Source: Cymodocea nodosa (lineage: Eukaryota; Streptophyta; Magnoliopsida; Alismatales; Cymodoceaceae). Taken from it: DNA of 64,000 bases. A program made the translations under genes and the position numbers. The stretch lies in assembly GCA_036874045.1 (NCBI GenBank), contig CM072335.1:7150001-7214000 (forward strand). Reading direction: 5' to 3'. The first letter of the stretch is position 1. Every line of letters starts with the position of its first letter. This document shows, piece by piece, positions 1 through 64,000 of this stretch. Below the pieces are notes generated by a model. That model searched no databases. It had not been told where the DNA came from and saw only the letters and a list, made by a program, of their open reading frames with translations.

Positions 1-873
1 TGTCACGTGAAATGGCACATGAGGAACTTGTTAAGTTAGAAACATTAAGTTATATATATACTTGTATTACTCATTTAGTTAACATTAAAGTAACGACTTC
101 TTATTACACTAATGAAAAACTTTTGGACGAGAAAGTTTATTTTGCAGGAAATTTTTCAGAGATCCAAAATTGATGATTAAAGAAAATTCGAAATATAAAC
201 GTGGGTTAGAACGTGTGTGTTTCGATGAAGGAAAAAGGAAAGACGTGGAGAAGTGGAAAACTGGTAGTGGTTAAATGTGAAGGATATGTATGAAATGAAG
301 ATACAGTATAAAAGGCATAGAATTCTCGTTGATCAATTTATCCTTGCACACAAAACGAAAAATCTTTTCAAGGATCAAACCATCCCTGCACACCAAAAGA
401 AAAATCATTTTCAGGGATCAAAAACACCTTCTCGGGGAAAATCTCTCAAGTGGAAGAAAGTTCAGTGAAGCATAAAAAGGTAAGACATTCGTCACTGAAG
501 ATTTGAAGTATCAGAAGAAAGCAAATTCAGTGAAGCATGAAAAGACAAGATATTCGTCACTGAAGAATTGCTGAAGAAGAAAAAGAAGAAGAAGAAAGAT
601 CTCAAACAGGGAGAAAAGTTTTAAATTCCGCAAATTAGTTTTCTCTGTTTGTAGTTATGAAATTGTTTAGATGATACATGGTATCAAAATATAATTGCAT
701 CTACAATTTCCGAGGAGAATTGAATTGTATATTGTAATTGAAACCTTGAATAAAAATGATTTTATGAAAACAATGTCTCGACTTGTTTTTTAGTTTTAAA
801 GTTTCAATTATATTTCAGAAAATATTAAAGATACACAATTCACCCCCCTCTTGTGTAGCCATACGATCCTACA
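1..873 (+). repeat. 5' LTR of A1 (right 873 bases)
   Basis: It matches 11355-12227 of the 3' LTR over its whole length and ends in CCTACA just before the primer binding site. It holds the TATA region and leader-side part of the LTR, including two copies of a roughly 43-base repeat near 343-430 that contains GCACAC and AAGGATCAAA or AGGGATCAAA words. Confidence 0.95.
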
Positions 874-875
874 AG

Positions 876-886
876 TGGTATTAGAG
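876..886 (+). promoter_or_regulatory. Primer binding site of A1 (initiator Met tRNA type)
   Basis: TGGTATTAGAG lies two bases after the LTR end. It differs at one base from TGGTATCAGAG, the site complementary to the 3' end of plant initiator methionine tRNA that is typical of Copia elements. Confidence 0.9.
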
Positions 887-910
887 ATATGTAAATAGGT
901 TGAAAAATCT

Positions 911-919
911 AAGGTAAAA
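911..919 (+). promoter_or_regulatory. Candidate 5' splice site at the gag start of A1
   Basis: AAG|GTAAAA lies immediately before the gag ATG at 919. The same place in element H (60006-60013) reads AAG|GTAAGA, a near-perfect plant donor. Together with the acceptor-like TTTGTAG ending at 7360 it could yield a spliced message for the env-position ORF. This is inferred from sequence only. Confidence 0.4.
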
Positions 920-2440
920 TGGTTATTGGAAATGGTAATTTTTCTTTATATGAAGGCCAAAATCTTAATCGTCCTCCTTTATTTGATGGAATACATTTTG
1001 AATATTGGAAATATAGGATGACTGTTTTTCTTCAAAGTATAGATCATAAATTGTGGTTCATGATTTCTAAACCATATACTCCGTTAACTACTCCTTATAA
1101 TACTTGGACAATTACTGAAAAAGAAAGTGAAACTCTGATTGCTAAGGGCTTAAATATTTTATTTTGTGCATTGAGTTATAAACAGTTCAGTAAAGTGTCG
1201 GCATATAAATCTGCTTATGAGGTGTGGCATGCATTAGAAGTTTCACATGAAGGTACTTCTCAAGTTAAAGAGACAAAAATAAACATGTTGATTCATAAGT
1301 ATGAACTCTTTAAGATGCATGAAGACGAAAATATTTTTGAGATGTTTTCCAGATTTCTTGATATCATAAACTCTTTAAAATGTTTAGGAAAGAATTTTGA
1401 ACAGAAGGATTTGGTGAGGAAAATTCTCAGATCCCTAAGTTCTAAATGGTCTTAGAAAGTAACATCAATTGAGGAATCACGAGATTTAAATGTTTATACT
1501 ATGAATGAACTTATAGGAAATTTAACAGCTTATGAAGTTCAATTAAATGAATCACTAAGTCACAACAAACTAAAAATGAAGAAAGAAATAGCCTTCAAAA
1601 TTAATTCAGATTCTGATATATCTACTGATTCTGACGAGGATTTGATTTTTCTGACTAGGAAATTCAAGAAAGCATGGAAAGCTAGGAAACAGCAAAGGAA
1701 CAAAAATGATAAACCCTCAACGTCAAAATCATTGAATGACAAGAATTCTTCATCCAGAAAGTATGTATGTTACAACTGTAAGAAACCTGGACATCTTTCT
1801 CTAGATTGTCCTATGAGGAAAAATGAAAAGCAAAGTAGGACAAATTAGAAGAAGACGGCTCAGAAAACTCAGAAAAAGTTTTACAAGAAAAAGGCTTTGA
1901 AGGTCACTTGGGATGACACGTCTGAAGAGTCTGAATCTAAGGAATCAGCATCAAAATCTTCACATTCAAAAGGAGAACAAGAGTTAGAAGACGTTGCTTA
2001 TGTGTGCTTCATGGCAGATGAGTCTGAGGTAATATCTGATCCTAAAAGTCATTTAGATTTCAACTTTGATGAATTATTATGTGCTTATCATGCATTATTA
2101 CAAAAACTTAAAGTATGTAAACTGGAAAATAAGAATATTAGAAAATCTTTATCCATTATGGAAGAAGAAAATTGTTTCCTATCTACTACTTTAGAAAAGT
2201 TTGAATGTGATAATGAAAATCATGCTAGAGATTTGTAAAAATTTAGATTTAATAAATGTATCTTGCATGAACAAATACAGAATATAAATGCTGAAAAATT
2301 AAAGATAGAATCTGAAAATGAAATGTTGAGAAACAATATAAATGAACTTGAGTTAGAGATAGATAAATTAAAACTGAGAGAGCAAGATTTAAATTCTACC
2401 TTTGAGAAATGAAATTTAAGTCAAACTAAGTTAGACAAAC
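919..2440 (+). pseudogene. gag region of A1 (Copia, UBN2-type), broken
   Basis: Gag forms the particle in which reverse transcription takes place. The N-terminal half has the plant Copia gag pattern, with RPPLFDGIHFEYWKYRM near the start, GLNILFCALS, and a conserved EVWHALE block. A CCHC zinc knuckle, CYNCKKPGHLSLDC, lies near 1768-1809. It is followed by an acidic, serine-rich stretch and a long Lys/Glu/Asn-rich segment (about 2040-2410) with heptad character, probably a coiled coil. H carries the same gag at 60014, and B and G carry a related one. The long gag tail with a coiled coil fits Sireviruses. It is broken, with a few breaks. Confidence 0.9.
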
Positions 2441-3099
2441 TAACTAGTACCCCTGCAGTGTCTTATAAATTTGGCTTAGGATTTGATTATCCTGAATATC
2501 CTGAATCTCAAGCCAATAAAGGATTTATTAGTTGCAGTTCAAGTAAATCTAAGACTAAAATTCCTTTTATTATGAAACAAGGTAATAAATATGTAGAAGT
2601 AGGTACTTCAAGGGATGAATCATGCAGTAATAATATAAATCAATGTGATTTGTCAAATTGTACTTCTAACATGACTATAAATGTTTCTAAAAATCTTGTT
2701 TCTTGTTCTGGAAATTCAGTTTCTAATGTTTCTAAAATTTCAGACAATTGTAGTAAACTGAAAATTCAGAAACTTGAGCATGTAATTCAATACACTAGTA
2801 TTAGACCAATTACTCATTCTGCATGTGATAAAACAAAAAATTCTTGTGCAGAAAAAGATTTTGTATGTACGGAAAATTTTAATACAAGTACAAAATCTTG
2901 GTATGAACTTACTTAAATGTATAAGCATGACCAAAATAAATTAACATCTGATAAAAATATGTTTGGTCTTGATTATACTACATCTGAAAACAAAACGAAT
3001 GATTGCAAAAGCAATAATGCTATATGTGAGTATGAAGCTAATGATAAATCAATAGTACTTACAACTAATAAGAATATAAATGATAATGTTAAACTATTT

Positions 3100-6000
3100 T
3101 TAAACAAAAAAAAGAAATATGCGTTTAATGAACTTGGTCCTCAACAACATTGGGTACCAAGAAAAAGTTTTTCTTAATTTGTGTTGTAGGAGGAAACAAC
3201 ATCAAAATGGATCTTGGACAGTGGAGCGTCAAGTCACATGACCGGACAAAAAAGTCTATTACAAAATTTTACAAATACCATGAAAGGAAGTGTAACATTT
3301 GGAAACAAAAGCAAAGATAAAATCATAGGTATGGGCAATGTTCAAATAACTCCTACTTGTGTTATTTCGAATGTACTATATGTAGAAAACCTAGGATTTA
3401 ATTTGCTAAGTGTCATAAAACTAACTGAAAATGGATATTATGTAGTGTTTGAAGATAATGTATGCAAAATAATTGATAAAAATACAGATGAAATTAAGTT
3501 TATTGCTAAAAGAATAGGTTCTATATGTATTTTATCTTTACCTTCTAGTGTAGTTGATTTAAATTCATGTTTGCTAGTTGAAACTAGTGATGCATATCTA
3601 TGGCATAGAAGGATTGGGCATATAAATATGAGACTGTTACATAAACTATCTAGAAAACATTTAGTGAGAGGTTTACCAAAGATTAAATACTTAAAGAACT
3701 TTATGTATGATGCATGTGAGTTAGGTAAACTTCACAAAAACTCTTTTAAATCCAAAACTGATATTTCAAGCAAGAGAGTCTTAGAACTTATACATATGGA
3801 TCTATTTGGACCAACAAGAATCATGAGTCTTGGTGGTAAACGGTATGTATTTGTTTTAGTAGATGACTTCTCTAGATACAATTGGGTATATTTTCTAGCA
3901 TCTAAGACAGAAGTTTTTGAAAAATTTAAAATGTTTTGCAATTTTGTTCAAAATGAGCAAAGTGTCTCTATTCAAAAACTTAGGAGTGATCATGGAACTG
4001 AATTTGATAATGATCAAATGGATAACTATTGTAATGAGCATGGCATTGATCACAGATTTTCTTTTCCAAGAGCACCGTGTCAAAATGGTGTTGTTGAGAG
4101 AAAGAATAGATCACTTCAAGAAATGGCCAGAACTATGTTGAATGAACATAAGTTACCTCAAAATCTTTGGGCTGAAGCAGTAAATACAGCTTGTTATGTT
4201 ATTAACAGAAGTCATTTAAGACCTCATGTTAATAAAACTCCTTTTGAAATTATGTTTAATAGGGTTCCAAAAATTTTCTATATGTAACCATTTGGTTGCA
4301 AGTGTTTTATTCTTAATACTAAGGATAAAAGGGATAAATTTCAAGCCAAATCAAATGAAGGAATTTTTGTAGGTTACTCTACTAGAAGTAAAGCCTATAG
4401 AGTATATAACAAGACTTCTAGGACTATTGAAGAAACCCTCCATGTAAGCTTCAATGAAAATTCTCTTAGAGAATCTCAATCTAAAGCTGATAATGATGAT
4501 ATGATCAATTTTCCAAATGAGTTAGAGATCAATAGAGAGATTGATGATTTATCTGAGAAAATCAAAAATATGAACTTAAATGATCAAACTAATGATGAAA
4601 GTGATGGACTTTCAGATGTTGATGAGAATATTGAGGAAAATCAGAGAAATTGGCGTTATTCTTCATCACATCCCATTACTCAAGTCATTGGTAATATTCA
4701 TGAGGGAGTTAAAACTAGAGCTTCAGTAAATTTAAATAGTATGTGTATGTTTGTTTCTATGGTGGAACCAAGGAATATACAAGAAGCATTATCTGATGAA
4801 AATTGGATAGTGGCAATGCAAGAAGAACTAAATCAATTCATCAGAAATGATGTATGGGAATTAGTTTCTCCACCAGAAAATCAGTCTATAATAGATACAA
4901 AGTGGATCTTTAGAAACAAAACTGACGAAACTGGTCAAATTATAAGGAATAAAGCTAGATTAGTTGCACAAGGGTATACACAGGAAGAAGGATTAGATTA
5001 TGATGAAACATTTACTCCTGTGGGTAGGTTAGAAAGTATTAGAATATTATTGGCCTATGCTTGTTATATGGATTTTAAATTATATCAAATGGATGTAAAG
5101 AGTGCATTTCTAAATGGTTTAATTAATGAAGAAGTCTATGTAAAACAACCACCTGGATTTGAAGATATTAAAAATCCTGACTTTGTGTATAAATTGAAGA
5201 AAGCCTTATATGGTTTGAAGCAAGCACCTAGATCATGGTATGAAAGATTGTCTACTTTTTTAATAGAAAAAGGCTATATCATGGGAAAAGTGGATCATAC
5301 TCTATTTATTAAGAGAGATGGTAAAGATCAGATTGTTGTTCAAATATACGTGGATGATATAATCTTTGGAGTAACCTCTGATAAGTTGATAGAAATATTC
5401 TCTGAAGAGAAGACTAATTAGTTTGAAATGAGTATGATAGGAGAACTTTCATATTTTCTAGGACTTCAAATTAAGCAAATGGATAAAGGTATATTTTTAA
5501 ATCAGGAAAACTATGTAGATGAAATGCTTAAGAAATTTAATTTTAATGATACAAGGATTCGAGGAACTCCTATGAGTACTACTTTAAAGTTAGATATTGA
5601 TGACATAGGAAAATCTATAGATCAAAGAAAATACAGAAGTATAATTGGTTCTTTACTTTATTTGACTGCTAGTAGACCTGATATTATGTTTGCTATGTGT
5701 GTTTGTGCTAGATTTCAATCTAATCCTAAAGAATCACACTTAATTACAGTTAAAAGAATATTTAGATATATACAAGGAACTAAAAATTTCGGACTGTATT
5801 ATTCTAAGGATAATTCAATAGATCTTATAGGATATACTGATGTTGATTATGTAGGATCTAAATTTGATAGAAAGAGTACCAGTGGCACATGTCAATTATT
5901 GGGAAATAATTTGGTGTCATGGTTTAGTAAAAAGCAAAACTGTGTAGCACTTTCTACTACAGAAGCTGTATATGTTGCTGCTGCACTGTGTTGCACTCAG

Positions 6001-6295
6001 ATTCTATGGATAAGGCAAACTTTCGAAGATTTTGGATTATCTTATGATACAACTGAGATTTATTGTGACAGTAGTTCTACAATAAATCTTTCTAAAAATC
6101 CTGTATTACATTCAAGAGCAAAGCATATAGAGGTTAGACATCATTTTCTAAGAGAACGTAATTAAAGGAAAAATTAAATTAGAATTTGTGTCTAGTAAAA
6201 ATCAATTAGCTGATATATTTACAAAACCTCTAGACGAAAATACATTCTGCAACATTAGATTAAATTTAGGTATTTGTAGGCTATGTGATGTGTAA
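3100..6295 (+). pseudogene. pol region of A1 (PR-INT-RT-RH), broken
   Basis: The order is diagnostic of Copia. The aspartic protease DSGASSHMTG is at about 3217-3246. The pre-integrase zinc region LWHRRIGH is at 3598. The integrase core runs from HMDLFGPTR (3793) through DHGTEFDN (3988) to NGVVERKN (4084). Reverse transcriptase has [20 protein letters not shown] (about 4950), LYQMDVKSAFLNG and YVDDIIFG (about 5348). RNase H has GYTDVDY and DRKSTSGTCQ (about 5830-5890). The region closes with LGICRLCDV and a stop at 6293-6295. Before the protease (about 2460-3170) is an Asn/Ser/Lys-rich linker without a recognisable domain. It is broken, with several breaks. Confidence 0.93.
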
Positions 6296-7883
6296 AATGC
6301 TTAAACTCCACATAAAAAGATAAATATTATTGATGATGTTGTTCACCTCATAGATATTATATACTTATTATAAATATCTAAAGTAATATCTAAACTGCTG
6401 CTTAAGATACTATGTATTTATTGTAAAATCATAGTAGTATCTTATTGATTTTAAGTAGTTTATCAATTTTAATAGTTTTTACAATTTTAAGTGGAAGTGT
6501 AAATGAAAAACATTAAATACTTCTGACATTCTGAAATTTTGATTAAATGTTTTCTTTGAATCAAGGAAAATGCATATGATCATGCATAAATTTGACTTAA
6601 TTGATTAAACTTGTAGAATAAGTTATATGTAACTCATCTTAAACTGTTAATCAAAAGTATAAGCTTATTGAAACTGATTCATATTCTCAGTACAATCATA
6701 GAAGTAAAAATTGTATGAGATTTGTGTTTTATTGCATCTGTATTAATAGAATACATATATATTGTGCTTAAAATGAAAAGTGCTTACAAAGTAAAAATCT
6801 TTGAGAGTTTATTGATCAATTTGATCACGAGCCTTTTGTACTTGAGCAGATAGGTATGTAAGGATTGTTGTCCTGAAAAAGGATTCTTTAAATCTAGCAA
6901 CCTATGGTCCTAATCAGATCTGGGATTGTTGACTGAAAGCTCATTACACGGGTACATTAGAAAGCTCTTGTATGATTCAAACTTTTCAAACTAACTTTTA
7001 AAGAAAATTATCAATATTTACTGTTTTGTAAAGAAAAAGTTGTTTCATTAATTACAGATATCTTTGAATTGCATATAGTTTATACCAATATGACTACTAA
7101 TTTATTGAATCAACATTAGTACTTTTGAAAACGTTTATTTGAGATACATTCTTTTATTCTCCTTGAATTAATCGAATTGAGTTCAAAGTTGTGTTTTGAT
7201 TCATATACAGTAGGAATTGATTCTAGAAATCATTTTTGATGATGTCAGGATAACGGAAGTCTCTGAAAAGAAAATGTAAAAGTATAGTTATACTTAACAT
7301 CTATTGTCACTACAAGTATATTTTGTATTTTGATTGAATATATTTGAAGTATATTTGTAGGGGGAGGATTAACAATGTCAAAAACAGATTAATATAATTT
7401 AGAATACAAATCTTAGTTAATTTGAATTAATGTCCTCTTAAAATCTTGATGAAATAATTTAAAAAGACAAATAAACTATTTTAGATTCAAAGGACAAAAT
7501 GTTCAAATAGTTTACTATGTTCTCAAGATAATGTTAAGTTTAGCATGTGTGTTGTTTTCGGAATGTTTCAGTTGGAAGCATCCGAAAATTGTTTTAAGTG
7601 TACTAACTAGACGTTATGTTAGATAAGGTAACATGTAAAACTACCTCTAGACATCATTTTACTCGTTAGGTTAGTTAACTCAACGAGTTATACTTGAATA
7701 TTTCAGGTACTTTGATTGAATAAGCTTGATTCAATATTTATTTAATTTCTAAACCCGACTTCTCTTCACGTTGAGTTATACGCCTAAAAACCCTATTTAA
7801 ACACTTATTACACGGGCACTTAGGTTATTTGTAAACGTTGCCAAGAAAATCTTTCCCGCTTGTTGCTGTTACAACCTGCGACG
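6296..7883 (+). other. Noncoding block between pol and env-position ORF of A1
   Basis: This is about 1.6 kb with no convincing coding sequence. It is nearly identical to the same block in A2 (37969-39557). Its part from about 6540 to 7440 is clearly homologous to the 3' part of C1 (25760-28290). Shared phrases include GATCACGAGCCTTTTGTA and TAGGTATGTAAGGATTGTTG. It contains TATATTTGTAG followed by GGGGAGG at 7350-7367, which reads either as a 3' splice site or as an extra polypurine tract. Near 7670-7700 it carries CGTTAGGTTAG and CAACGAGTTA words related to the LTR repeats. Confidence 0.75.
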
Positions 7884-10150
7884 ATGGTCTCCAAGTTCTA
7901 CAAAGTTCGTGGCAGAGGAAAAGGCAAAAGCAGAAGAGATGCAAAAGGAAAAGAAATAGAGAATGATGAAGTTCCACGTACTTGGTTCAAGAAAATATTT
8001 CGAGTGGACAAAAAGTTAGAAGAACTTTATAGAGATTACTTCTTTTCTCCGGATATATTAGATGAAGTTAGACAAGAACTTCAACATACTGATGCAAGTA
8101 TTACATACATGGGTATTCAAAGTAAATTTGATAGAGAATACAGAATGAAATGTGCTGAGATTGCATTTTTGGAACAGTATGCAAAATATTTGGAAAAAGG
8201 TGTAGGTTCATCAAATAGAACTCCTTAAACTCCTATAAACGGTACAAGACTACATGTATTTGAGGAAGAGCATGAATCAGCTATTCCTACTCTTTTATAT
8301 TCAAAACAAGTAGAATCAGATATTGCTGTAGACAAAACAAAAGTTGACGATCTTCGAAAGGCCGTTGCAATAGAAAGTGCCTTAGAAGAATTAAAGTAGA
8401 AAACTTTTATGGAGCAATTTGAAAAGAAAATAGCAATACTTGAAAAGGAGAAACAAAAATGTTATAGAAGAAGGAAAGTCAGAAAAATTATGTCTAAGGA
8501 AACAAAGTCTATTGAAAAAGGAAAATCAGATGAAAATTTATTTCCAAAGGACAATGTATGTCTAGACATTGTACCTTATTGTGCATCTGATAAACTCATC
8601 AGTTCTGAACACACTGAAACTGATGAAGATAATAAGACTTTATTTTCCCTTGCTAGAAAACTTGAGAAGAAATCCAAGTCAAATATGAGCTCAAGTTTTT
8701 CTATTAGTACAAGTCCTAATGATGCAGAAATTGACAAATCAAAGCATCAGGCACCTAACATTGAACAAGTTATTGCAGATATAATTGACAATATTGAGGT
8801 AGTAACTAGTTCAAAGGTTGAATTGTCTGGAGTAGCAGATATTGAAAATGTTAAGACTCCAGAAGAGCTAAAAGTTAACCAGCCTTCTACGGAATCTATA
8901 GAAGCAGAGTTTGAGAATTCACAACATGAATCAATGGAAATATCTGTTGAACAAAATGAACAATTACAGACAGATACACCGGCTATAGAATTTGTGGAAA
9001 AATTGTACTCTGAACATTCTATAGAGACTGAATAGATGAATGTTGAGCATATTGACAATGTTCCTAACATTGTTGAAGCTGAAGAATCAAGCTTACTAAG
9101 CAGCTTCAAGATAATATTTTGGAAGAGGAACAACATGACATTCATTTTGAAGAAGAGGTTCCTAAAGATGAATTAAACTCTGAATCACGGCTTTAGGTAT
9201 CACCTTCTTTGTGTACAATATTAAAAATTCAAGGTAATGCAATTCATTTTAGATCTGAAGAAGCATTGCAGAAATACAATAATTTGATTACATGTCAGAT
9301 TCTGCATGCTCGTCCAATAAAATTCAGAAATTTGATGGAAATAAGAGATCTGTTTGAGTTTCAAGGCCTCATTAAATTCTTGCTAGTAGGAACAAAATGG
9401 AAGCAATACACAGAGCTTATTGCAGCTTTTTATAGCAATCTGGTCAAGAATGGAGATTTTCTGAAAACTCAAATAAATGAACAGGAGTTTATATTGTCTC
9501 CTGAGTTAATTTTTGAAGTTTTAGGATTAAAGAATGAAGGTGTTGTTGTTACCAACAGATTTGACATAATAAGACAACTGGAATGGAGCATTCAGTCTTT
9601 ATCAAAAATTCCAGATGTATATTCTGAAATGAGATTAATGGAAAATCTGAATGCAGAGGCAAGGTTTATTGCAAATATATTACATGCAAATTTATTTCAA
9701 AGAGTTGGACACAATATGGAAGTCAGTAGAAGTTGTTTATATGCAACTTATAGCTTCCTGAATAGAATTCAAATCAATTGGTTTGATGTTTTCACTTCTC
9801 AACTACAGCATATGAGTTCAAAGTTATTTTATGGTGATGCTGTATGTAGACTCATTGCAAGCCAATTGAATTTATCCGACTGGCCCTCTAAAACTAAAGG
9901 TATGAGAGCATTTAGTGTCAAAGATTTGCAAAAATTCCAGGCCATGCATAAACCTCAACGACAACAACAATAACAACCTGATACAGATCATATACAACAA
10001 CAATAACAAAGTTATTCAGTTCAAGTAGAACAGCAAACCTAGCTACCTCCTAACTTAGATGTAGTGCTTAACGACATTAGAAATGATATTAGGCATCTAA
10101 GATATAAAATATGTAATGCTATAAGTGATATACTTAGGAGGGGTCGATAA
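7884..10150 (+). pseudogene. Env-position third ORF of A1, broken
   Basis: This ORF lies between pol and the 3' LTR, where Sireviruses carry an env-like gene. The ATG at 7884 opens a basic N-terminus (RGRGKGKSRRD). A helical segment follows (RVDKKLEELYRDYF), then an acidic Ser/Glu-rich middle (about 8500-9190). A globular C-terminal domain (about 9200-9960) contains DLFEFQGLIKFL, FILSPELIFEVLGLKNEG, FIANILHANLFQRVGH and NRIQINWFDVF. A Gln-rich tail and a short coil end at 10148-10150. I see no signal peptide or clear membrane anchor, so 'env' describes position only. The C-terminal domain resembles my memory of the 'putative plant transposon protein' domain (PF20167). D has a clear relative. 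It is broken, with about four breaks. Confidence 0.75.
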
Positions 10151-10325
10151 CTGTTTTTGTTTGTTTCTGAATACAAAATGTAATGTTTGTATTACTTGTT
10201 TGATTCATTGAACAATACATTTTTCTGTAAATGTGTTCAATTATTATTCTTGTTTACAGAAATCGTTGTTGTAATTCTCTTATATACATATATATATTAT
10301 TTGTAATTATCTTTTTGATTAATCA

Positions 10326-10646
10326 CAAAAAGGGGGAGAAATATTATAAAAAGATGATTATGATCTTAATTGCATATATATATTATAAAAGGAGATGTTA
10401 TTTAAATGGTTATTGTTATCTGACAGATGATAATTAGAAAACTGATACTTATATAATTATTGACATCTTAGAGTTTTAGTTCTGAGAGGTATAATTTACA
10501 CAAACAATAGAAATAAGCTTAAGTGAACTTAAGTCAACAAACAAGTTTGTTGAATTAAAAGTTAACCCAACGAAGGTGCTTTGTTGAGTTAAACATATTT
10601 CATAATTGATGTAATATGGTTTTGTCATCATCAAAAAAGGGGAAAT
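10326..10646 (+). promoter_or_regulatory. Repeated polypurine tracts upstream of the A1 3' LTR
   Basis: AAAAAGGGGGAGAAA lies at about 10327-10341 and AAAAAAGGGGAAA at 10633-10645, directly before the LTR. The terminal one primes plus-strand DNA synthesis. Extra copies upstream are a Sirevirus trait. A2 has the same pair (42003-42016 and 42308-42320). Confidence 0.8.
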
Positions 10647-12227
10647 TGTTGAGTATTTTTGTTTTGATGATGTGTGCTGAATGAAAATAATCATATTTCC
10701 TCAATTACTATTGCTTGTGAAAAGAAATTAAAATCATCAATTAATACAGAAAAAGCTTACTGATATAAATACTTGTCTATATTGGATCTAAAGTTAATAA
10801 CTAGTTGTTTCGTTGCATTAATTTCTCATTTAGCTAAACGTTAAGTTAACGTGTGTTTTTATTGAAAAGCATGATATGTTTTAATGTTATATCTTCTGTA
10901 TCATGAACAGTGCATGTTTAGACAACTCGTTAAGTTAGAGTTTTGTTTGTATAGAGGTCACGTGAGAACTCGTTAAGTTAGAGGCTTAAAGGTTAAAATA
11001 GGTCATGTGATAACTCGTTAAGTTAGTGAGTAAAAGAAGAGACGAACTCGTTAAGTTAGTGTTATACATGTGGTAAAATTATAAGTTACGAATGTTGTAT
11101 TGTATCACGTGAGGTGCACATGTTTAACTCGTTAAGTTAACATAACTAAATGCGTTGAGTTGCTATATTGAACACTAAGGCAACATGTTAGGTTAGCGTT
11201 ATAAACTTAAGTTGTTTTTTTTGCACGTGGTAAAATTTTTATTATAAAAACATTTGTTTATTACTGGTTCGTTGAGTTATCATAACACAACGGAGATTGT
11301 TCATTGAGATAGCATAACACCACGGACTTAGTTCGTTGAGTTAGCTACAGTACTTGTCACGTGAAATGACACATGAGGAACTCGTTAAGTTAGAAACGTT
11401 AAGTTATATATATACTTGTGTTACTCGTTTAGTTAACATTAAAGTAACGACTTCTTATTACACTGATGAAAAACTTTTGGACGAGAAAGTTTATTTTGCA
11501 GGAAATTTTTCAGAGATCTAGGACTGATGATTAAGGAAAATTCGAAATATAAACATGAGTTAGAATGTGTGTATTTCGATGAAGGAAAAAGGAAAGACGT
11601 GGAGAAGTGGAAAACTGGTAGTGGTTAAACATGAAGGATATGCATGAAATGAAGATACAATATAAAAGGCATAGAATTCTCGTTGATCAATTTATCCTTG
11701 CACACAAAACGAAAAATCTTTTCAAGGATCAAACCATCCCTGCACACCAAAAGAAAAATCTTTTTCAAGGATCAAAAACACCTTCTCAGGGAAAATCTCT
11801 CAAGTGGAAGAAAGTTCAGTGAAGCATAAAAAGGTAAGATTTTCGTCACTGAAGATTTGAAGTATCAGAAGAAAGCAAATTCGGTGAAGCATGAAAAGAC
11901 AAGATATTCATCATTGAAGAATTGCTGAAGAAGAAAAAGAAGAAGAAGAAAGATCTCAAATAGGGAGAAAAGTTTTAAATTCTGCAAATTAGTTTTCTCT
12001 ATTTGTTGTTATGAAATTGTTTAGATGATGCATGGTATCGAAATATAATTGCATCTACAATTTCTGAGGAGAATTGAATTGTATATTGTAATTGAAACCT
12101 TGAATAAAAATGAATTTATGAAAATAATGTCTCGACTTGTTTTTGAGTTTTAAAGTTTCAATTATATTTCAGAAAATATTAAAGATACACAATTCACCCC
12201 CCTCTTGTGTAGCCATACGATCCTACA
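10647..12227 (+). repeat. 3' LTR of A1 (complete, 1,581 bases)
   Basis: It starts TGTTGAGTATTTTTG after the polypurine tract and ends CCTACA at 12227. It then continues directly into the env-position ORF of B in the opposite orientation. A TATA box (TTATATATATAC, about 11404-11415) follows the repeat-rich U3. Related LTRs in the window are 26385-28030 (-), 42322-43976 (+), 58278-59822 (+) and 63138-64000 (-). Confidence 0.95.
10900..11400 (+). promoter_or_regulatory. U3 array of CGTTAAGTTA words and CACGTG-like boxes (A1 3' LTR)
   Basis: About a dozen degenerate copies of AACTCGTTAAGTTAG or TTCGTTGAGTTA lie in 500 bases, interleaved with CACGTG or one-base variants, just upstream of the TATA box. 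CACGTG is the plant G-box bound by bZIP and bHLH factors. The repeated partner word is unassigned; its GTTAG part resembles MYB sites. The position suggests an enhancer. The same array is in every A-type LTR here and, collinearly, in the Gypsy-type E LTR. Confidence 0.65.
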
Positions 12228-13125
12228 AGTGTGAAAAATTGTCCATTGTATTAAAAGATACATTATGCACTAATGTGACACAATACCTTAGAGTGTATGC
12301 GTGTAATCCAATATTTGTCACATCTGCTGGGATTCCTGACACAAACGTCTATCCAGCTTCGACAATGGAACATAGTTTGCCATTTTTCAATGATTCTTCT
12401 TTTTACTGCAATATTCCTTATACACCTACAGTTAGTTCAAAATATTCTAATGTCTTTTTCTTTTTCCGACTATATGTCTGTAGTGTTTCTGGTTGTTCAA
12501 GAGGTTTTAAAATTTTCTTAATTTCTCTTGTTAAAGGCAACTGTGTTCTTGATGGTCCTTCACCATGATGCCTAGGTGGTAATAATGGAACATAGAGTTT
12601 TAAGCTCTTAACCTCTACCATTTTTAGTTGATAAACTTTTTGTCCTTCACTTCGAAGACCCATTTTCCTAATGGCAGTTTTCTGTTCATCTATATACTGT
12701 TGAATGTCATCTAAAATAGTCGGGGGAAAATAATGTTGGGAATACAAAGATTCTAATTCCCTGTTTGCATTTTTTATCATTGGTCCCCATTTCTTTCCAT
12801 AGTAAGTGATAGACTATACCGATTTTTCAAGTACATGTCCAGAACTTGTAACAACCATAGGGTTAGGTTGTAAAGTTTGTTTCCATAGTTGTAATGCGGA
12901 AAGTTCAGTTTGCTTTAGTCTAAACTGTGTTTCAGCATAATTGCGAATAAACTTTCAACATAAATTTTTCTCGTCTTGAACAACTTTTCTAATTTCATGT
13001 AGTACTTCATTTGTAAAAGTGTACCTTGAGTATATGTCGTTGATTTCACTTTGTATTTTCTGAAGTTCCAGCTCTCTTTTCTGTAGTTTTGTCATTCTAT
13101 CACGTCCTCTTCCACGTCCTGACAT
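12228..13125 (-). pseudogene. Env-position ORF of B, N-terminal part, broken
   Basis: The minus-strand ATG at 13125 opens MSGRGRGRDRMTKLQ, a basic start like that of A1. It is followed by a helical region and by ELESLYSQHYFPPTILDDI (about 12700-12760), which parallels KLEELYRDYFFSPDILDEV in A1. The C-terminal half is not in the window because A1 lies at 12227. The shared plan and position show that A and B have the same kind of third ORF. Its function is unknown. It is broken. Confidence 0.7.
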
Positions 13126-15075
13126 TGTCGATTAATCTTCGATGCGCACTGTAGAACTTAGTGGAAGTAAAGATTGTGAAGCTAGGGTTTTACCAAGGTA
13201 GAAACACGAAAGGTTGGCAGTAAAACATTTATAACTCTTCGAGTTTATAAGCAGATAAACGGATTCAATCATTGAAATCATAAATATAAGATCTGTTACT
13301 GATAAATAACTCGAGTGCTTACAATAATTGTACGAGTTTTACAACCGATAAAAGCAGAATACTTAGCGTAACTGTTCGTGTAAAGAAAATAACTTCGGGC
13401 TAAGTGAAAAGTGAGAAAACTCAAAAACTTATGATAACTATTCGAGTTTTGTGAGCAGTAAAGCACATAACTATACAACAAACAAGAATAGTTATTGTCA
13501 GAGATTAAGTCTTTCAGAAAAATATAAGAATATTAAGTTAACTGTTCGAGTTTTTCGAATGGATAGGTGTAAAAGTCGAAGAGTTAAACATAACTGTTCG
13601 AGTTTCAACTGAGACATAATAAAGCAATGAAATTCAACACGTGCATAATTCTAACTTAAGGTGTTCAAATATTTTCGGATACTTATAAACCTAACTATCC
13701 GATGCTTAGATGCATTTTGGAGAGTTACTAGATAACTTACCGAACATTCACTTAATATATGCATTTAGGCTTCGACACGTGTACTTCAGGAAATAATAAA
13801 ATATTCTATTGTTCGTTTAAAACTGTCTGATATATACAATATAGTCTTCCAAAATCATAGAAAATTCGGATACTTGAGAATTAAAAAGCTTGTATTTCAC
13901 TAACAGTTTAGAAATGTACTAAATTAATGTTAATTTCCTAAGATTATGCAGATTCTTTCATGAAACCATATAATAGTTCATAAGAGTTGAATTATTATAT
14001 GAGAAATTGCTCCCCCTACATAAATGTAGTCTAAAGAATCTTATGGCGTACTTAAACTAGATTGCCAAGCCCTTAGTAGATTTGGCTTTAAAAGGACGCT
14101 AACCCTTAAATAGATTTGAGTCTCTCTATTTTTTTTTTTTTAAAAAATAAGAATTAAATACAGAAATAAGTAGTAGATTTAACAATTTAGACTTTCTGGC
14201 TTTTATCTTATTCAGTTTACAAAAGATAATTCATAGAGATATACCTTCAGGAACTTAAAAGAATTTAATAATGAGTACATGATCTTAAGACAATAAATAT
14301 CGTACATTATTTGTAAAGAGTAGATAATAACAAGGAAAAATAACAAAGATTATATGCATAGACTATGGCAGGATTGTTATAACACCTGGAAAATAAATTA
14401 AACTTAAGTACATTGCCCCCTTTTTTTTTTATATATTCATATATATATATATATTATGTATTACCTCCCACAATATCATCTTTTTACGTGATCACAATCC
14501 CTTGCTTAGGGGAAAGATAAACTAGTTACTCAATGACAAGAGAGAATAGGTAATTTTTTTTTTTAATATAATCTGAATTACTTGCAAAATGAGTTTTCAG
14601 TCAACACATCCCAAACCAGTTGGTTTAAATGACTAGGGTTTAAGATCCCCCAACAGACTTAATTACTCAAGTAATTGTAGATAAAAAAAAGAAATAAAAC
14701 ATAACAGTAAATTAAATTAGAGGCAACCGCAAGACTTAATTTTTCTAACGGAATGTTAATAACTTTCCTTTAATAAAAAGTACATACTTTCTATGTATTT
14801 TCCTGTTAAAATCTCTGTAATAGCATATACATAAGTAACAAAAATACAGTTGGCACTCACATTGAATTAAATTAACTTTCCTTAAGTAATCTTTTCTGAA
14901 TTTTTCTTAAATAAATTAACTTCAATAAAAATCAGAATTTCATAAATTCTTAACTACCAGAAAATGGTAATTCGAAAATAGATATTTTGTTTTTTTATTT
15001 TATTTTAAAAATAATAAAGACATTAAATTCTAAAACTACCTTTATAACAAACCAAAATGCAATGAACAAGACAAT
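13126..15075 (-). other. Noncoding block between pol and env-position ORF of B
   Basis: This is about 1.95 kb of AT-rich sequence without coding signal. From 13200 to 13760 it has many AACTCGAG / CTGTTCGAG / CGAACAGTT words, the B counterpart of the A-type CGTTAAGTTA repeats. At about 14010-14022 the minus strand reads TATGTAG followed by GGGGAGC. This is the same acceptor-like or polypurine-like motif as 7354-7366 of A1 and sits at the equivalent place. Confidence 0.65.
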
Positions 15076-18000
15076 TTAAACATCAGATAACCTACAGATA
15101 CCAAGTTCTAATCGTAATTTTGAAAAGGTATTTTCATCTAAGGGTTTTGTAAATATATCTACTAATTGTTCTGTGGTAGGAACAAAATTTAATACTATTT
15201 TTCCTTTTATAACATTATCCCTTAGAAAATGATGTTGAACTTCTATATGTTTTGCTCGTGAATGTAAGATAGGATTTTAGATAAACTTATTGCAGAACTA
15301 CTATCACAGAAAATCTTAGTTGGTTCATAGTCTAAATTAAAATCTTTTAAAGTTTGTCTGATCCATAGGATTTGAGCACAGCAAAGTGCGACAACTATAT
15401 ATTCAGCTTCAGTTGTAGATAATGCTACACAATTTTGCTTTTTGGTAAAACCATGACACTAAAGAATTTCCTAATAATTGACAAGTGCCACTAGTGCTTT
15501 TTCTTTTAAACTTACATCCTATGAAATCAGCATCACTATAACCTACTAAGTTTAAAGAACTGTGTTTAAAGTAAAACAGTCTGAAATTGATGGTTCCTAA
15601 TAGATAATTAAAAATTTGTTTAACAGCAAGTAGGTGTGATTCCTTAGAATTAGATTGATATCTAGCACAAGCACACACACTAAACATAATATCTAGTCGG
15701 CTAGCTGTTAAATAAAGTAATGAATCAATCGTACTTCTATATTCTTTTACATCTACAGTTTCTCAAGAGTCATCTTTATCCAACTTGGTGATAGTACTCA
15801 TTGGTGTATTCTTTGTTTTAGTGTTGTCTAAACCAAACCTCTTTAATAAATCTTGAGTATATTTTTCATGTGAAATAAAAGTACCCTGATCTAATTGCTT
15901 AATTTGTAAGCCTAGAAAAAATGATAGTTCACCCATCATACTCATTTCAAATTGATTAGTCATGTCTTTTGAAAAGGACTCAACTAATTTATCATTTGTT
16001 GCTCCAAATATGAAGTCATCTACATAGATTTGAACTACCAATATATCTTTTTCGATCTTCTTGATAAAAAGAGTGTGATCTGCCTTTCCCATAGAATACC
16101 CTTTTTCCATAAGAAATTTAGATAATCTTTCATACCAAGACCTAAGGGCTTGTTTAAGGCCATATAGTGTCTTCTTAAGCTTATAAACATACTCAGGATC
16201 TTTTGAATCTTCAAAACCTGGAGGTTGTTTTACATACACTTCTTCTTTTATATATCCATTTTAAAAAGTCGTCTGAACATCTATTTGATATAATTTGAAA
16301 TCCATATAACAAGCATATGCTAACAAAATTCGTATTGATTCTAGTCTAGCAACAAGAGCAAATGTTTCATCATAGTCAATTCCTTCCTCTTGCTTGTAAC
16401 CTTGAGCAACTAATCTAGCTTTATTTTTAACTATATGTCCATCTTGATCTACTTTGTTTCTAAATACCCACCTTGTTCCTATTATGAACTGATTTTCAGG
16501 TGGTGGAACTAGATCCCATACCTCATTTCTTATAAATTGATTTAGCTCATCTTGCATAGCTAAATACCAAAATTCATCTTCTAAGGCATCTTCAATTTTC
16601 TTAGGTTCTAGAAAAGAAACAAATGAATAAGCACCACAAATGTTGACTACTAATGACCTAGTCTTAACTCCTTGATTAGGATCGCCTATTATCTGATCGA
16701 TACGATGAGATGAAGCATAACACCAATTTCTATGTTGTTCCATATTTTCTATAGGTATGACAATATTTTCTTCTAAATTTTCATCATTTAAGTTTATAAT
16801 TCTTATTCCGTCAAATAATCTCTCAATTTCTCTATCAACATCATTTGGTATCATTTGTGGGAGAATTTCTGAATCAAAATTTTCAGCATGTCTAACATCC
16901 AAATGAGAATTTTCATGAAATTTCACATGTAGGGTTTCCTCAATGGTTTTTGTTGATTTGTTATATACTCTATATGTCTTACTTCTAATGGAATAACCAA
17001 CAAAAATACCCTCATCTGATTTAGCTCTAAATTTGTCTCTTTGTTCCTTAGTGTTTAAAATAAAACACTTACAACCAAAGGGTTTTAAATAACTTATTTT
17101 GGGAACCCTGTTATACCATATCTCATAAGGAGTTTTATCTAAAATTGGTTTTAGATGTACTTTATTTATAACATAGCATGCTGTATGAACTGCTTCTGCC
17201 TAGAGAAATAAGGGTAACTTATTCTCATTTAACATGATTCTGGACATTTCCTGAAGTGATTTGTTTTTACGTTCTACTATCCCATTTTGTGAAGGAGCTC
17301 TTGGAAATGAGTACTTATGATCTATGCCTAATTCTTCACAAAAGGTGTTCATTTGATCATTATCAAATTCTGTACCATGATCACTCTTAAGTTTTTGAAT
17401 ATTAACATTTTGCTCATTCTGAACTTTATTACAGAATATCTTAAACATTTCAAAAACTTCAATTTTATTAGCTAGAAAATAGACCCAAGTAAATCTAGAA
17501 TAATCATCAACTAGTACAAAAGTATAATGTTTACCTCCTAAACTAGTTGTCCTAGTAGGTCCAAATAAATCCATATGCACTAGTTCTAATACTCTTTTGC
17601 TTGTTATTTCATTTAAACTTTTAAAGGTTGTTTTATGTAATTTACCTAGTTGACATGCATCACACATAAACTCTTTCGAGTACTTAATACTAGGTAAACA
17701 TCTAACTAGATTCTTTTTAGATAGCTTTTGTAATAATTTTAAGTTTGAGCGTCCTAGCCTTCTATGCCATAAAATAACTTCATCCGATTTTGCAATTAAG
17801 CAAGCATTGTCTTTAATAATATCAGAAGGCAATTTCAGAATACAAACAGATCCTTTCTTGTATGTAGTGAATAAAATTTTGTTTATAGACATGTCTATAA
17901 TTTTACAGGAATCTTTTTCAAAAATTACTCTATAAAATTTCATTAAAACAGCAACACTCAATAAATTAAAACCTAAGTTTTCCACTAATAAGACATCATT

Positions 18001-18230
18001 TATAAAGCATTTCTCAGTTACCTGAATCTTGCCAGACCCAAGGATATTTGTTTTGCTTTTATTTCCAAAGGTAACTTGTCCGTTCTTGGTCTTTGTTATT
18101 TCTGTAAGTAATCGTATATTTCTAGTCATGTGGCTGGATGCTCCACTGTCCATTATCCATTTTGATTTGTGTACCTACAAAACAGTCAAAAAGAGATTTT
18201 ATCTCTTGGAACCCATTTTTGAGTGAGTCC
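15076..18230 (-). pseudogene. pol region of B (PR-INT-RT-RH), broken
   Basis: On the minus strand, the protease MDSGASSHMTRN is at 18153. The pre-integrase motif LWHRRLGR is near 17770. Integrase runs from HMDLFGPTRTTSLGG (about 17580) through DHGTEFDND (about 17385) to NGIVERKNKS (about 17285). Reverse transcriptase has [20 protein letters not shown] (about 16410) and YVDDFIFGATND (about 16010). RNase H has GYSDADFIGC and RKSTSGTCQLLGN (about 15540-15470). The region closes with LSDV and a stop at 15076. The order is Copia. It is broken, with several breaks. G carries a close relative at 55640-58178. Confidence 0.92.
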
Positions 18231-18529
18231 AAGAATTTTAGAGAGAGTCATATCAAAATAATCTGTATTTTTAAACTTCAACTTATCTATTTTCTGATAA
18301 TTATTTTTGCGTTTATTTCTCTTGGTGTTATAATTATCAGAACATTTATCTCTATGTAAACCAGAGTTGAAATTTTCATTTCTGACATCATTTGATTTCC
18401 AATATCCGATATTCTTTAAATATGAAGAAAATTGATCAAGAATATTAAGATTCTTAAATGACTTAGCTTGATTTTTCTGAAAATTTCTTTTGACATTCTT
18501 GCATTGTGTGCTATCATTTATATGCTACA

Positions 18530-20198
18530 TTTTATCAATTTGCACATATTTATCTCTCTTTTTAATCACACATGGAATAGTTTTTCTTTTACTATTCTTA
18601 GTATTGGAAATAAAGACATTATTTTTAGCAGTACCAACATGCAATATATAATTTTCAGAAGATGCATCGTGTAAACCAATACCATGGCTTTCTACATTTG
18701 ATATTTTACTACTAAGTTCATTTGTTATAGTTTGACTATTATTGCATTTACTTAATATAGCCTTTTGATTGCAGACCTTAATCTTTAACATATCAATTTT
18801 TGAATTTAAATCAGTAATAGTCAGTTCCAGTTTTTCAATTTCACAGATCATTTTCTTCTTATTAGCAATTCAATTTTCACAATTAGCATGCAATTTTCTT
18901 TCTATTGCAGTAAACTTTAAAATTTCCTATGCATGCCTTTGATTTTCTTCTTTAAATTTATTCAACGTAGAGTTCAGAAAATCAATTTTATTTTCAGATT
19001 CATCTAGCATTTTCCTAGTGTTCTTTCCTTCTATTTTTACTTTCTTATATTTTCTAGCCAATCTATTGTATTCAACAAGTAATCCATCAAAACTATCAAA
19101 GTTAGTGTTTTGATCAAAGGATACCTCACTGGATTTTTCCATGAAGCATACATTTGCTAGATTTTCTTCTGAATCTGATGTTGATGAGGATTCATTATCT
19201 GATGTTGAATCCTTTGTTTCTTCACTTTGTGAAGCTGAAGAGTCATCCCATGTCACTTTAAGTGCCATTCTCTTTTTGAATTTCTTACTCTTAGAATTCC
19301 TCTTCAAATTCTTCTTATCTTTGTTGAGCGGACAATCAGTTTGAAAGTGACCCGGTTTGTTTCACTTGTAGTATATGATTTTGTCTTTCGTGAATGACTT
19401 CTTCTCCATATCTCTAGATGTCTTTGCTGACCTAAAGTTCTTACGTTTCTTCAACAGATTTCTAAATTTTCTGGTCAACAATAGTAAATCATCGTTAGAA
19501 TCACTAGTGACTTCTAAGACTTTATCAGCTTCAAAAGCCAGATCCCTTCTAGGATTTTTCCCTTTTGGATTTAAATGCTGTACTTCATAGGCTATCAGAT
19601 TTCCTATGAGATCATCGAGAGTATATGTATTTAAATCTTTGGACTCTTCAATAGATGTTGTCTTTTGAGCCCAAATTTTAGTTAAAGATCTAAGGATCAT
19701 TCTTACCAAGTCTTTTTCCTCGATTTTCTTGCTTAAAGATTTTAATGAATTTACAATCTCAAGAAAACGGGAAAACATGTCAGAGATACATTCATTTTTG
19801 TGCATTTTAAAAAGCTCATATTTATGTACTAACATATTAATCTTAGATTCCTTGACCTGGTTAGTACCTTCGTTGGCAACCTCTAATGCATGCCATATCT
19901 CATTTGCAGTTTGATATGTAGAAACTTTATTAAATTGATCATGAGATAAAGCACAAAACAAGATGTTTAAACCTTTAGCATTCAGTGTCATTCACTCCAT
20001 TGCATCAAAAGTCCAAGTATCATATGGAGTCGTAACTAACACTATAGGATTGCTAATTATATACCATAGTTTAAAATTGATTGACTGAAAGAATATTTTC
20101 ATCCTATATTTCCAGTAGCCATAATTGCTACCTTCGAATATAGGAGGACGATTAGTGGTTTGTCCCTCAGTCATAACTAAGATTTCGGTATTATCCAT
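18530..20198 (-). pseudogene. gag region of B (Copia), broken
   Basis: The minus-strand start MDNTEILVMTEGQTTNRPPI is at 20198. The core has the same plan as A1 gag: YGYWKYRMKIFFQSI, GLNILFCALSHDQFNKV, EIWHALEVANEGTNQVKESK. Near 19340-19370 lies zinc-knuckle-like sequence before a Lys/Arg-rich stretch, then an acidic Ser-rich segment (about 19140-19240) and a Lys/Glu coiled-coil-like segment (about 18930-19100 and 18530-18850). The length and tail fit Sirevirus gag. It is broken, with a few breaks. Confidence 0.88.
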
Positions 20199-20281
20199 TT
20201 TAAATAGATGATCCTAAGTAAATGATAGGAAAAACTGATTTCCAAATAGAGAAATAAAAGCTCTTAATTAAGATAAGTCTA

Positions 20282-20341
20282 CTCTGATACCAGTTGTAGC
20301 AGAGCGTAGGTAATCTGACAATAATAAAAGCTTTGATACTA
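20282..20341 (-). promoter_or_regulatory. Duplicated primer-binding-site region of B
   Basis: Minus-strand TGGTATCAGAG is at 20292-20282, and a decayed copy, TAGTATCAAAG, is at 20341-20331 next to the LTR end. The surrounding phrase TGATACCAGTTGTAG recurs as TGATACTAGTTGTAG, so the site looks tandemly duplicated with a spacing of about 49 bases. Both match the initiator-Met primer site. Confidence 0.7.
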
Positions 20342-20343
20342 GT

Positions 20344-21551
20344 TGTAGGATCGTCTATATCACAAGAAGGGGGCAAATTGTGTCTTTAGTAATTAAAATA
20401 CTAGCGGATAAAACAAGAGCACAAAACACTCGTAAATGAAATTCTATTCTATATGTAAAGACATAATTTACAATATCTTTTCAGCTCAATTCCCTTCTTG
20501 AAGGTTTTGATACAGTAGTGTTTGATATACAATTCAAATAGAAAAATAAAGCTCTTATTCAAAACTAATTTCGAATTGTATAAAATCTGATCTTTATGCA
20601 CACAACTTCTTTCCTTCTCTTTGCTCAACTTCTATATCTCTTCTTCTGTAGTTGTCAAATTTCCAAACTTCTTGCCTTTGCAACTCCTATTTTGAAATTG
20701 CTTGGAATTTCAAACTTCTTTTGATGTTGGATAACTTTTCAGAATATGAATATTCAAACTTAACTTTTCAGTTAGGGATCCAGATTGAATATTCAGACTT
20801 GGTTTTTCAGATTGGGATCCTATATTGTAATGTAGCTCATACTCTCTATTAGTAGTCGAACTATGTCTTCACGTTCAACATGTTCATCCACTTAATCCAT
20901 AATCCATAATCCACGTACTAATTTTTTCTTTAATCCAAATTACTATCTTTTTGAGTTTCCACTTTCTCCACTATTATTTTGAATTTCCACGATCTCCACT
21001 CATAGATTCACTGAGACTTTATCTTCCTGGAGTCTTGTATAATATCTTCTAAGTCTTTGATTTAGTCGAACACTTATCCTTTAAGTCCTATGAAAACTCG
21101 AATACTTATCTGTAACTCTTCGAGTTTTTGCACCTGCAAAACACGTGACTAAACATAGTAAACTTATCTGTTCGTTAGTCATTTTATAAAACTCGAAGAC
21201 TTATTTATCCATACGTATAAAAACTCGAACAGTTATCTAACTATTCGATTTTCATTCCGAACACACATGGAAAACACGTGACAACTTAAAACATTAAAAA
21301 CACACGTGCAGATAACTTAACTATACAAGTTTTTAACATAAACTATTCGACAAAAATGAAACGTTAACTATCCAAAAGTTTAACTATCGAAAATCTAACT
21401 CTTCGGAAAAGTTTAACTTATCCGACATAAAAATGAAACTTTCTGATAATCTGTTAACTATTATACTTAGAGAAATATACTTAGAGAATATTATTTAGAC
21501 TTATTTAAAAACTTTAATAAAATATATATCATCAAAACAAAATTTCTAACA
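20344..21551 (-). repeat. 5' LTR of B (1,208 bases)
   Basis: The minus strand starts TGTTAGAAATTTTGTTTTG at 21551 and ends in CCTACA at 20344, giving TG...CA ends. The U3 side (about 21060-21480) is crowded with CGAA-centred words such as AACTCGAACAGTTAT and with CACGTG boxes. This is an arrangement like that of A-type LTRs but with a different core word. Confidence 0.9.
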
Positions 21552-22285
21552 AGAACACTACATTATTGACATGTATTTAACTTTATTTAAGTTGACAAAA
21601 AGTAGAGAAAAAATATAAAGAAGTTAATACGAGGAGTAAGTTTTAAAAATATTTGCTAAGTGTTAACTCAACGAAGTAAGTCTGTTGAGTTAACGTTAAT
21701 TCCATGAAGTCAATAATAGAATATAAGGTCACTCCGTTGAGTTAACTATAACTCAATGAAGTTAGTCCATGGAGTTAGAAAAAGTAACTGAAGCTAGTCC
21801 GTTGAGTTAACTGTAACTTAACGAGGTTAGTTCATGGATTAAGCTAAACGGTTATTTTTTTAGCCACAAACGAAACTTCATGGGTTTGGTGGTTACTGAA
21901 ATTTGAAATTAGAAGTGGAACATGTATCCATAAAAATAGGAACCACACTACACATTACAAGACACGTTCTTGCAACGAGATTCTTTTGCCTTATGGACGT
22001 GTATTATAAATAAAGAACAAAATGTTATTTACGAGTTACCAGCACTTTTGAAAGAAAAGAAAATTTGTTGGGGAACTAGAAGGAGAAGTAGTTAATTCAA
22101 CTTCATCTGTCAACAACTATTTACTGAATACAAAGCTTTAAACTGGTATGTAATTAATCTTCTGCTATTTTACTTTATGTTAAGAGTTTATGAGCACGTG
22201 GATTTGTTCTCCTAGCACTAAACGATTAGTAAGAACACCTACATAGGATTATTCAACACAAAGGCGTACTGAAATATTTTTTGAA
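21552..22285 (+). other. Leader or LTR-like sequence upstream of C1 gag
   Basis: It is collinear with 34208-35011 upstream of C2 gag. Between about 21655 and 21845 it holds four or five dyads such as TTAACTCAACG...GTTGAGTTAAC. A TATA-like TATTATAAATAAAG lies near 22002. The sequence may be the right part of an LTR plus untranslated leader. I could not find a clear LTR end or primer site in it. Confidence 0.55.
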
Positions 22286-23539
22286 TTGGACTTTAACGAA
22301 ATCCTTAGGGGTGTAGCTAACCTTTCTTTAAAAAAGAACGAAGATATGGCTGCTCTAGTAGAAAAACCATTAGGGGAAATTCTGTATCTTGAATTAGTTG
22401 ATGAACCTTCATGTATTCGATTGCCAAACTTTAAGGGAGATAGGTTTTAACTGAAATCTAATTATATTAGTCAATTGCCACACTTTCATGGATTAGAAAG
22501 AGAAGATGCCTATTATTTCCTTAGAGAATTTAACGAAGTTTGTCAAATGATGAAAATGCCGAACATGTGTATTGATGCTATTAAACTTAGATATATCCCT
22601 TTTGCTTTAAAAGACACAACTAAGAGATGGTTATATACTCTTTCGCCTAATTCAATTTCTGCATTGACTGAATTTTGCTCTATTTTTCAAGAAAAATATT
22701 ATCCAACACATCAAACGATTAAAAAGAAAAAGGAAATATTAATGTGTAGTCAAAAATAGGGAGAATCATTCTAGAAATATTTTGAAAGATTTAAAGATTT
22801 ACTAACTCAATGTCCACATCATGCAATGAGTAAAACACAATTAATAGGTATAATTTATGAAGGCATAGATGTTTCAACGAAATCTTTATTAGAATCTACT
22901 TGTTAGAATGGATTTTTAAAACTATATAGTGAAGAAGCATGGGTATACTTAGAAAATTTTGCAAAAAGAACTGCATAGTGGGAAAACTTGATTGAAGCTA
23001 TTATAGATAAAAGAATATTGCCAAGGGGAATGTATGAAATAAATTCAAGTACTATGATTGAAGTTAAATTAACTAAATTAACAAAGAAAATAGAAAAGTT
23101 ATCATTAAATCAAAAGCTAACAGAAAAGAATGCAAACGTTAATGACTTAGATATTATTTATGCTAGAAATAAGAAATATAACTTTGGAAATTCTTATAAC
23201 CCTAATTGGAGAAATCACCCGAATTTATCTTGGAGAAACAACAATTTCCAAGGAGGAGAAAATATAAATGACAAAAATATAAGTTATGAAGCATTAATTG
23301 AACAAGGATCTAGAATAGAGAAGTTAGAAAAGATAATCCAACAATTAAACAATCGTCTAGATCTTGTATTTGTAAATGCTACCATTTAAAATCAAAATAT
23401 GAATAGAAATATACCCCTTAAATAGAAGAAATCAATGGAAGTTAGACCTACGGGAGGATTGCTAATGCAAGTAATACCTAACCCTATCAACAGAACTGTT
23501 AATGAAATTGATACCTCCTATGAGAGGGAAGCTGAATGA
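22286..23539 (+). pseudogene. gag of C1 (Gypsy, Athila/Tat-like), broken
   Basis: It has the Retrotrans_gag pattern of plant Gypsy elements: ISQLPHFHGLEREDAYYFLR, then KLRYIPFALKDTTKRWLYTL, then a FQEKYYPTHQ block and a QWEN-type helix. This is the order seen in Athila-group gag ('LxPFSLKDxAKxWLxxLP'). The C-terminal part is Asn- and Gln-rich with a possible coil (IEKLEKIIQQLNNRL). The span of 1,254 bases equals that of C2 gag. It is broken, with several breaks. Confidence 0.85.
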
Positions 23540-23646
23540 AGCAATATAATCAAAGTAACTATGTATAATATAGTAAGTAGAAAAAAATATAAAAAGAAAA
23601 AATATGTAAGTTTAATTGTAGTTAGTAGTATCGTAGAGTTATTACT

Positions 23647-23675
23647 TAACTCAACGAACTTAGTCCGTTGAGTTA
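23647..23675 (+). promoter_or_regulatory. Perfect 10-base hairpin between gag and F-box of C1
   Basis: TAACTCAACG and CGTTGAGTTA flank a 9-base loop, 85 bases before the F-box ATG. C2 has it at 36372-36400 with one mismatch. The 221-base spacer also ends in a pyrimidine-rich run and TTATATAG just before the ATG, which could serve as a 3' splice site. Confidence 0.6.
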
Positions 23676-23760
23676 TGACCTAACTCCATAGGGTAAGTAA
23701 GTAGCTATGTTAATTTTATCTCTATTAAATGTTTGTTTATGTTATATAGAATCACAATAG

Positions 23761-24900
23761 ATGGAATTGATGAAATTACCACTAGATGTACTGAGGGAAG
23801 TATTGAGTAACCTATTAGCTAAATATCTGTGTAGATTGTGTTGTATATCAAAGGAAATCAAAGACTATGTCAGAGAAAAATATTTTCATGGACTACAAGC
23901 TGCAAAAATGACTAAGATTAGAGATAGATTTTTATGGAAGTCATTTAATCGTAGTTCAATCAGCTATGAATATCTGAATATGGAAGAAACTGTTGGAATT
24001 CCACCCAATACATTAGAAGGAATAGATCATATTATGGGAATGGATGAAGGATTAATTATTTATAGAACCAAACCAAGGTATGCAATTCTGTTACCCGACA
24101 TTTTGATTAGAAATACTATCACAAGAGAAGAATGGAATATAGGAAGGCCTAATAGATTTGAAGTACCAACTGAAAATTGTGGGTCAGCATTAATCTTTTC
24201 TGATAAAAATTCGGCCATTCCTAAAAAATTGTATTACTAGAGACCAATTGGAAATTGGGATGAAGATTTATGCTTAAGTGTGTATGATTTTCTAAATAGA
24301 TATTGGACTAAAAATACTATGATATATCTAGGATAGAAAGCATTAATTAACAACATACATGTTATACTTGATGGATATATATATCTAGTCACAGATATAT
24401 CAGTTGCATTTAGATCTGATTTATACATAGTAAACATAGACAATTATGATGATGACTTTATAGAAATATTACCTATACCAAGTGATATAGCTAAACCACC
24501 ATCTGTAGAATATGATAAAATTCAATTAGGAATGTGGTATAATGAATATGATGATCCTACTTTATGTCTGATAAGATGGTGGGATAAAGTGATGAAATTT
24601 CAAATATAGATTATGATATACCTAAATGAATGGAAGTGAGAAGAGGAATATGTTGAAATAGATGTAGAAATAGAAATAGCTATATTATCTTGGAACAGAA
24701 GAGGATCTCTTTCTACATTTCATTTCATTAATAGAAATACACTTATATTTAGTATTGATAACATACTACAAGTTTACAAGTTAAAAAAGAAAATGGACTG
24801 CATTAAAAGAGAATTAATAGCAAGTAGAATTATGCCTAAAAAGATTGCTTGGACTGACATGTTTATTCCATTTGTTACTACTTTTCAATCATGTTCTTAA
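23761..24900 (+). pseudogene. F-box gene carried by C1, broken copy
   Basis: F-box proteins are substrate receptors of SCF ubiquitin ligases; the F-box binds SKP1 and the C-terminal domain binds the target. The start is MELMKLPLDVLREVLSNLLA followed by KYLCRLCCISKEIKDYV, a good F-box of about 40 residues. Downstream are ILLPDILIRNTITREEW, like the 'NPxTxE' element of F-box-associated domains, and later Trp/Asp-rich strands. The span is 1,140 bases (380 codons with stop), the same as C2. The spacer before it shows no intron-like interruption. It is probably a host gene captured by the element. It is broken, with more breaks than C2. Confidence 0.8.
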
Positions 24901-27900
24901 ATTATGATTTTGTGCTTTTAATGTTGTGTGTATTTTGCATTTATTTTTAGAAAAAAGAAAAGAAAAGAAAATTTTTAGTTTTAGTTTTATTTTATAAGAA
25001 AGAAAAACAAAATATCAATCTAATTTGTTGGTATCTATTATGGGAAACCAATTGGCTTGCTTGTGAGCCACCAAAGGAATAGGAGCCTGGGTTCCACACA
25101 AGACACTGATTTAACAATTTATGTTTTGTTGTAAGTGTTATTTTGTTATATATTCTACTTTTATTTGTGAATGAAAAGTTTTTCAAAATAAAAAATCAAA
25201 AGATATTGAAGGATATACAAAAGAACAAGGTATGTAATTGATTACTTATCTTGAATTTAGATTTAAACTCAGTTAGTGGAGTTATTCATTAACTCAACAA
25301 ATTAAGTTCGTTGAGTTAGGTGCGAAGTCAACGAAACAATATTCCTGCTTGCTAACATTTATTGAATTTACTATAAAATCTTTTACATTGAGGACAATGC
25401 AAAATGTAAGTATGGGGGGAGGTAATTAAAGTAAAAGCCAAGTAATTTTGTTAATTAGAGGAATTAGAATGGTATTGCAAAAGTTTTGTGGAAATTGAAA
25501 ATTATTTATGAATTTACTGTAACTATCCGATAATTGAGACTGTAAAATTTTTAAGCACTGTAACTGCTTGAATGTTATATTTAGAATCTTATATAAGATG
25601 CTACAAAATTTTACTATTCATATAAATCTAGATATAGTATCTTATGTTTTTACTGAATTTTATGAGTTTAATAGTTTCACGATTTTAAAAAGAAATCAGA
25701 ATGCTTAATTGACACTTAGTAAATTATCTGAAATCCTGAAAGAGCTGAAATGTTGATTTTTGGATTAAATGAAATACATATGATCAAGGATACATTTAAT
25801 TTGATTGATTAAACTTATAGAAAGATTTATGTGTAGATCTTATTAAACTATAGAAAAAGTATGAGCTTAGTGATATGGATTCATATTTTCAGTAAATAAT
25901 AGAAGCAAAACTATACGAGATTTGTGTTTTATTGCATCTGTATTAATGAAATACGTGTATATACCGTGATGAAGGAAAAAAAAAAAAGAGGAAAAAGAAG
26001 AAAATCTTTGAGAGTTTATTTACTTGTTTGATCACGAGCCTTTTGTATTAGAGCAGATAGGTATGTAAGGATTGTTGACCTGAAAAATGACTCTTTAAAT
26101 CTGGCAACCTAAGATGCTGATCAAATCTGGGATTGTTGATTGAAAGCTCGATACATGGGTACACTAGAAAGCTCTTGTATGATTCAAGCTTTTCAAATTA
26201 ACTTTTAAAGTATAAATATGAATATACTGTCCTAAAAAGATAAAAGTGTTTTGTGAAATACAGATATCTTTTGCATCGAGTATATTTTCTGTTATCTAAG
26301 ATTACTGAAGTATGAATCTAGATTAGACTTTTGAAGTTGTTTATTTGAGATACAATTTGTTATTCTACTTGTTTTAATCATATTTGTAGGATCGTATGGC
26401 TACATAAGATGGGGGTGAATTGTGTATCTTTAATATTTTTTGAAATATAATTGAAACTTTAAATCTCAAAAACAAGTTGAGACATTGTTTTCATAAAATC
26501 ATTTTTATTTAAGGTTTCAATTACAATATACAATTCAATTCTCCTCAGAAATTGTAGATGCAATTATATTTCGATACCATGCATCATCTAAACAATTTCA
26601 TAACTACAAACAGAGAAAACTAATTTGCGGAATTTAAAACTTTTCTCCCTGTTTGAGATCTTTCTTCTTCTTCTTTTTCTTCTTTAGCAATTCTTTAGTG
26701 ACGAATATCTTGTCTTTTCATGCTTCACCGAATTTGCTTTCTTCTGATACTTCAAATCTTCAGTGACGAAAATCTTACCTTTTTATGCTTCACTGAACTT
26801 TCTTCCACTTGAGAAATTTTCCCCGAGAAGGTGTTTCTGATCCCTGAAAATGATTTTTCTTTTGGTGTGCAGGGATGGTTTGATCCTTGAAAAGATTTTT
26901 CGTTTTGTGTGCAAGGATAAATTGATCAACGAGAATTCTATGCCTTTTATACTGTATCTTCATTTCATGCATATCCTTCACGTTTAACCACTACCAGTTT
27001 TCCACTTCTCCACGTCTTTTCTTTTTCCTTCATCGAAACACACACGTTCCAACCCACGTTTATATTTTGAATTTTCTTTAGTCATCAGTCTTGGATCTCT
27101 GAAAAATTTCCTACAAAATAAACTTTCTCGTCCAAAAGTTTTTCATTAGTGTAATAAGAAGTCGTTACTTTAATGTTAACTAAATGAGTAACACAAGTAC
27201 ATATATAACTTAACGTTTCTAACTTAACGAGTTCCTCATGTGCCATTTCACGTGACAAGTACTGTAGCTAACTCAACGAACTAAGTCTGTGGTGTTATGA
27301 AATCTCAATGAACCATCTCCGTTGTGTTATGATAACTCAACGAACCATCTCCGTTGTGTTATGATAACTCAACGAACCATTTCCGTTGTGTTATGATAAC
27401 TCAACAAACTAGTAATAAACAAATGTTTTTATAATAAGAATTTTACCACGTGCAAAAAATAACAACTTAAGTTTATAATGCTAACCTAACACGTTGCCTT
27501 AGTGTTCAATATAGCAACTCAACGCGTTTAGTTATGTTAACTTAACGAGTTAAACATGTGCACCTCACGTGATACAATACAACATTCGTAACTTATAATT
27601 TCACCACGTGTATAACACTAACTTAATGAGTTCGTCTCTTCTTTTACTCACTAACTTAACGAGTTATCACGTGACCTATTTTAACCTTTAAGCCTCTAAC
27701 TTAACGAGTTCTCACGTGACCTCTATACAAACAAAACTCGAACTTAACGAGTTGTCTAAATGTGCACTGTTCATGATACAAAAGATATAACATTAAAGCA
27801 TATCATGCTTTTCAATAAAAACACACGTTAACTTAATGTTTAGCTAAATGAGAAATTAATGCAACGAAACGACTAGATATTAACTTCAGATCTAATACAG

Positions 27901-28388
27901 ACAAGTATTTATATCAGTAAGCTTTTTCTGTATTAATTGATGATTTTAATTTCTTTTCACAAGCAATAGTAATTGAGGAAATATGATTATTTTCATTCAA
28001 CACACATCATCAAAACAAAAATACTCAACAATATTGAGTTCGATTGTGTTTTGATTCGTATGTAGTTGAAATTTATTCTGGAAATCATATTGGAAAATTC
28101 AAGATAACAGATGTTTGAAAAGAAGGAAAATTGATAATATAATTAACACCTATATGATGCTAATATATTTTGTATGTAATTTACATATGTTTTAAATATA
28201 TTTGCAGGTTGAAGAGGAGAAAACAATGTTAAAACAGATTATTGAAAAATATAGAATATCTATATGGTAATCTAATTTATGTATTCTGAAGAAGAACAAA
28301 ATGAAGAATTAATTCTAGAACTTTAGAAAGACCAACTAGTTAGATCTTAGTTTGCTAAGGGACTAGCAAAATTTAAGTATGGGGTAAG
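24901..28388 (+). other. 3' noncoding block of C1, interrupted by a solo LTR
   Basis: Four parts are visible. First, about 24901-25380 is AT-rich sequence with dyads near 25265-25335. Second, ACATTGAGGACAATGC (25385-25400) and TAAGTATGGGGGGAGG (25407-25422) form the hallmark that follows pol in Athila/Tat Gypsy elements. Third, about 25500-26384 and 28031-28290 are homologous to the post-pol block of Copia A1 and end near an acceptor-like ATATTTGCAG at 28198-28207. Fourth, GGGACTAGCAAAATTTAAGT (28359-28378) and ATGGGG form the polypurine-like end before the E-type LTR. No coding sequence is seen. Confidence 0.65.
26385..28030 (-). repeat. Solo A-type LTR with target duplication ATATT
   Basis: This is a complete A-type LTR (1,646 bases) on the minus strand, from TGTTGAGTATTTTTG at 28030 to CCTACA at 26385. 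ATATT lies immediately on both sides (26380-26384 and 28031-28035). No internal sequence is attached. It is the product expected when two LTRs of one insertion recombine. It splits the block shared with Copia A post-pol sequence. Confidence 0.95.
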
Positions 28389-29700
28389 TGTTTAGAATGA
28401 AAAAGTGTATAATATTAAGGGTTAAATGATGGTTAATTGCATAATATTTAGCTTATCATATGAGAATTAAGCCATTATGTTATAATTGCACTCTTATATG
28501 CTTTAATGAAGTAATCTGCATAATTTCTGGGAATTAATGTTAATTAAGTACATTTCTGAACTATCGGTGAATTGTAGGCTGTGAAATTCTTAAGTATTCG
28601 AATTTTCTGTTATTTCAGAGAGTTATATTGCATGTACCGGACAATATGTTTTAAATGAATATTTTATTATTTCTTGGAATACATGTGTTGAAACCTTAAT
28701 GCATGATTTAAGTGAATGTTTAGTAAGTTATCTGCTAACTATCTGAAATGCATCTAGGCATTAGATAGTTAGACTCGTAAGTATCTGAAATATCTGAACT
28801 CATTAAGTTAGAATTATGCACGTGTTGAATTTAAATGCTTTGTTATGTCACATGAGCTGCACATGTATAACTTGTTAAGTTAGCATAACTGCACGCGTTG
28901 AGTTATATAAATACACACTAAGGTAATGCGTTATGTTAGCAGCTTATTTCTTTATTGCACGTGTTCTATAGTTAAATCAACGAAGTAAGTCCATTGAGTT
29001 ATCTGTAACTCTACGAACCATATATTTTCTAATATGCCACTATAGTAGTTGCAGAAACAGGACATTCAAAGGAAAACCACGATTGTGCGTATCACGTAGG
29101 AATTCACTCATGGAAGGAAGAAGAAATCACTATCGTTGATATGAATGAAGGAAATCCAACTGATCATCTAAGCAGAAGCAGTTACTATAGAAAGAAATAT
29201 AAAAGAAGAGGAGAAAGATGAAGAAAGTGTGTGTCCAGAGGTGGAGGACTATGCTAACTGTAGGCAGCGTCTGAAGTTCCCTGAAGCTCCACACCACCAC
29301 CAAAATCAGCAACCATCAGAGGTCTATGAGGATACTTTCCTGATGTCAAGTCGATTTCGAGCCAAACACGGTGCCTAACAACCACTGTGAGGAGTGATCG
29401 CTTCGCAGGAAGGGAAGACATTTTCACCAAGCACCGACTCATATCTCAGGAGATCGTAAAGCTTCTAGCCTTGTTTTCGGGTTGATGCGAGTATGCTGAA
29501 GAGGAGATCATCTTACAATTTTGGACTCGCGATTTTATAGGGAGAGGAGGCAAGATTGTAAGTGATTAAGTTTTCAGTGGTGTAATCACGTTGCATGTAG
29601 TGATAGAAGTTTTTATTGTCGATAGAGATTTTTGCATTTCACCTTTCATTCATCTTTAGGAACATATCAAAACAAAAATACCAAAAACAACAAATTATCT
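28389..29700 (+). repeat. E-type (Gypsy) LTR, left part
   Basis: It starts TGTTTAGAATGAAAAAG after a polypurine-like tract and matches the complete E LTR at 52019 onward, up to about 53602. The matching right part of an E LTR appears at 43974-44600. It is shorter than the equivalent part of E2 by about 270 bases, in U3. Confidence 0.85.
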
Positions 29701-29701
29701 G

Positions 29702-30155
29702 AAAGGATCGAATGACACACTAGAAGGGGGGTGAATAGTGTCCTAATCAAGTTTATTTTGCTTTTAAAAATTTCGGAAGCTATTGACACTAATGAACCCT
29801 GATTAATTGATTTTAGAATTAAAAACTAGCAGAGCAGAAATTAAAGAACACAAAAAGATTTATAGTGGTTCCCCAAACTGGGTAGTCTACTCCTCAAGGC
29901 CACAACCTTGAGAATTCCACTAAGTGCTTTTAAGGCTAAGCACAAACCTTAATCAAGTTGTTTTTGTAGGCTAAGCAACAACCATACACAAATTGCTTTT
30001 GCAGGCTAAGCAACAACCTTACAGATGTTTTTAAAGGCTAAACAAAAACCTCACACAAAGCACCAACTTTGTGTACTCAAGACCCTAATCTTGAGTAAGT
30101 GAAGTATCACACTTCACTCTCTTCATCAAGGCCCCGACCTTGTGAAGGTATACTC
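29702..30155 (-). repeat. Fragment of another Copia LTR
   Basis: AGGATCGAATGACACACTAG followed by a G-run and TGAATAGTG is the minus-strand end typical of plant Copia LTRs. TTTATAGTGGTTCC, also typical, is near 29850. Four degenerate copies of a 30- to 38-base unit with the core AGGCTAAGCAACAACC lie at about 29931-30055. No TSD or internal part is attached. Confidence 0.6.
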
Positions 30156-30960
30156 TCAAAAGCTAATGACAACAAAGTGGTAACACAGTTTATAAGAACT
30201 AATATAATTGCTAGATTTGGAATACCTAAAGTTATTATCAGTGATAGAGAAACTCATTTCTATAATAGAAGTTTTGAATCCTTAATGAAGAAATATTGAG
30301 TAAATCACAAAATTGCAACATCATATCATCCGCAAATAAGTGGAGTAGAAAGTGCAAACAAACAAATTAAGTTAATCTTAGAAAAAGTAGTAAATCCTAC
30401 TAGAACAGATTGGGCTAATAGATTAATAGATGCACTTTAGGCTTATAGAACTGCTTATAGGAAAAGCTTAGGTATGTCACCTTTTAGGCTAGTATATGGA
30501 AAAAGTTGTCATTTACCAGCTAAAATTGAACATAAAGCTTATTGGGCATTAAAAACTCTGAACACTAATTTAAATCAAGTTGCTAAAAATAGGAAAATGC
30601 AATTGATTGAGTTAGAAGAATTTAGGAATGAAGCTTATTCAAAAACTGTAAGAGAAAAAGAGAAAATGAAGTTCTGGCATGACAAGAAAATTATTTCAAA
30701 AACTTTTGAAATAGGACAAGAAGTATATCTGTACATGACTATAGACTTCATAACCATCCAAGAAAATTAAGATGTAGATGGGCAAGACCTTACATAATTT
30801 GAAATATTTATTCCTATGGAGCTATTGAAATTGAAAATCCTAAAAATCAAAATATATTTAAAGTAAATGAACAAAGACTTAGATCTATTTTGAAGATTCC
30901 AAAAAGTTCCTTTGGAATTATAGAAGAAGTAAGAGTAGAGGACTACTCGAGCTTTACTTA
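30156..30960 (+). pseudogene. Gypsy integrase C-terminal part (D), broken
   Basis: It contains ARFGIPKVIISDRETHFYNR, ATSYHPQISG (the 'TAYHPQTxGQ' block), GMSPFRLVYGKSCHLPAKIE and KAYWALKTLN, all diagnostic of Athila/Tat integrases. KFWHDKKI and a GQEVYL block (the 'GDxVLL' region) follow. Integrase joins the element cDNA to the genome. It is broken, with a few breaks. Confidence 0.88.
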
Positions 30961-30989
30961 GTAAGAAATTATCTAAGTATTTAAAAAAA

Positions 30990-31525
30990 ACCCTTATTTA
31001 AAAATAGTCATGGTTCAACCGAAAGAAATTATCGATTTTACTGAAACATGTATTAAAAGAAAAAATTATTGCGGTTCAACCGACAAGATCCATCGGTCTG
31101 ATTGAAACATTAAAAAAAAAAATTCTATATATTATATTATGTAAAATGTCGGTTTTATCGAAGCTTAGTATCGGTTCAAACAGTATAGAAAAAAAAGAGA
31201 GAGTATTTAATTTCGGTTCGACCAAGGAATATAACAGTTTGATCGAAATTCTAAAATGTTGAAAAATTGAGAGTCGGTCGGATCAAAAATTCTTCAGTCA
31301 TGATCGAAGTACGAATTATTATTATAAGTATTTTTATTAGTTATAACTTGACAGGAAGTCCATTGAGTTATGCTTAACTCAACGAACTTACCACAAAGTA
31401 CTATAACTTAACGAACAGAGTTTAGGATAAGTTAACGAACTTACCCTGTTGAGTTAACTATAACTTAACAGAGTACTGTAGTTAAGTCCATGGACTTAGT
31501 CCATGGAGTTATGATTAACTCCACA
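30990..31525 (+). repeat. Degenerate CGGTTCGACCGAA words and CGTTGAGTTA dyads (D)
   Basis: From 31010 to 31320 there are about eight degenerate copies of CGGTTCGACCGAA (for example CGGTTCAACCGA, CGGTTTTATCGAAG, CGGTTCGACCAAGG). From 31340 to 31525 there are several AACTCAACGAA / CCATGGAGTTA dyads. The first word recurs in the hAT-associated repeat at 46670-47590. Confidence 0.6.
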
Positions 31526-31561
31526 GAGAAGTGATGAGAGAGTGAGAGTTTGCGCAGGAAA

Positions 31562-33864
31562 ATGACTCGATTACCCACCAAAAACTTGGGGTTTATTTAT
31601 ACTAAAACATAGGATTTGGGGGCATTATCCGTAGAATCATTTAGAACTTAGAATAGTAGAGATCAGAGTGATTCTGTTCCATTCTGTCACACCACGAAGA
31701 CAAGATGACGCTTGAGTTCTGGGAGGAAGTTGACACCACGAGATTTCTTAGAGAATCAAAAGAATGGCATACGAGACGAAAGATCAGGAACACAACACGA
31801 GAAAAAGAACTGGAAAAGGTAGAATCTAACATCTTCTATTGGAGGAAAGTTTTAGTAGATCTAGATATTACCATACCTTAGATTGTGGATATAAGGATTA
31901 AAGTAGCAACAAAAGTTGTTGTGAATCGAGAAAGGAAAATAAGACCAAACAACGAGGTTGCCCTAGAGTTAATTCGATCCAAGTCCAGATTATGGTTCTT
32001 ATGAGTAATTGCTGGTAGTGCAAGAGGTGAAATTAGGTGGCAACAACAATAGAGGAAAGTAGCTAAAGAACTAGTAGCAGAAATGCCAGCTATGGCTGTA
32101 GAACAGTAGGACCTTTAGTTCCACCACCTAAACCACTAGAAAGGGTGGTAGTTATGGGGCCTTCTACTGAAGAAGAGTTAAAAGAATTTGAAGAACTAGA
32201 TCGAGTTGGGAAAAAATAAGGAGAACCAAAAGATTTGGTAGTAGCTAAAGCACATCTAGTGTTTGATGCACTTCACAAAAGGAGGGTTGCAGAAAGTTGA
32301 AGGCTCAATACAAAGTTAAAGTTGAATAGCATCAAGAAGCCACTACCATACCTACTACAAGAGAAACTAAAGTTGGTTCTTCAAGACTAGTAATTATAGA
32401 AAAAGTAAAATAGGAAGAGCCAGTACTTGTGGTTCGAGGGCCTATAGAACCTATTTTTGTAGATTTAATCTTAGAAGAGGAAGATTAGGCATAGCTATTT
32501 AGACGAAGGAAAGGAAAAAATATAGTGTCTGAAGCTCCTATAGAGATTAAACCTGAGCTTAAAATATCAAAAGGGCCTAAAGAGCCCATTTTTGTAGACC
32601 TTCTATCTGAATCTAAGGAGGAGCAGAAGCAAGAGCAAAGAGAAGAAGAAAAATAAGTTGAAATTAATCTACAACCTATACAAATAGAAGAAACTGAAAT
32701 TAGGGCAGAAGCTGATTTGCCTGTGACTCCATCCCAATTTGCCACAAAATCAGAAAGAATAGTGACAATGCAGATTGGTAGTCAAGAGGAAGAAGAAAGA
32801 GAAGAAACTGAATAAGAAGCTGAACAAAAGCACCAAGAACAAGAAGGAAATATCTCGATAGATTCCACTCTAGAGGGAGAGACTCTTAAGCAAATTTTTG
32901 AGAGGATTCAAGAAAGAAGAGTGGAGAGTTCTGCCAGCTCTCCACCATAGATAGAAACCGAAGCTGAAATGCAGGAATCTCTGGATCATTTCCAACAAAT
33001 TCAAGTTCAACACATTGAAGAAGAAATTCAAGAACAAACCCTTCTAGAGCAACAAATTCAAATTCCTAACCCGACTGAAGTAACAATTCTAAATGAAGTA
33101 TACTTTTGGAGTTAGGAAGCATATAATAAATATCAAGAGATTAAGGGTTATGATATTATATATAGTAGACTAGTAAACTAGGATGGTATGAATGACATTA
33201 AAGAATTATTTGAGTTCCAAGGTCTATTACAATTTATTTCTCAATAGAGAGGGTATGCTGTATATGAAAATTTAGTGCCCTGTTTTTATGCATACTTGAG
33301 AGAGGAAGAAGGAAATTTAATTTCCAATGTGGAAGAAGTTAATGTATAGATAACACTAGAGCTTCTCCATAATATTTTTGAAGTGAAAAATGAAGGGATA
33401 GAAATTCTGGAGAACACAATTGCAGTCGAGTGGATAGAACAAGAAATGAAAGACAATTTAACTATCAATCCTGGTGTGCCATTATTAAACAGATTGAAGC
33501 ACTTAAATGGTAAAGCACACATGGTAGCTAACATTTTGATTAAAAATGTCTACCAATGACAAGGCCATGATATTGAACTAAGTTAGTTTGTTAAACAGGC
33601 CACATATGTAGTTGTGAACAGAATTCAAATTAATTGGTACAAAGTTTTTATCTCCAAGTTGAGAGCAGCAAAGAAGAAATTATTTTATGGAGATCTAATT
33701 CCACTACTAATGGTGGACAGTATTGACTTCACGCAATGGACATCCAAAAGGATAAGATCTGGACCTTCTGGAGACATTATAGGAGCTATTGAACGGATAA
33801 ATCTGTTAGAACAATAACTAAAAAAGCTCTAGAAGGAAGTAAATGAACTTAGGAAAAAGGACTA
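31562..33864 (+). pseudogene. Env-position ORF of D, homologous to that of Copia A, broken
   Basis: A Lys/Glu-rich N-terminal helical part (about 31700-31900) is followed by a long acidic, Gln/Glu-rich middle (about 32150-33110). The C-terminal domain (about 33130-33830) contains ELFEFQGLLQFI, FEVKNEGIEI, MVANILIKN, NRIQINWYKVFISKLR and KKLFYGDLIPLL. These match the A1 ORF in order (DLFEFQGLIKFL, EVLGLKNEGV, FIANILHAN, NRIQINWFDVF, KLFYGD). I see no membrane anchor. Function is unknown. It is broken, with many breaks. Confidence 0.75.
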
Positions 33865-35011
33865 AATGTATTGTTCATCTACTTATATTTGTATTGAAAA
33901 ATATTTGACTGTATGTAAATGTAAACTATTCATATAAATGAATGATTGTATTTTAGATGTTTTTGAAGTCATGTTTGAGAAGGAATGATATAATTGAGAA
34001 TTGTATTGAATATTATATAACTGTTTAAAAGATGTGCAAGACTGTTTAAAAGTTTTACAAATTTTATGAATGACATGGTTAAATGCATGATAATTGGTTA
34101 ATGCTTGAATATATCTGTATGCTAAAAAGTAAAATGTAAATTCTATATAACAAGAAGTGAACTGTAAGTTAAATATGCATATAATGTTCAGATTTAAATG
34201 AGTTAAATTAGAACACTGCATTAATGACATGACTTTAACTTTAATTAAGTTGACAAAATGTAGAAAAAGAAAAAATATATAAAAGTTAATACGAGGAGTA
34301 AGTTTTAGAAAAATTTGCTAAGTATTAACTCAATGAAGTAAGTCCATTGAGTTAACATTAACTCCACAAGGTCAATAAGAAAATATAAGGTCACTCCGTT
34401 GAGTTATCTGTAACTCAACGAAGTTAGTCTATGGAGTTAGCAAATAGGCAATGAAGCTAGTCTGTTGAGTTAGTTGTAACTCAATGCAGTTAGTTCATTG
34501 AGTTAGAAACATAACCGAAGCTAGTCCGTTGAGTTAACTGTAACTCAATGAGGTTAGTTCATAGATTAAGCTGAACGGTTATTCTTTTAGCCACAAAAGA
34601 AACTTCATGGGTTTAGTAGTTACTGAAATTTGAAATTAGAAGTGGAACATGTATCCATAAAAATAGGAACTATATTGCACGTTACAAGACATGTTCTTGC
34701 AACAAGATTCATTTGCCTTATAGACGTGCATTATAAATATAGAACAAAATGTTATTTACGAGCTACCAGCACTTGAGGAAGGAAAGAAAATTTGTTGGGG
34801 AATTGGAAGGAGAAGCAATTGATTCAACTTCATCCATCAACAACTATTTACTGAAAACAAGCATCAAACTAGTATGTAATTAATCTTCTACTATTTTACT
34901 TTATGTTAAGAGTTTATGAGCACATGAATTCGTTCTCCTTGCACTAAACGATTATTAAGAACACTTACATAGGATTATTCAACATAGAGGCGTACTGAAA
35001 TATTTTCTGAA
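33865..35011 (+). other. LTR-like or leader sequence between D and C2
   Basis: It starts after a purine-rich run (AGGAAAAAGGAC) and is collinear with the C1 leader from about 34208 on. It has dyads from 34320 to 34570 (CTCCGTTGAGTTA, AACTCAACGAAG) and a TATA-like CATTATAAATATAG near 34729. The arrangement suggests D's 3' LTR doubling as C2's 5' LTR. I could not define both ends, so this stays open. Confidence 0.45.
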
Positions 35012-36265
35012 TTGGACTTTAACGAAATCCTTAAGGGTGTAGCTAACCTTTCTTTAAAAGAGAACGAAGATATGACTGCTCTAGTAGAAAAACCATTAGG
35101 AGAAATTCTGTATCCAGAATTAGTTGATGAACCTTCATGTATTCGATTACCCAACTTTGAGGGAGATAGGTTTGAACTGAAATCTAATTATATTAGTCAA
35201 TTGCCACACTTTCATGGATTAGAAAGAGAAGATGCCTATTATTTCCTTAGAGAATTTAATGAAGTTTGTCAAACGATGAAAATGCCGAACATGAGTATTG
35301 ATGCTATTAAACTTAGATATATCCCTTTTGCTTTAAAAGACATAGCTAAAAGATGGTTATATACTCTATCGCTTGATTCAATTTCTACATGGACTGAATT
35401 TTGCTCTATTTTTCTGGAAAAATATTATCCAACACATCAAATGATTAAAAAGAAAAAGGAAATACTAATGTGTAGCCAAAAACAAGGAGAATCATTTTGG
35501 AAATATTTTGAAAGATTTAAAGATTTACTAACTCAATGTCTACATCATGCAATGAGTAAAGCACAATTAATAAGTATAATTTATGAAGGCATAGATGTTT
35601 CAATGAAATCTTTATTAGAATCTACTTGTCAGAGTGGATTTTTAAAACTGTGTAGTGAGGAAGCATGGGCATATTTAGAAAACTTTGCAAAAAGAACTAC
35701 ACAGTGGGAAAACTCGGTTAAAGCTATTATAGATAAAAGAATATTGCCAAGGAGAATGCAGGAAATAGATTCAAGCACTATGCTTGAAGTTAAATTAACT
35801 GAATTAACAAAGAAAATAGAAGAGTTATCATTAAATCAAAAGCTAGCAGAAAAGAATGCAAACATTAATGATTTAGATATTATTTATGCTAGAAACTAGA
35901 AGAATAACTTTGGAAATTCTTACAATACTAATTGGAGAAATCATCCAAACCTATCTTGGAGAAATAACAATTTCTAGGGAGGAGAAAATATAAATGATAA
36001 AAATATAAGTTATGAAGCATTAATTGAACAAGGATCTAGAATAGAGAAGTTAGAAAAGATAATTCAACAATTAAACAATCGTCTAGATCATGTATTTGGA
36101 AATGCTGCCATTCAAAATCAAAATATGAATAGAAATATACCCCCTAGACAAAAGGAATCAATAGAAGTTAGATCTACTAGAGGATTGCCAATGCAAGTAG
36201 TACCTAACATTGTCAACAAAACTATTAATGAAATTGATACCTCCTATGGGAGAGAAGCTGAATGA
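35012..36265 (+). pseudogene. gag of C2 (Gypsy, Athila/Tat-like), broken
   Basis: This is the better preserved copy of the C-type gag. It starts DFNEILKGVANLSLKENED near a TTG, then DEPSCIRLPNF, ISQLPHFHGLEREDAYYFLR, KLRYIPFALKDIAKRWLYTL, SWTEFCSIF-like helices, QGESFWKYFERFKDLLTQCL and TTQWEN. The length is 1,254 bases, equal to C1. The Asn-rich C-terminus ends in EIDTSYGREAE. It is broken, with a few breaks. Confidence 0.88.
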
Positions 36266-36486
36266 AACAATATAACTAAAGTAACTATGTATAATATAGT
36301 AAGTAGAAAAATATGAAAAGGAAAAAAAATGTATGTTTAATTATAGCTAGTAGTATCGTATAGTTATTACTTAACTCAACGAACTTAGTCTGTTGAGTTA
36401 TGACCTAACTCCATGAGGGTAAGTAAGTAGCTATGTTAATTTTATCTCTGTTAAATCTTTATTTATGTTATACAGAATCACAATAG

Positions 36487-37626
36487 ATGGAATTGATGAA
36501 ATTACCACTAGATGCACTAAGGGAAGTACTGAGTAATTTATTAGCTAAAGATCTGTGTAGATTGTGTTGTGCGTCAAAAGAAATTAAAGACTGTGTTAGA
36601 GAAAAATATTTTCATGGACTACAATCTGCAAAAATGACTAAGATTAGAGATGAATTTTTATGGAAGTCATTTAATCATAGTTCAACTAGCTATGAATATT
36701 TAAATATGGAAGAAACTACTGGAATTCCACCCAATACATTAAAAGGAATAAATCATATTATGGGGATAGATGAAGGATTAATTATTTACAGAATCAAACC
36801 AAAGTATGCAATTCTGTTACCCGATATTTTCATTAGAAATCCTATCACTAGAGAAGAATGGAATATAGGAAGGCTTAATAAATTTGAAGTACCAACTGAA
36901 AATTGTGGGTCGGTATTAACATTTTTTGATAAAAATTCGACAATTCCTAAAAAATTGTATTGTTGGAGACCAACTGGAAATTGGGATGAAGATCTATGCT
37001 TAAGTGTGTATAATTTTCTAAATAGAACTTGGACTGAAAATAGTATAATATATTTAGGACAGAAAATATTAATTAACAATATAAATGTCATACTTGATGG
37101 ATATATATATTTAGTGTCAGATATATCAGTTGCATTTAGATCTTATTTATATATAGTAAGCATAGATAGTTATGATGATGACTTTATAGAAATATTGCCT
37201 ATACCGAGCGATATAGCTAAACCATTGTCTGTAGAATATGATAAAATTTAATTAGGAATGTGGTATAATGAATATGATGATCTTACTTTATGTTTGATAA
37301 GATGGTGTGATGAATTGATGAAATTTCAAATATGGATTATGAAAGACCTAAATGAATGGAAGTGGGAAGAGGAATATATTGAAATTGATGTAGAAATAGA
37401 AACAGCTACATTATCTTGGAACAGAAAAGGATTCCTTTTTGCATTTCATTTCATTAATGGAAATACACTTATATTTAGTATTGATAACATACTACAAGTT
37501 TACAAGTTAAAAAGAAAAATAGACTACATTAAAACAGAATTAATAGCAAGAAGAATTATGCTTAAAAAGTTTGCTTAGATTGACACATTTATTCCATTTG
37601 TTACTACTTTTCAATCATGTTCTTAA
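36487..37626 (+). pseudogene. F-box gene carried by C2, nearly whole
   Basis: Residues 1-45, starting MELMKLPLDALREVLSNLLA, then KDLCRLCCASKEIKDCV, fit the F-box consensus (LP, L, EVLS, L, AKDL, R, SKE) that binds SKP1. After a helical linker (KMTKIRDEFLWKSF) come segments like an F-box-associated domain: AILLPDIFIRNPITREEW, LCLSVYNFLNRTWTE, INVILDGYIYLV, ELMKFQIWIMKDLNEW and ATLSWNRKGFLFAF. The protein would be 379 residues, usual for plant F-box proteins. It lies 221 bases after gag, as in C1. It is broken, with about two breaks. It is probably a captured host gene. Confidence 0.85.
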
Positions 37627-37692
37627 ATTGTGATTGTGTACTTTTAATGTTGTGTGTAATCTGCATTTATTTTTAGAAAAGGAAGAAAAACT

Positions 37693-37968
37693 TTAGAAGA
37701 TTTTGGATTATCTTATGATACAACTGAGATTTATTGTGACAGTAGTTATGCAATAAATCTTTCTAAAAATCCTATATTACATTCAAGAGCAAAGCATATA
37801 GAGGTTAGACATCATTTTCTAAGAGATAACGTAATTAAAGGAAAAATTAAATTAGAATTTGTGTCTAGTAAAAATCAATTAGCTGATATATTTACAAAAC
37901 CTCTAGACGAAAATACATTCTGCAACATTAGATTAAATTTAGGTATTTGTAGGTTATGTGATGTGTAA
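37693..37968 (+). pseudogene. RNase H C-terminal end (A2)
   Basis: It contains NLSKNPILHSRAKHIEVRHH, LEFVSSKNQLADIFTKPLDE and the closing LGICRLCDV, matching A1 up to 6295. Only the end of pol is present. Confidence 0.9.
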
Positions 37969-39557
37969 AATGCTTAAACTCCACATAAAAAGATAAATAT
38001 TATTGATGATGTTGTTCACCTCATAGATATTATATACTTATTATAAATATCTAAAGTAATATCTAAACTGCTCCTTAAGATACTATGTATTTATTGTAAA
38101 ATCATAGTAGTGTCTTATTGATTTTAAGTAGTTTATCAATTTTAATAGTTTTTACAATTTTAAGTGGAAGTGTAAATGAAAAACATTAAATACTTCTGAC
38201 ATTCTGAAATTTTGATTAAATGTTTTCTTTGAATCAAGGAAAATGCATATGATCATGCATAAATTTAACTTAATTGATTAAACTTGTAGAATAAGTTATA
38301 TGTAACTCATCTTAAACTGTTAATCAAAAGTATAAGCTTATTGAAACTGATTCATATTCTCAGTATAATCATAGAAGTAAAAATTGTATGAGATTTGTGT
38401 TTTATTGCATCTGTATTAATGGAATACATATATACTGTGCTTAAAATGAAAAGTGCTTACAAAGTGAAAATCTTTGAGAGTTTATTGATCAGTTTGATCA
38501 CGAGCCTTTTGTACTTGAGCAGATTGGTATGTAAGGATTGTTGTCCTGAAAAAGGATTCTTTAAATCTGGCAACCTAAGGTCCTGATCAGATTTGGGATT
38601 ATTGATTGAAAGCTCATTACACGGGTACATTAGAAAGCTCTTGTATGATTCAAGCTTTTCAAACTAACTTTTAAAGAAAATTATCAATATTTACTGTTTT
38701 GAAAAGAAAAAGTTGTTTCATTAAGTACAGATATCTTTGAATCGCATATAGTTTATACCAATATGACTACTGATTTATTGAATCAACATTAGTACTTTTG
38801 AAAACATTTATTTGAGATACATTCTTTTATTCTCCTTGAATTAATCGAATTGAGTTTAAAGTTGTGTTTTGATTCATATACAGTAGGAATTGATTCTGGA
38901 AATCATTTTTGATGATGTCAGGATAACGGAAGTCTCTGAAAAGAAAATGTAAAAGTATAGTTATACTTAACATCTATTGTCACTACAAGTATATTTTGTA
39001 TTTTGATTGACTATATTTGAAGTATATTTGTAGGGGGAGGATTAACAATGTCGAAAACAGATTAATATAACTGAGAATACAAATCTTAGTTAATTTGAAT
39101 TAATGTCCTCTTAAAATCTTGATGAAATAATTTAAAAAGACAAATAAACTATTTTAGATTCAAAGGACAAAATGTTCAAATAGTTTACTATGTTCTCAAG
39201 ATAATGTTAAGTTTTAGCATGTGTGTTGTTTTCGGAACGTTTCAGTTGGAAGCATCTGAAAATTGTTTTAAGTGTACTAACTAGACGTTATGTTAGACAA
39301 GGTAACGTGTAAAACTGCCTCTAGACAGCGTTTTACTCGTTAGGTTAGTTAACTCAACAAGTTATACTTGAATATTTTGGGTACCTTGATTGAATAAACT
39401 TTATTCAATATTTATTTAATTTCTAAACCCGACTTCTCTTCACGTTGAGTTATACGCCTAAAAACCCTATTTAAACACTTATAACATGGGGACTTAGGTT
39501 ATTTGTAAACTTTGTCAAGAAAATCTTTCCCGCTTGTTGCTGTTACAGCCTGTGACG
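37969..39557 (+). other. Post-pol noncoding block of A2
   Basis: It is nearly identical to A1 6296-7883, including TATATTTGTAG|GGGGAGG with the AG at 39032-39033, and the CGTTAGGTTAG / AACTCAACAAGTTA words near 39340. Confidence 0.75.
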
Positions 39558-41825
39558 ATAGTCTCCAAGTTCTACAAAGGTTGTGGCAGAGGAAAAGGCA
39601 AAAGCAGAAGAGATGCAAAAGGAAAAGAAATAAAGAATGATGAAGTTCCACGTACTTGGTTCAAGAAAATATTTCGAGTGGACAAAAGGTTAGAAGAACT
39701 TTATAGAGAATACTTCTTTTCTTAGGATATATTAGTTGAACTTAGACAAGAACTTCAACATACTGATGCAAGTATTACATACATGGGTATTCGAAGTAAA
39801 TATGATAGAGAATACAGAATGAAATGCGTTGAGATTGCATTTTTGGAACAGTATGCAAAATATTTGGAAAAATGTGTAGGTTCATCAAATAGAACTCCTC
39901 AAACTCCTATAAACGGTACAAGACTACATGCATTTGAGGAAGAGCATGAATCAGCTATCCCTACTCCTTTATATTCAAAACAAGTAGAATCAGATATTGC
40001 TATAGACAAAACAAAAGTTGACAGTCTTCGAAAAGCCGTTGCAATAGAGAGTGCCTTAGAAGAATTAAAGCAGAAAACTTTTATGGAGCAATTTGAAAAG
40101 AAAACAGCAATACTTGAAAAGTAGAAACAAAAATGTTATAGAAGAAGGAAAGTCAGAAAAATTATGTCTAAGGAAACAAAGTCTATTGAAAAAGGAAAAT
40201 CAGATGAAAATTTATTTCCAAAGGACAATGTATGTTTAGACATTGTACCTTATTGTGCATCAGATAAACTCATCAGTTCCGAACACACTGAAACTGATGA
40301 AGATAATGAGACTTTATTTTCCCTTGCTAGAAAACTTGAGAAGAAATCCAAGTCAAATATGAGCTCAAGTTTTTCTATTAGTACAAGTCCTGATGATGTA
40401 GAAATTGACAAATCAGAGCATCAGGCACTTGACATTGAATAAGTTATTGCAGATATAATTGACAATGTTGAGGCAGTAACTAGTTCAAAGGCTGAATTGT
40501 CTAGAGTAGCAGATATTGAAAATGTTAAGACTCTAGAAAAGCTAAAAGTTAACCAGCCTTCTACAAAATCTATAGAAGTAGATTTTGAGAATTCACAGCA
40601 TGAATCAATGGAAATATCTGTTGAACAAAATGAAAAATTACAGACGGATACACCAACTGTAGAATTTGTGGAAAAATTGAAATCTAAACATTCTATAGAG
40701 ACTGAACAGATGAATGTTGAGTATATTGATAATGTTCCTAACATTGTTGAAGCTGAAGAATCATGCTTACCTGAGCAGCTTCAAGATAATATTTTGGAAG
40801 AGGAACAACATGACATTCATTTTGCAGAAGAGGTTCCTGAAGATGAATTAAACTCTGAATCACGGCTTCAGGTATCACCTTCTTTGTGTACAATATTAAA
40901 AATTCAAGGTAATGCAATTCATTTTAGATCTGAAGAAGCATTGCAGAAATACAATAATCTGATTACATGTCAAATTCTGCATGCTCGTCCAATAAAATTC
41001 AGAAATTTGATGGAAATAAGAGATCTGTTTGAGTTTCAAGGACTCATTAAATTCTTGCCAGTAGGAACGAAATGGAAGCAATACACAGAGCTTATTGCAG
41101 CTTTTTATAGCAATCTGGTCAAGAATGGAGATTTTCTGAAAACTCAAATAAATGAGCAGGAGTTTATATTGTCTCCTAAGTTAATTTTTGAAGTTTTAGG
41201 ATTAAAGAATGAAGGTGTTGTTGTTACCAACAAATTTGACATAATAAGACAACTGGAATGGAACATTCAATCTTTATCAAAAATTCCAGATGTATATTCT
41301 GAAATGAGATTAATGGAAAATCTGAATGCAGAGGCAAGATTTATTGCAAATATATTGCATGCAAATTTATTTCAAAGAGTTGGACACAATATGGAAGTCA
41401 GCAGAAGTTGTTTATATGCAACTTATAGCTTCCTGAATAGAATTCAAATCAATTGGTTTGATGTTTTCACTTCTCAACTACAGCATATGAGTTCAAAGTT
41501 ATTTTATGGTGATGCTGTATGTAGACTCATTGCAAGCCAATTGAATTTATCTAACTATCCCTCTGAAACTAAAGGCATGAGAGCATTTAGTGTCAAAGAT
41601 TTGCAAAAATTCCAGGCCATGCATATACCTCAATGACAACAACAACAACAACTTGATACAGACCATATACAACAACAACAACAAAGTTATTCAATTCAAG
41701 CAGAATAGCAAACCCAGCTACCTCCTGACTTAGATGTAGTGCTTAACGACATCAGAAATGATATTAGGCATCTAGGAGATAAAATATGTAATGCTATAAG
41801 TGATATACATAGGAGGGGTCGATAA
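39558..41825 (+). pseudogene. Env-position ORF of A2, broken
   Basis: It has the same plan as A1: basic RGKGKSRRD start, LEELYREYFF helix, acidic Ser/Glu middle (40160-40870), and C-terminal domain (about 40890-41600) with DLFEFQGLIKFL, EVLGLKNEG, FIANILHAN and NRIQINWFDVF. The acidic middle and C-terminal domain are better preserved here than in A1, which gives the clearest view of the domain. A Gln-rich tail and GDKICNAISDIHRRGR coil end at 41823-41825. It is broken, with a few breaks. Function is unknown; 'env' is positional. Confidence 0.78.
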
Positions 41826-42321
41826 CTGTTTTTGTTTGTTTCTGAATACAAAATGTAATGTTTGTATTACTTGTTTGATTCATTGAATAATACATTTTTC
41901 TGTAAATGTGTTCAATTATTATTCTTGTTTACAGAAATCGTTGTTGTAATTCTCTTATATACATATATATATTCTCTATAATTATCTTTTTGATTAATGA
42001 CAAAAAGGGGGAGAAATATTATAAAAAGATGATTATGATCTTAATTGCATATATATATTATCAAAGGAGATGTTATTTAAATGGTTATTGTAATTTGACA
42101 AATGATAATTAGAAAACTGATACTTATATAATTATTGACATTTGAGAGTTTTAGTTCTGAGAGGTAAAATTTACACAAACAATAGAAATAAGCTTAAATG
42201 AACTTAAGTCAACAAACAAGTTTGTTGAATTAAAAGTTAACCCAACGAAGGTGCTTTGTTGAGTTAAACATATTTCATAATTGATTTAATATGGTTTTGT
42301 CATCATCAAAAAGGGGGAGAT

Positions 42322-43976
42322 TGTTGAGTATTTTTGTTTTGATGATGTGTGCTGAATGAAAATAATCATATTTTCTCAATTACTATTGCTTGTGAAAAGA
42401 AATTAAAATCATCAATTAATATAGAAAAAGCTTACTGATATAAATACTTGTCTGTATTGGATCTGAAGTTAATAACTAGTCGTTTCGTTGCATTAATTTC
42501 TCATTTAGCTAAACGTTAAGTTAACGTGTGTTTTTATTGAAAAGCATGATATGTTTTAATGTTATATCTTCTGTATCATGAACAGTGCACGTTTAGACAA
42601 CTCGTTAAGTTAGAGTTTTGTTTGTATAGAGGTCACGTGAGAACTCGTTAAGTTAGAGGCTTAAAGGTTAAAATAGGTCACGTGATAACTCGTTAAGTTA
42701 GTGAGTAAAAGAAGAGACGAACTCGTTAAGTTAGTGTTATGCACGTGGTGAAATTATAAGTTACGAATGTTGTATTGTATCACGTAAGGTGCACATGTTT
42801 AACTCGTTAAGTTAACATAACTAAACGCGTTGAGTTGCTATATTGAACACTAAGGCAACGCGTTAGGTTAGCGTTATAAACTTAAGTTGTTATTTTTTGC
42901 ACGTGGTAAAATTCTTGTTATAAAAACATTTGTTTATTACTGGTTCGTTGAGTTATCATAACACAACGGAAATGGTTCATTGAATTATCATAACACAATG
43001 GAGATGGTTCGTTGAGATAGCATAGCACTACGGACTTAGTTCATTGAGTTAGCTATAGTACTTGTCACTTGAAATGGCACATGAGGAACTCGTTAAGTTA
43101 GAAATGTTAAGTTATATATATACTTGTGTTACTCATTTAATTAACATTAAAGTAAAGACTTCTTATTACACTGATGAAAAACTTTTGGACGAGAAAGTTT
43201 ATTTTGCAGGAAATTTTTCAGAGATCCAGGACTGATGATTAAAGAAAATTCGAAATATAAACATGGGTTAGAACGTGTGTGTTTCAATGAAGGAAAAAGG
43301 AAAGACGTGGAGAAGTGGAAAACTGGTAGTGGTTAAATGTGAAGGATATGCATGAAATGAAGATACAGTGTAAAAGGCATAGAATTCTCGTTGATCAATT
43401 CATCCTTGCACACAAAACGAAAATTTTTTTCAAGGATTAAACCATCCTTCACACAAAACGAAAAATCTTTTCAAGGATCAAACCATCCCTGCACACCAAA
43501 AGAAAAATCTTTTTCGGGGATCAAAAACACCTTCTCGGGGAAAATCTCTCAAGTGGAAGAAAGTTCAGTGAAGCATAAAAAGGTAAGATTTTCGTCACTA
43601 AAGATTTGAAGTATTAGAAGAAAGCAAATTCGGTGAAGCATGAAAAGACAAGATATTCGTCATTGAAGAATTGCTGAAGAAGAAAAAGAAGAAGAAGAAA
43701 GATCTCAAACAGGGAGAAAAGTTTTAAATTCCGCAAATTAGTTTTCTCTGTTTGTAGTTATGAAATTGTTTAGATGATACATGGTATCGAAATATAATTG
43801 CATCTACAATTTCTGAGGAGAATTGAATTGTATATTGTAATTGAAACCTTGAATAAAAATGATTTTATGAAAACAATGTCTCGACTTGTTTTTGAGTTTT
43901 AAAGTTTCAATTATATTTCAAAAAATATTAAAAATACACAATTCACCCCCCTCTTGTGTAGCCATACGATCCTATA
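42322..43976 (+). repeat. 3' LTR of A2 (about 1,655 bases)
   Basis: It starts TGTTGAGTATTTTTG after AAAAAGGGGGAGA. The U3 array of CGTTAAGTTA words with CACGTG boxes is at about 42595-43110, and the TATA box TTATATATATAC is near 43111. It carries three copies of the 43-base leader repeat (about 43405-43540), against two in A1. The right end overlaps the E sequence by about three bases, so it is placed at 43974-43976. Confidence 0.92.
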
Positions 43977-44621
43977 GTATTAAAGTGTTGTATTATTTGT
44001 TTTATATCGTGATTAATGTTATCATTGTCCGTATTGTGAATGTTTTATGTTTGTTTGATTCAAAAAATAGAAAATAGTTTTATTGTTTACTGAAATTGAT
44101 TCATTCTAGATACTTAAAGATTTTAATGGTTACTATTTGAAATATCTGAATGTTAGTGTTATTTAATGATAAATCTAATTTTAACTAACATTAAAGAGCT
44201 TAATTAATGTTATGTACATTCTATGGAACTGCCCAATGGTTGGCCGAATTCCTTTGTAAATAGCAGTATTTAACTGGAAAGGTAAGCTCGTGGAGTTAAC
44301 TTAAGTCCACGAGGTTAGTCTGTTGAGTTAATCATAACTCCACGAACTAGGTTTGTTGTGTTAATTGTAACTCAACGGAGTGCTTAACTAAACACATATA
44401 AACTCAAATATAAAAATCAAAACAGTACAAAATTCTTACTCAATCTCTATGGGATCGACCTGTACTTATACACAAATACAATATACACTATGCACTTGTA
44501 GTTAAAAATACAAATTAGATTTAATATCTAATTTGTGTGAAAGGTTGTTTGTTTACTTCTAAAAGTAATTATTTATATAAGCATCAAAACAAATTAAACA
44601 AGTTTTTCTAGCACTATTGTA
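43974..44621 (+). repeat. E-type LTR right part with decayed primer site
   Basis: It matches 53614-54259 of E2. It includes GTCCACGAGG / GTTGAGTTAA dyads (44285-44380) and CAATCTCTATGGGATCGACC, the U5 signature of Athila/Tat-type LTRs (about 44441-44460). The LTR ends near 44600. AGTTTTTC and TAGCACTATTGT follow at 44609-44620. The latter differs from TGGCGCCGTTGC, the classical Athila-type primer site, only by transitions. Confidence 0.75.
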
Positions 44622-46150
44622 TAAACAAGTTTATGATTTAACTTTTCACAACAATACAGTGAACAATGTGTATTTGAAACTATTTTAGACTTGATTAACC
44701 AATTTTAAATAAATAGTTTGCTCAAGTACTAAATAGATAAATAAATATGCATAGCAGAAATAAAAGTAAAAAACACAAGGGAATTTTAGGTGGTTTACTA
44801 ACTAGGCTAGTCCACCCCCAAGGATCACTTGGGCTTCACTAAGTGTTTCAACACTTACAAACACTTGCTTTCAAGTCGAAGCAAGAACCAATCCCTTAAG
44901 TTTTTAGGTCGTAGCTCTAACCAACACTCAGAAGTTTTCAAGTATAAACTTTAGAAAACCAACCTCTTGAGTTTTCAAGTCGAATCTCAAACCAACAACT
45001 TGAACGAAGCTTTAAGGTTGAAGCCACGAACCAAATGATCCATCTTGGATTAGACTTTCAACACTTGGAGAGCTTTAAGAATCTTCTTGAATATCCAGCT
45101 TTCAATCGGTTCTTTGTAGCAATTAATCTAAATTGAGTTTTCTTCTGTAATGGTAGTTGATTTGCAATGTACATTGTATCTCTATATGTGATTGTCTGTG
45201 TAATCTCACTTGTTAGCTCTTTTGAATATTGAATGATCTGTTTGTATTTATGCTTGTAAGTCCAACGATCATATTTTCTCTTCAACGAATTGATTCTATT
45301 GTACTTGCTGAGTTTGCAGGTCTGAATATGGTAAGTTACCATTTCAAAAGGTGTTTCAAGATAACCTTCCGATTTTCTTAGACTTTTGGATAGTTAGCTA
45401 TGTAACTTTTCGAAGGATGTTCATAACTCACCGAAAATCCACTTAAGTCCTTTTGTCACATGGGATTTAAGTCATACACGTGAAGTGTCTTAAGTTCTGA
45501 TGGTTATGGATGCTAACCTACTGAAATCTTCAACTTTCGGATAGTTAGCTACAGTAACCTCCTGATTCTTCTTCTAAGCTTCTGACTGTTTTCTCCTTAT
45601 TTCTGCACGTGCGTAATAAGATGACTTAAGTTTCAAATAGTTAAATTTGTAACCTTCTGAAACTTCTTATTTTTCGGATAGTTAGCTTTCTCACTCTCCA
45701 AAAATCCTTTTTAAGCTTTTGTCTAGATTTCTGCACATGGGTAATTGAATGTCTTAAGTTTCGGATAGTTAGCTTTCCTAACATTCCAATTTCCTTGAAC
45801 TTCCAAATAGTTAGCACCTTAACTCTCTAATCATTCAACCAACTATCTTTCAAACTCTTCGAAAGCCTTGTATTTTCAAATAGTTATTCTTCTAACTATC
45901 TGACGGTGTTTCTACTGTTTTAAACTGACTCTTCAGATACTTAAGCCTATAACTTACCGAAGATTAACTTTCTTTCGGATACTTATGCTTGGTAACTGTC
46001 TGATTTTCCTATAGCTCTATTGCAGCGATTTCTGAACTAGTTGTATTTGTTTATCTGCCTTCTGATTTTTTGTTGAACAGTCTTATCTGTGAAATATAAT
46101 TTGTTTCCTCACATATGTTTTTGCATTATCAAAATACAAGGATCCTAACA
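44618..46150 (-). repeat. F-type Copia LTR (F1)
   Basis: On the minus strand it starts TGTTAGGATCCTTGTATTTT at 46150 (Sirevirus-like TTTTGATAATG follows). It matches F2 from about 45290 onward. Many TTCGGATAGTTAGC / CTAACTCTCCGAAAA words and CACGTG or CACATG boxes lie at 45360-46000. There is no polypurine tract or primer site on either side, so it is a solo or truncated LTR. The left boundary is approximate and no clear target duplication was found. Confidence 0.7.
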
Positions 46151-46616
46151 ATATTTACTTTATGTTCATGAATTCAATTTTGAAAGGGCATTTGACATCA
46201 TTTAGCTTTTATATTTGTTATTTCAAATGCCATAATTTCCTTTTACATATTTGTAATTTCTTATCTAAATGCTTGATCTTTATTCTAAATATCATATTCA
46301 TACTTAGAATATTGTAATTCCATTTCAAATATTTGTGTTTCATATATAGAATATTATAATTTCATTTTTGGCACTCATACTTATGTCTAAAATATTTAGG
46401 TTCATTTTAGATAGATGAGCTTATTTTTAAAACATTTATCTTTCATTTTGGATATTTTATATCGAATATCCAAATATTATTTAGTCTTGACATTAGGTGT
46501 TCTAATTTTATCTTAGGTATTTATATCCTTAATTTTAAACACTTATATTTTAATTCATTTCTCCACTTTTTTCTCTCTTTCTTTTTAATAAAAAAGGGGT
46601 TCAATCTAATTGAACT
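46151..46616. other. AT-rich spacer, no gene seen
   Basis: This is 466 bases of AT-rich sequence with degenerate repeated phrases such as TTTCAAATATTTGT and TAGAATATTATAATT. It could be ancient host intergenic DNA or a worn-out repeat. I see no coding signal. Confidence 0.5.
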
Positions 46617-46669
46617 TAGAGGTGTCAATGGGCCAAGCCAAGTTAGGTTAAGCCGAGCTAGGCTAAGTC

Positions 46670-47590
46670 GAAATTTTTTTAACTTTTTCAAGGGAGCCTA
46701 GCCTAGCCCAAAATGTTTTCAAGACAACTAGGCTTGACCTATAGCTCGATTGGGTCGACTGACTACCTAGCTCGCTCACTTTTAGATTTTGTATTTTTTT
46801 TATTTTTACATCGGTCTCACCGAAGCTTGGCTTTAGTTCGATCGACAAAAGTTTTTCTTTTTCTTTTATTTTTTTCTTTGGTTTGACTAATTGAAGTTTT
46901 TTATTTTTTCTTTCAGTTAGATCGAAGCTCAACTTCAGTCCAATCGAAGTTTTTTATTTTTTTATTTTTTCCTTCCATTAGACTATATCTCACCTTTAGT
47001 CAAACTGATGTTTTTATTTTTTCTTCAGTTTAACCATTTGACTATTTTTTTATTTTTTTTTATTTTTTCATCAATTTGACCATTTGATCATTTTTTTATT
47101 TTTTATTTAAATTTTCATTAGTCCAACCATCTAACCATTTCTTTTAAATTTTTTCATTGATCTGACCATTTGAACATTTTTTTATTATTTTTTCATCGAT
47201 CTAACTATCTAACTGTTTTTTTTTTCATCTAACTGTATCTCACCTTTAGTTAGACCAAAATTTTTTATTTTTTATTTATTTTTCATTAGTCTAACCTCAA
47301 ACCAAAGTTTTTTATTTTTATTTTTTATTTTTTATCAATCTAACTATATCTCACCTTCGATTAAATCAAAGTTTTTTATTTAATTTTTTCATCAATCTAA
47401 TCTTACACTGAAGTTTTTTATTTTTACATCGGTCTTATTGTATCTGACCTTTGGTCAAATCAAAGTTTTTTATTTTTTATTTATTTTTTCATCGAAGTGA
47501 CCATATCTTACTTTCGATTAGACCAAATTTTTAATTTTTTATTATCTTTTCATTGGTCTGACTCTATATCACCTTTGGTTCAACCTATTT
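46670..47590. repeat. T-rich minisatellite of decayed GGTCTGACC inverted repeats
   Basis: About fourteen degenerate units of 45-70 bases are present, each with ATCGGTCTGACC-like and TTTGGTCAGACCGAAG-like halves joined by long T/A runs (TTTTTTATTTTTT). The halves are roughly inverted copies of each other. It lies between the hAT terminus and the transposase stop. The core word is shared with 31010-31320. Confidence 0.65.
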
Positions 47591-47935
47591 TTTGATTTTA
47601 AATTAAAATAAAAAATTACAACGTTATTTGGTAATCAATTCATCGTTCAAACACATTATTTTATTTATAAATACATGAACATCAAACATAAGCCATCATT
47701 CATTCATTACATTAAAATCAATATTAAGATATCAACTCAGCATTCATGATTCGTCATCCATCAACACATTCAAACATAACTCATAAAGTTAAAATAATTA
47801 TTTTATTTCTGAATTCAAATTAAAAAATACATTATTTTTGTAATTACATCAAATATATTTACATTTAATGTACATAATTATATTTAAATATTTAAATTTA
47901 CGAATTCATTAATGAAATCATCTTTCTATTGTTGT

Positions 47936-49476
47936 CTACGAACAAGAGCAAGCTCCCAATCTTTAACACACATTAATGCTTCTAAAATATCATCTTTTAA
48001 TCTTACTCTTTTATCATCTAATATATTACCATTAATACTAAATGTCTTTCACATGCAACAGAAGAAGTTGGAATTGTTAGTAAATCTTTAGCCATTAATG
48101 ATAAAATAGGAAATGTGCATTTTTGTATTTTTCACCAATTTATTACATCAAAATTTAGAAAATCAGGATTATTTCTTATTAAATAGCTATGATTATTATT
48201 ATTAAAATTATTTAATTCTTTCCTATTTGTTACATTAAAATCACTATATTCATCATCAAATAAACTATAATCAATTATTGATGATGATGACGATGGTTGT
48301 GAAAAATATGACATATTTCGTATTAGTTGTTGTATTTCATATTTTATAATATACATATCAAACATATTATTTAAACTTTCTTCTACATTTTCAATTGTTA
48401 CATCAAGTTTTATATTTAAACAAGTTTATATTACATTTATTAATTTTTTAACAACTTTTACATTAGTCCTAGGATCTAAATAAGCACTTAATGTATATAA
48501 GAGAGGTATCTTATTCCAATAATTTAAAAATTTTTATTTCATTTCTAAAACTATAGGTGTAAAAAATGGATAATTACTATAATTATTAAAAACTCTTGTA
48601 ATATTATATAAATGGTGGATTGCATAAATAAATGTATAATAATATATTCCTGATAAATGTTCTATTGCATTATAAAATAGTTTTAAAAATTCAATAAAAC
48701 AATTAGCTTTTGCAAAATCATTTTCATATAGTGGTATTATACTATCATCTATTCATTATATTGAGTTTTTATATTATCATCTATACATGTTCTACCATTA
48801 TAATAAGTTTTTATAGCTTCTTTATAAGGTAAATGTTTATTTAACATTAAATATAATGAATTCTACCTATGAGATCCATTGTAATTAGACTTGACAACTT
48901 CTTGAAAATTATGAAAATGTTAAAATATATTCTTGAAATAATAATTCTTGAAAATTATTCTTGATAGTTGTTAAATTGTGGACAATAAGCTTGTGAAATA
49001 TATTTTTGAAAATGTTGACTATCACCATAATTATTAGTTAAATTTTGAATAGAAATAAATTTAGCATGTAATTCTCAAGCATTACTAGGATTATAATGCC
49101 ATTATGTTATATTACCTTTAGTGTTAAAATTAAGTTGTGTTTGAATCACTTTATTTTTTTCAAGATTTTTAGATGAACAACTAGCTCTATGTCTAGATAA
49201 ATGACTTGTACCACCTGAAGCTTTGCATGAAAAGTCTATATTGCAAATGTTGCAGTAGACCCTCTCTATCGTAGTACCATCTCTTAGCTCTTTCATCTTT
49301 ATTGTAAACTTCAATCATAAATTTGACCTTCTTGATTTAGCAATAGTAGTTGAAGTCAATGCTCCTCCCTCACTTTCTTCTATAGTTTGAGCTTGAGAGT
49401 ATTGTTGTTCCTGCTCAAAATTGTCACTAGCATTAACAATACTATTGAAGATGAAGTCATTAAAGTTGTGTGTCAT
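47936..49476 (-). pseudogene. hAT (Ac-like) transposase pseudogene
   Basis: Reading on the minus strand from ATG 49476 (MTHNFNDFIFNSIV), a BED zinc finger is visible near 49310-49180: RVYCNICNIDFSCKASGGTS then HLSRHRASC, giving the C-x2-C...H-x3/4-H pattern. NSLYLMLNKHLPYKEAIKTY follows near 48865-48800, the 'RWNSTYxML' block. LSAYLDPRTNVKKL is near 48490 ('LDPRxK'). The C-terminal dimerisation region has CTFPILSLMAKDLLTIPTSS (about 48122-48065), VACER, then DDKRVRLKDDILEALMCVKD, ending at 47936-47938. Inactivating changes include TGA for the BED Trp near 49318, stops at the Trp positions near 48868 and 48133, and a frameshift after SVACER near 48055. The gene is long dead. Confidence 0.82.
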
Positions 49477-49527
49477 TCTTGCAAAGAATTTGACTTGAGA
49501 ATTGAAGCTTAAAAGTTTCAAAGAACC

Positions 49528-50405
49528 CTTGTGCTTCAATGGATTGATTTTGCTGTATTTGTTGAGTTTACAGGTTTGAATATGGTAAGTTATCATTTGG
49601 AAAGGTGTTTCAAGATAACCTTTCAATTTTCTTAGACTTTCAGATAGTTAGCTGTGTAACTTTTCGAAAGATGTTTATAACTCACCGAAAATCCACTTAA
49701 GTTCTTTTGTCACGTGAGATTTAAGTCATATACATGAAGTGTCTTAAATTCGGATGGTTATGGATGTTAACCTATCGAAAATCTTCAACTTTCGGATAGT
49801 TAGTTATAGTAACCTCCTGATTCTTCTTCTAAGCTTCCGACTGCTTTCTCCTTATTTCTGCACGTGCATAATAGGATGACTTAAGTTTCAGATAGTTAAA
49901 TTTGTAACTTTCCAAAACTTCTTGTTTTTCGGATAGTTAGCTTTCTAACTCTCCAAAAATCCTTTTTAAGCTTCTGTCTGGATTTCTGCACGTGAGTAAT
50001 TGAATGACTTAAGTTTTAGATAGTTAGCTTTTCTAACTTTCTGATTTCCTTGAACTTCTAGATAGTTAGCGCCTTAACTCTTCGATCATTTAACCAGCTA
50101 TCTTTCCAACTCTCCAAAGGCCTTATATTTTCGAATAGTTATTCTTTTAACTATCCGATAGTGTTTCTGCTATTTTAAGCTTACTCTTCAAATACTTAAG
50201 CCTGTAATTTACCGAAGATTAACTTTCTTCTAGATACTTAAGCCTGGTAACTATCTGATTTTCCTGTAGCTCTATAGTAGAAATTTTTGAACTACCTATA
50301 TTTGTTTGTCTACCTTCTAATCTTTTGTTGAACAGTCTTATCTATGAAATATAATTTGTTTCCTCACACAGGTTTTTGCATTATCAAAATACAAGGATCC
50401 TAGCA
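49528..50405 (-). repeat. 3' LTR of F2 (partial)
   Basis: The minus strand starts TGCTAGGATCCTTGTATTTT at 50405 and matches F1 over about 45280-46150. The far end abuts the hAT remnant at 49527. It carries the same TTCGGATAGTTAGC words and CACGTG boxes as F1. Confidence 0.85.
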
Positions 50406-51974
50406 ATCTCCCCCTTTTTGATAATGACAAAATCCTTTACATTTAATTACATGTATTTCACTCCCTAGTTTATTTCTATACATTCAGTCACATAGAAACT
50501 AAGTAAAGCAAAGATTTATAGTGAATACAATACAATGGAGTTAATTTTTCCCCTTGTTTGTGTGTTGGGAATACTCTCCTTGCCTTCTATGTAATTCTCT
50601 TTATTCTTCTCCCCCTTTTTGTCATTAGAGAAAAGGAGTTCCGTAACTTTCTTCCCTTTGAATTTTCTTTTGCTGCCAAATTCCTCCCCTTTTTGTCAAG
50701 ATGTAATATCTGATGTCATAACAATTTTCTGATTTTCATAATCCTGTTTGATATCCAATGTTGAAAGAATCAATTGCATCTATATCTTCGAATATCAATT
50801 TTGATTTTGCATCAAATGTTAACTGTTGGTATACTAATATCAATTGTTGAGATATTTTCATCATTGTAGTCTATTTTCTTCTTTCCCTTTGATGTTGTAC
50901 TGCTTTTCTTCTTTCTTATTCGAGCACAGTATCAATTGAAGTGTCAAATTCCTCAATCCTTGTCTGATACCAGTTGTTAACATATCAATTTCTAAGAAGT
51001 CAATAATTGCTCTCTTGGTTTGTGGTATTTCTTCCTTTGTCTCGTTTATTTACTACATCATCTGTAAAAACTAAAAAATAGTGAAATGTCAATTATTAAT
51101 GTAGCAATTTATAAGTATGCAGTTAATATTTGTAGTTGTTGCCACATGCTCTCCCCCTATTTGTATGGAGGTTTTCTGATTTTTAATAGCAAGCTATAGG
51201 CTCTCCCCCTATATGCGTGCCCTCTTTATACACTTTCTTTTTGCACTAAAGCAACATTCTAAATTCCCTTCATATAGTAGGTTCTCCCCCTACTTATATG
51301 CTTTTCCTTGCAGATAGATTTGTTGAACCTTTTGATTCCCAATCATTTATCTTCTGTTAAAACTTTATCTCAAGAGGTTCTTAGAAGATGATTTTGAAGA
51401 TTGTAATCTGGCTACTATAGATTTTGCTTGTCTTTTGATAAATCTGATTTCCTTACTTTTGTATTTATTCATCTTAACTCATGCTTATTTTATTTCCTTT
51501 AAAGAGATGCTACTTTAATACTTATTGTTAATTTCAGAATATCATAACTGATTCTTAACTGATTACCTTTTGATTACCAACTATTTAGCATCTTAAAATC
51601 TCTCTTCAAGAGATTCTTTCACTCATATGTAGAAAGTAATTTGAGACTATAGTCTGGCTGTTGCTTCTTTTCTGTATGCTTATTTCTAACTACTATGGAT
51701 TTTGCTCTCCTTGAAAAAATCATGATTTTAAGCACATTTTCCACTCAATCTATGTGTAGCACTTTCTACCAATTTATGGTGCCTCTTGTAATACCAAATA
51801 GTTACTCTCATAAGTAAGCTCCTAAGGAAACATTCCATCCTATTCTTCTAGTAATTATAGTTAATACCATTAAACAGGGGAGGATGATGGATGTTCTGAA
51901 CCTCTCTATGAAAAGATGTCATGATCTTAGATGGTTAAATCTATAAAAGGAGATCAACCTGCTCAGATACCAAT
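50406..51974 (-). other. Internal region of F2 with repeated polypurine tracts
   Basis: I see no coding domain on either strand. Minus-strand tracts of the form CAAAAAGGGGGAG occur next to the LTR (about 50406-50420) and again near 50608-50625 and 50683-50697. Shorter TAGGGGGAG motifs occur near 51151-51160, 51202-51211 and 51284-51291. Such repetition is a Sirevirus trait. Confidence 0.7.
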
Positions 51975-52018
51975 TGTTAAGAACGTATGACTTCACTAGA
52001 GGGGAGGTGAATGGTGAA
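51961..52018 (-). promoter_or_regulatory. Primer binding site and 5' LTR end of F2
   Basis: Minus-strand TGGTATCTGAGC (51972-51961) lies two bases after an LTR end, TTCTTAACA (51983-51975). It matches the initiator-Met tRNA site with one change. The 44 bases from 51975 to 52018 are all that remains of this LTR before E2. Confidence 0.8.
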
Positions 52019-54238
52019 TGTTTAGAATGAAAAAGTGCATATTATTAACAGTTAAATGATAGTTAATTGCATAATACTTAGCTTATCATATGAGAATTAA
52101 GCCATTATGTTATAATTGCACTGTTATATGCTTTAATGAAAGAATCTGCATAATTTCAAGAAATTAACGTTAATTATGTCTATTTCTGAACTGTTGATGA
52201 ATTATAGGCTTTGAAATTCCTAAGTATCTAAATTTTCTGTTATTTCGAAGAATTATATTGCATGTATTGGACAATTATGTTTTTAACGATAGAAGAATAT
52301 TTTATTATTTCTTGGAGTACATGTGTTGTAACATTAATGCATGACTTAAGTGAATGTTCGGTAAGTTATCTGTTAACTATCCAAAATGCATTTGAGCATC
52401 AGATAGTTAGGTTTGCAAGTATCCGAAATATCTTTTTATCATAAAACTTACTAAGGACATGTGTCATTATGTGAAAACCTGATTTAAGTATGGTTTTATA
52501 GTATTAAGCATGATCTATTTTATTTGCATATATTTATATCATGTATAGGTGCACAGTAACAACTCGTTAAGTTAGTTTTCTTTTTGTTGAAAGATCGCGT
52601 GCCAACTCGTTGAGTTACAGGTTTGAAGGTATAAAAAGAACACGTGAGAACTCGTTGAGTTATTGAGTAAAAATCATAAGTTATACATCTGAACTCGTTA
52701 AGTTAGAATTATGCATGTATTGAATTTAAATACTTTATTATGTCACGTGAGCTACACATGTTTAACTTGTTAAGTTAGCATAATTATATGTATTGAGTTA
52801 CTTGAATATACACTAAGGTAACACGTTGTGTTAGTAGCTTATAAGTTATTTCTTTATTGCACATGTTTTATAGTTAAACCAATGAAGTAACTCCATTGAG
52901 TTATCTATAACTCCATAGACCATTTATTTTCTAATATGCCACTGTAGTAGTTGCAAAAACATGAAATTCAAAGGACAACCACGATTACACGTATCATGCA
53001 GGAATTCACTTGTGGAATGGAGAAGAAATCACCATCATTGACATGAATGAAGGAAATCTAATCGATAATCTAAGCAGAAGCAGTTACTATTGAAAGAAAT
53101 ATAAAAGAAGAGGAGAAAGACGAAGAAAGTATGTGTGTAGAGGTGGAGAACTGCGCTAACTACAGGAAGTATTAGAAGTTCCCCCAAGCTCCACACCACC
53201 ACCAAAATCACCAACCATCGAAGGTCTATGAGAATACTTTCCTGATGTTGGGTCGATTCCGAGCCAAACATGGTGATTGACAACCATTGTGAGGAGTGAT
53301 CGCGTTGTAGGAAGAAAAGTCATTTTCACCAAGCATCGACTCATATCTCAAGAGATCGTAAAGCTTCTAGCCTTGGTTTCGGGTTGATGCTAGTATGCTG
53401 AAGAGGAGATCATCTTACAATTCTTGATTCATGATTCTATAGGGAGAGGAGGCAAGATTATAAGTGATTAAGTTTTCAGTGGTGTAATTGCGTCGCATGT
53501 AGTGAAGGAAGTTTTTACTATTGATAAAGATTTTTACATTTCACCTTTCGTTCATCTTCAAGAACATATCAAAAGAAAAATACCAAAAACAACAAATTAG
53601 CTGTGTTTACATTTAGTATTAAAGTGTTGTATTATTTGTTTTGTATCGTGATTAATGTTATCATTGTTCATATTGTGAATGTTTTATGTTTGTTTGATTC
53701 AGAAAATAGAAAATAGTTTTATTGTTTACTAAGATTGATTCGTTCCAGATACTTAAAGATTTTAATGGTTACTGTTTGAAATATCTGAATGTTAATGTTA
53801 CTTAATGATAAATCTAATATTAACTAATATTAAAGAGCTTAATTGATGTTATTTACATTTTGTGGAACCGCCCAATGGTTGGCCAAATTCCTTTGTAAAT
53901 AGCAATATTTAACTGGAAAGGTAGGCTCGTGGAGTTAACTTAAGTCCACGAGGTTAGTTCATTGAGTTAACCATAACTCCATGAACTAGGTCTGTTGTGT
54001 TAACTGTAACTCAACAAAGTACTCAACTGAACACATATAAACTCCAATATAAAAATCAAAATAGTACAAAATTCTTACTCAATCTCTTTGGGATCGACCT
54101 GTACTTGCACACAAATACAATATATACTATGCACTTGCAGTTAAAAATACAAATTGGATTTAATATCTAATTTGTGTGAAAGGTTGTTTGTTACTTCTGA
54201 AAGTAATTATTTATATAAGCATAAAAACAAATTAAACA
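52019..54238 (+). repeat. Complete E-type (Gypsy) LTR (E2), about 2.2 kb
   Basis: It starts TGTTTAGAATGAAAAAG at 52019 and ends near TTAAACA at 54238. The U3 block with CGTTAAGTTA words and CACGTG boxes is at about 52509-52925. A TATA-like AATATAAAAG is near 53098. The U5 signature CAATCTCTTTGGGATCGACC is near 54081-54100. It is followed by a primer-like site. The left flank GTGAA (52014-52018) should be the target duplication. The rest of this Gypsy element has been replaced by G. Confidence 0.85.
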
Positions 54239-54246
54239 AGTTTTTC

Positions 54247-54259
54247 TAACACTATTGTA
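54247..54259 (+). promoter_or_regulatory. Decayed primer binding site after E2
   Basis: TAACACTATTGTA follows AGTTTTTC after the LTR end. It aligns to TGGCGCCGTTGC through transitions only, as expected for a CpG-rich site eroded by cytosine deamination. The copy at 44609-44621 retains one more original base. Confidence 0.6.
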
Positions 54260-57200
54260 AATTCAGTCAATTGAAATCTTAGTTATGACTGAAGGACAGA
54301 CCACTAATCGTCCTCCTATGTTTGAAGGTAACAATTATGGCTACTGGAAATATAGGATGAAAGTATTCTTTCAGTCAATTGATTTCAAACTATGGCATGT
54401 AATTAGCAATCCTATAGTGTTAGTTACGACTCCATATGATACTTGGACTTTTGATGAAAAGGAGCGAATGACACTAAATGCAAAAGGTTTAAACATCTTG
54501 TTTTGTGCTTTATCTCATGATCAATTTAATAAAGTTTCTGCATATCGAACTACATATGAGATATGGCATGCATTAGAAGTTGCCAATGAAGGTGCTAACC
54601 AGGTCAAGGAATCTAAGATTAATATGTTAGTATATAAATATGAGCTTTTTAAAATGCATGAAAATGAATGTATCTCTGATATGTTTTCCCGTTTTCTTGA
54701 GATTGTAAATTCATTAAAATCTTTAGGCAAGAAATTCGAGGAAAAAGACTTGGTAAGAAAGATCCTTAGATCTTTAACTAAAATTTGGGCTCAAAAGACA
54801 ACGTCTATTGAAGAGTCCAAAGATTTAAATATATATACTCTCGATGATCTCATAGGAAATCTGATAGCCTATGAAGTACAACATTTAGATCCAAAAAGGA
54901 AGAATCCTAGAAAGGATCTGGCTTTTGAGGCTGATAAAGTCTCAAAAGTCACTAGTGATTCTGATGATGATTTACTATTGTTGACCAGAAAATTTAGAAA
55001 TCTGTTGAAGAAATGTAGGAACTTCAGGTCAGCAAAGACATCTAGAGATATGGAGAAGAAGTCATTCACGAAAGAAAAAATCATATGCTACAAGTGCAAC
55101 AGACCAGGCCACTTCTAAATGGATTGTCCACTTAACAAAGATAAGAAGAATTCGAGGAGGAATTTTAGGAGTAAGAAATTCAAAAAGAGAATGGCACTTA
55201 AAGTGACATGGGATGACTCTTCAGCTTCACAAAGTGAAGAAATAAAGGATTCAACATCAAACAATGAATCCTCATCAACATCATATTCAGAAGAAAATCT
55301 GGCAAACGTATGCTTCATGGCAAAATTCAGTGAGGTATCCTCTGATCAAAATGCTAGTTTTGATGGATTAGTTGTTGAATACAATAAACTGGCTAGAAAA
55401 TATAAGAAAGTAAAAATAGAAGGAAAGAACACTAGGAAAATGCTAGATGAATCTGAAGATAAGATTGATTTTCTGAACTCTACGTTGAATAAATTTAAAG
55501 TGATTTTCTGAACTCTACGTTGAATAAATTTAAAGAAGAAAATCAAAGGCATGCACAAGAAATTTTAAAGTTTACTACAATAGAAAGAAAGTTGCATGCT
55601 AATTGTGAAAATTTAATTACTGATAAGAAGAAAAGTTTAAATGAAATAACAAGCAAAAGAGTATTAGAACTAGTGCATATGGATTTATTTGGACCTACTA
55701 GGACAACCAGTCTAGGAGGTAAACATTATGCTTTTGTACTAGTTGATGACTATTCTAGATTTACTTAGGTCTATTTTCTAGCTAATAAAATTGAAGTTTT
55801 TGAAATATTTAAGATATTCTGTAATAAAGTTTAGAATGAGAAAAATGTTAAAATTCAAAAACTTAGGAGTGATCATGGTACAGAATTTGATAATGATCAA
55901 ATGGACACCATTTGTGAAGAATTAGGCATAGATCATAGGTACTCATTTCCAAGAGCTCCTTCACAAAATGGGATAGTAGAATGTAAAAACAGATCACTTC
56001 AGGAAATGTCCAAAACCATGTTAAATGAGAATAAGTTACCCCTATCTCTCTGGGCAGAAGTAGTTCATATAGCATGCTATGTTATAAATAGAGTACATCT
56101 AAGACCAATTTTAGATAAAACTCCTTATGAGATATGGTATAACAGGGTTCCCAAAATAAGTTATTTAAAACCCTTTCACTATAAGTGTTTTATTTTAAAC
56201 ACTAAGGAACGAAGAGACAAATTTAGAGTCAAATCAGATGAGGGTATTTTTGTTGGTTATTCCATTAGAAGTAAGGCATATAGAGTTTATAACAAATCAA
56301 CAAAAACCATTGAGGAAACCCTACATGTGAAATTTCATGAAAATTCTCATTTGGATGTTAGACATGCTGAAAACTTTGATTCAAAAATTCTCCCAAAAAT
56401 GGTACCAAATGATGTTGACAGAGAAATTGAGAGATTATCTGACAGAATAAAAAATATAAACTTAAATGATGAAAATTTAGAAGAAAATAATGTCATACCT
56501 ATAGAAAATATGGAACAACACAGAAATTGGCGTATGCTTCATCTCATCTTATTGATCAGATAATAGGCGATCCTAATCAAGGAGTTAAGACTAGGTCATC
56601 AGTAGTCAACATTTGTGGTGCTTATTCATTTGTTTCTTTACTAGAACCTAAGAAAATTGAAGATGCCTTAGAAGATGAATTTTGGTATTTAGATATGCAA
56701 GATGAGCTAAATCAATTTATAAGAAATGAGGTATGGGATCTAGTTCCACCACCTAAAAATTAGTCCATAATAGGAACAAGGTGGGTATTTAGAAACAAAG
56801 TAGATCAAGATGGACATATAGTTAAAAATAAAGCTAGATTAGTTGCTCAAGGTTACAAGCAAGAGGAAGGAATTGATTATGATGAAACATTTGCTCCTGT
56901 TGCTAGACTAGAATCAATACGAATTTTGTTAGCATATGCTTGTTATATGGATTTCAAATTATATCAAATAGATGTTAAGATTGCTTTTTTTAAATGGATA
57001 TATAAAAGAAGAAGTTTATGTAAAACAACCTCTAGGTTTTGAAGATTCAAAACATCCTAAGTATGTTTATAAGCTTAAGAAGGCACTATATGGCCTTAAA
57101 CAAGCCCCTAGGTCTTGGTATGGGAGATTATCTAAATTTCTTATGGAAAAAGGGTATTCTATGGGAAAGGTAGATCACACTCTTTTTATCAAGAAGATCA

Positions 57201-58277
57201 AAAAAGATATATTGGTAGTTCAAATCTATGTAGATGACATCATATTTGGAGCAACAAATGATAAATTAGTTGAGTCTTTTTCGAAAGACATGACTAATCA
57301 ATTTGAAATGAGTATGATGGGTGAATTATCATTTTTTCTAGGCTTACAAATTAAGCAATTAGATTAGGGTACATTTATTTTACAAGAAAAATATACTCAA
57401 GATTTATTAAAGAGGTTTGGTTTAGACAACACTAAAACAAAGAATACACCAATGAGCACTATCACTAAGTTGGATAAAGATGACTCTGGAAAAACTATAG
57501 ATGTAAAGCAATATAGAAATATGATTGGTTCATTACTTTATTTAACAACTAGTCGACCAGATATTATGTTTAGTGTGTGTACTTGTGCTAGATATCAATT
57601 TAATCCTAAAGAATCACACTTACATGCTATTAAACGAATTTTTAAATATCTATTAGGAACCATCAATTTCGGATTGTTTTACTTTAAACACAGTTCTTTA
57701 AATTTAATAGGTTATAGTGATGCTGATTTTGCAGGATGTAAGTCTGAAAGAAAAAATACTAGTGGCACTTGTCAATTATTAGGAAATTCTTTAGTGTCAT
57801 GGTTTAGCAAAAAAGCAAAATTGTGTAGCATTATCTACAACTAAAGCTGAATATATAGCTGCTGCACTTTGCTGTGCTCAAATCCTATGGATCAGACAAA
57901 CTTTAAAAGATTTTAATTTAGCCTATGAACCAAATAAGATTTTTTGTGATAGTAGTTCTGCAATAAGTTTGTCTAAAAATCTTGTCTTACATTCACGAGC
58001 TAAACATATAGAAGTTCGACATCATTTTCTAAGGGATAATGTTACAAAAGGAAAAATAGTATTAAATTTTGTTCCTACTATAGAATAATTAGCAAATCTA
58101 TTTACAAAACCCTTAGATGAGAATACCTTTTCAAAATTACGATTAGAACTTGGTATCTGCAAGTTATCTGATGTTTAATTTGTCCTGTTTATTACATAAC
58201 ATTTTGGTTTGTTAAAAAGGTAGTTTTAGAATTTAATTTCTTTATTATTAAAAAAAAACAAAACAAAACAAAATATC
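54260..58277 (+). mobile_element. G: internal fragment of a B-family Copia element, broken
   Basis: It is a plus-strand relative of B. It begins near the gag start, runs to the end of RNase H and then shares the noncoding tail up to AAACAAAATATC, where H begins. No LTR of its own is attached, and the protease/pre-integrase part is not present. It is broken, with about eight breaks. It abuts the E2 primer site on the left. Confidence 0.88.
54285..58178 (+). pseudogene. gag and pol parts of G (Copia B family), broken
   Basis: Gag starts MTEGQTTNRPPMFEGNNYGY and includes GLNILFCALSHDQFNKVSAY, EIWHALEVANEGANQVKE, the zinc knuckle start CYKCNRPGHF, an acidic Ser-rich segment and a coiled-coil-like stretch (to about 55620). 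The pol part has integrase blocks VHMDLFGPTRTTSLGG and RSDHGTEFDNDQMD, the [20 protein letters not shown] block, reverse transcriptase [20 protein letters not shown] and [12 protein letters not shown], and RNase H GYSDADFAGC, ending in KLSDV at 58178. It is clearly the same family as B. It is broken. Confidence 0.9.
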
Positions 58278-59822
58278 TGTTGAGTATTTTGTTTTGATGA
58301 TGTGTGCTAAATGAAAATAATCATATTTGCTCAATTACTATTGCTTGTGAAAAGAAATTAAAATCATCAATTAATACAAAAAAGCTTACTGATATAAATA
58401 CTTGTCTATATTAGATCTGAAATTATACTAAGTTAATAACTAGTCATTCCCTTACATTAATTTCTCATTTAACTAAACATTAAGTTAACGTGTGTTTTTA
58501 TTGAAAAGCATGATATATTTTGAAGTTATATTTTCTATATCATGTATAGTGCACGTATAGACAACTCGTTAAGTTAGAGTGTTATTTGTATAGAGGTCAC
58601 ATGAGAACTTGTTAAGTTAGAGGCTTAAAGGTTAAAATAGGTCATGTGAGAACTCGTTAAGTTAGTGAATAAAAGAAGAGACAAACTCGTTAAGTTAGTA
58701 TTATACACGTGGTGAAATTATAAGTTACGAATGTTATATTGTATCACGTGAGGTGCGCATGTTTAACTTGTTAAGTTAACATAACTAAACGCGTTGAGTT
58801 GCTATATTGAACACTAAGGCAATGTGTTAGGTTAGCGTTATAAACTTAAGTTGTTATTTTTGTATGTGGTAAAATTCTTATTATAAAAACATTTGTTTAT
58901 TACTAGTTCGTTGAGTTATTGTAACACCACGGAGATGGTTCGTTGAGTTAGCATAACACCACGAACTTAGTTCGTTGAGTTAGCTACAGTACTTATCACA
59001 TGAATTGGCACATGAGGAAATCGTTAAGTTAGAAATGTTAAGTTATATATATACTTGTGTTACTCATTTAGTTAACATTAAAGTAACGACTACTTATTAC
59101 ATTGATGAAAAATTTTGAACGAGAAAGTTTATTTTGCAACAAAATTTTCAGAGATCCAGGACTGATGATTAAACAAAATTCGAAATGTAAACGTGGGTCA
59201 GAACGTGTGTATTTCGATGAAGGAAAAAGAAAAGACGTGAAGAAGTGGAAAACTGGTAGTGATTAAATGTGGAGGATATGCATGAAATGAAGATACAATA
59301 TCAAAGGCATAGAATTCTCGTTGATCAAACTATCCCTGCACACCAAAAGAAAAATCTTTTCAGGGATCAAAAACACCTCTTTAGGGAAAAACTCTCAGTT
59401 GGAAGAAAATTTAGTGAAGAAGAAAAAGGTAAGATATATGTCTCTGAATATTTGAAGTACCAAGAGAAAGCAAATTCAGTGAAGCAGAGAAAGACTATAT
59501 ATTCATCACTAAAGAATTGCTGAAGAAGAAAAAGAAAAAGAAGAAGAAAGATCTCAAACAGGGAGAAATGCTTTAAATTTCGCAAATTAGTTTTCTCTGT
59601 TTGTATTTATGAAATTGTTTAGATGATACATGGTATCGAGATATAATTGCATCTACAATTTCTAAGGAGAATTGAATTGTATATTGTAATTGAAACCTTG
59701 AATAAAAATGATTTTATGAAAACAGTGTCTTGACTTGTTTTTAATTATTGAAGTTTCAATTATAAATGAAAATGTTGAAAAACACAATTCACCCCCCTCT
59801 TGTGTAGCCATACGATCCTACA
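58278..59822 (+). repeat. 5' LTR of H (A type, 1,545 bases)
   Basis: It starts TGTTGAGTATTTTG and ends CCTACA. The U3 array (about 58550-59045) keeps the CGTTAAGTTA words, several with C-to-T changes, and CACGTG-type boxes. The TATA box TTATATATATAC is near 59042. There is one copy of the 43-base leader repeat (about 59333-59376). Confidence 0.93.
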
Positions 59823-59824
59823 AG

Positions 59825-60013
59825 TGGTATTAGAGCTTTGTTAATAATCTTTGATATAAAATCGATACCAACTTATTTAATATCATTGCTTATTCTGCCT
59901 TCCTTGTTTTTAAACAGAAATTAATATCTGAGCATACATTTAACCCTCTTGATTTAAGGCTCAAGGTGTTTTAAACTGTTTAAAATCAAATACGTTGAAA
60001 AATCTAAGGTAAG
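59825..60013 (+). promoter_or_regulatory. Primer site, leader and splice-donor-like site of H
   Basis: TGGTATTAGAGC (59825-59836) matches the initiator-Met site with one change. The leader is about 177 bases. AAG|GTAAGA at 60006-60013 sits directly against the gag ATG at 60014 and is a near-consensus plant 5' splice site. Confidence 0.65.
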
Positions 60014-61950
60014 ATGGCTACTAGAAATGGTAATTTTTCTTTACATGAAGGTCAAAATCTTAATCATCCTCCTTTATTTGATGGACTACATTTTGAATAT
60101 TGGAAATGCAGGATGATTGTCTTTCTTCAAAGTATAGATCATAAATTGTGGTTCATGATTTATAAACCATATACTCTGTTAACTACCCCTTATAATACTT
60201 TGACAATTACTGAAAAAGAAAATGAAACTCTGAATGCTAAGGGCTTAAATATTTTATTTTGTGCATTGAGTTATGAACAGTTCAGTAAATTGTCGGCATA
60301 TAAATCTGCTTATGAGGTGTGGCATGCATTAGAAGTTTCACATGAAGGTACTTCTCAAGTTAAAGAGACTAAAATAAACATGTTGATTCAATAGTATGAA
60401 CTCTTTAAGATGCATGAAGATGAAAGTATTTCTGAGATATTTTCTAGATTTCTTGATATCATAAACTCTTTAAAATGCTTACGAAAGAATTTTGAACAGA
60501 AGGATTTGGTGAGGAAAATTCTCAGATCCCTAAGTTCTAAATGGTTTCAAAAAGTAACATCAATTGACGAATCACGAGATTTAAATGTTTATACCATGAA
60601 TGAACTAATAGGAAACTTAACTGCTTATGAAGTTAAATTAAATGAATCATTAAGTCAAAACAAACTAAAAATGAAGAAAGAAATAGCCTTCGAAATTAAT
60701 TCAAATTCTGATATATCTACTAATTCTGACGAGGATTTGATTTTGCTAACTAGGAAATTGAAGAAAGCATGGAAAACTAGGAAACAGCAAAGGAATAAAG
60801 ACGACAAACCCTCGACATCAAAGTCACTGAATGACAATAATTCTTCATCTAGAAAGTATGTATGTTACAATTGTAAGAAACCTAAACATCTTTCTCTAGA
60901 TTATCTTATAAGGAAAAATGAAAAGCATAGTAGGACAAATTAGAAGAAGACGGCTCAGAAAACTCAAAAAAAGTTTTACAAGAAAAAGGCTTTGAAGGTC
61001 ACTTGGGATGACACGTCTGAAGAGTCTGAATCTGAGGAATTATCATCAAAATCTTCACATTCAGAAGGAGAACAAGAGTTAGAAGAGGTTGCTCATGAGT
61101 GCTTCATGGCAGATGAGTTTGAGGTAATATCTGATCTTGAAAGTTATTCAGATTTGAACTTTGATGAATTATTATGTGCTTATCATGCATTATTACAAAA
61201 ACTTAAAGTTTGTAAATTGTAAAATAAGAATATCAGAAACTCTTTGTCCATTGTGGAAGAAGAAAATTGTTTCCTGTCTACTACTTTAGAAAAGTTTAAA
61301 TGTGATAATGAAAATCATGCTAGAGATTTGCATAAATTTAGATTTAATGAATGTGTCTTGCATGAACAAATACAGAATATAAATGCTGAAAAATTAAAGA
61401 TAGAATCTGAAAATGAAATCTTGAGAAAAAATATAAATGAACTTCAATTAGAGATTGATAAATTAAAACTGAGAGAGCTTGATTTAAATTCTACCATTGG
61501 GAAATAGAATTTAAGTCAAACTAAGTTAGACAAACTAACTAGTACCCTTGCGGTGTCATATAAATTTAGCTTAGGATTTGATTATCCTGAATATCTTAAA
61601 TCTCAAGCCAATAAAGGATTTATTAGTTGCAGTTCAAGTAAATCTAAGACTAAAATTCCTTTTATCATGAAACAAGGTAATAAATATGTAGAAGTAGGTA
61701 CTTCAAGGGATGAATCATGTAGTAATAATATCAATCAATGTGATTTGTCTAAATGTACTTCTAACATGACTATTAATGTTTCTAAAAATCTTATTTCTTG
61801 TTCTTGAAATTTAGTTTCTAATGTTTCTAAAATTTCAAACAATTGTAGTAAACTAGAAATTCAGAAACCCGAGCATGTAATTCAAAACATTAGTGTTAAA
61901 CTAATTACTCATTCTACATGTGATAAATTTGAAAATTCTTGTGTAGAAAA
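60014..61950 (+). pseudogene. gag region of H (Copia A family), broken
   Basis: It starts MATRNGNFSLHEGQNLNHPP and is collinear with A1 gag. It has GLNILFCALSYEQFSK, EVWHALEVSHEGTSQVKETK, a zinc-knuckle region (CYNCKKPKHLS near 60862-60900), an acidic Ser/Glu segment (61010-61140) and a long Asn/Glu/Lys coiled-coil-like tail (61240-61510), then an Asn/Ser-rich linker. It is broken, with a few breaks. Confidence 0.88.
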
Positions 61951-61959
61951 AGATTTTGT

Positions 61960-63137
61960 ATGCACTAAAAATACAATCAAATGTTGTTGTAGATGAAAGA
62001 AAAGTTGACAGTCTTCGAAAGGCTATAGCAATAGAAAGTGCTTTTGAAGAATTAAAGCAGAAAACTTTTATGGAGCAATTTGAAAAGAAAACAGCAATAC
62101 TTGAAGTGGAGAAACAAAAATTTTATAGAAGGAAAGTTAGAAAAATTATGTCTACAGAAACAAAGTCTATTAGAAAAGGAAAATCGGATGAGCATTTATT
62201 TCCAAAGGAAAATGTATGTCTAGACATTGTACCTTATAGTGCATCTGATAAACTCATCAGTTCCAAGCATATTGAAACTAATGATGATAATGAGACTTTA
62301 TTTTCCCTTACTAGAAAACTTGAAAGAAATACAAGTTAAATATGAGCTCAAGTTTTTCTATTAGTACAAGTCCTGATGATGCAGAAATTGACAAATTAGA
62401 GCATCAAACACCTGACATTGAACAAGTTATTGCAGATATAATTGACAATGTTGAAGCAATAACTAGTTCACAGGCTGAATTGTCTAGAGTAGTAGATATT
62501 GAAAAAGTTAAGACTCTAGAAGAGCTAAACATCAACCAGCCTTCCTTAGAATCTATAGAAGCAGAGTTTGAGAATTCACAGCAAATATCAATGGAGATAT
62601 TTGTTGAACAAAATGAACAACTACATACAGATACACCAGCTGTAGAATTTATGGAAACATTGAACTCTGATCATTCTATAGAGACTAAACAAATGAATGT
62701 TGAGTATAATGAAGATGTTTCTTATAATGTTGAAGTTGAAGAATCAAGCTTACATACGTAGCTTCAAGAAAATATTTTCACGAAGGAACAACATGACATT
62801 CATTTTAAAGAAGAGGTTCTTGAAGATGAATTAAACTCTAAATCAAGACTTCAAGTATCACCTTCTGTGTGTATAGTATTAAAAATTCAAGGTAATCCAA
62901 TTCATTTTAGATCTGAAGAAGCATTGCAGAAATACAATAATCTGATTACATGTCAGATTCTACATGCTCGACCAATAAAATTCAAAAATTTTATGGAAAT
63001 ACGAGATCTATTTGAGTATCAAGGACTCATTCAATTTTTGCCAATTGGAATGGAATGGAAGCAATATGTAGAGTTTATTGCAGCTTTTTATAGCAATTTA
63101 GTCAATAATGAAAATTTTCTGAAATCTCAAATAAATC
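61960..63137 (+). pseudogene. Env-position ORF part of H (A family), broken
   Basis: It matches A1/A2 from the Lys/Glu helix (VDSLRKAIAIESAFEELKQK) through the acidic Ser/Glu middle (SSSFSISTSPDDAEID) into the start of the C-terminal domain (DLFEYQGLIQFLPIG, FIAAFYSNLV), where the next LTR begins. It lies in line after gag. It is broken. Confidence 0.85.
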
Positions 63138-64000
63138 TATAGGATCGTAGGGCTACACAAGAGGGGGGTGAATTGTGTTTTTCTACATTTTCATTTATAA
63201 TTGAAACTTCAATAATTAAAAACAAGTTGAGACATTATTTTCATAAAATCATTTTTATTCAAGGTTTCAATTACAATATACAATTCAATTCTCCTTAGAA
63301 ATTGTAGATGCAATTATATCTCGATACCATATATCATCTAAACAATTTCATATCTACAAACAGAGAAAACTAATTTACGGAATTTAAAACATTTCTCCCT
63401 GTTTGAGATCTTTCTTCTTCTTTTTCTTTTTCTTCTTCAGCAATTCTTTAGTGAAGAATATATATACTTTCTCTACTTCACTAAATTTGCTTTCTCCTGA
63501 TACTTCAAATCTTCAGTGACATAAATCTTACCTTTTTAGCTTCACTGAACTTTCTTCCACTAGAGAGCTTTTTCCCGAAGAGGTGTTTTTGATCCCTGAA
63601 AAGATTTTTCTTTTGGTGTGCATAGATAGTTTGGTCAACGAGAATTTTATGCCTTTTATACTGTATCTTCATTTCATGCATATCCTCATTTAATCACTAC
63701 TAGTTTTCCACTTCTTCACGTCTTTTCTTTTTCCTTCATCAAAATACACATGTTCTGACCCACATTTACATTTTAAATTTTCTTTAATCATTAATCCTAG
63801 ATCTCTAAAAATTTCTTGCAAAATAAACTTTCTCGTCCAAAATTTTTCATCAAGTATAATAAGAAGTCGTTATTTTAATGTTAACTAAACGAGTAACACA
63901 AGTATATATATAACTTAACGTTTTCAACTTAACGAGTTTCTCATATGCCAATTCACATGACAAGTATTGTAGCTAACTCAACGAACTAACTCTGTTGTGT
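63138..64000 (-). repeat. A-type LTR on the minus strand, cut by the window edge
   Basis: It starts with the reverse of the LTR end (TAGGATCGTAG and the CACCCCCC run) at 63138 and runs through U5, one leader repeat (about 63590-63630) and the TATA region (about 63905). It shares U5 variants with H. The left flank AAATC (63133-63137) is H env-position sequence, so it inserted into H. Whether it is solo or part of a whole element is outside the window. Confidence 0.92.

Follow-up and report, generated by a model that had tools for sequence, protein, structure and literature searches.

Athila4 and Calypso are elements of the Athila lineage, and the Ty3-type LTR retrotransposon family described here, which carries an F-box gene, is one that we take to be Athila-like; its primer site with GCGCCGTTGCCGGGGA is presumably of the Athila/Tat type. 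As far as the available portions of two studies go (PMC6317226, PMC7264820), the family shares with the Athila lineage a capsid of the PF03732 type, the GCGCCGTTGCCGGGGA primer site and, between pol and the 3' LTR, additional ORFs together with long non-coding stretches. An additional RNase H marks Tat according to the available part of PMC6317226; only RT_RNaseH-type matches were obtained in the first 1,211 of the 1,269 residues of the pol frame of our reference element, D, so that the additional RNase H is absent there, as in Athila. As in Athila too, no chromodomain was found in the parts scanned. A profile search of the scanned elements gave no match to the Athila ORF-1 domain PF03078, which the same portion of PMC6317226 records in only 16% of Athila elements. 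The canonical gene order is GAG-PROT-RT-RH-INT (PMC6317226, PMC7264820, both in their available parts). Unlike in Athila, the capsid of this family follows the integrase and a set of ORFs in the env position and is itself followed by the F-box gene, while a zinc-knuckle ORF without capsid precedes pol.

The following comparisons with extra genes in other LTR retrotransposons draw on the available portions of the papers cited. A flax Ty1-copia element encodes an F-box protein between its LTRs and keeps its RNase H (PMC5142383). It shares with the present family an F-box gene inside an LTR retrotransposon, but it is one copia element, and the portion available mentions neither family-wide retention, nor a selection test, nor a displaced capsid. 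Orchid Ty3/Gypsy elements carry an AlkB-type m6A demethylase (PMC9289625), and resemble the present family in that a whole family has fixed a complete additional gene whose domain is host-like; the orchid gene encodes an RNA demethylase, whereas that of the present family encodes a predicted SCF adaptor. The same paper, as far as available, describes fixed extra domains in plant LTR retrotransposons as rare and reports a screen of 121 angiosperm genomes reaching 5 kb either side of the RT; the F-box of D begins about 7 kb past the RT. Bs1 of maize and gene-transducing LTR elements likewise contain host-like coding sequence in sense orientation, but those extra ORFs are described from one or few copies (PMC7264820, PMC3726574), whereas most of the copies sampled from the present, large family have the F-box. 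The opposite direction of transfer, the capture of transposon domains by F-box genes, has also been reported (PMC12062965). The word F-box is absent from the main text, as available, of PMC7264820, PMC9289625, PMC11963269, PMC3726574 and PMC6317226. The literature searched (titles and beginnings of abstracts, with subscription papers mostly outside) contained no report of a family-wide F-box in LTR retrotransposons, and no paper in it, again with subscription papers mostly outside, described a gene order with the capsid after the integrase.

The window, that is, the whole stretch of 64,000 nucleotides analysed here, comes from Cymodocea nodosa (GCA_036874045.1, contig CM072335.1, positions 7,150,001 to 7,214,000 of the forward strand). 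It contains two decayed copies, C1 and C2, of one Ty3-type LTR retrotransposon family, whose parts and neighbours are as follows.

30144 to 30767, forward strand: C2 integrase C-terminal remnant, matching E1 from 8842 onward (ORF 30441-30767)
31313 to 33814, forward strand: C2 env-position ORF region, decayed, collinear with E1, E14C and D, named by position only
33815 to 35011, forward strand: C2 region preceding the capsid, with matches in E1, E11, E14 and D
35012 to 36265, forward strand: C2 capsid gag frame, first ATG at 35072, two internal stops, PF03732, no CCHC
36266 to 36486, forward strand: C2 spacer, with a splice-acceptor-like T-rich run and an AG at 36474-36475 that is conserved across rows
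36487 to 37626, forward strand: C2 F-box gene, two internal stops, PF00646 at 31.3 bits
37684 to 43974, forward strand: 3' portion of a Ty1-copia element, with the end of RNase H, the 3' region and an LTR, fused to C2 and outside the F-box element
21552 to 22285, forward strand: C1 region preceding the capsid, its left part cut by a copia element in reverse orientation
22286 to 23539, forward strand: C1 capsid gag frame, seven internal stops
23540 to 23760, forward strand: C1 spacer
23761 to 24900, forward strand: C1 F-box gene, four internal stops, PF00646 at 31.7 bits
24901 to 28374, forward strand: C1 3' region, into which a solo copia LTR is inserted
28375 to 28388, forward strand: C1 polypurine tract, directly 5' of the 3' LTR, a junction shared with E1, E11, E13 and E14
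28389 to 29701, forward strand: first part of the C1 3' LTR, beginning TGTTTAGAATG and matching D 2111
43975 to 44658, forward strand: second part of the C1 3' LTR, past a 14.3-kb interruption, exact end uncertain
52019 to 54242, forward strand: further LTR of the F-box Ty3 family

A sequence-only reading of this DNA had described two copies of a unit formed by a gag ORF, a spacer and an F-box ORF. The part lengths it gave (1,254, 221 and 1,140 bases, identical in both copies) were confirmed, as were the 13 differences between C1 and C2 in the first 120 bases of the F-box. The domain assignments stand, since PF00646 is present in both copies and PF03732 in C2, but the frames of both copies carry internal stops. 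In Pfam profile searches PF00646 scored 31.3 bits on 36487-37251 (C2) and 31.7 bits on 23761-24240 (C1), above the cut-off of 20.5, so that the predicted F-box was borne out, and PF03732 scored 68.5 bits on the C2 gag ORF 35012-35899. The integrase frame of E1, the relative that identifies the C2 remnant, matched PF00665 (rve) at 46 bits; in the env-position ORF of the E14 relative PF20167 reached only 16.9 bits against a cut-off of 45. Homology between C1 and C2 runs from 21552/34210 through 24961/37689 at about 85-91%. In an ungapped comparison they diverge by 7.7% in gag and 9.4% in the F-box; the figure of 37.6% for the spacer is inflated because no gaps were allowed. In the C2 pre-capsid region TATAAATA at 34732-34739 is TATA-box-like and, judged by its letters, a possible candidate promoter.

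C1 keeps its own polypurine tract and 3' LTR, unlike C2, which is broken off at about 37684 inside the end of a Ty1-copia pol frame. The ORF at this fusion (37660-37965) was assigned to copia pol by reading, not by profile, and 37688-43021 matches 6017-11345 of the window at 96%. The solo copia LTR within the C1 3' region lies in reverse orientation at 26385-28030, with ATATT flanking it on both sides.

The anatomy of the family was established from stretches on contigs 1, 11, 13 and 14, compared together. The most informative is element D on contig 13 (C13:10056001-10075200), a 16.5-kb insertion with both ends present and an open F-box frame. Its parts, in the coordinates of D, are as follows.

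2111-3907: left LTR, with the primer site directly after it
3948-4523 and 4527-4913: zinc-knuckle ORFs, with a stop between them
5135-5632: protease
9506-11373: env-position ORFs
12316-13368 and 13426-13761: capsid, in two ORFs
13869-15035: F-box, open frame
16769-18622: right LTR, with the polypurine tract before it

The pol frame of D is open over 1,269 residues, and its first 1,211, which were scanned, contain RVT_1 (444-599), RT_RNaseH (689-790), H2C2 and rve (967-1060), so that RT and RNase H precede the integrase. The zinc-knuckle motif of the 5' ORF was found by pattern, zf-CCHC scoring 17.6 bits, under its cut-off of 27. The target duplication AGAGT lies on both sides of D, within a copia pol gene. 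Between the two LTRs 69 of the 1,797 aligned positions differ (3.8%), with 57 gap positions set aside; at a rate of 1.3e-8, this would place the insertion of D at an age of the order of 1.5 million years.

The order of the family thus runs from the 5' LTR and a tRNA-type primer site through the zinc-knuckle ORF, protease-RT-RNase H-integrase and env-position ORFs to capsid, F-box, polypurine tract and 3' LTR. A second element lying between LTRs, on contig 14, has the same order as D; identity between its LTR parts is 93.6% and 82.7%, a repeated stretch lies in its right LTR, its F-box frame is broken, and a shortened copy comes after it in tandem. E1 and E14A are collinear across 10.5 kb at 88%. 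The LTR starts with TGTTTAGAATG immediately past the polypurine tract, and copies with unrelated left flanks share this starting base. These LTR starts rule out the arrangement in which the pre-capsid region, with its TATA box, would be the LTR, and what follows the polypurine tract a tail. On contig 14, after position 47869 of E14 (L051), a right LTR leads into a primer-site stretch and then a shortened internal region, forming a tandem with a shared LTR. Tandem copies are perhaps a partial explanation of the words resembling primer-binding sites found past some 3' LTRs (E1, E11 and the window).

The position of the capsid was followed by tblastn. The D capsid protein has a single match in D, downstream of the integrase, and one match each in E1, E14A, E14C, C1 and C2, plus a short fragment in E14. 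No second, 5' capsid was found by tblastn in the interval from left LTR to protease in D, E14B or E14C, with either the D capsid or a protein of Tasmannia lanceolata as query, and D thus lacks the capsid gag upstream of the protease that is expected of Ty3 elements. The Tasmannia protein (P0003, 540 residues) has capsid at residues 1-250 and then protease at 324-489 in one frame; the counterparts of these parts in D lie at 12538-13275 (capsid) and 5135-5632 (protease), in reversed order. Nine relatives of the capsid were found in the protein database, some from named plants. Among the matches listed, the spacing from integrase to capsid is 4,688-4,825 in all five same-strand pairs within 20 kb.

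An order of this kind could arise artefactually from tandem or chimeric copies, in which a normal element lies beside a capsid and F-box element and shares an LTR with it. A tandem with a shared LTR does exist (element C of E14), words resembling a primer site are found past some 3' LTRs, and C2 is itself a fusion with a copia element; D, however, has one LTR pair, with a primer site after the left LTR and a polypurine tract before the right one, and is enclosed in a 5-base target duplication; its capsid match is single with none from the left LTR to the protease, and the spacing is fixed in the five pairs just mentioned. We regard the artefact as extremely improbable; element D rules it out unless D is misassembled. 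The capsid frames of D, A of E14 and C2 contain no CCHC motif, and this motif is present in the 5' ORF of D. Together with the capsid downstream of the integrase, these features make the gag of this family appear, from its sequence, to be split between both ends of the element, through either duplication and loss or translocation. Such a displaced capsid breaks the gag-pol order used to classify Ty3 elements, and raises the question of how the capsid is expressed and packaged with pol.

The genome searched comprises 374.6 Mb in 28 contigs. With the C2 F-box as query, 6,043 first-look candidates were obtained, of which 149 were scored: C2 itself and 148 others (C1 included), on 20 contigs and 80-87% identical. 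The gag query gave 7,013 candidates (133 scored, 89-93% identical, C2 excepted) and the integrase query, taken from E1, 10,040 (150 scored, 89-94% identical, the query excepted). As candidates are not equivalent to copies and only a subset was scored, the claim is limited to thousands of candidates. The earlier count of two copies therefore gives way to a high-copy family with thousands of first-look candidates genome-wide, and further gag and F-box units are dispersed over the genome. This dispersal rules out that C1 and C2 represent one segmental duplication.

At 27 of 30 loci cut around F-box matches (L009 being C2), gag lies directly upstream in the same orientation; 20 of these extend to the gag start and seven are cut short. 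Three of the 30 loci (L027, L028 and L031) are disrupted. Two further samples were selected, one by gag (places 4 to 61 of 133, in steps of three) and one by integrase (places 3 to 41 of 150, in steps of two), both from the upper part of their lists. F-box sequence was found at the expected place in 18 of 20 gag-selected and 15 of 20 integrase-selected stretches. The two gag-selected exceptions have 3' region (L062) or LTR (L065) there. The integrase-selected copies without F-box are L075, L077, L081, L084 and L088. Compared with D, L084 (read further as L095) has lost 2.16 kb by a deletion that begins in mid-capsid and ends shortly beyond the F-box, and the other four have 3'-region sequence at that place. 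Since five of 20 lack the F-box, and one of them by a deletion, some copies have apparently spread without it. The offsets of L077 and L084 are nearly equal, so that a deletion subfamily may be spreading. Among the matches listed, four capsid and F-box pairs lie on the same strand within 20 kb, with spacings of 1,470, 1,475 (C2) and, in two cases, about 11.25 kb, on either side; three same-strand pairs of integrase and F-box have spacings of 6,295, 6,380 (E1, the source of the query) and -19,511. Seven of the eight best PF00646 matches cut out of the genome (L001-L008) are copies of the element, and the remaining one, L005, is a different F-box gene that reads as kelch-like. Copies of the element may inflate the number of F-box genes counted in this genome.

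PF00646 was detected in all five F-box proteins tested (C1, C2, L010, L014 and D), at 31.3-40.4 bits against the cut-off of 20.5, and the protein is probably an SCF adaptor, as its domain content suggests. The F-box-associated domain FBA_1 scored 16.4 bits in the C-terminal half of D, below its cut-off of 21.1, and profile searches of L010 and L014 gave no FBA_1 match. An alignment of nine F-box proteins has 16 invariant columns between L6 and S30; D, which is outside this alignment, departs by reading at four of the 16. The F-box frames are open in separate subfamilies (L014 and D). The AlphaFold model of 254 residues of C2, made without alignment, had a mean pLDDT of 38, too low for use. No relative of the F-box protein was found by sequence among solved structures (PDB), and none in the protein database, where plants are present, perhaps few, so that this absence says little. 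Of 39 rows, 37 are undisrupted, and 35 of these have a T-rich run ending in AG, 9-11 bases 5' of the F-box ATG; this conserved acceptor-like run makes it plausible that the F-box mRNA is spliced.

The gag-spacer-F-box junction is shared and collinear even in subfamilies of about 75% identity (L002 and L008). Distances in gag and in the F-box are correlated, with a Mantel r of 0.96 among 30 copies and 0.42 among the 26 of the main subfamily, values that none of 2,000 permutations reached. Both results support the earlier proposal that the F-box was acquired before the copies separated, and we infer from them a single acquisition before the subfamilies split. Alternatively, selection on the F-box could be that of the host, if separate subfamilies had captured separate members of a host F-box family. 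Searches of the genome for host F-box-associated families found PF07734 (FBA_1) in none of 31 candidates and PF08268 (FBA_3) in none of one, and the controls were likewise without match, so that these searches speak neither for nor against a host source of the gene and leave this alternative some room. Nevertheless, the collinearity of the junction at about 75% identity and the correlation of 0.96 make repeated capture very improbable.

The sequence-only reading had further suggested that the F-box may have served the element, and the dN/dS values obtained agree with it; pairs that share C2 or D are not independent of each other. Between subfamilies the F-box ratio is 0.24-0.42, below the shuffled null. 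Compared with C2 it is 0.295 in L001, 0.236 in L002 and 0.240 in L008, where the shuffled null, which ignores mutation context, has means of 0.74-0.77 and 2.5% points of 0.47-0.54. Six copies of the main subfamily gave 0.28-0.43 against C2, five of them below their 2.5% points; L010, at 0.429, lies above its point of 0.385. For the capsid the ratios against C2 are 0.246 (L002), 0.234 (L008) and 0.28-0.44 (the six main-subfamily copies), with L001 (52 codons), L010 and L015 not below the null. Against D, the F-box gave 0.26-0.47, below the 2.5% point in nine of nine comparisons, although that with E14C (0.465) is barely under its point of 0.479; the capsid gave 0.17-0.36 and pol 0.20-0.31. The zinc-knuckle ORF gave 0.30 and 0.46 against D, and D versus E14B (0.464) is above its null point of 0.363. 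Between C1 and C2 the ratio is 0.415 for the F-box, reached by 2.5% of 1,000 shuffles, and 0.412 for gag, reached by 9.8%. From these values the F-box looks somewhat less constrained than the capsid.

Variants present in a single copy are spread evenly over the three codon positions (110:107:110 in 31 rows), the pattern that decay after insertion should give. Variants shared by at least three copies (70:52:68) or by two (33:27:41) have a weak bias. Taken with the dN/dS ratios, this indicates neutral decay after insertion and constraint along the lineages. The F-box could also be a passenger, acquired by chance and amplified with the element without any function, as the many broken copies, the elements devoid of F-box, the weak codon-position bias of shared variants and the one within-family comparison not below the null would allow. 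Such an explanation is nonetheless improbable, given that the between-subfamily ratios are well below the shuffled null and within the range of the capsid, that frames remain open in separate subfamilies (L014 and D), and that F-box sequence was found at 18 of the 20 capsid-selected places sampled. We therefore favour service to the element over passenger status: probably, this is an Athila-like Ty3 family with a rearranged genome that has retained its acquired F-box gene because the gene serves the element. If true, a family-wide F-box under purifying selection would be a far stronger case for an element-encoded ubiquitin-ligase adaptor than the flax element.

With regard to mechanism, the F-box protein would be made from an RNA that is spliced or has an internal start and, going by its family, would bind plant SKP1. 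The C-terminal half, which has at most a weak F-box-associated match, would recruit a protein to the SCF ubiquitin ligase. Capsid and F-box probably travel as a single 3' module. Polerovirus P0 and nanovirus Clink are viral F-box proteins, and the logic of a parasite F-box steering an SCF ligase may be shared with them. By such analogy the most likely target, which we propose tentatively, would be a host factor restraining the element, such as a silencing protein; if so, the target of the adaptor would point to a host factor that controls elements of this kind. Another possibility is that the F-box acts on the element itself, turning over the capsid or another element protein, or tuning the ratio of capsid to pol, the capsid being encoded by a gene of its own in this family. 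Capsid and F-box are neighbours in the 3' module, are co-inherited and were lost together in L095, which fits such a role, but self-limitation should be harder to select for than the removal of a host block (an argument, not data), and we consider action on the element rather unlikely. It is conceivable, though doubtful as a whole, that gag has been split such that the nucleocapsid zinc knuckle stays with pol, whereas the capsid has moved to the 3' end, where it and the acquired F-box form a separately expressed module, comparable to the accessory-gene end of retroviruses, which would aim SCF at a host restriction factor and would thereby have helped the family to rank among the most abundant elements of its genome.

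Other features of the window concern its Ty1-copia elements and repeats. A direct repeat of 874 bases, 88% identical, is formed by 45280-46152 and 49534-50407. Identity at the DNA level is about 72-81% between the Ty1-copia family found in the window and the 3' region of the F-box Ty3 family, in the stretches 6435-7361 and 7824-9970, and 38170-39064 and 39498-41633. The copia ORF that follows pol and the Ty3 env-position ORF are 34-36% identical, and the likeness between both families is possibly the result of exchange between superfamilies.
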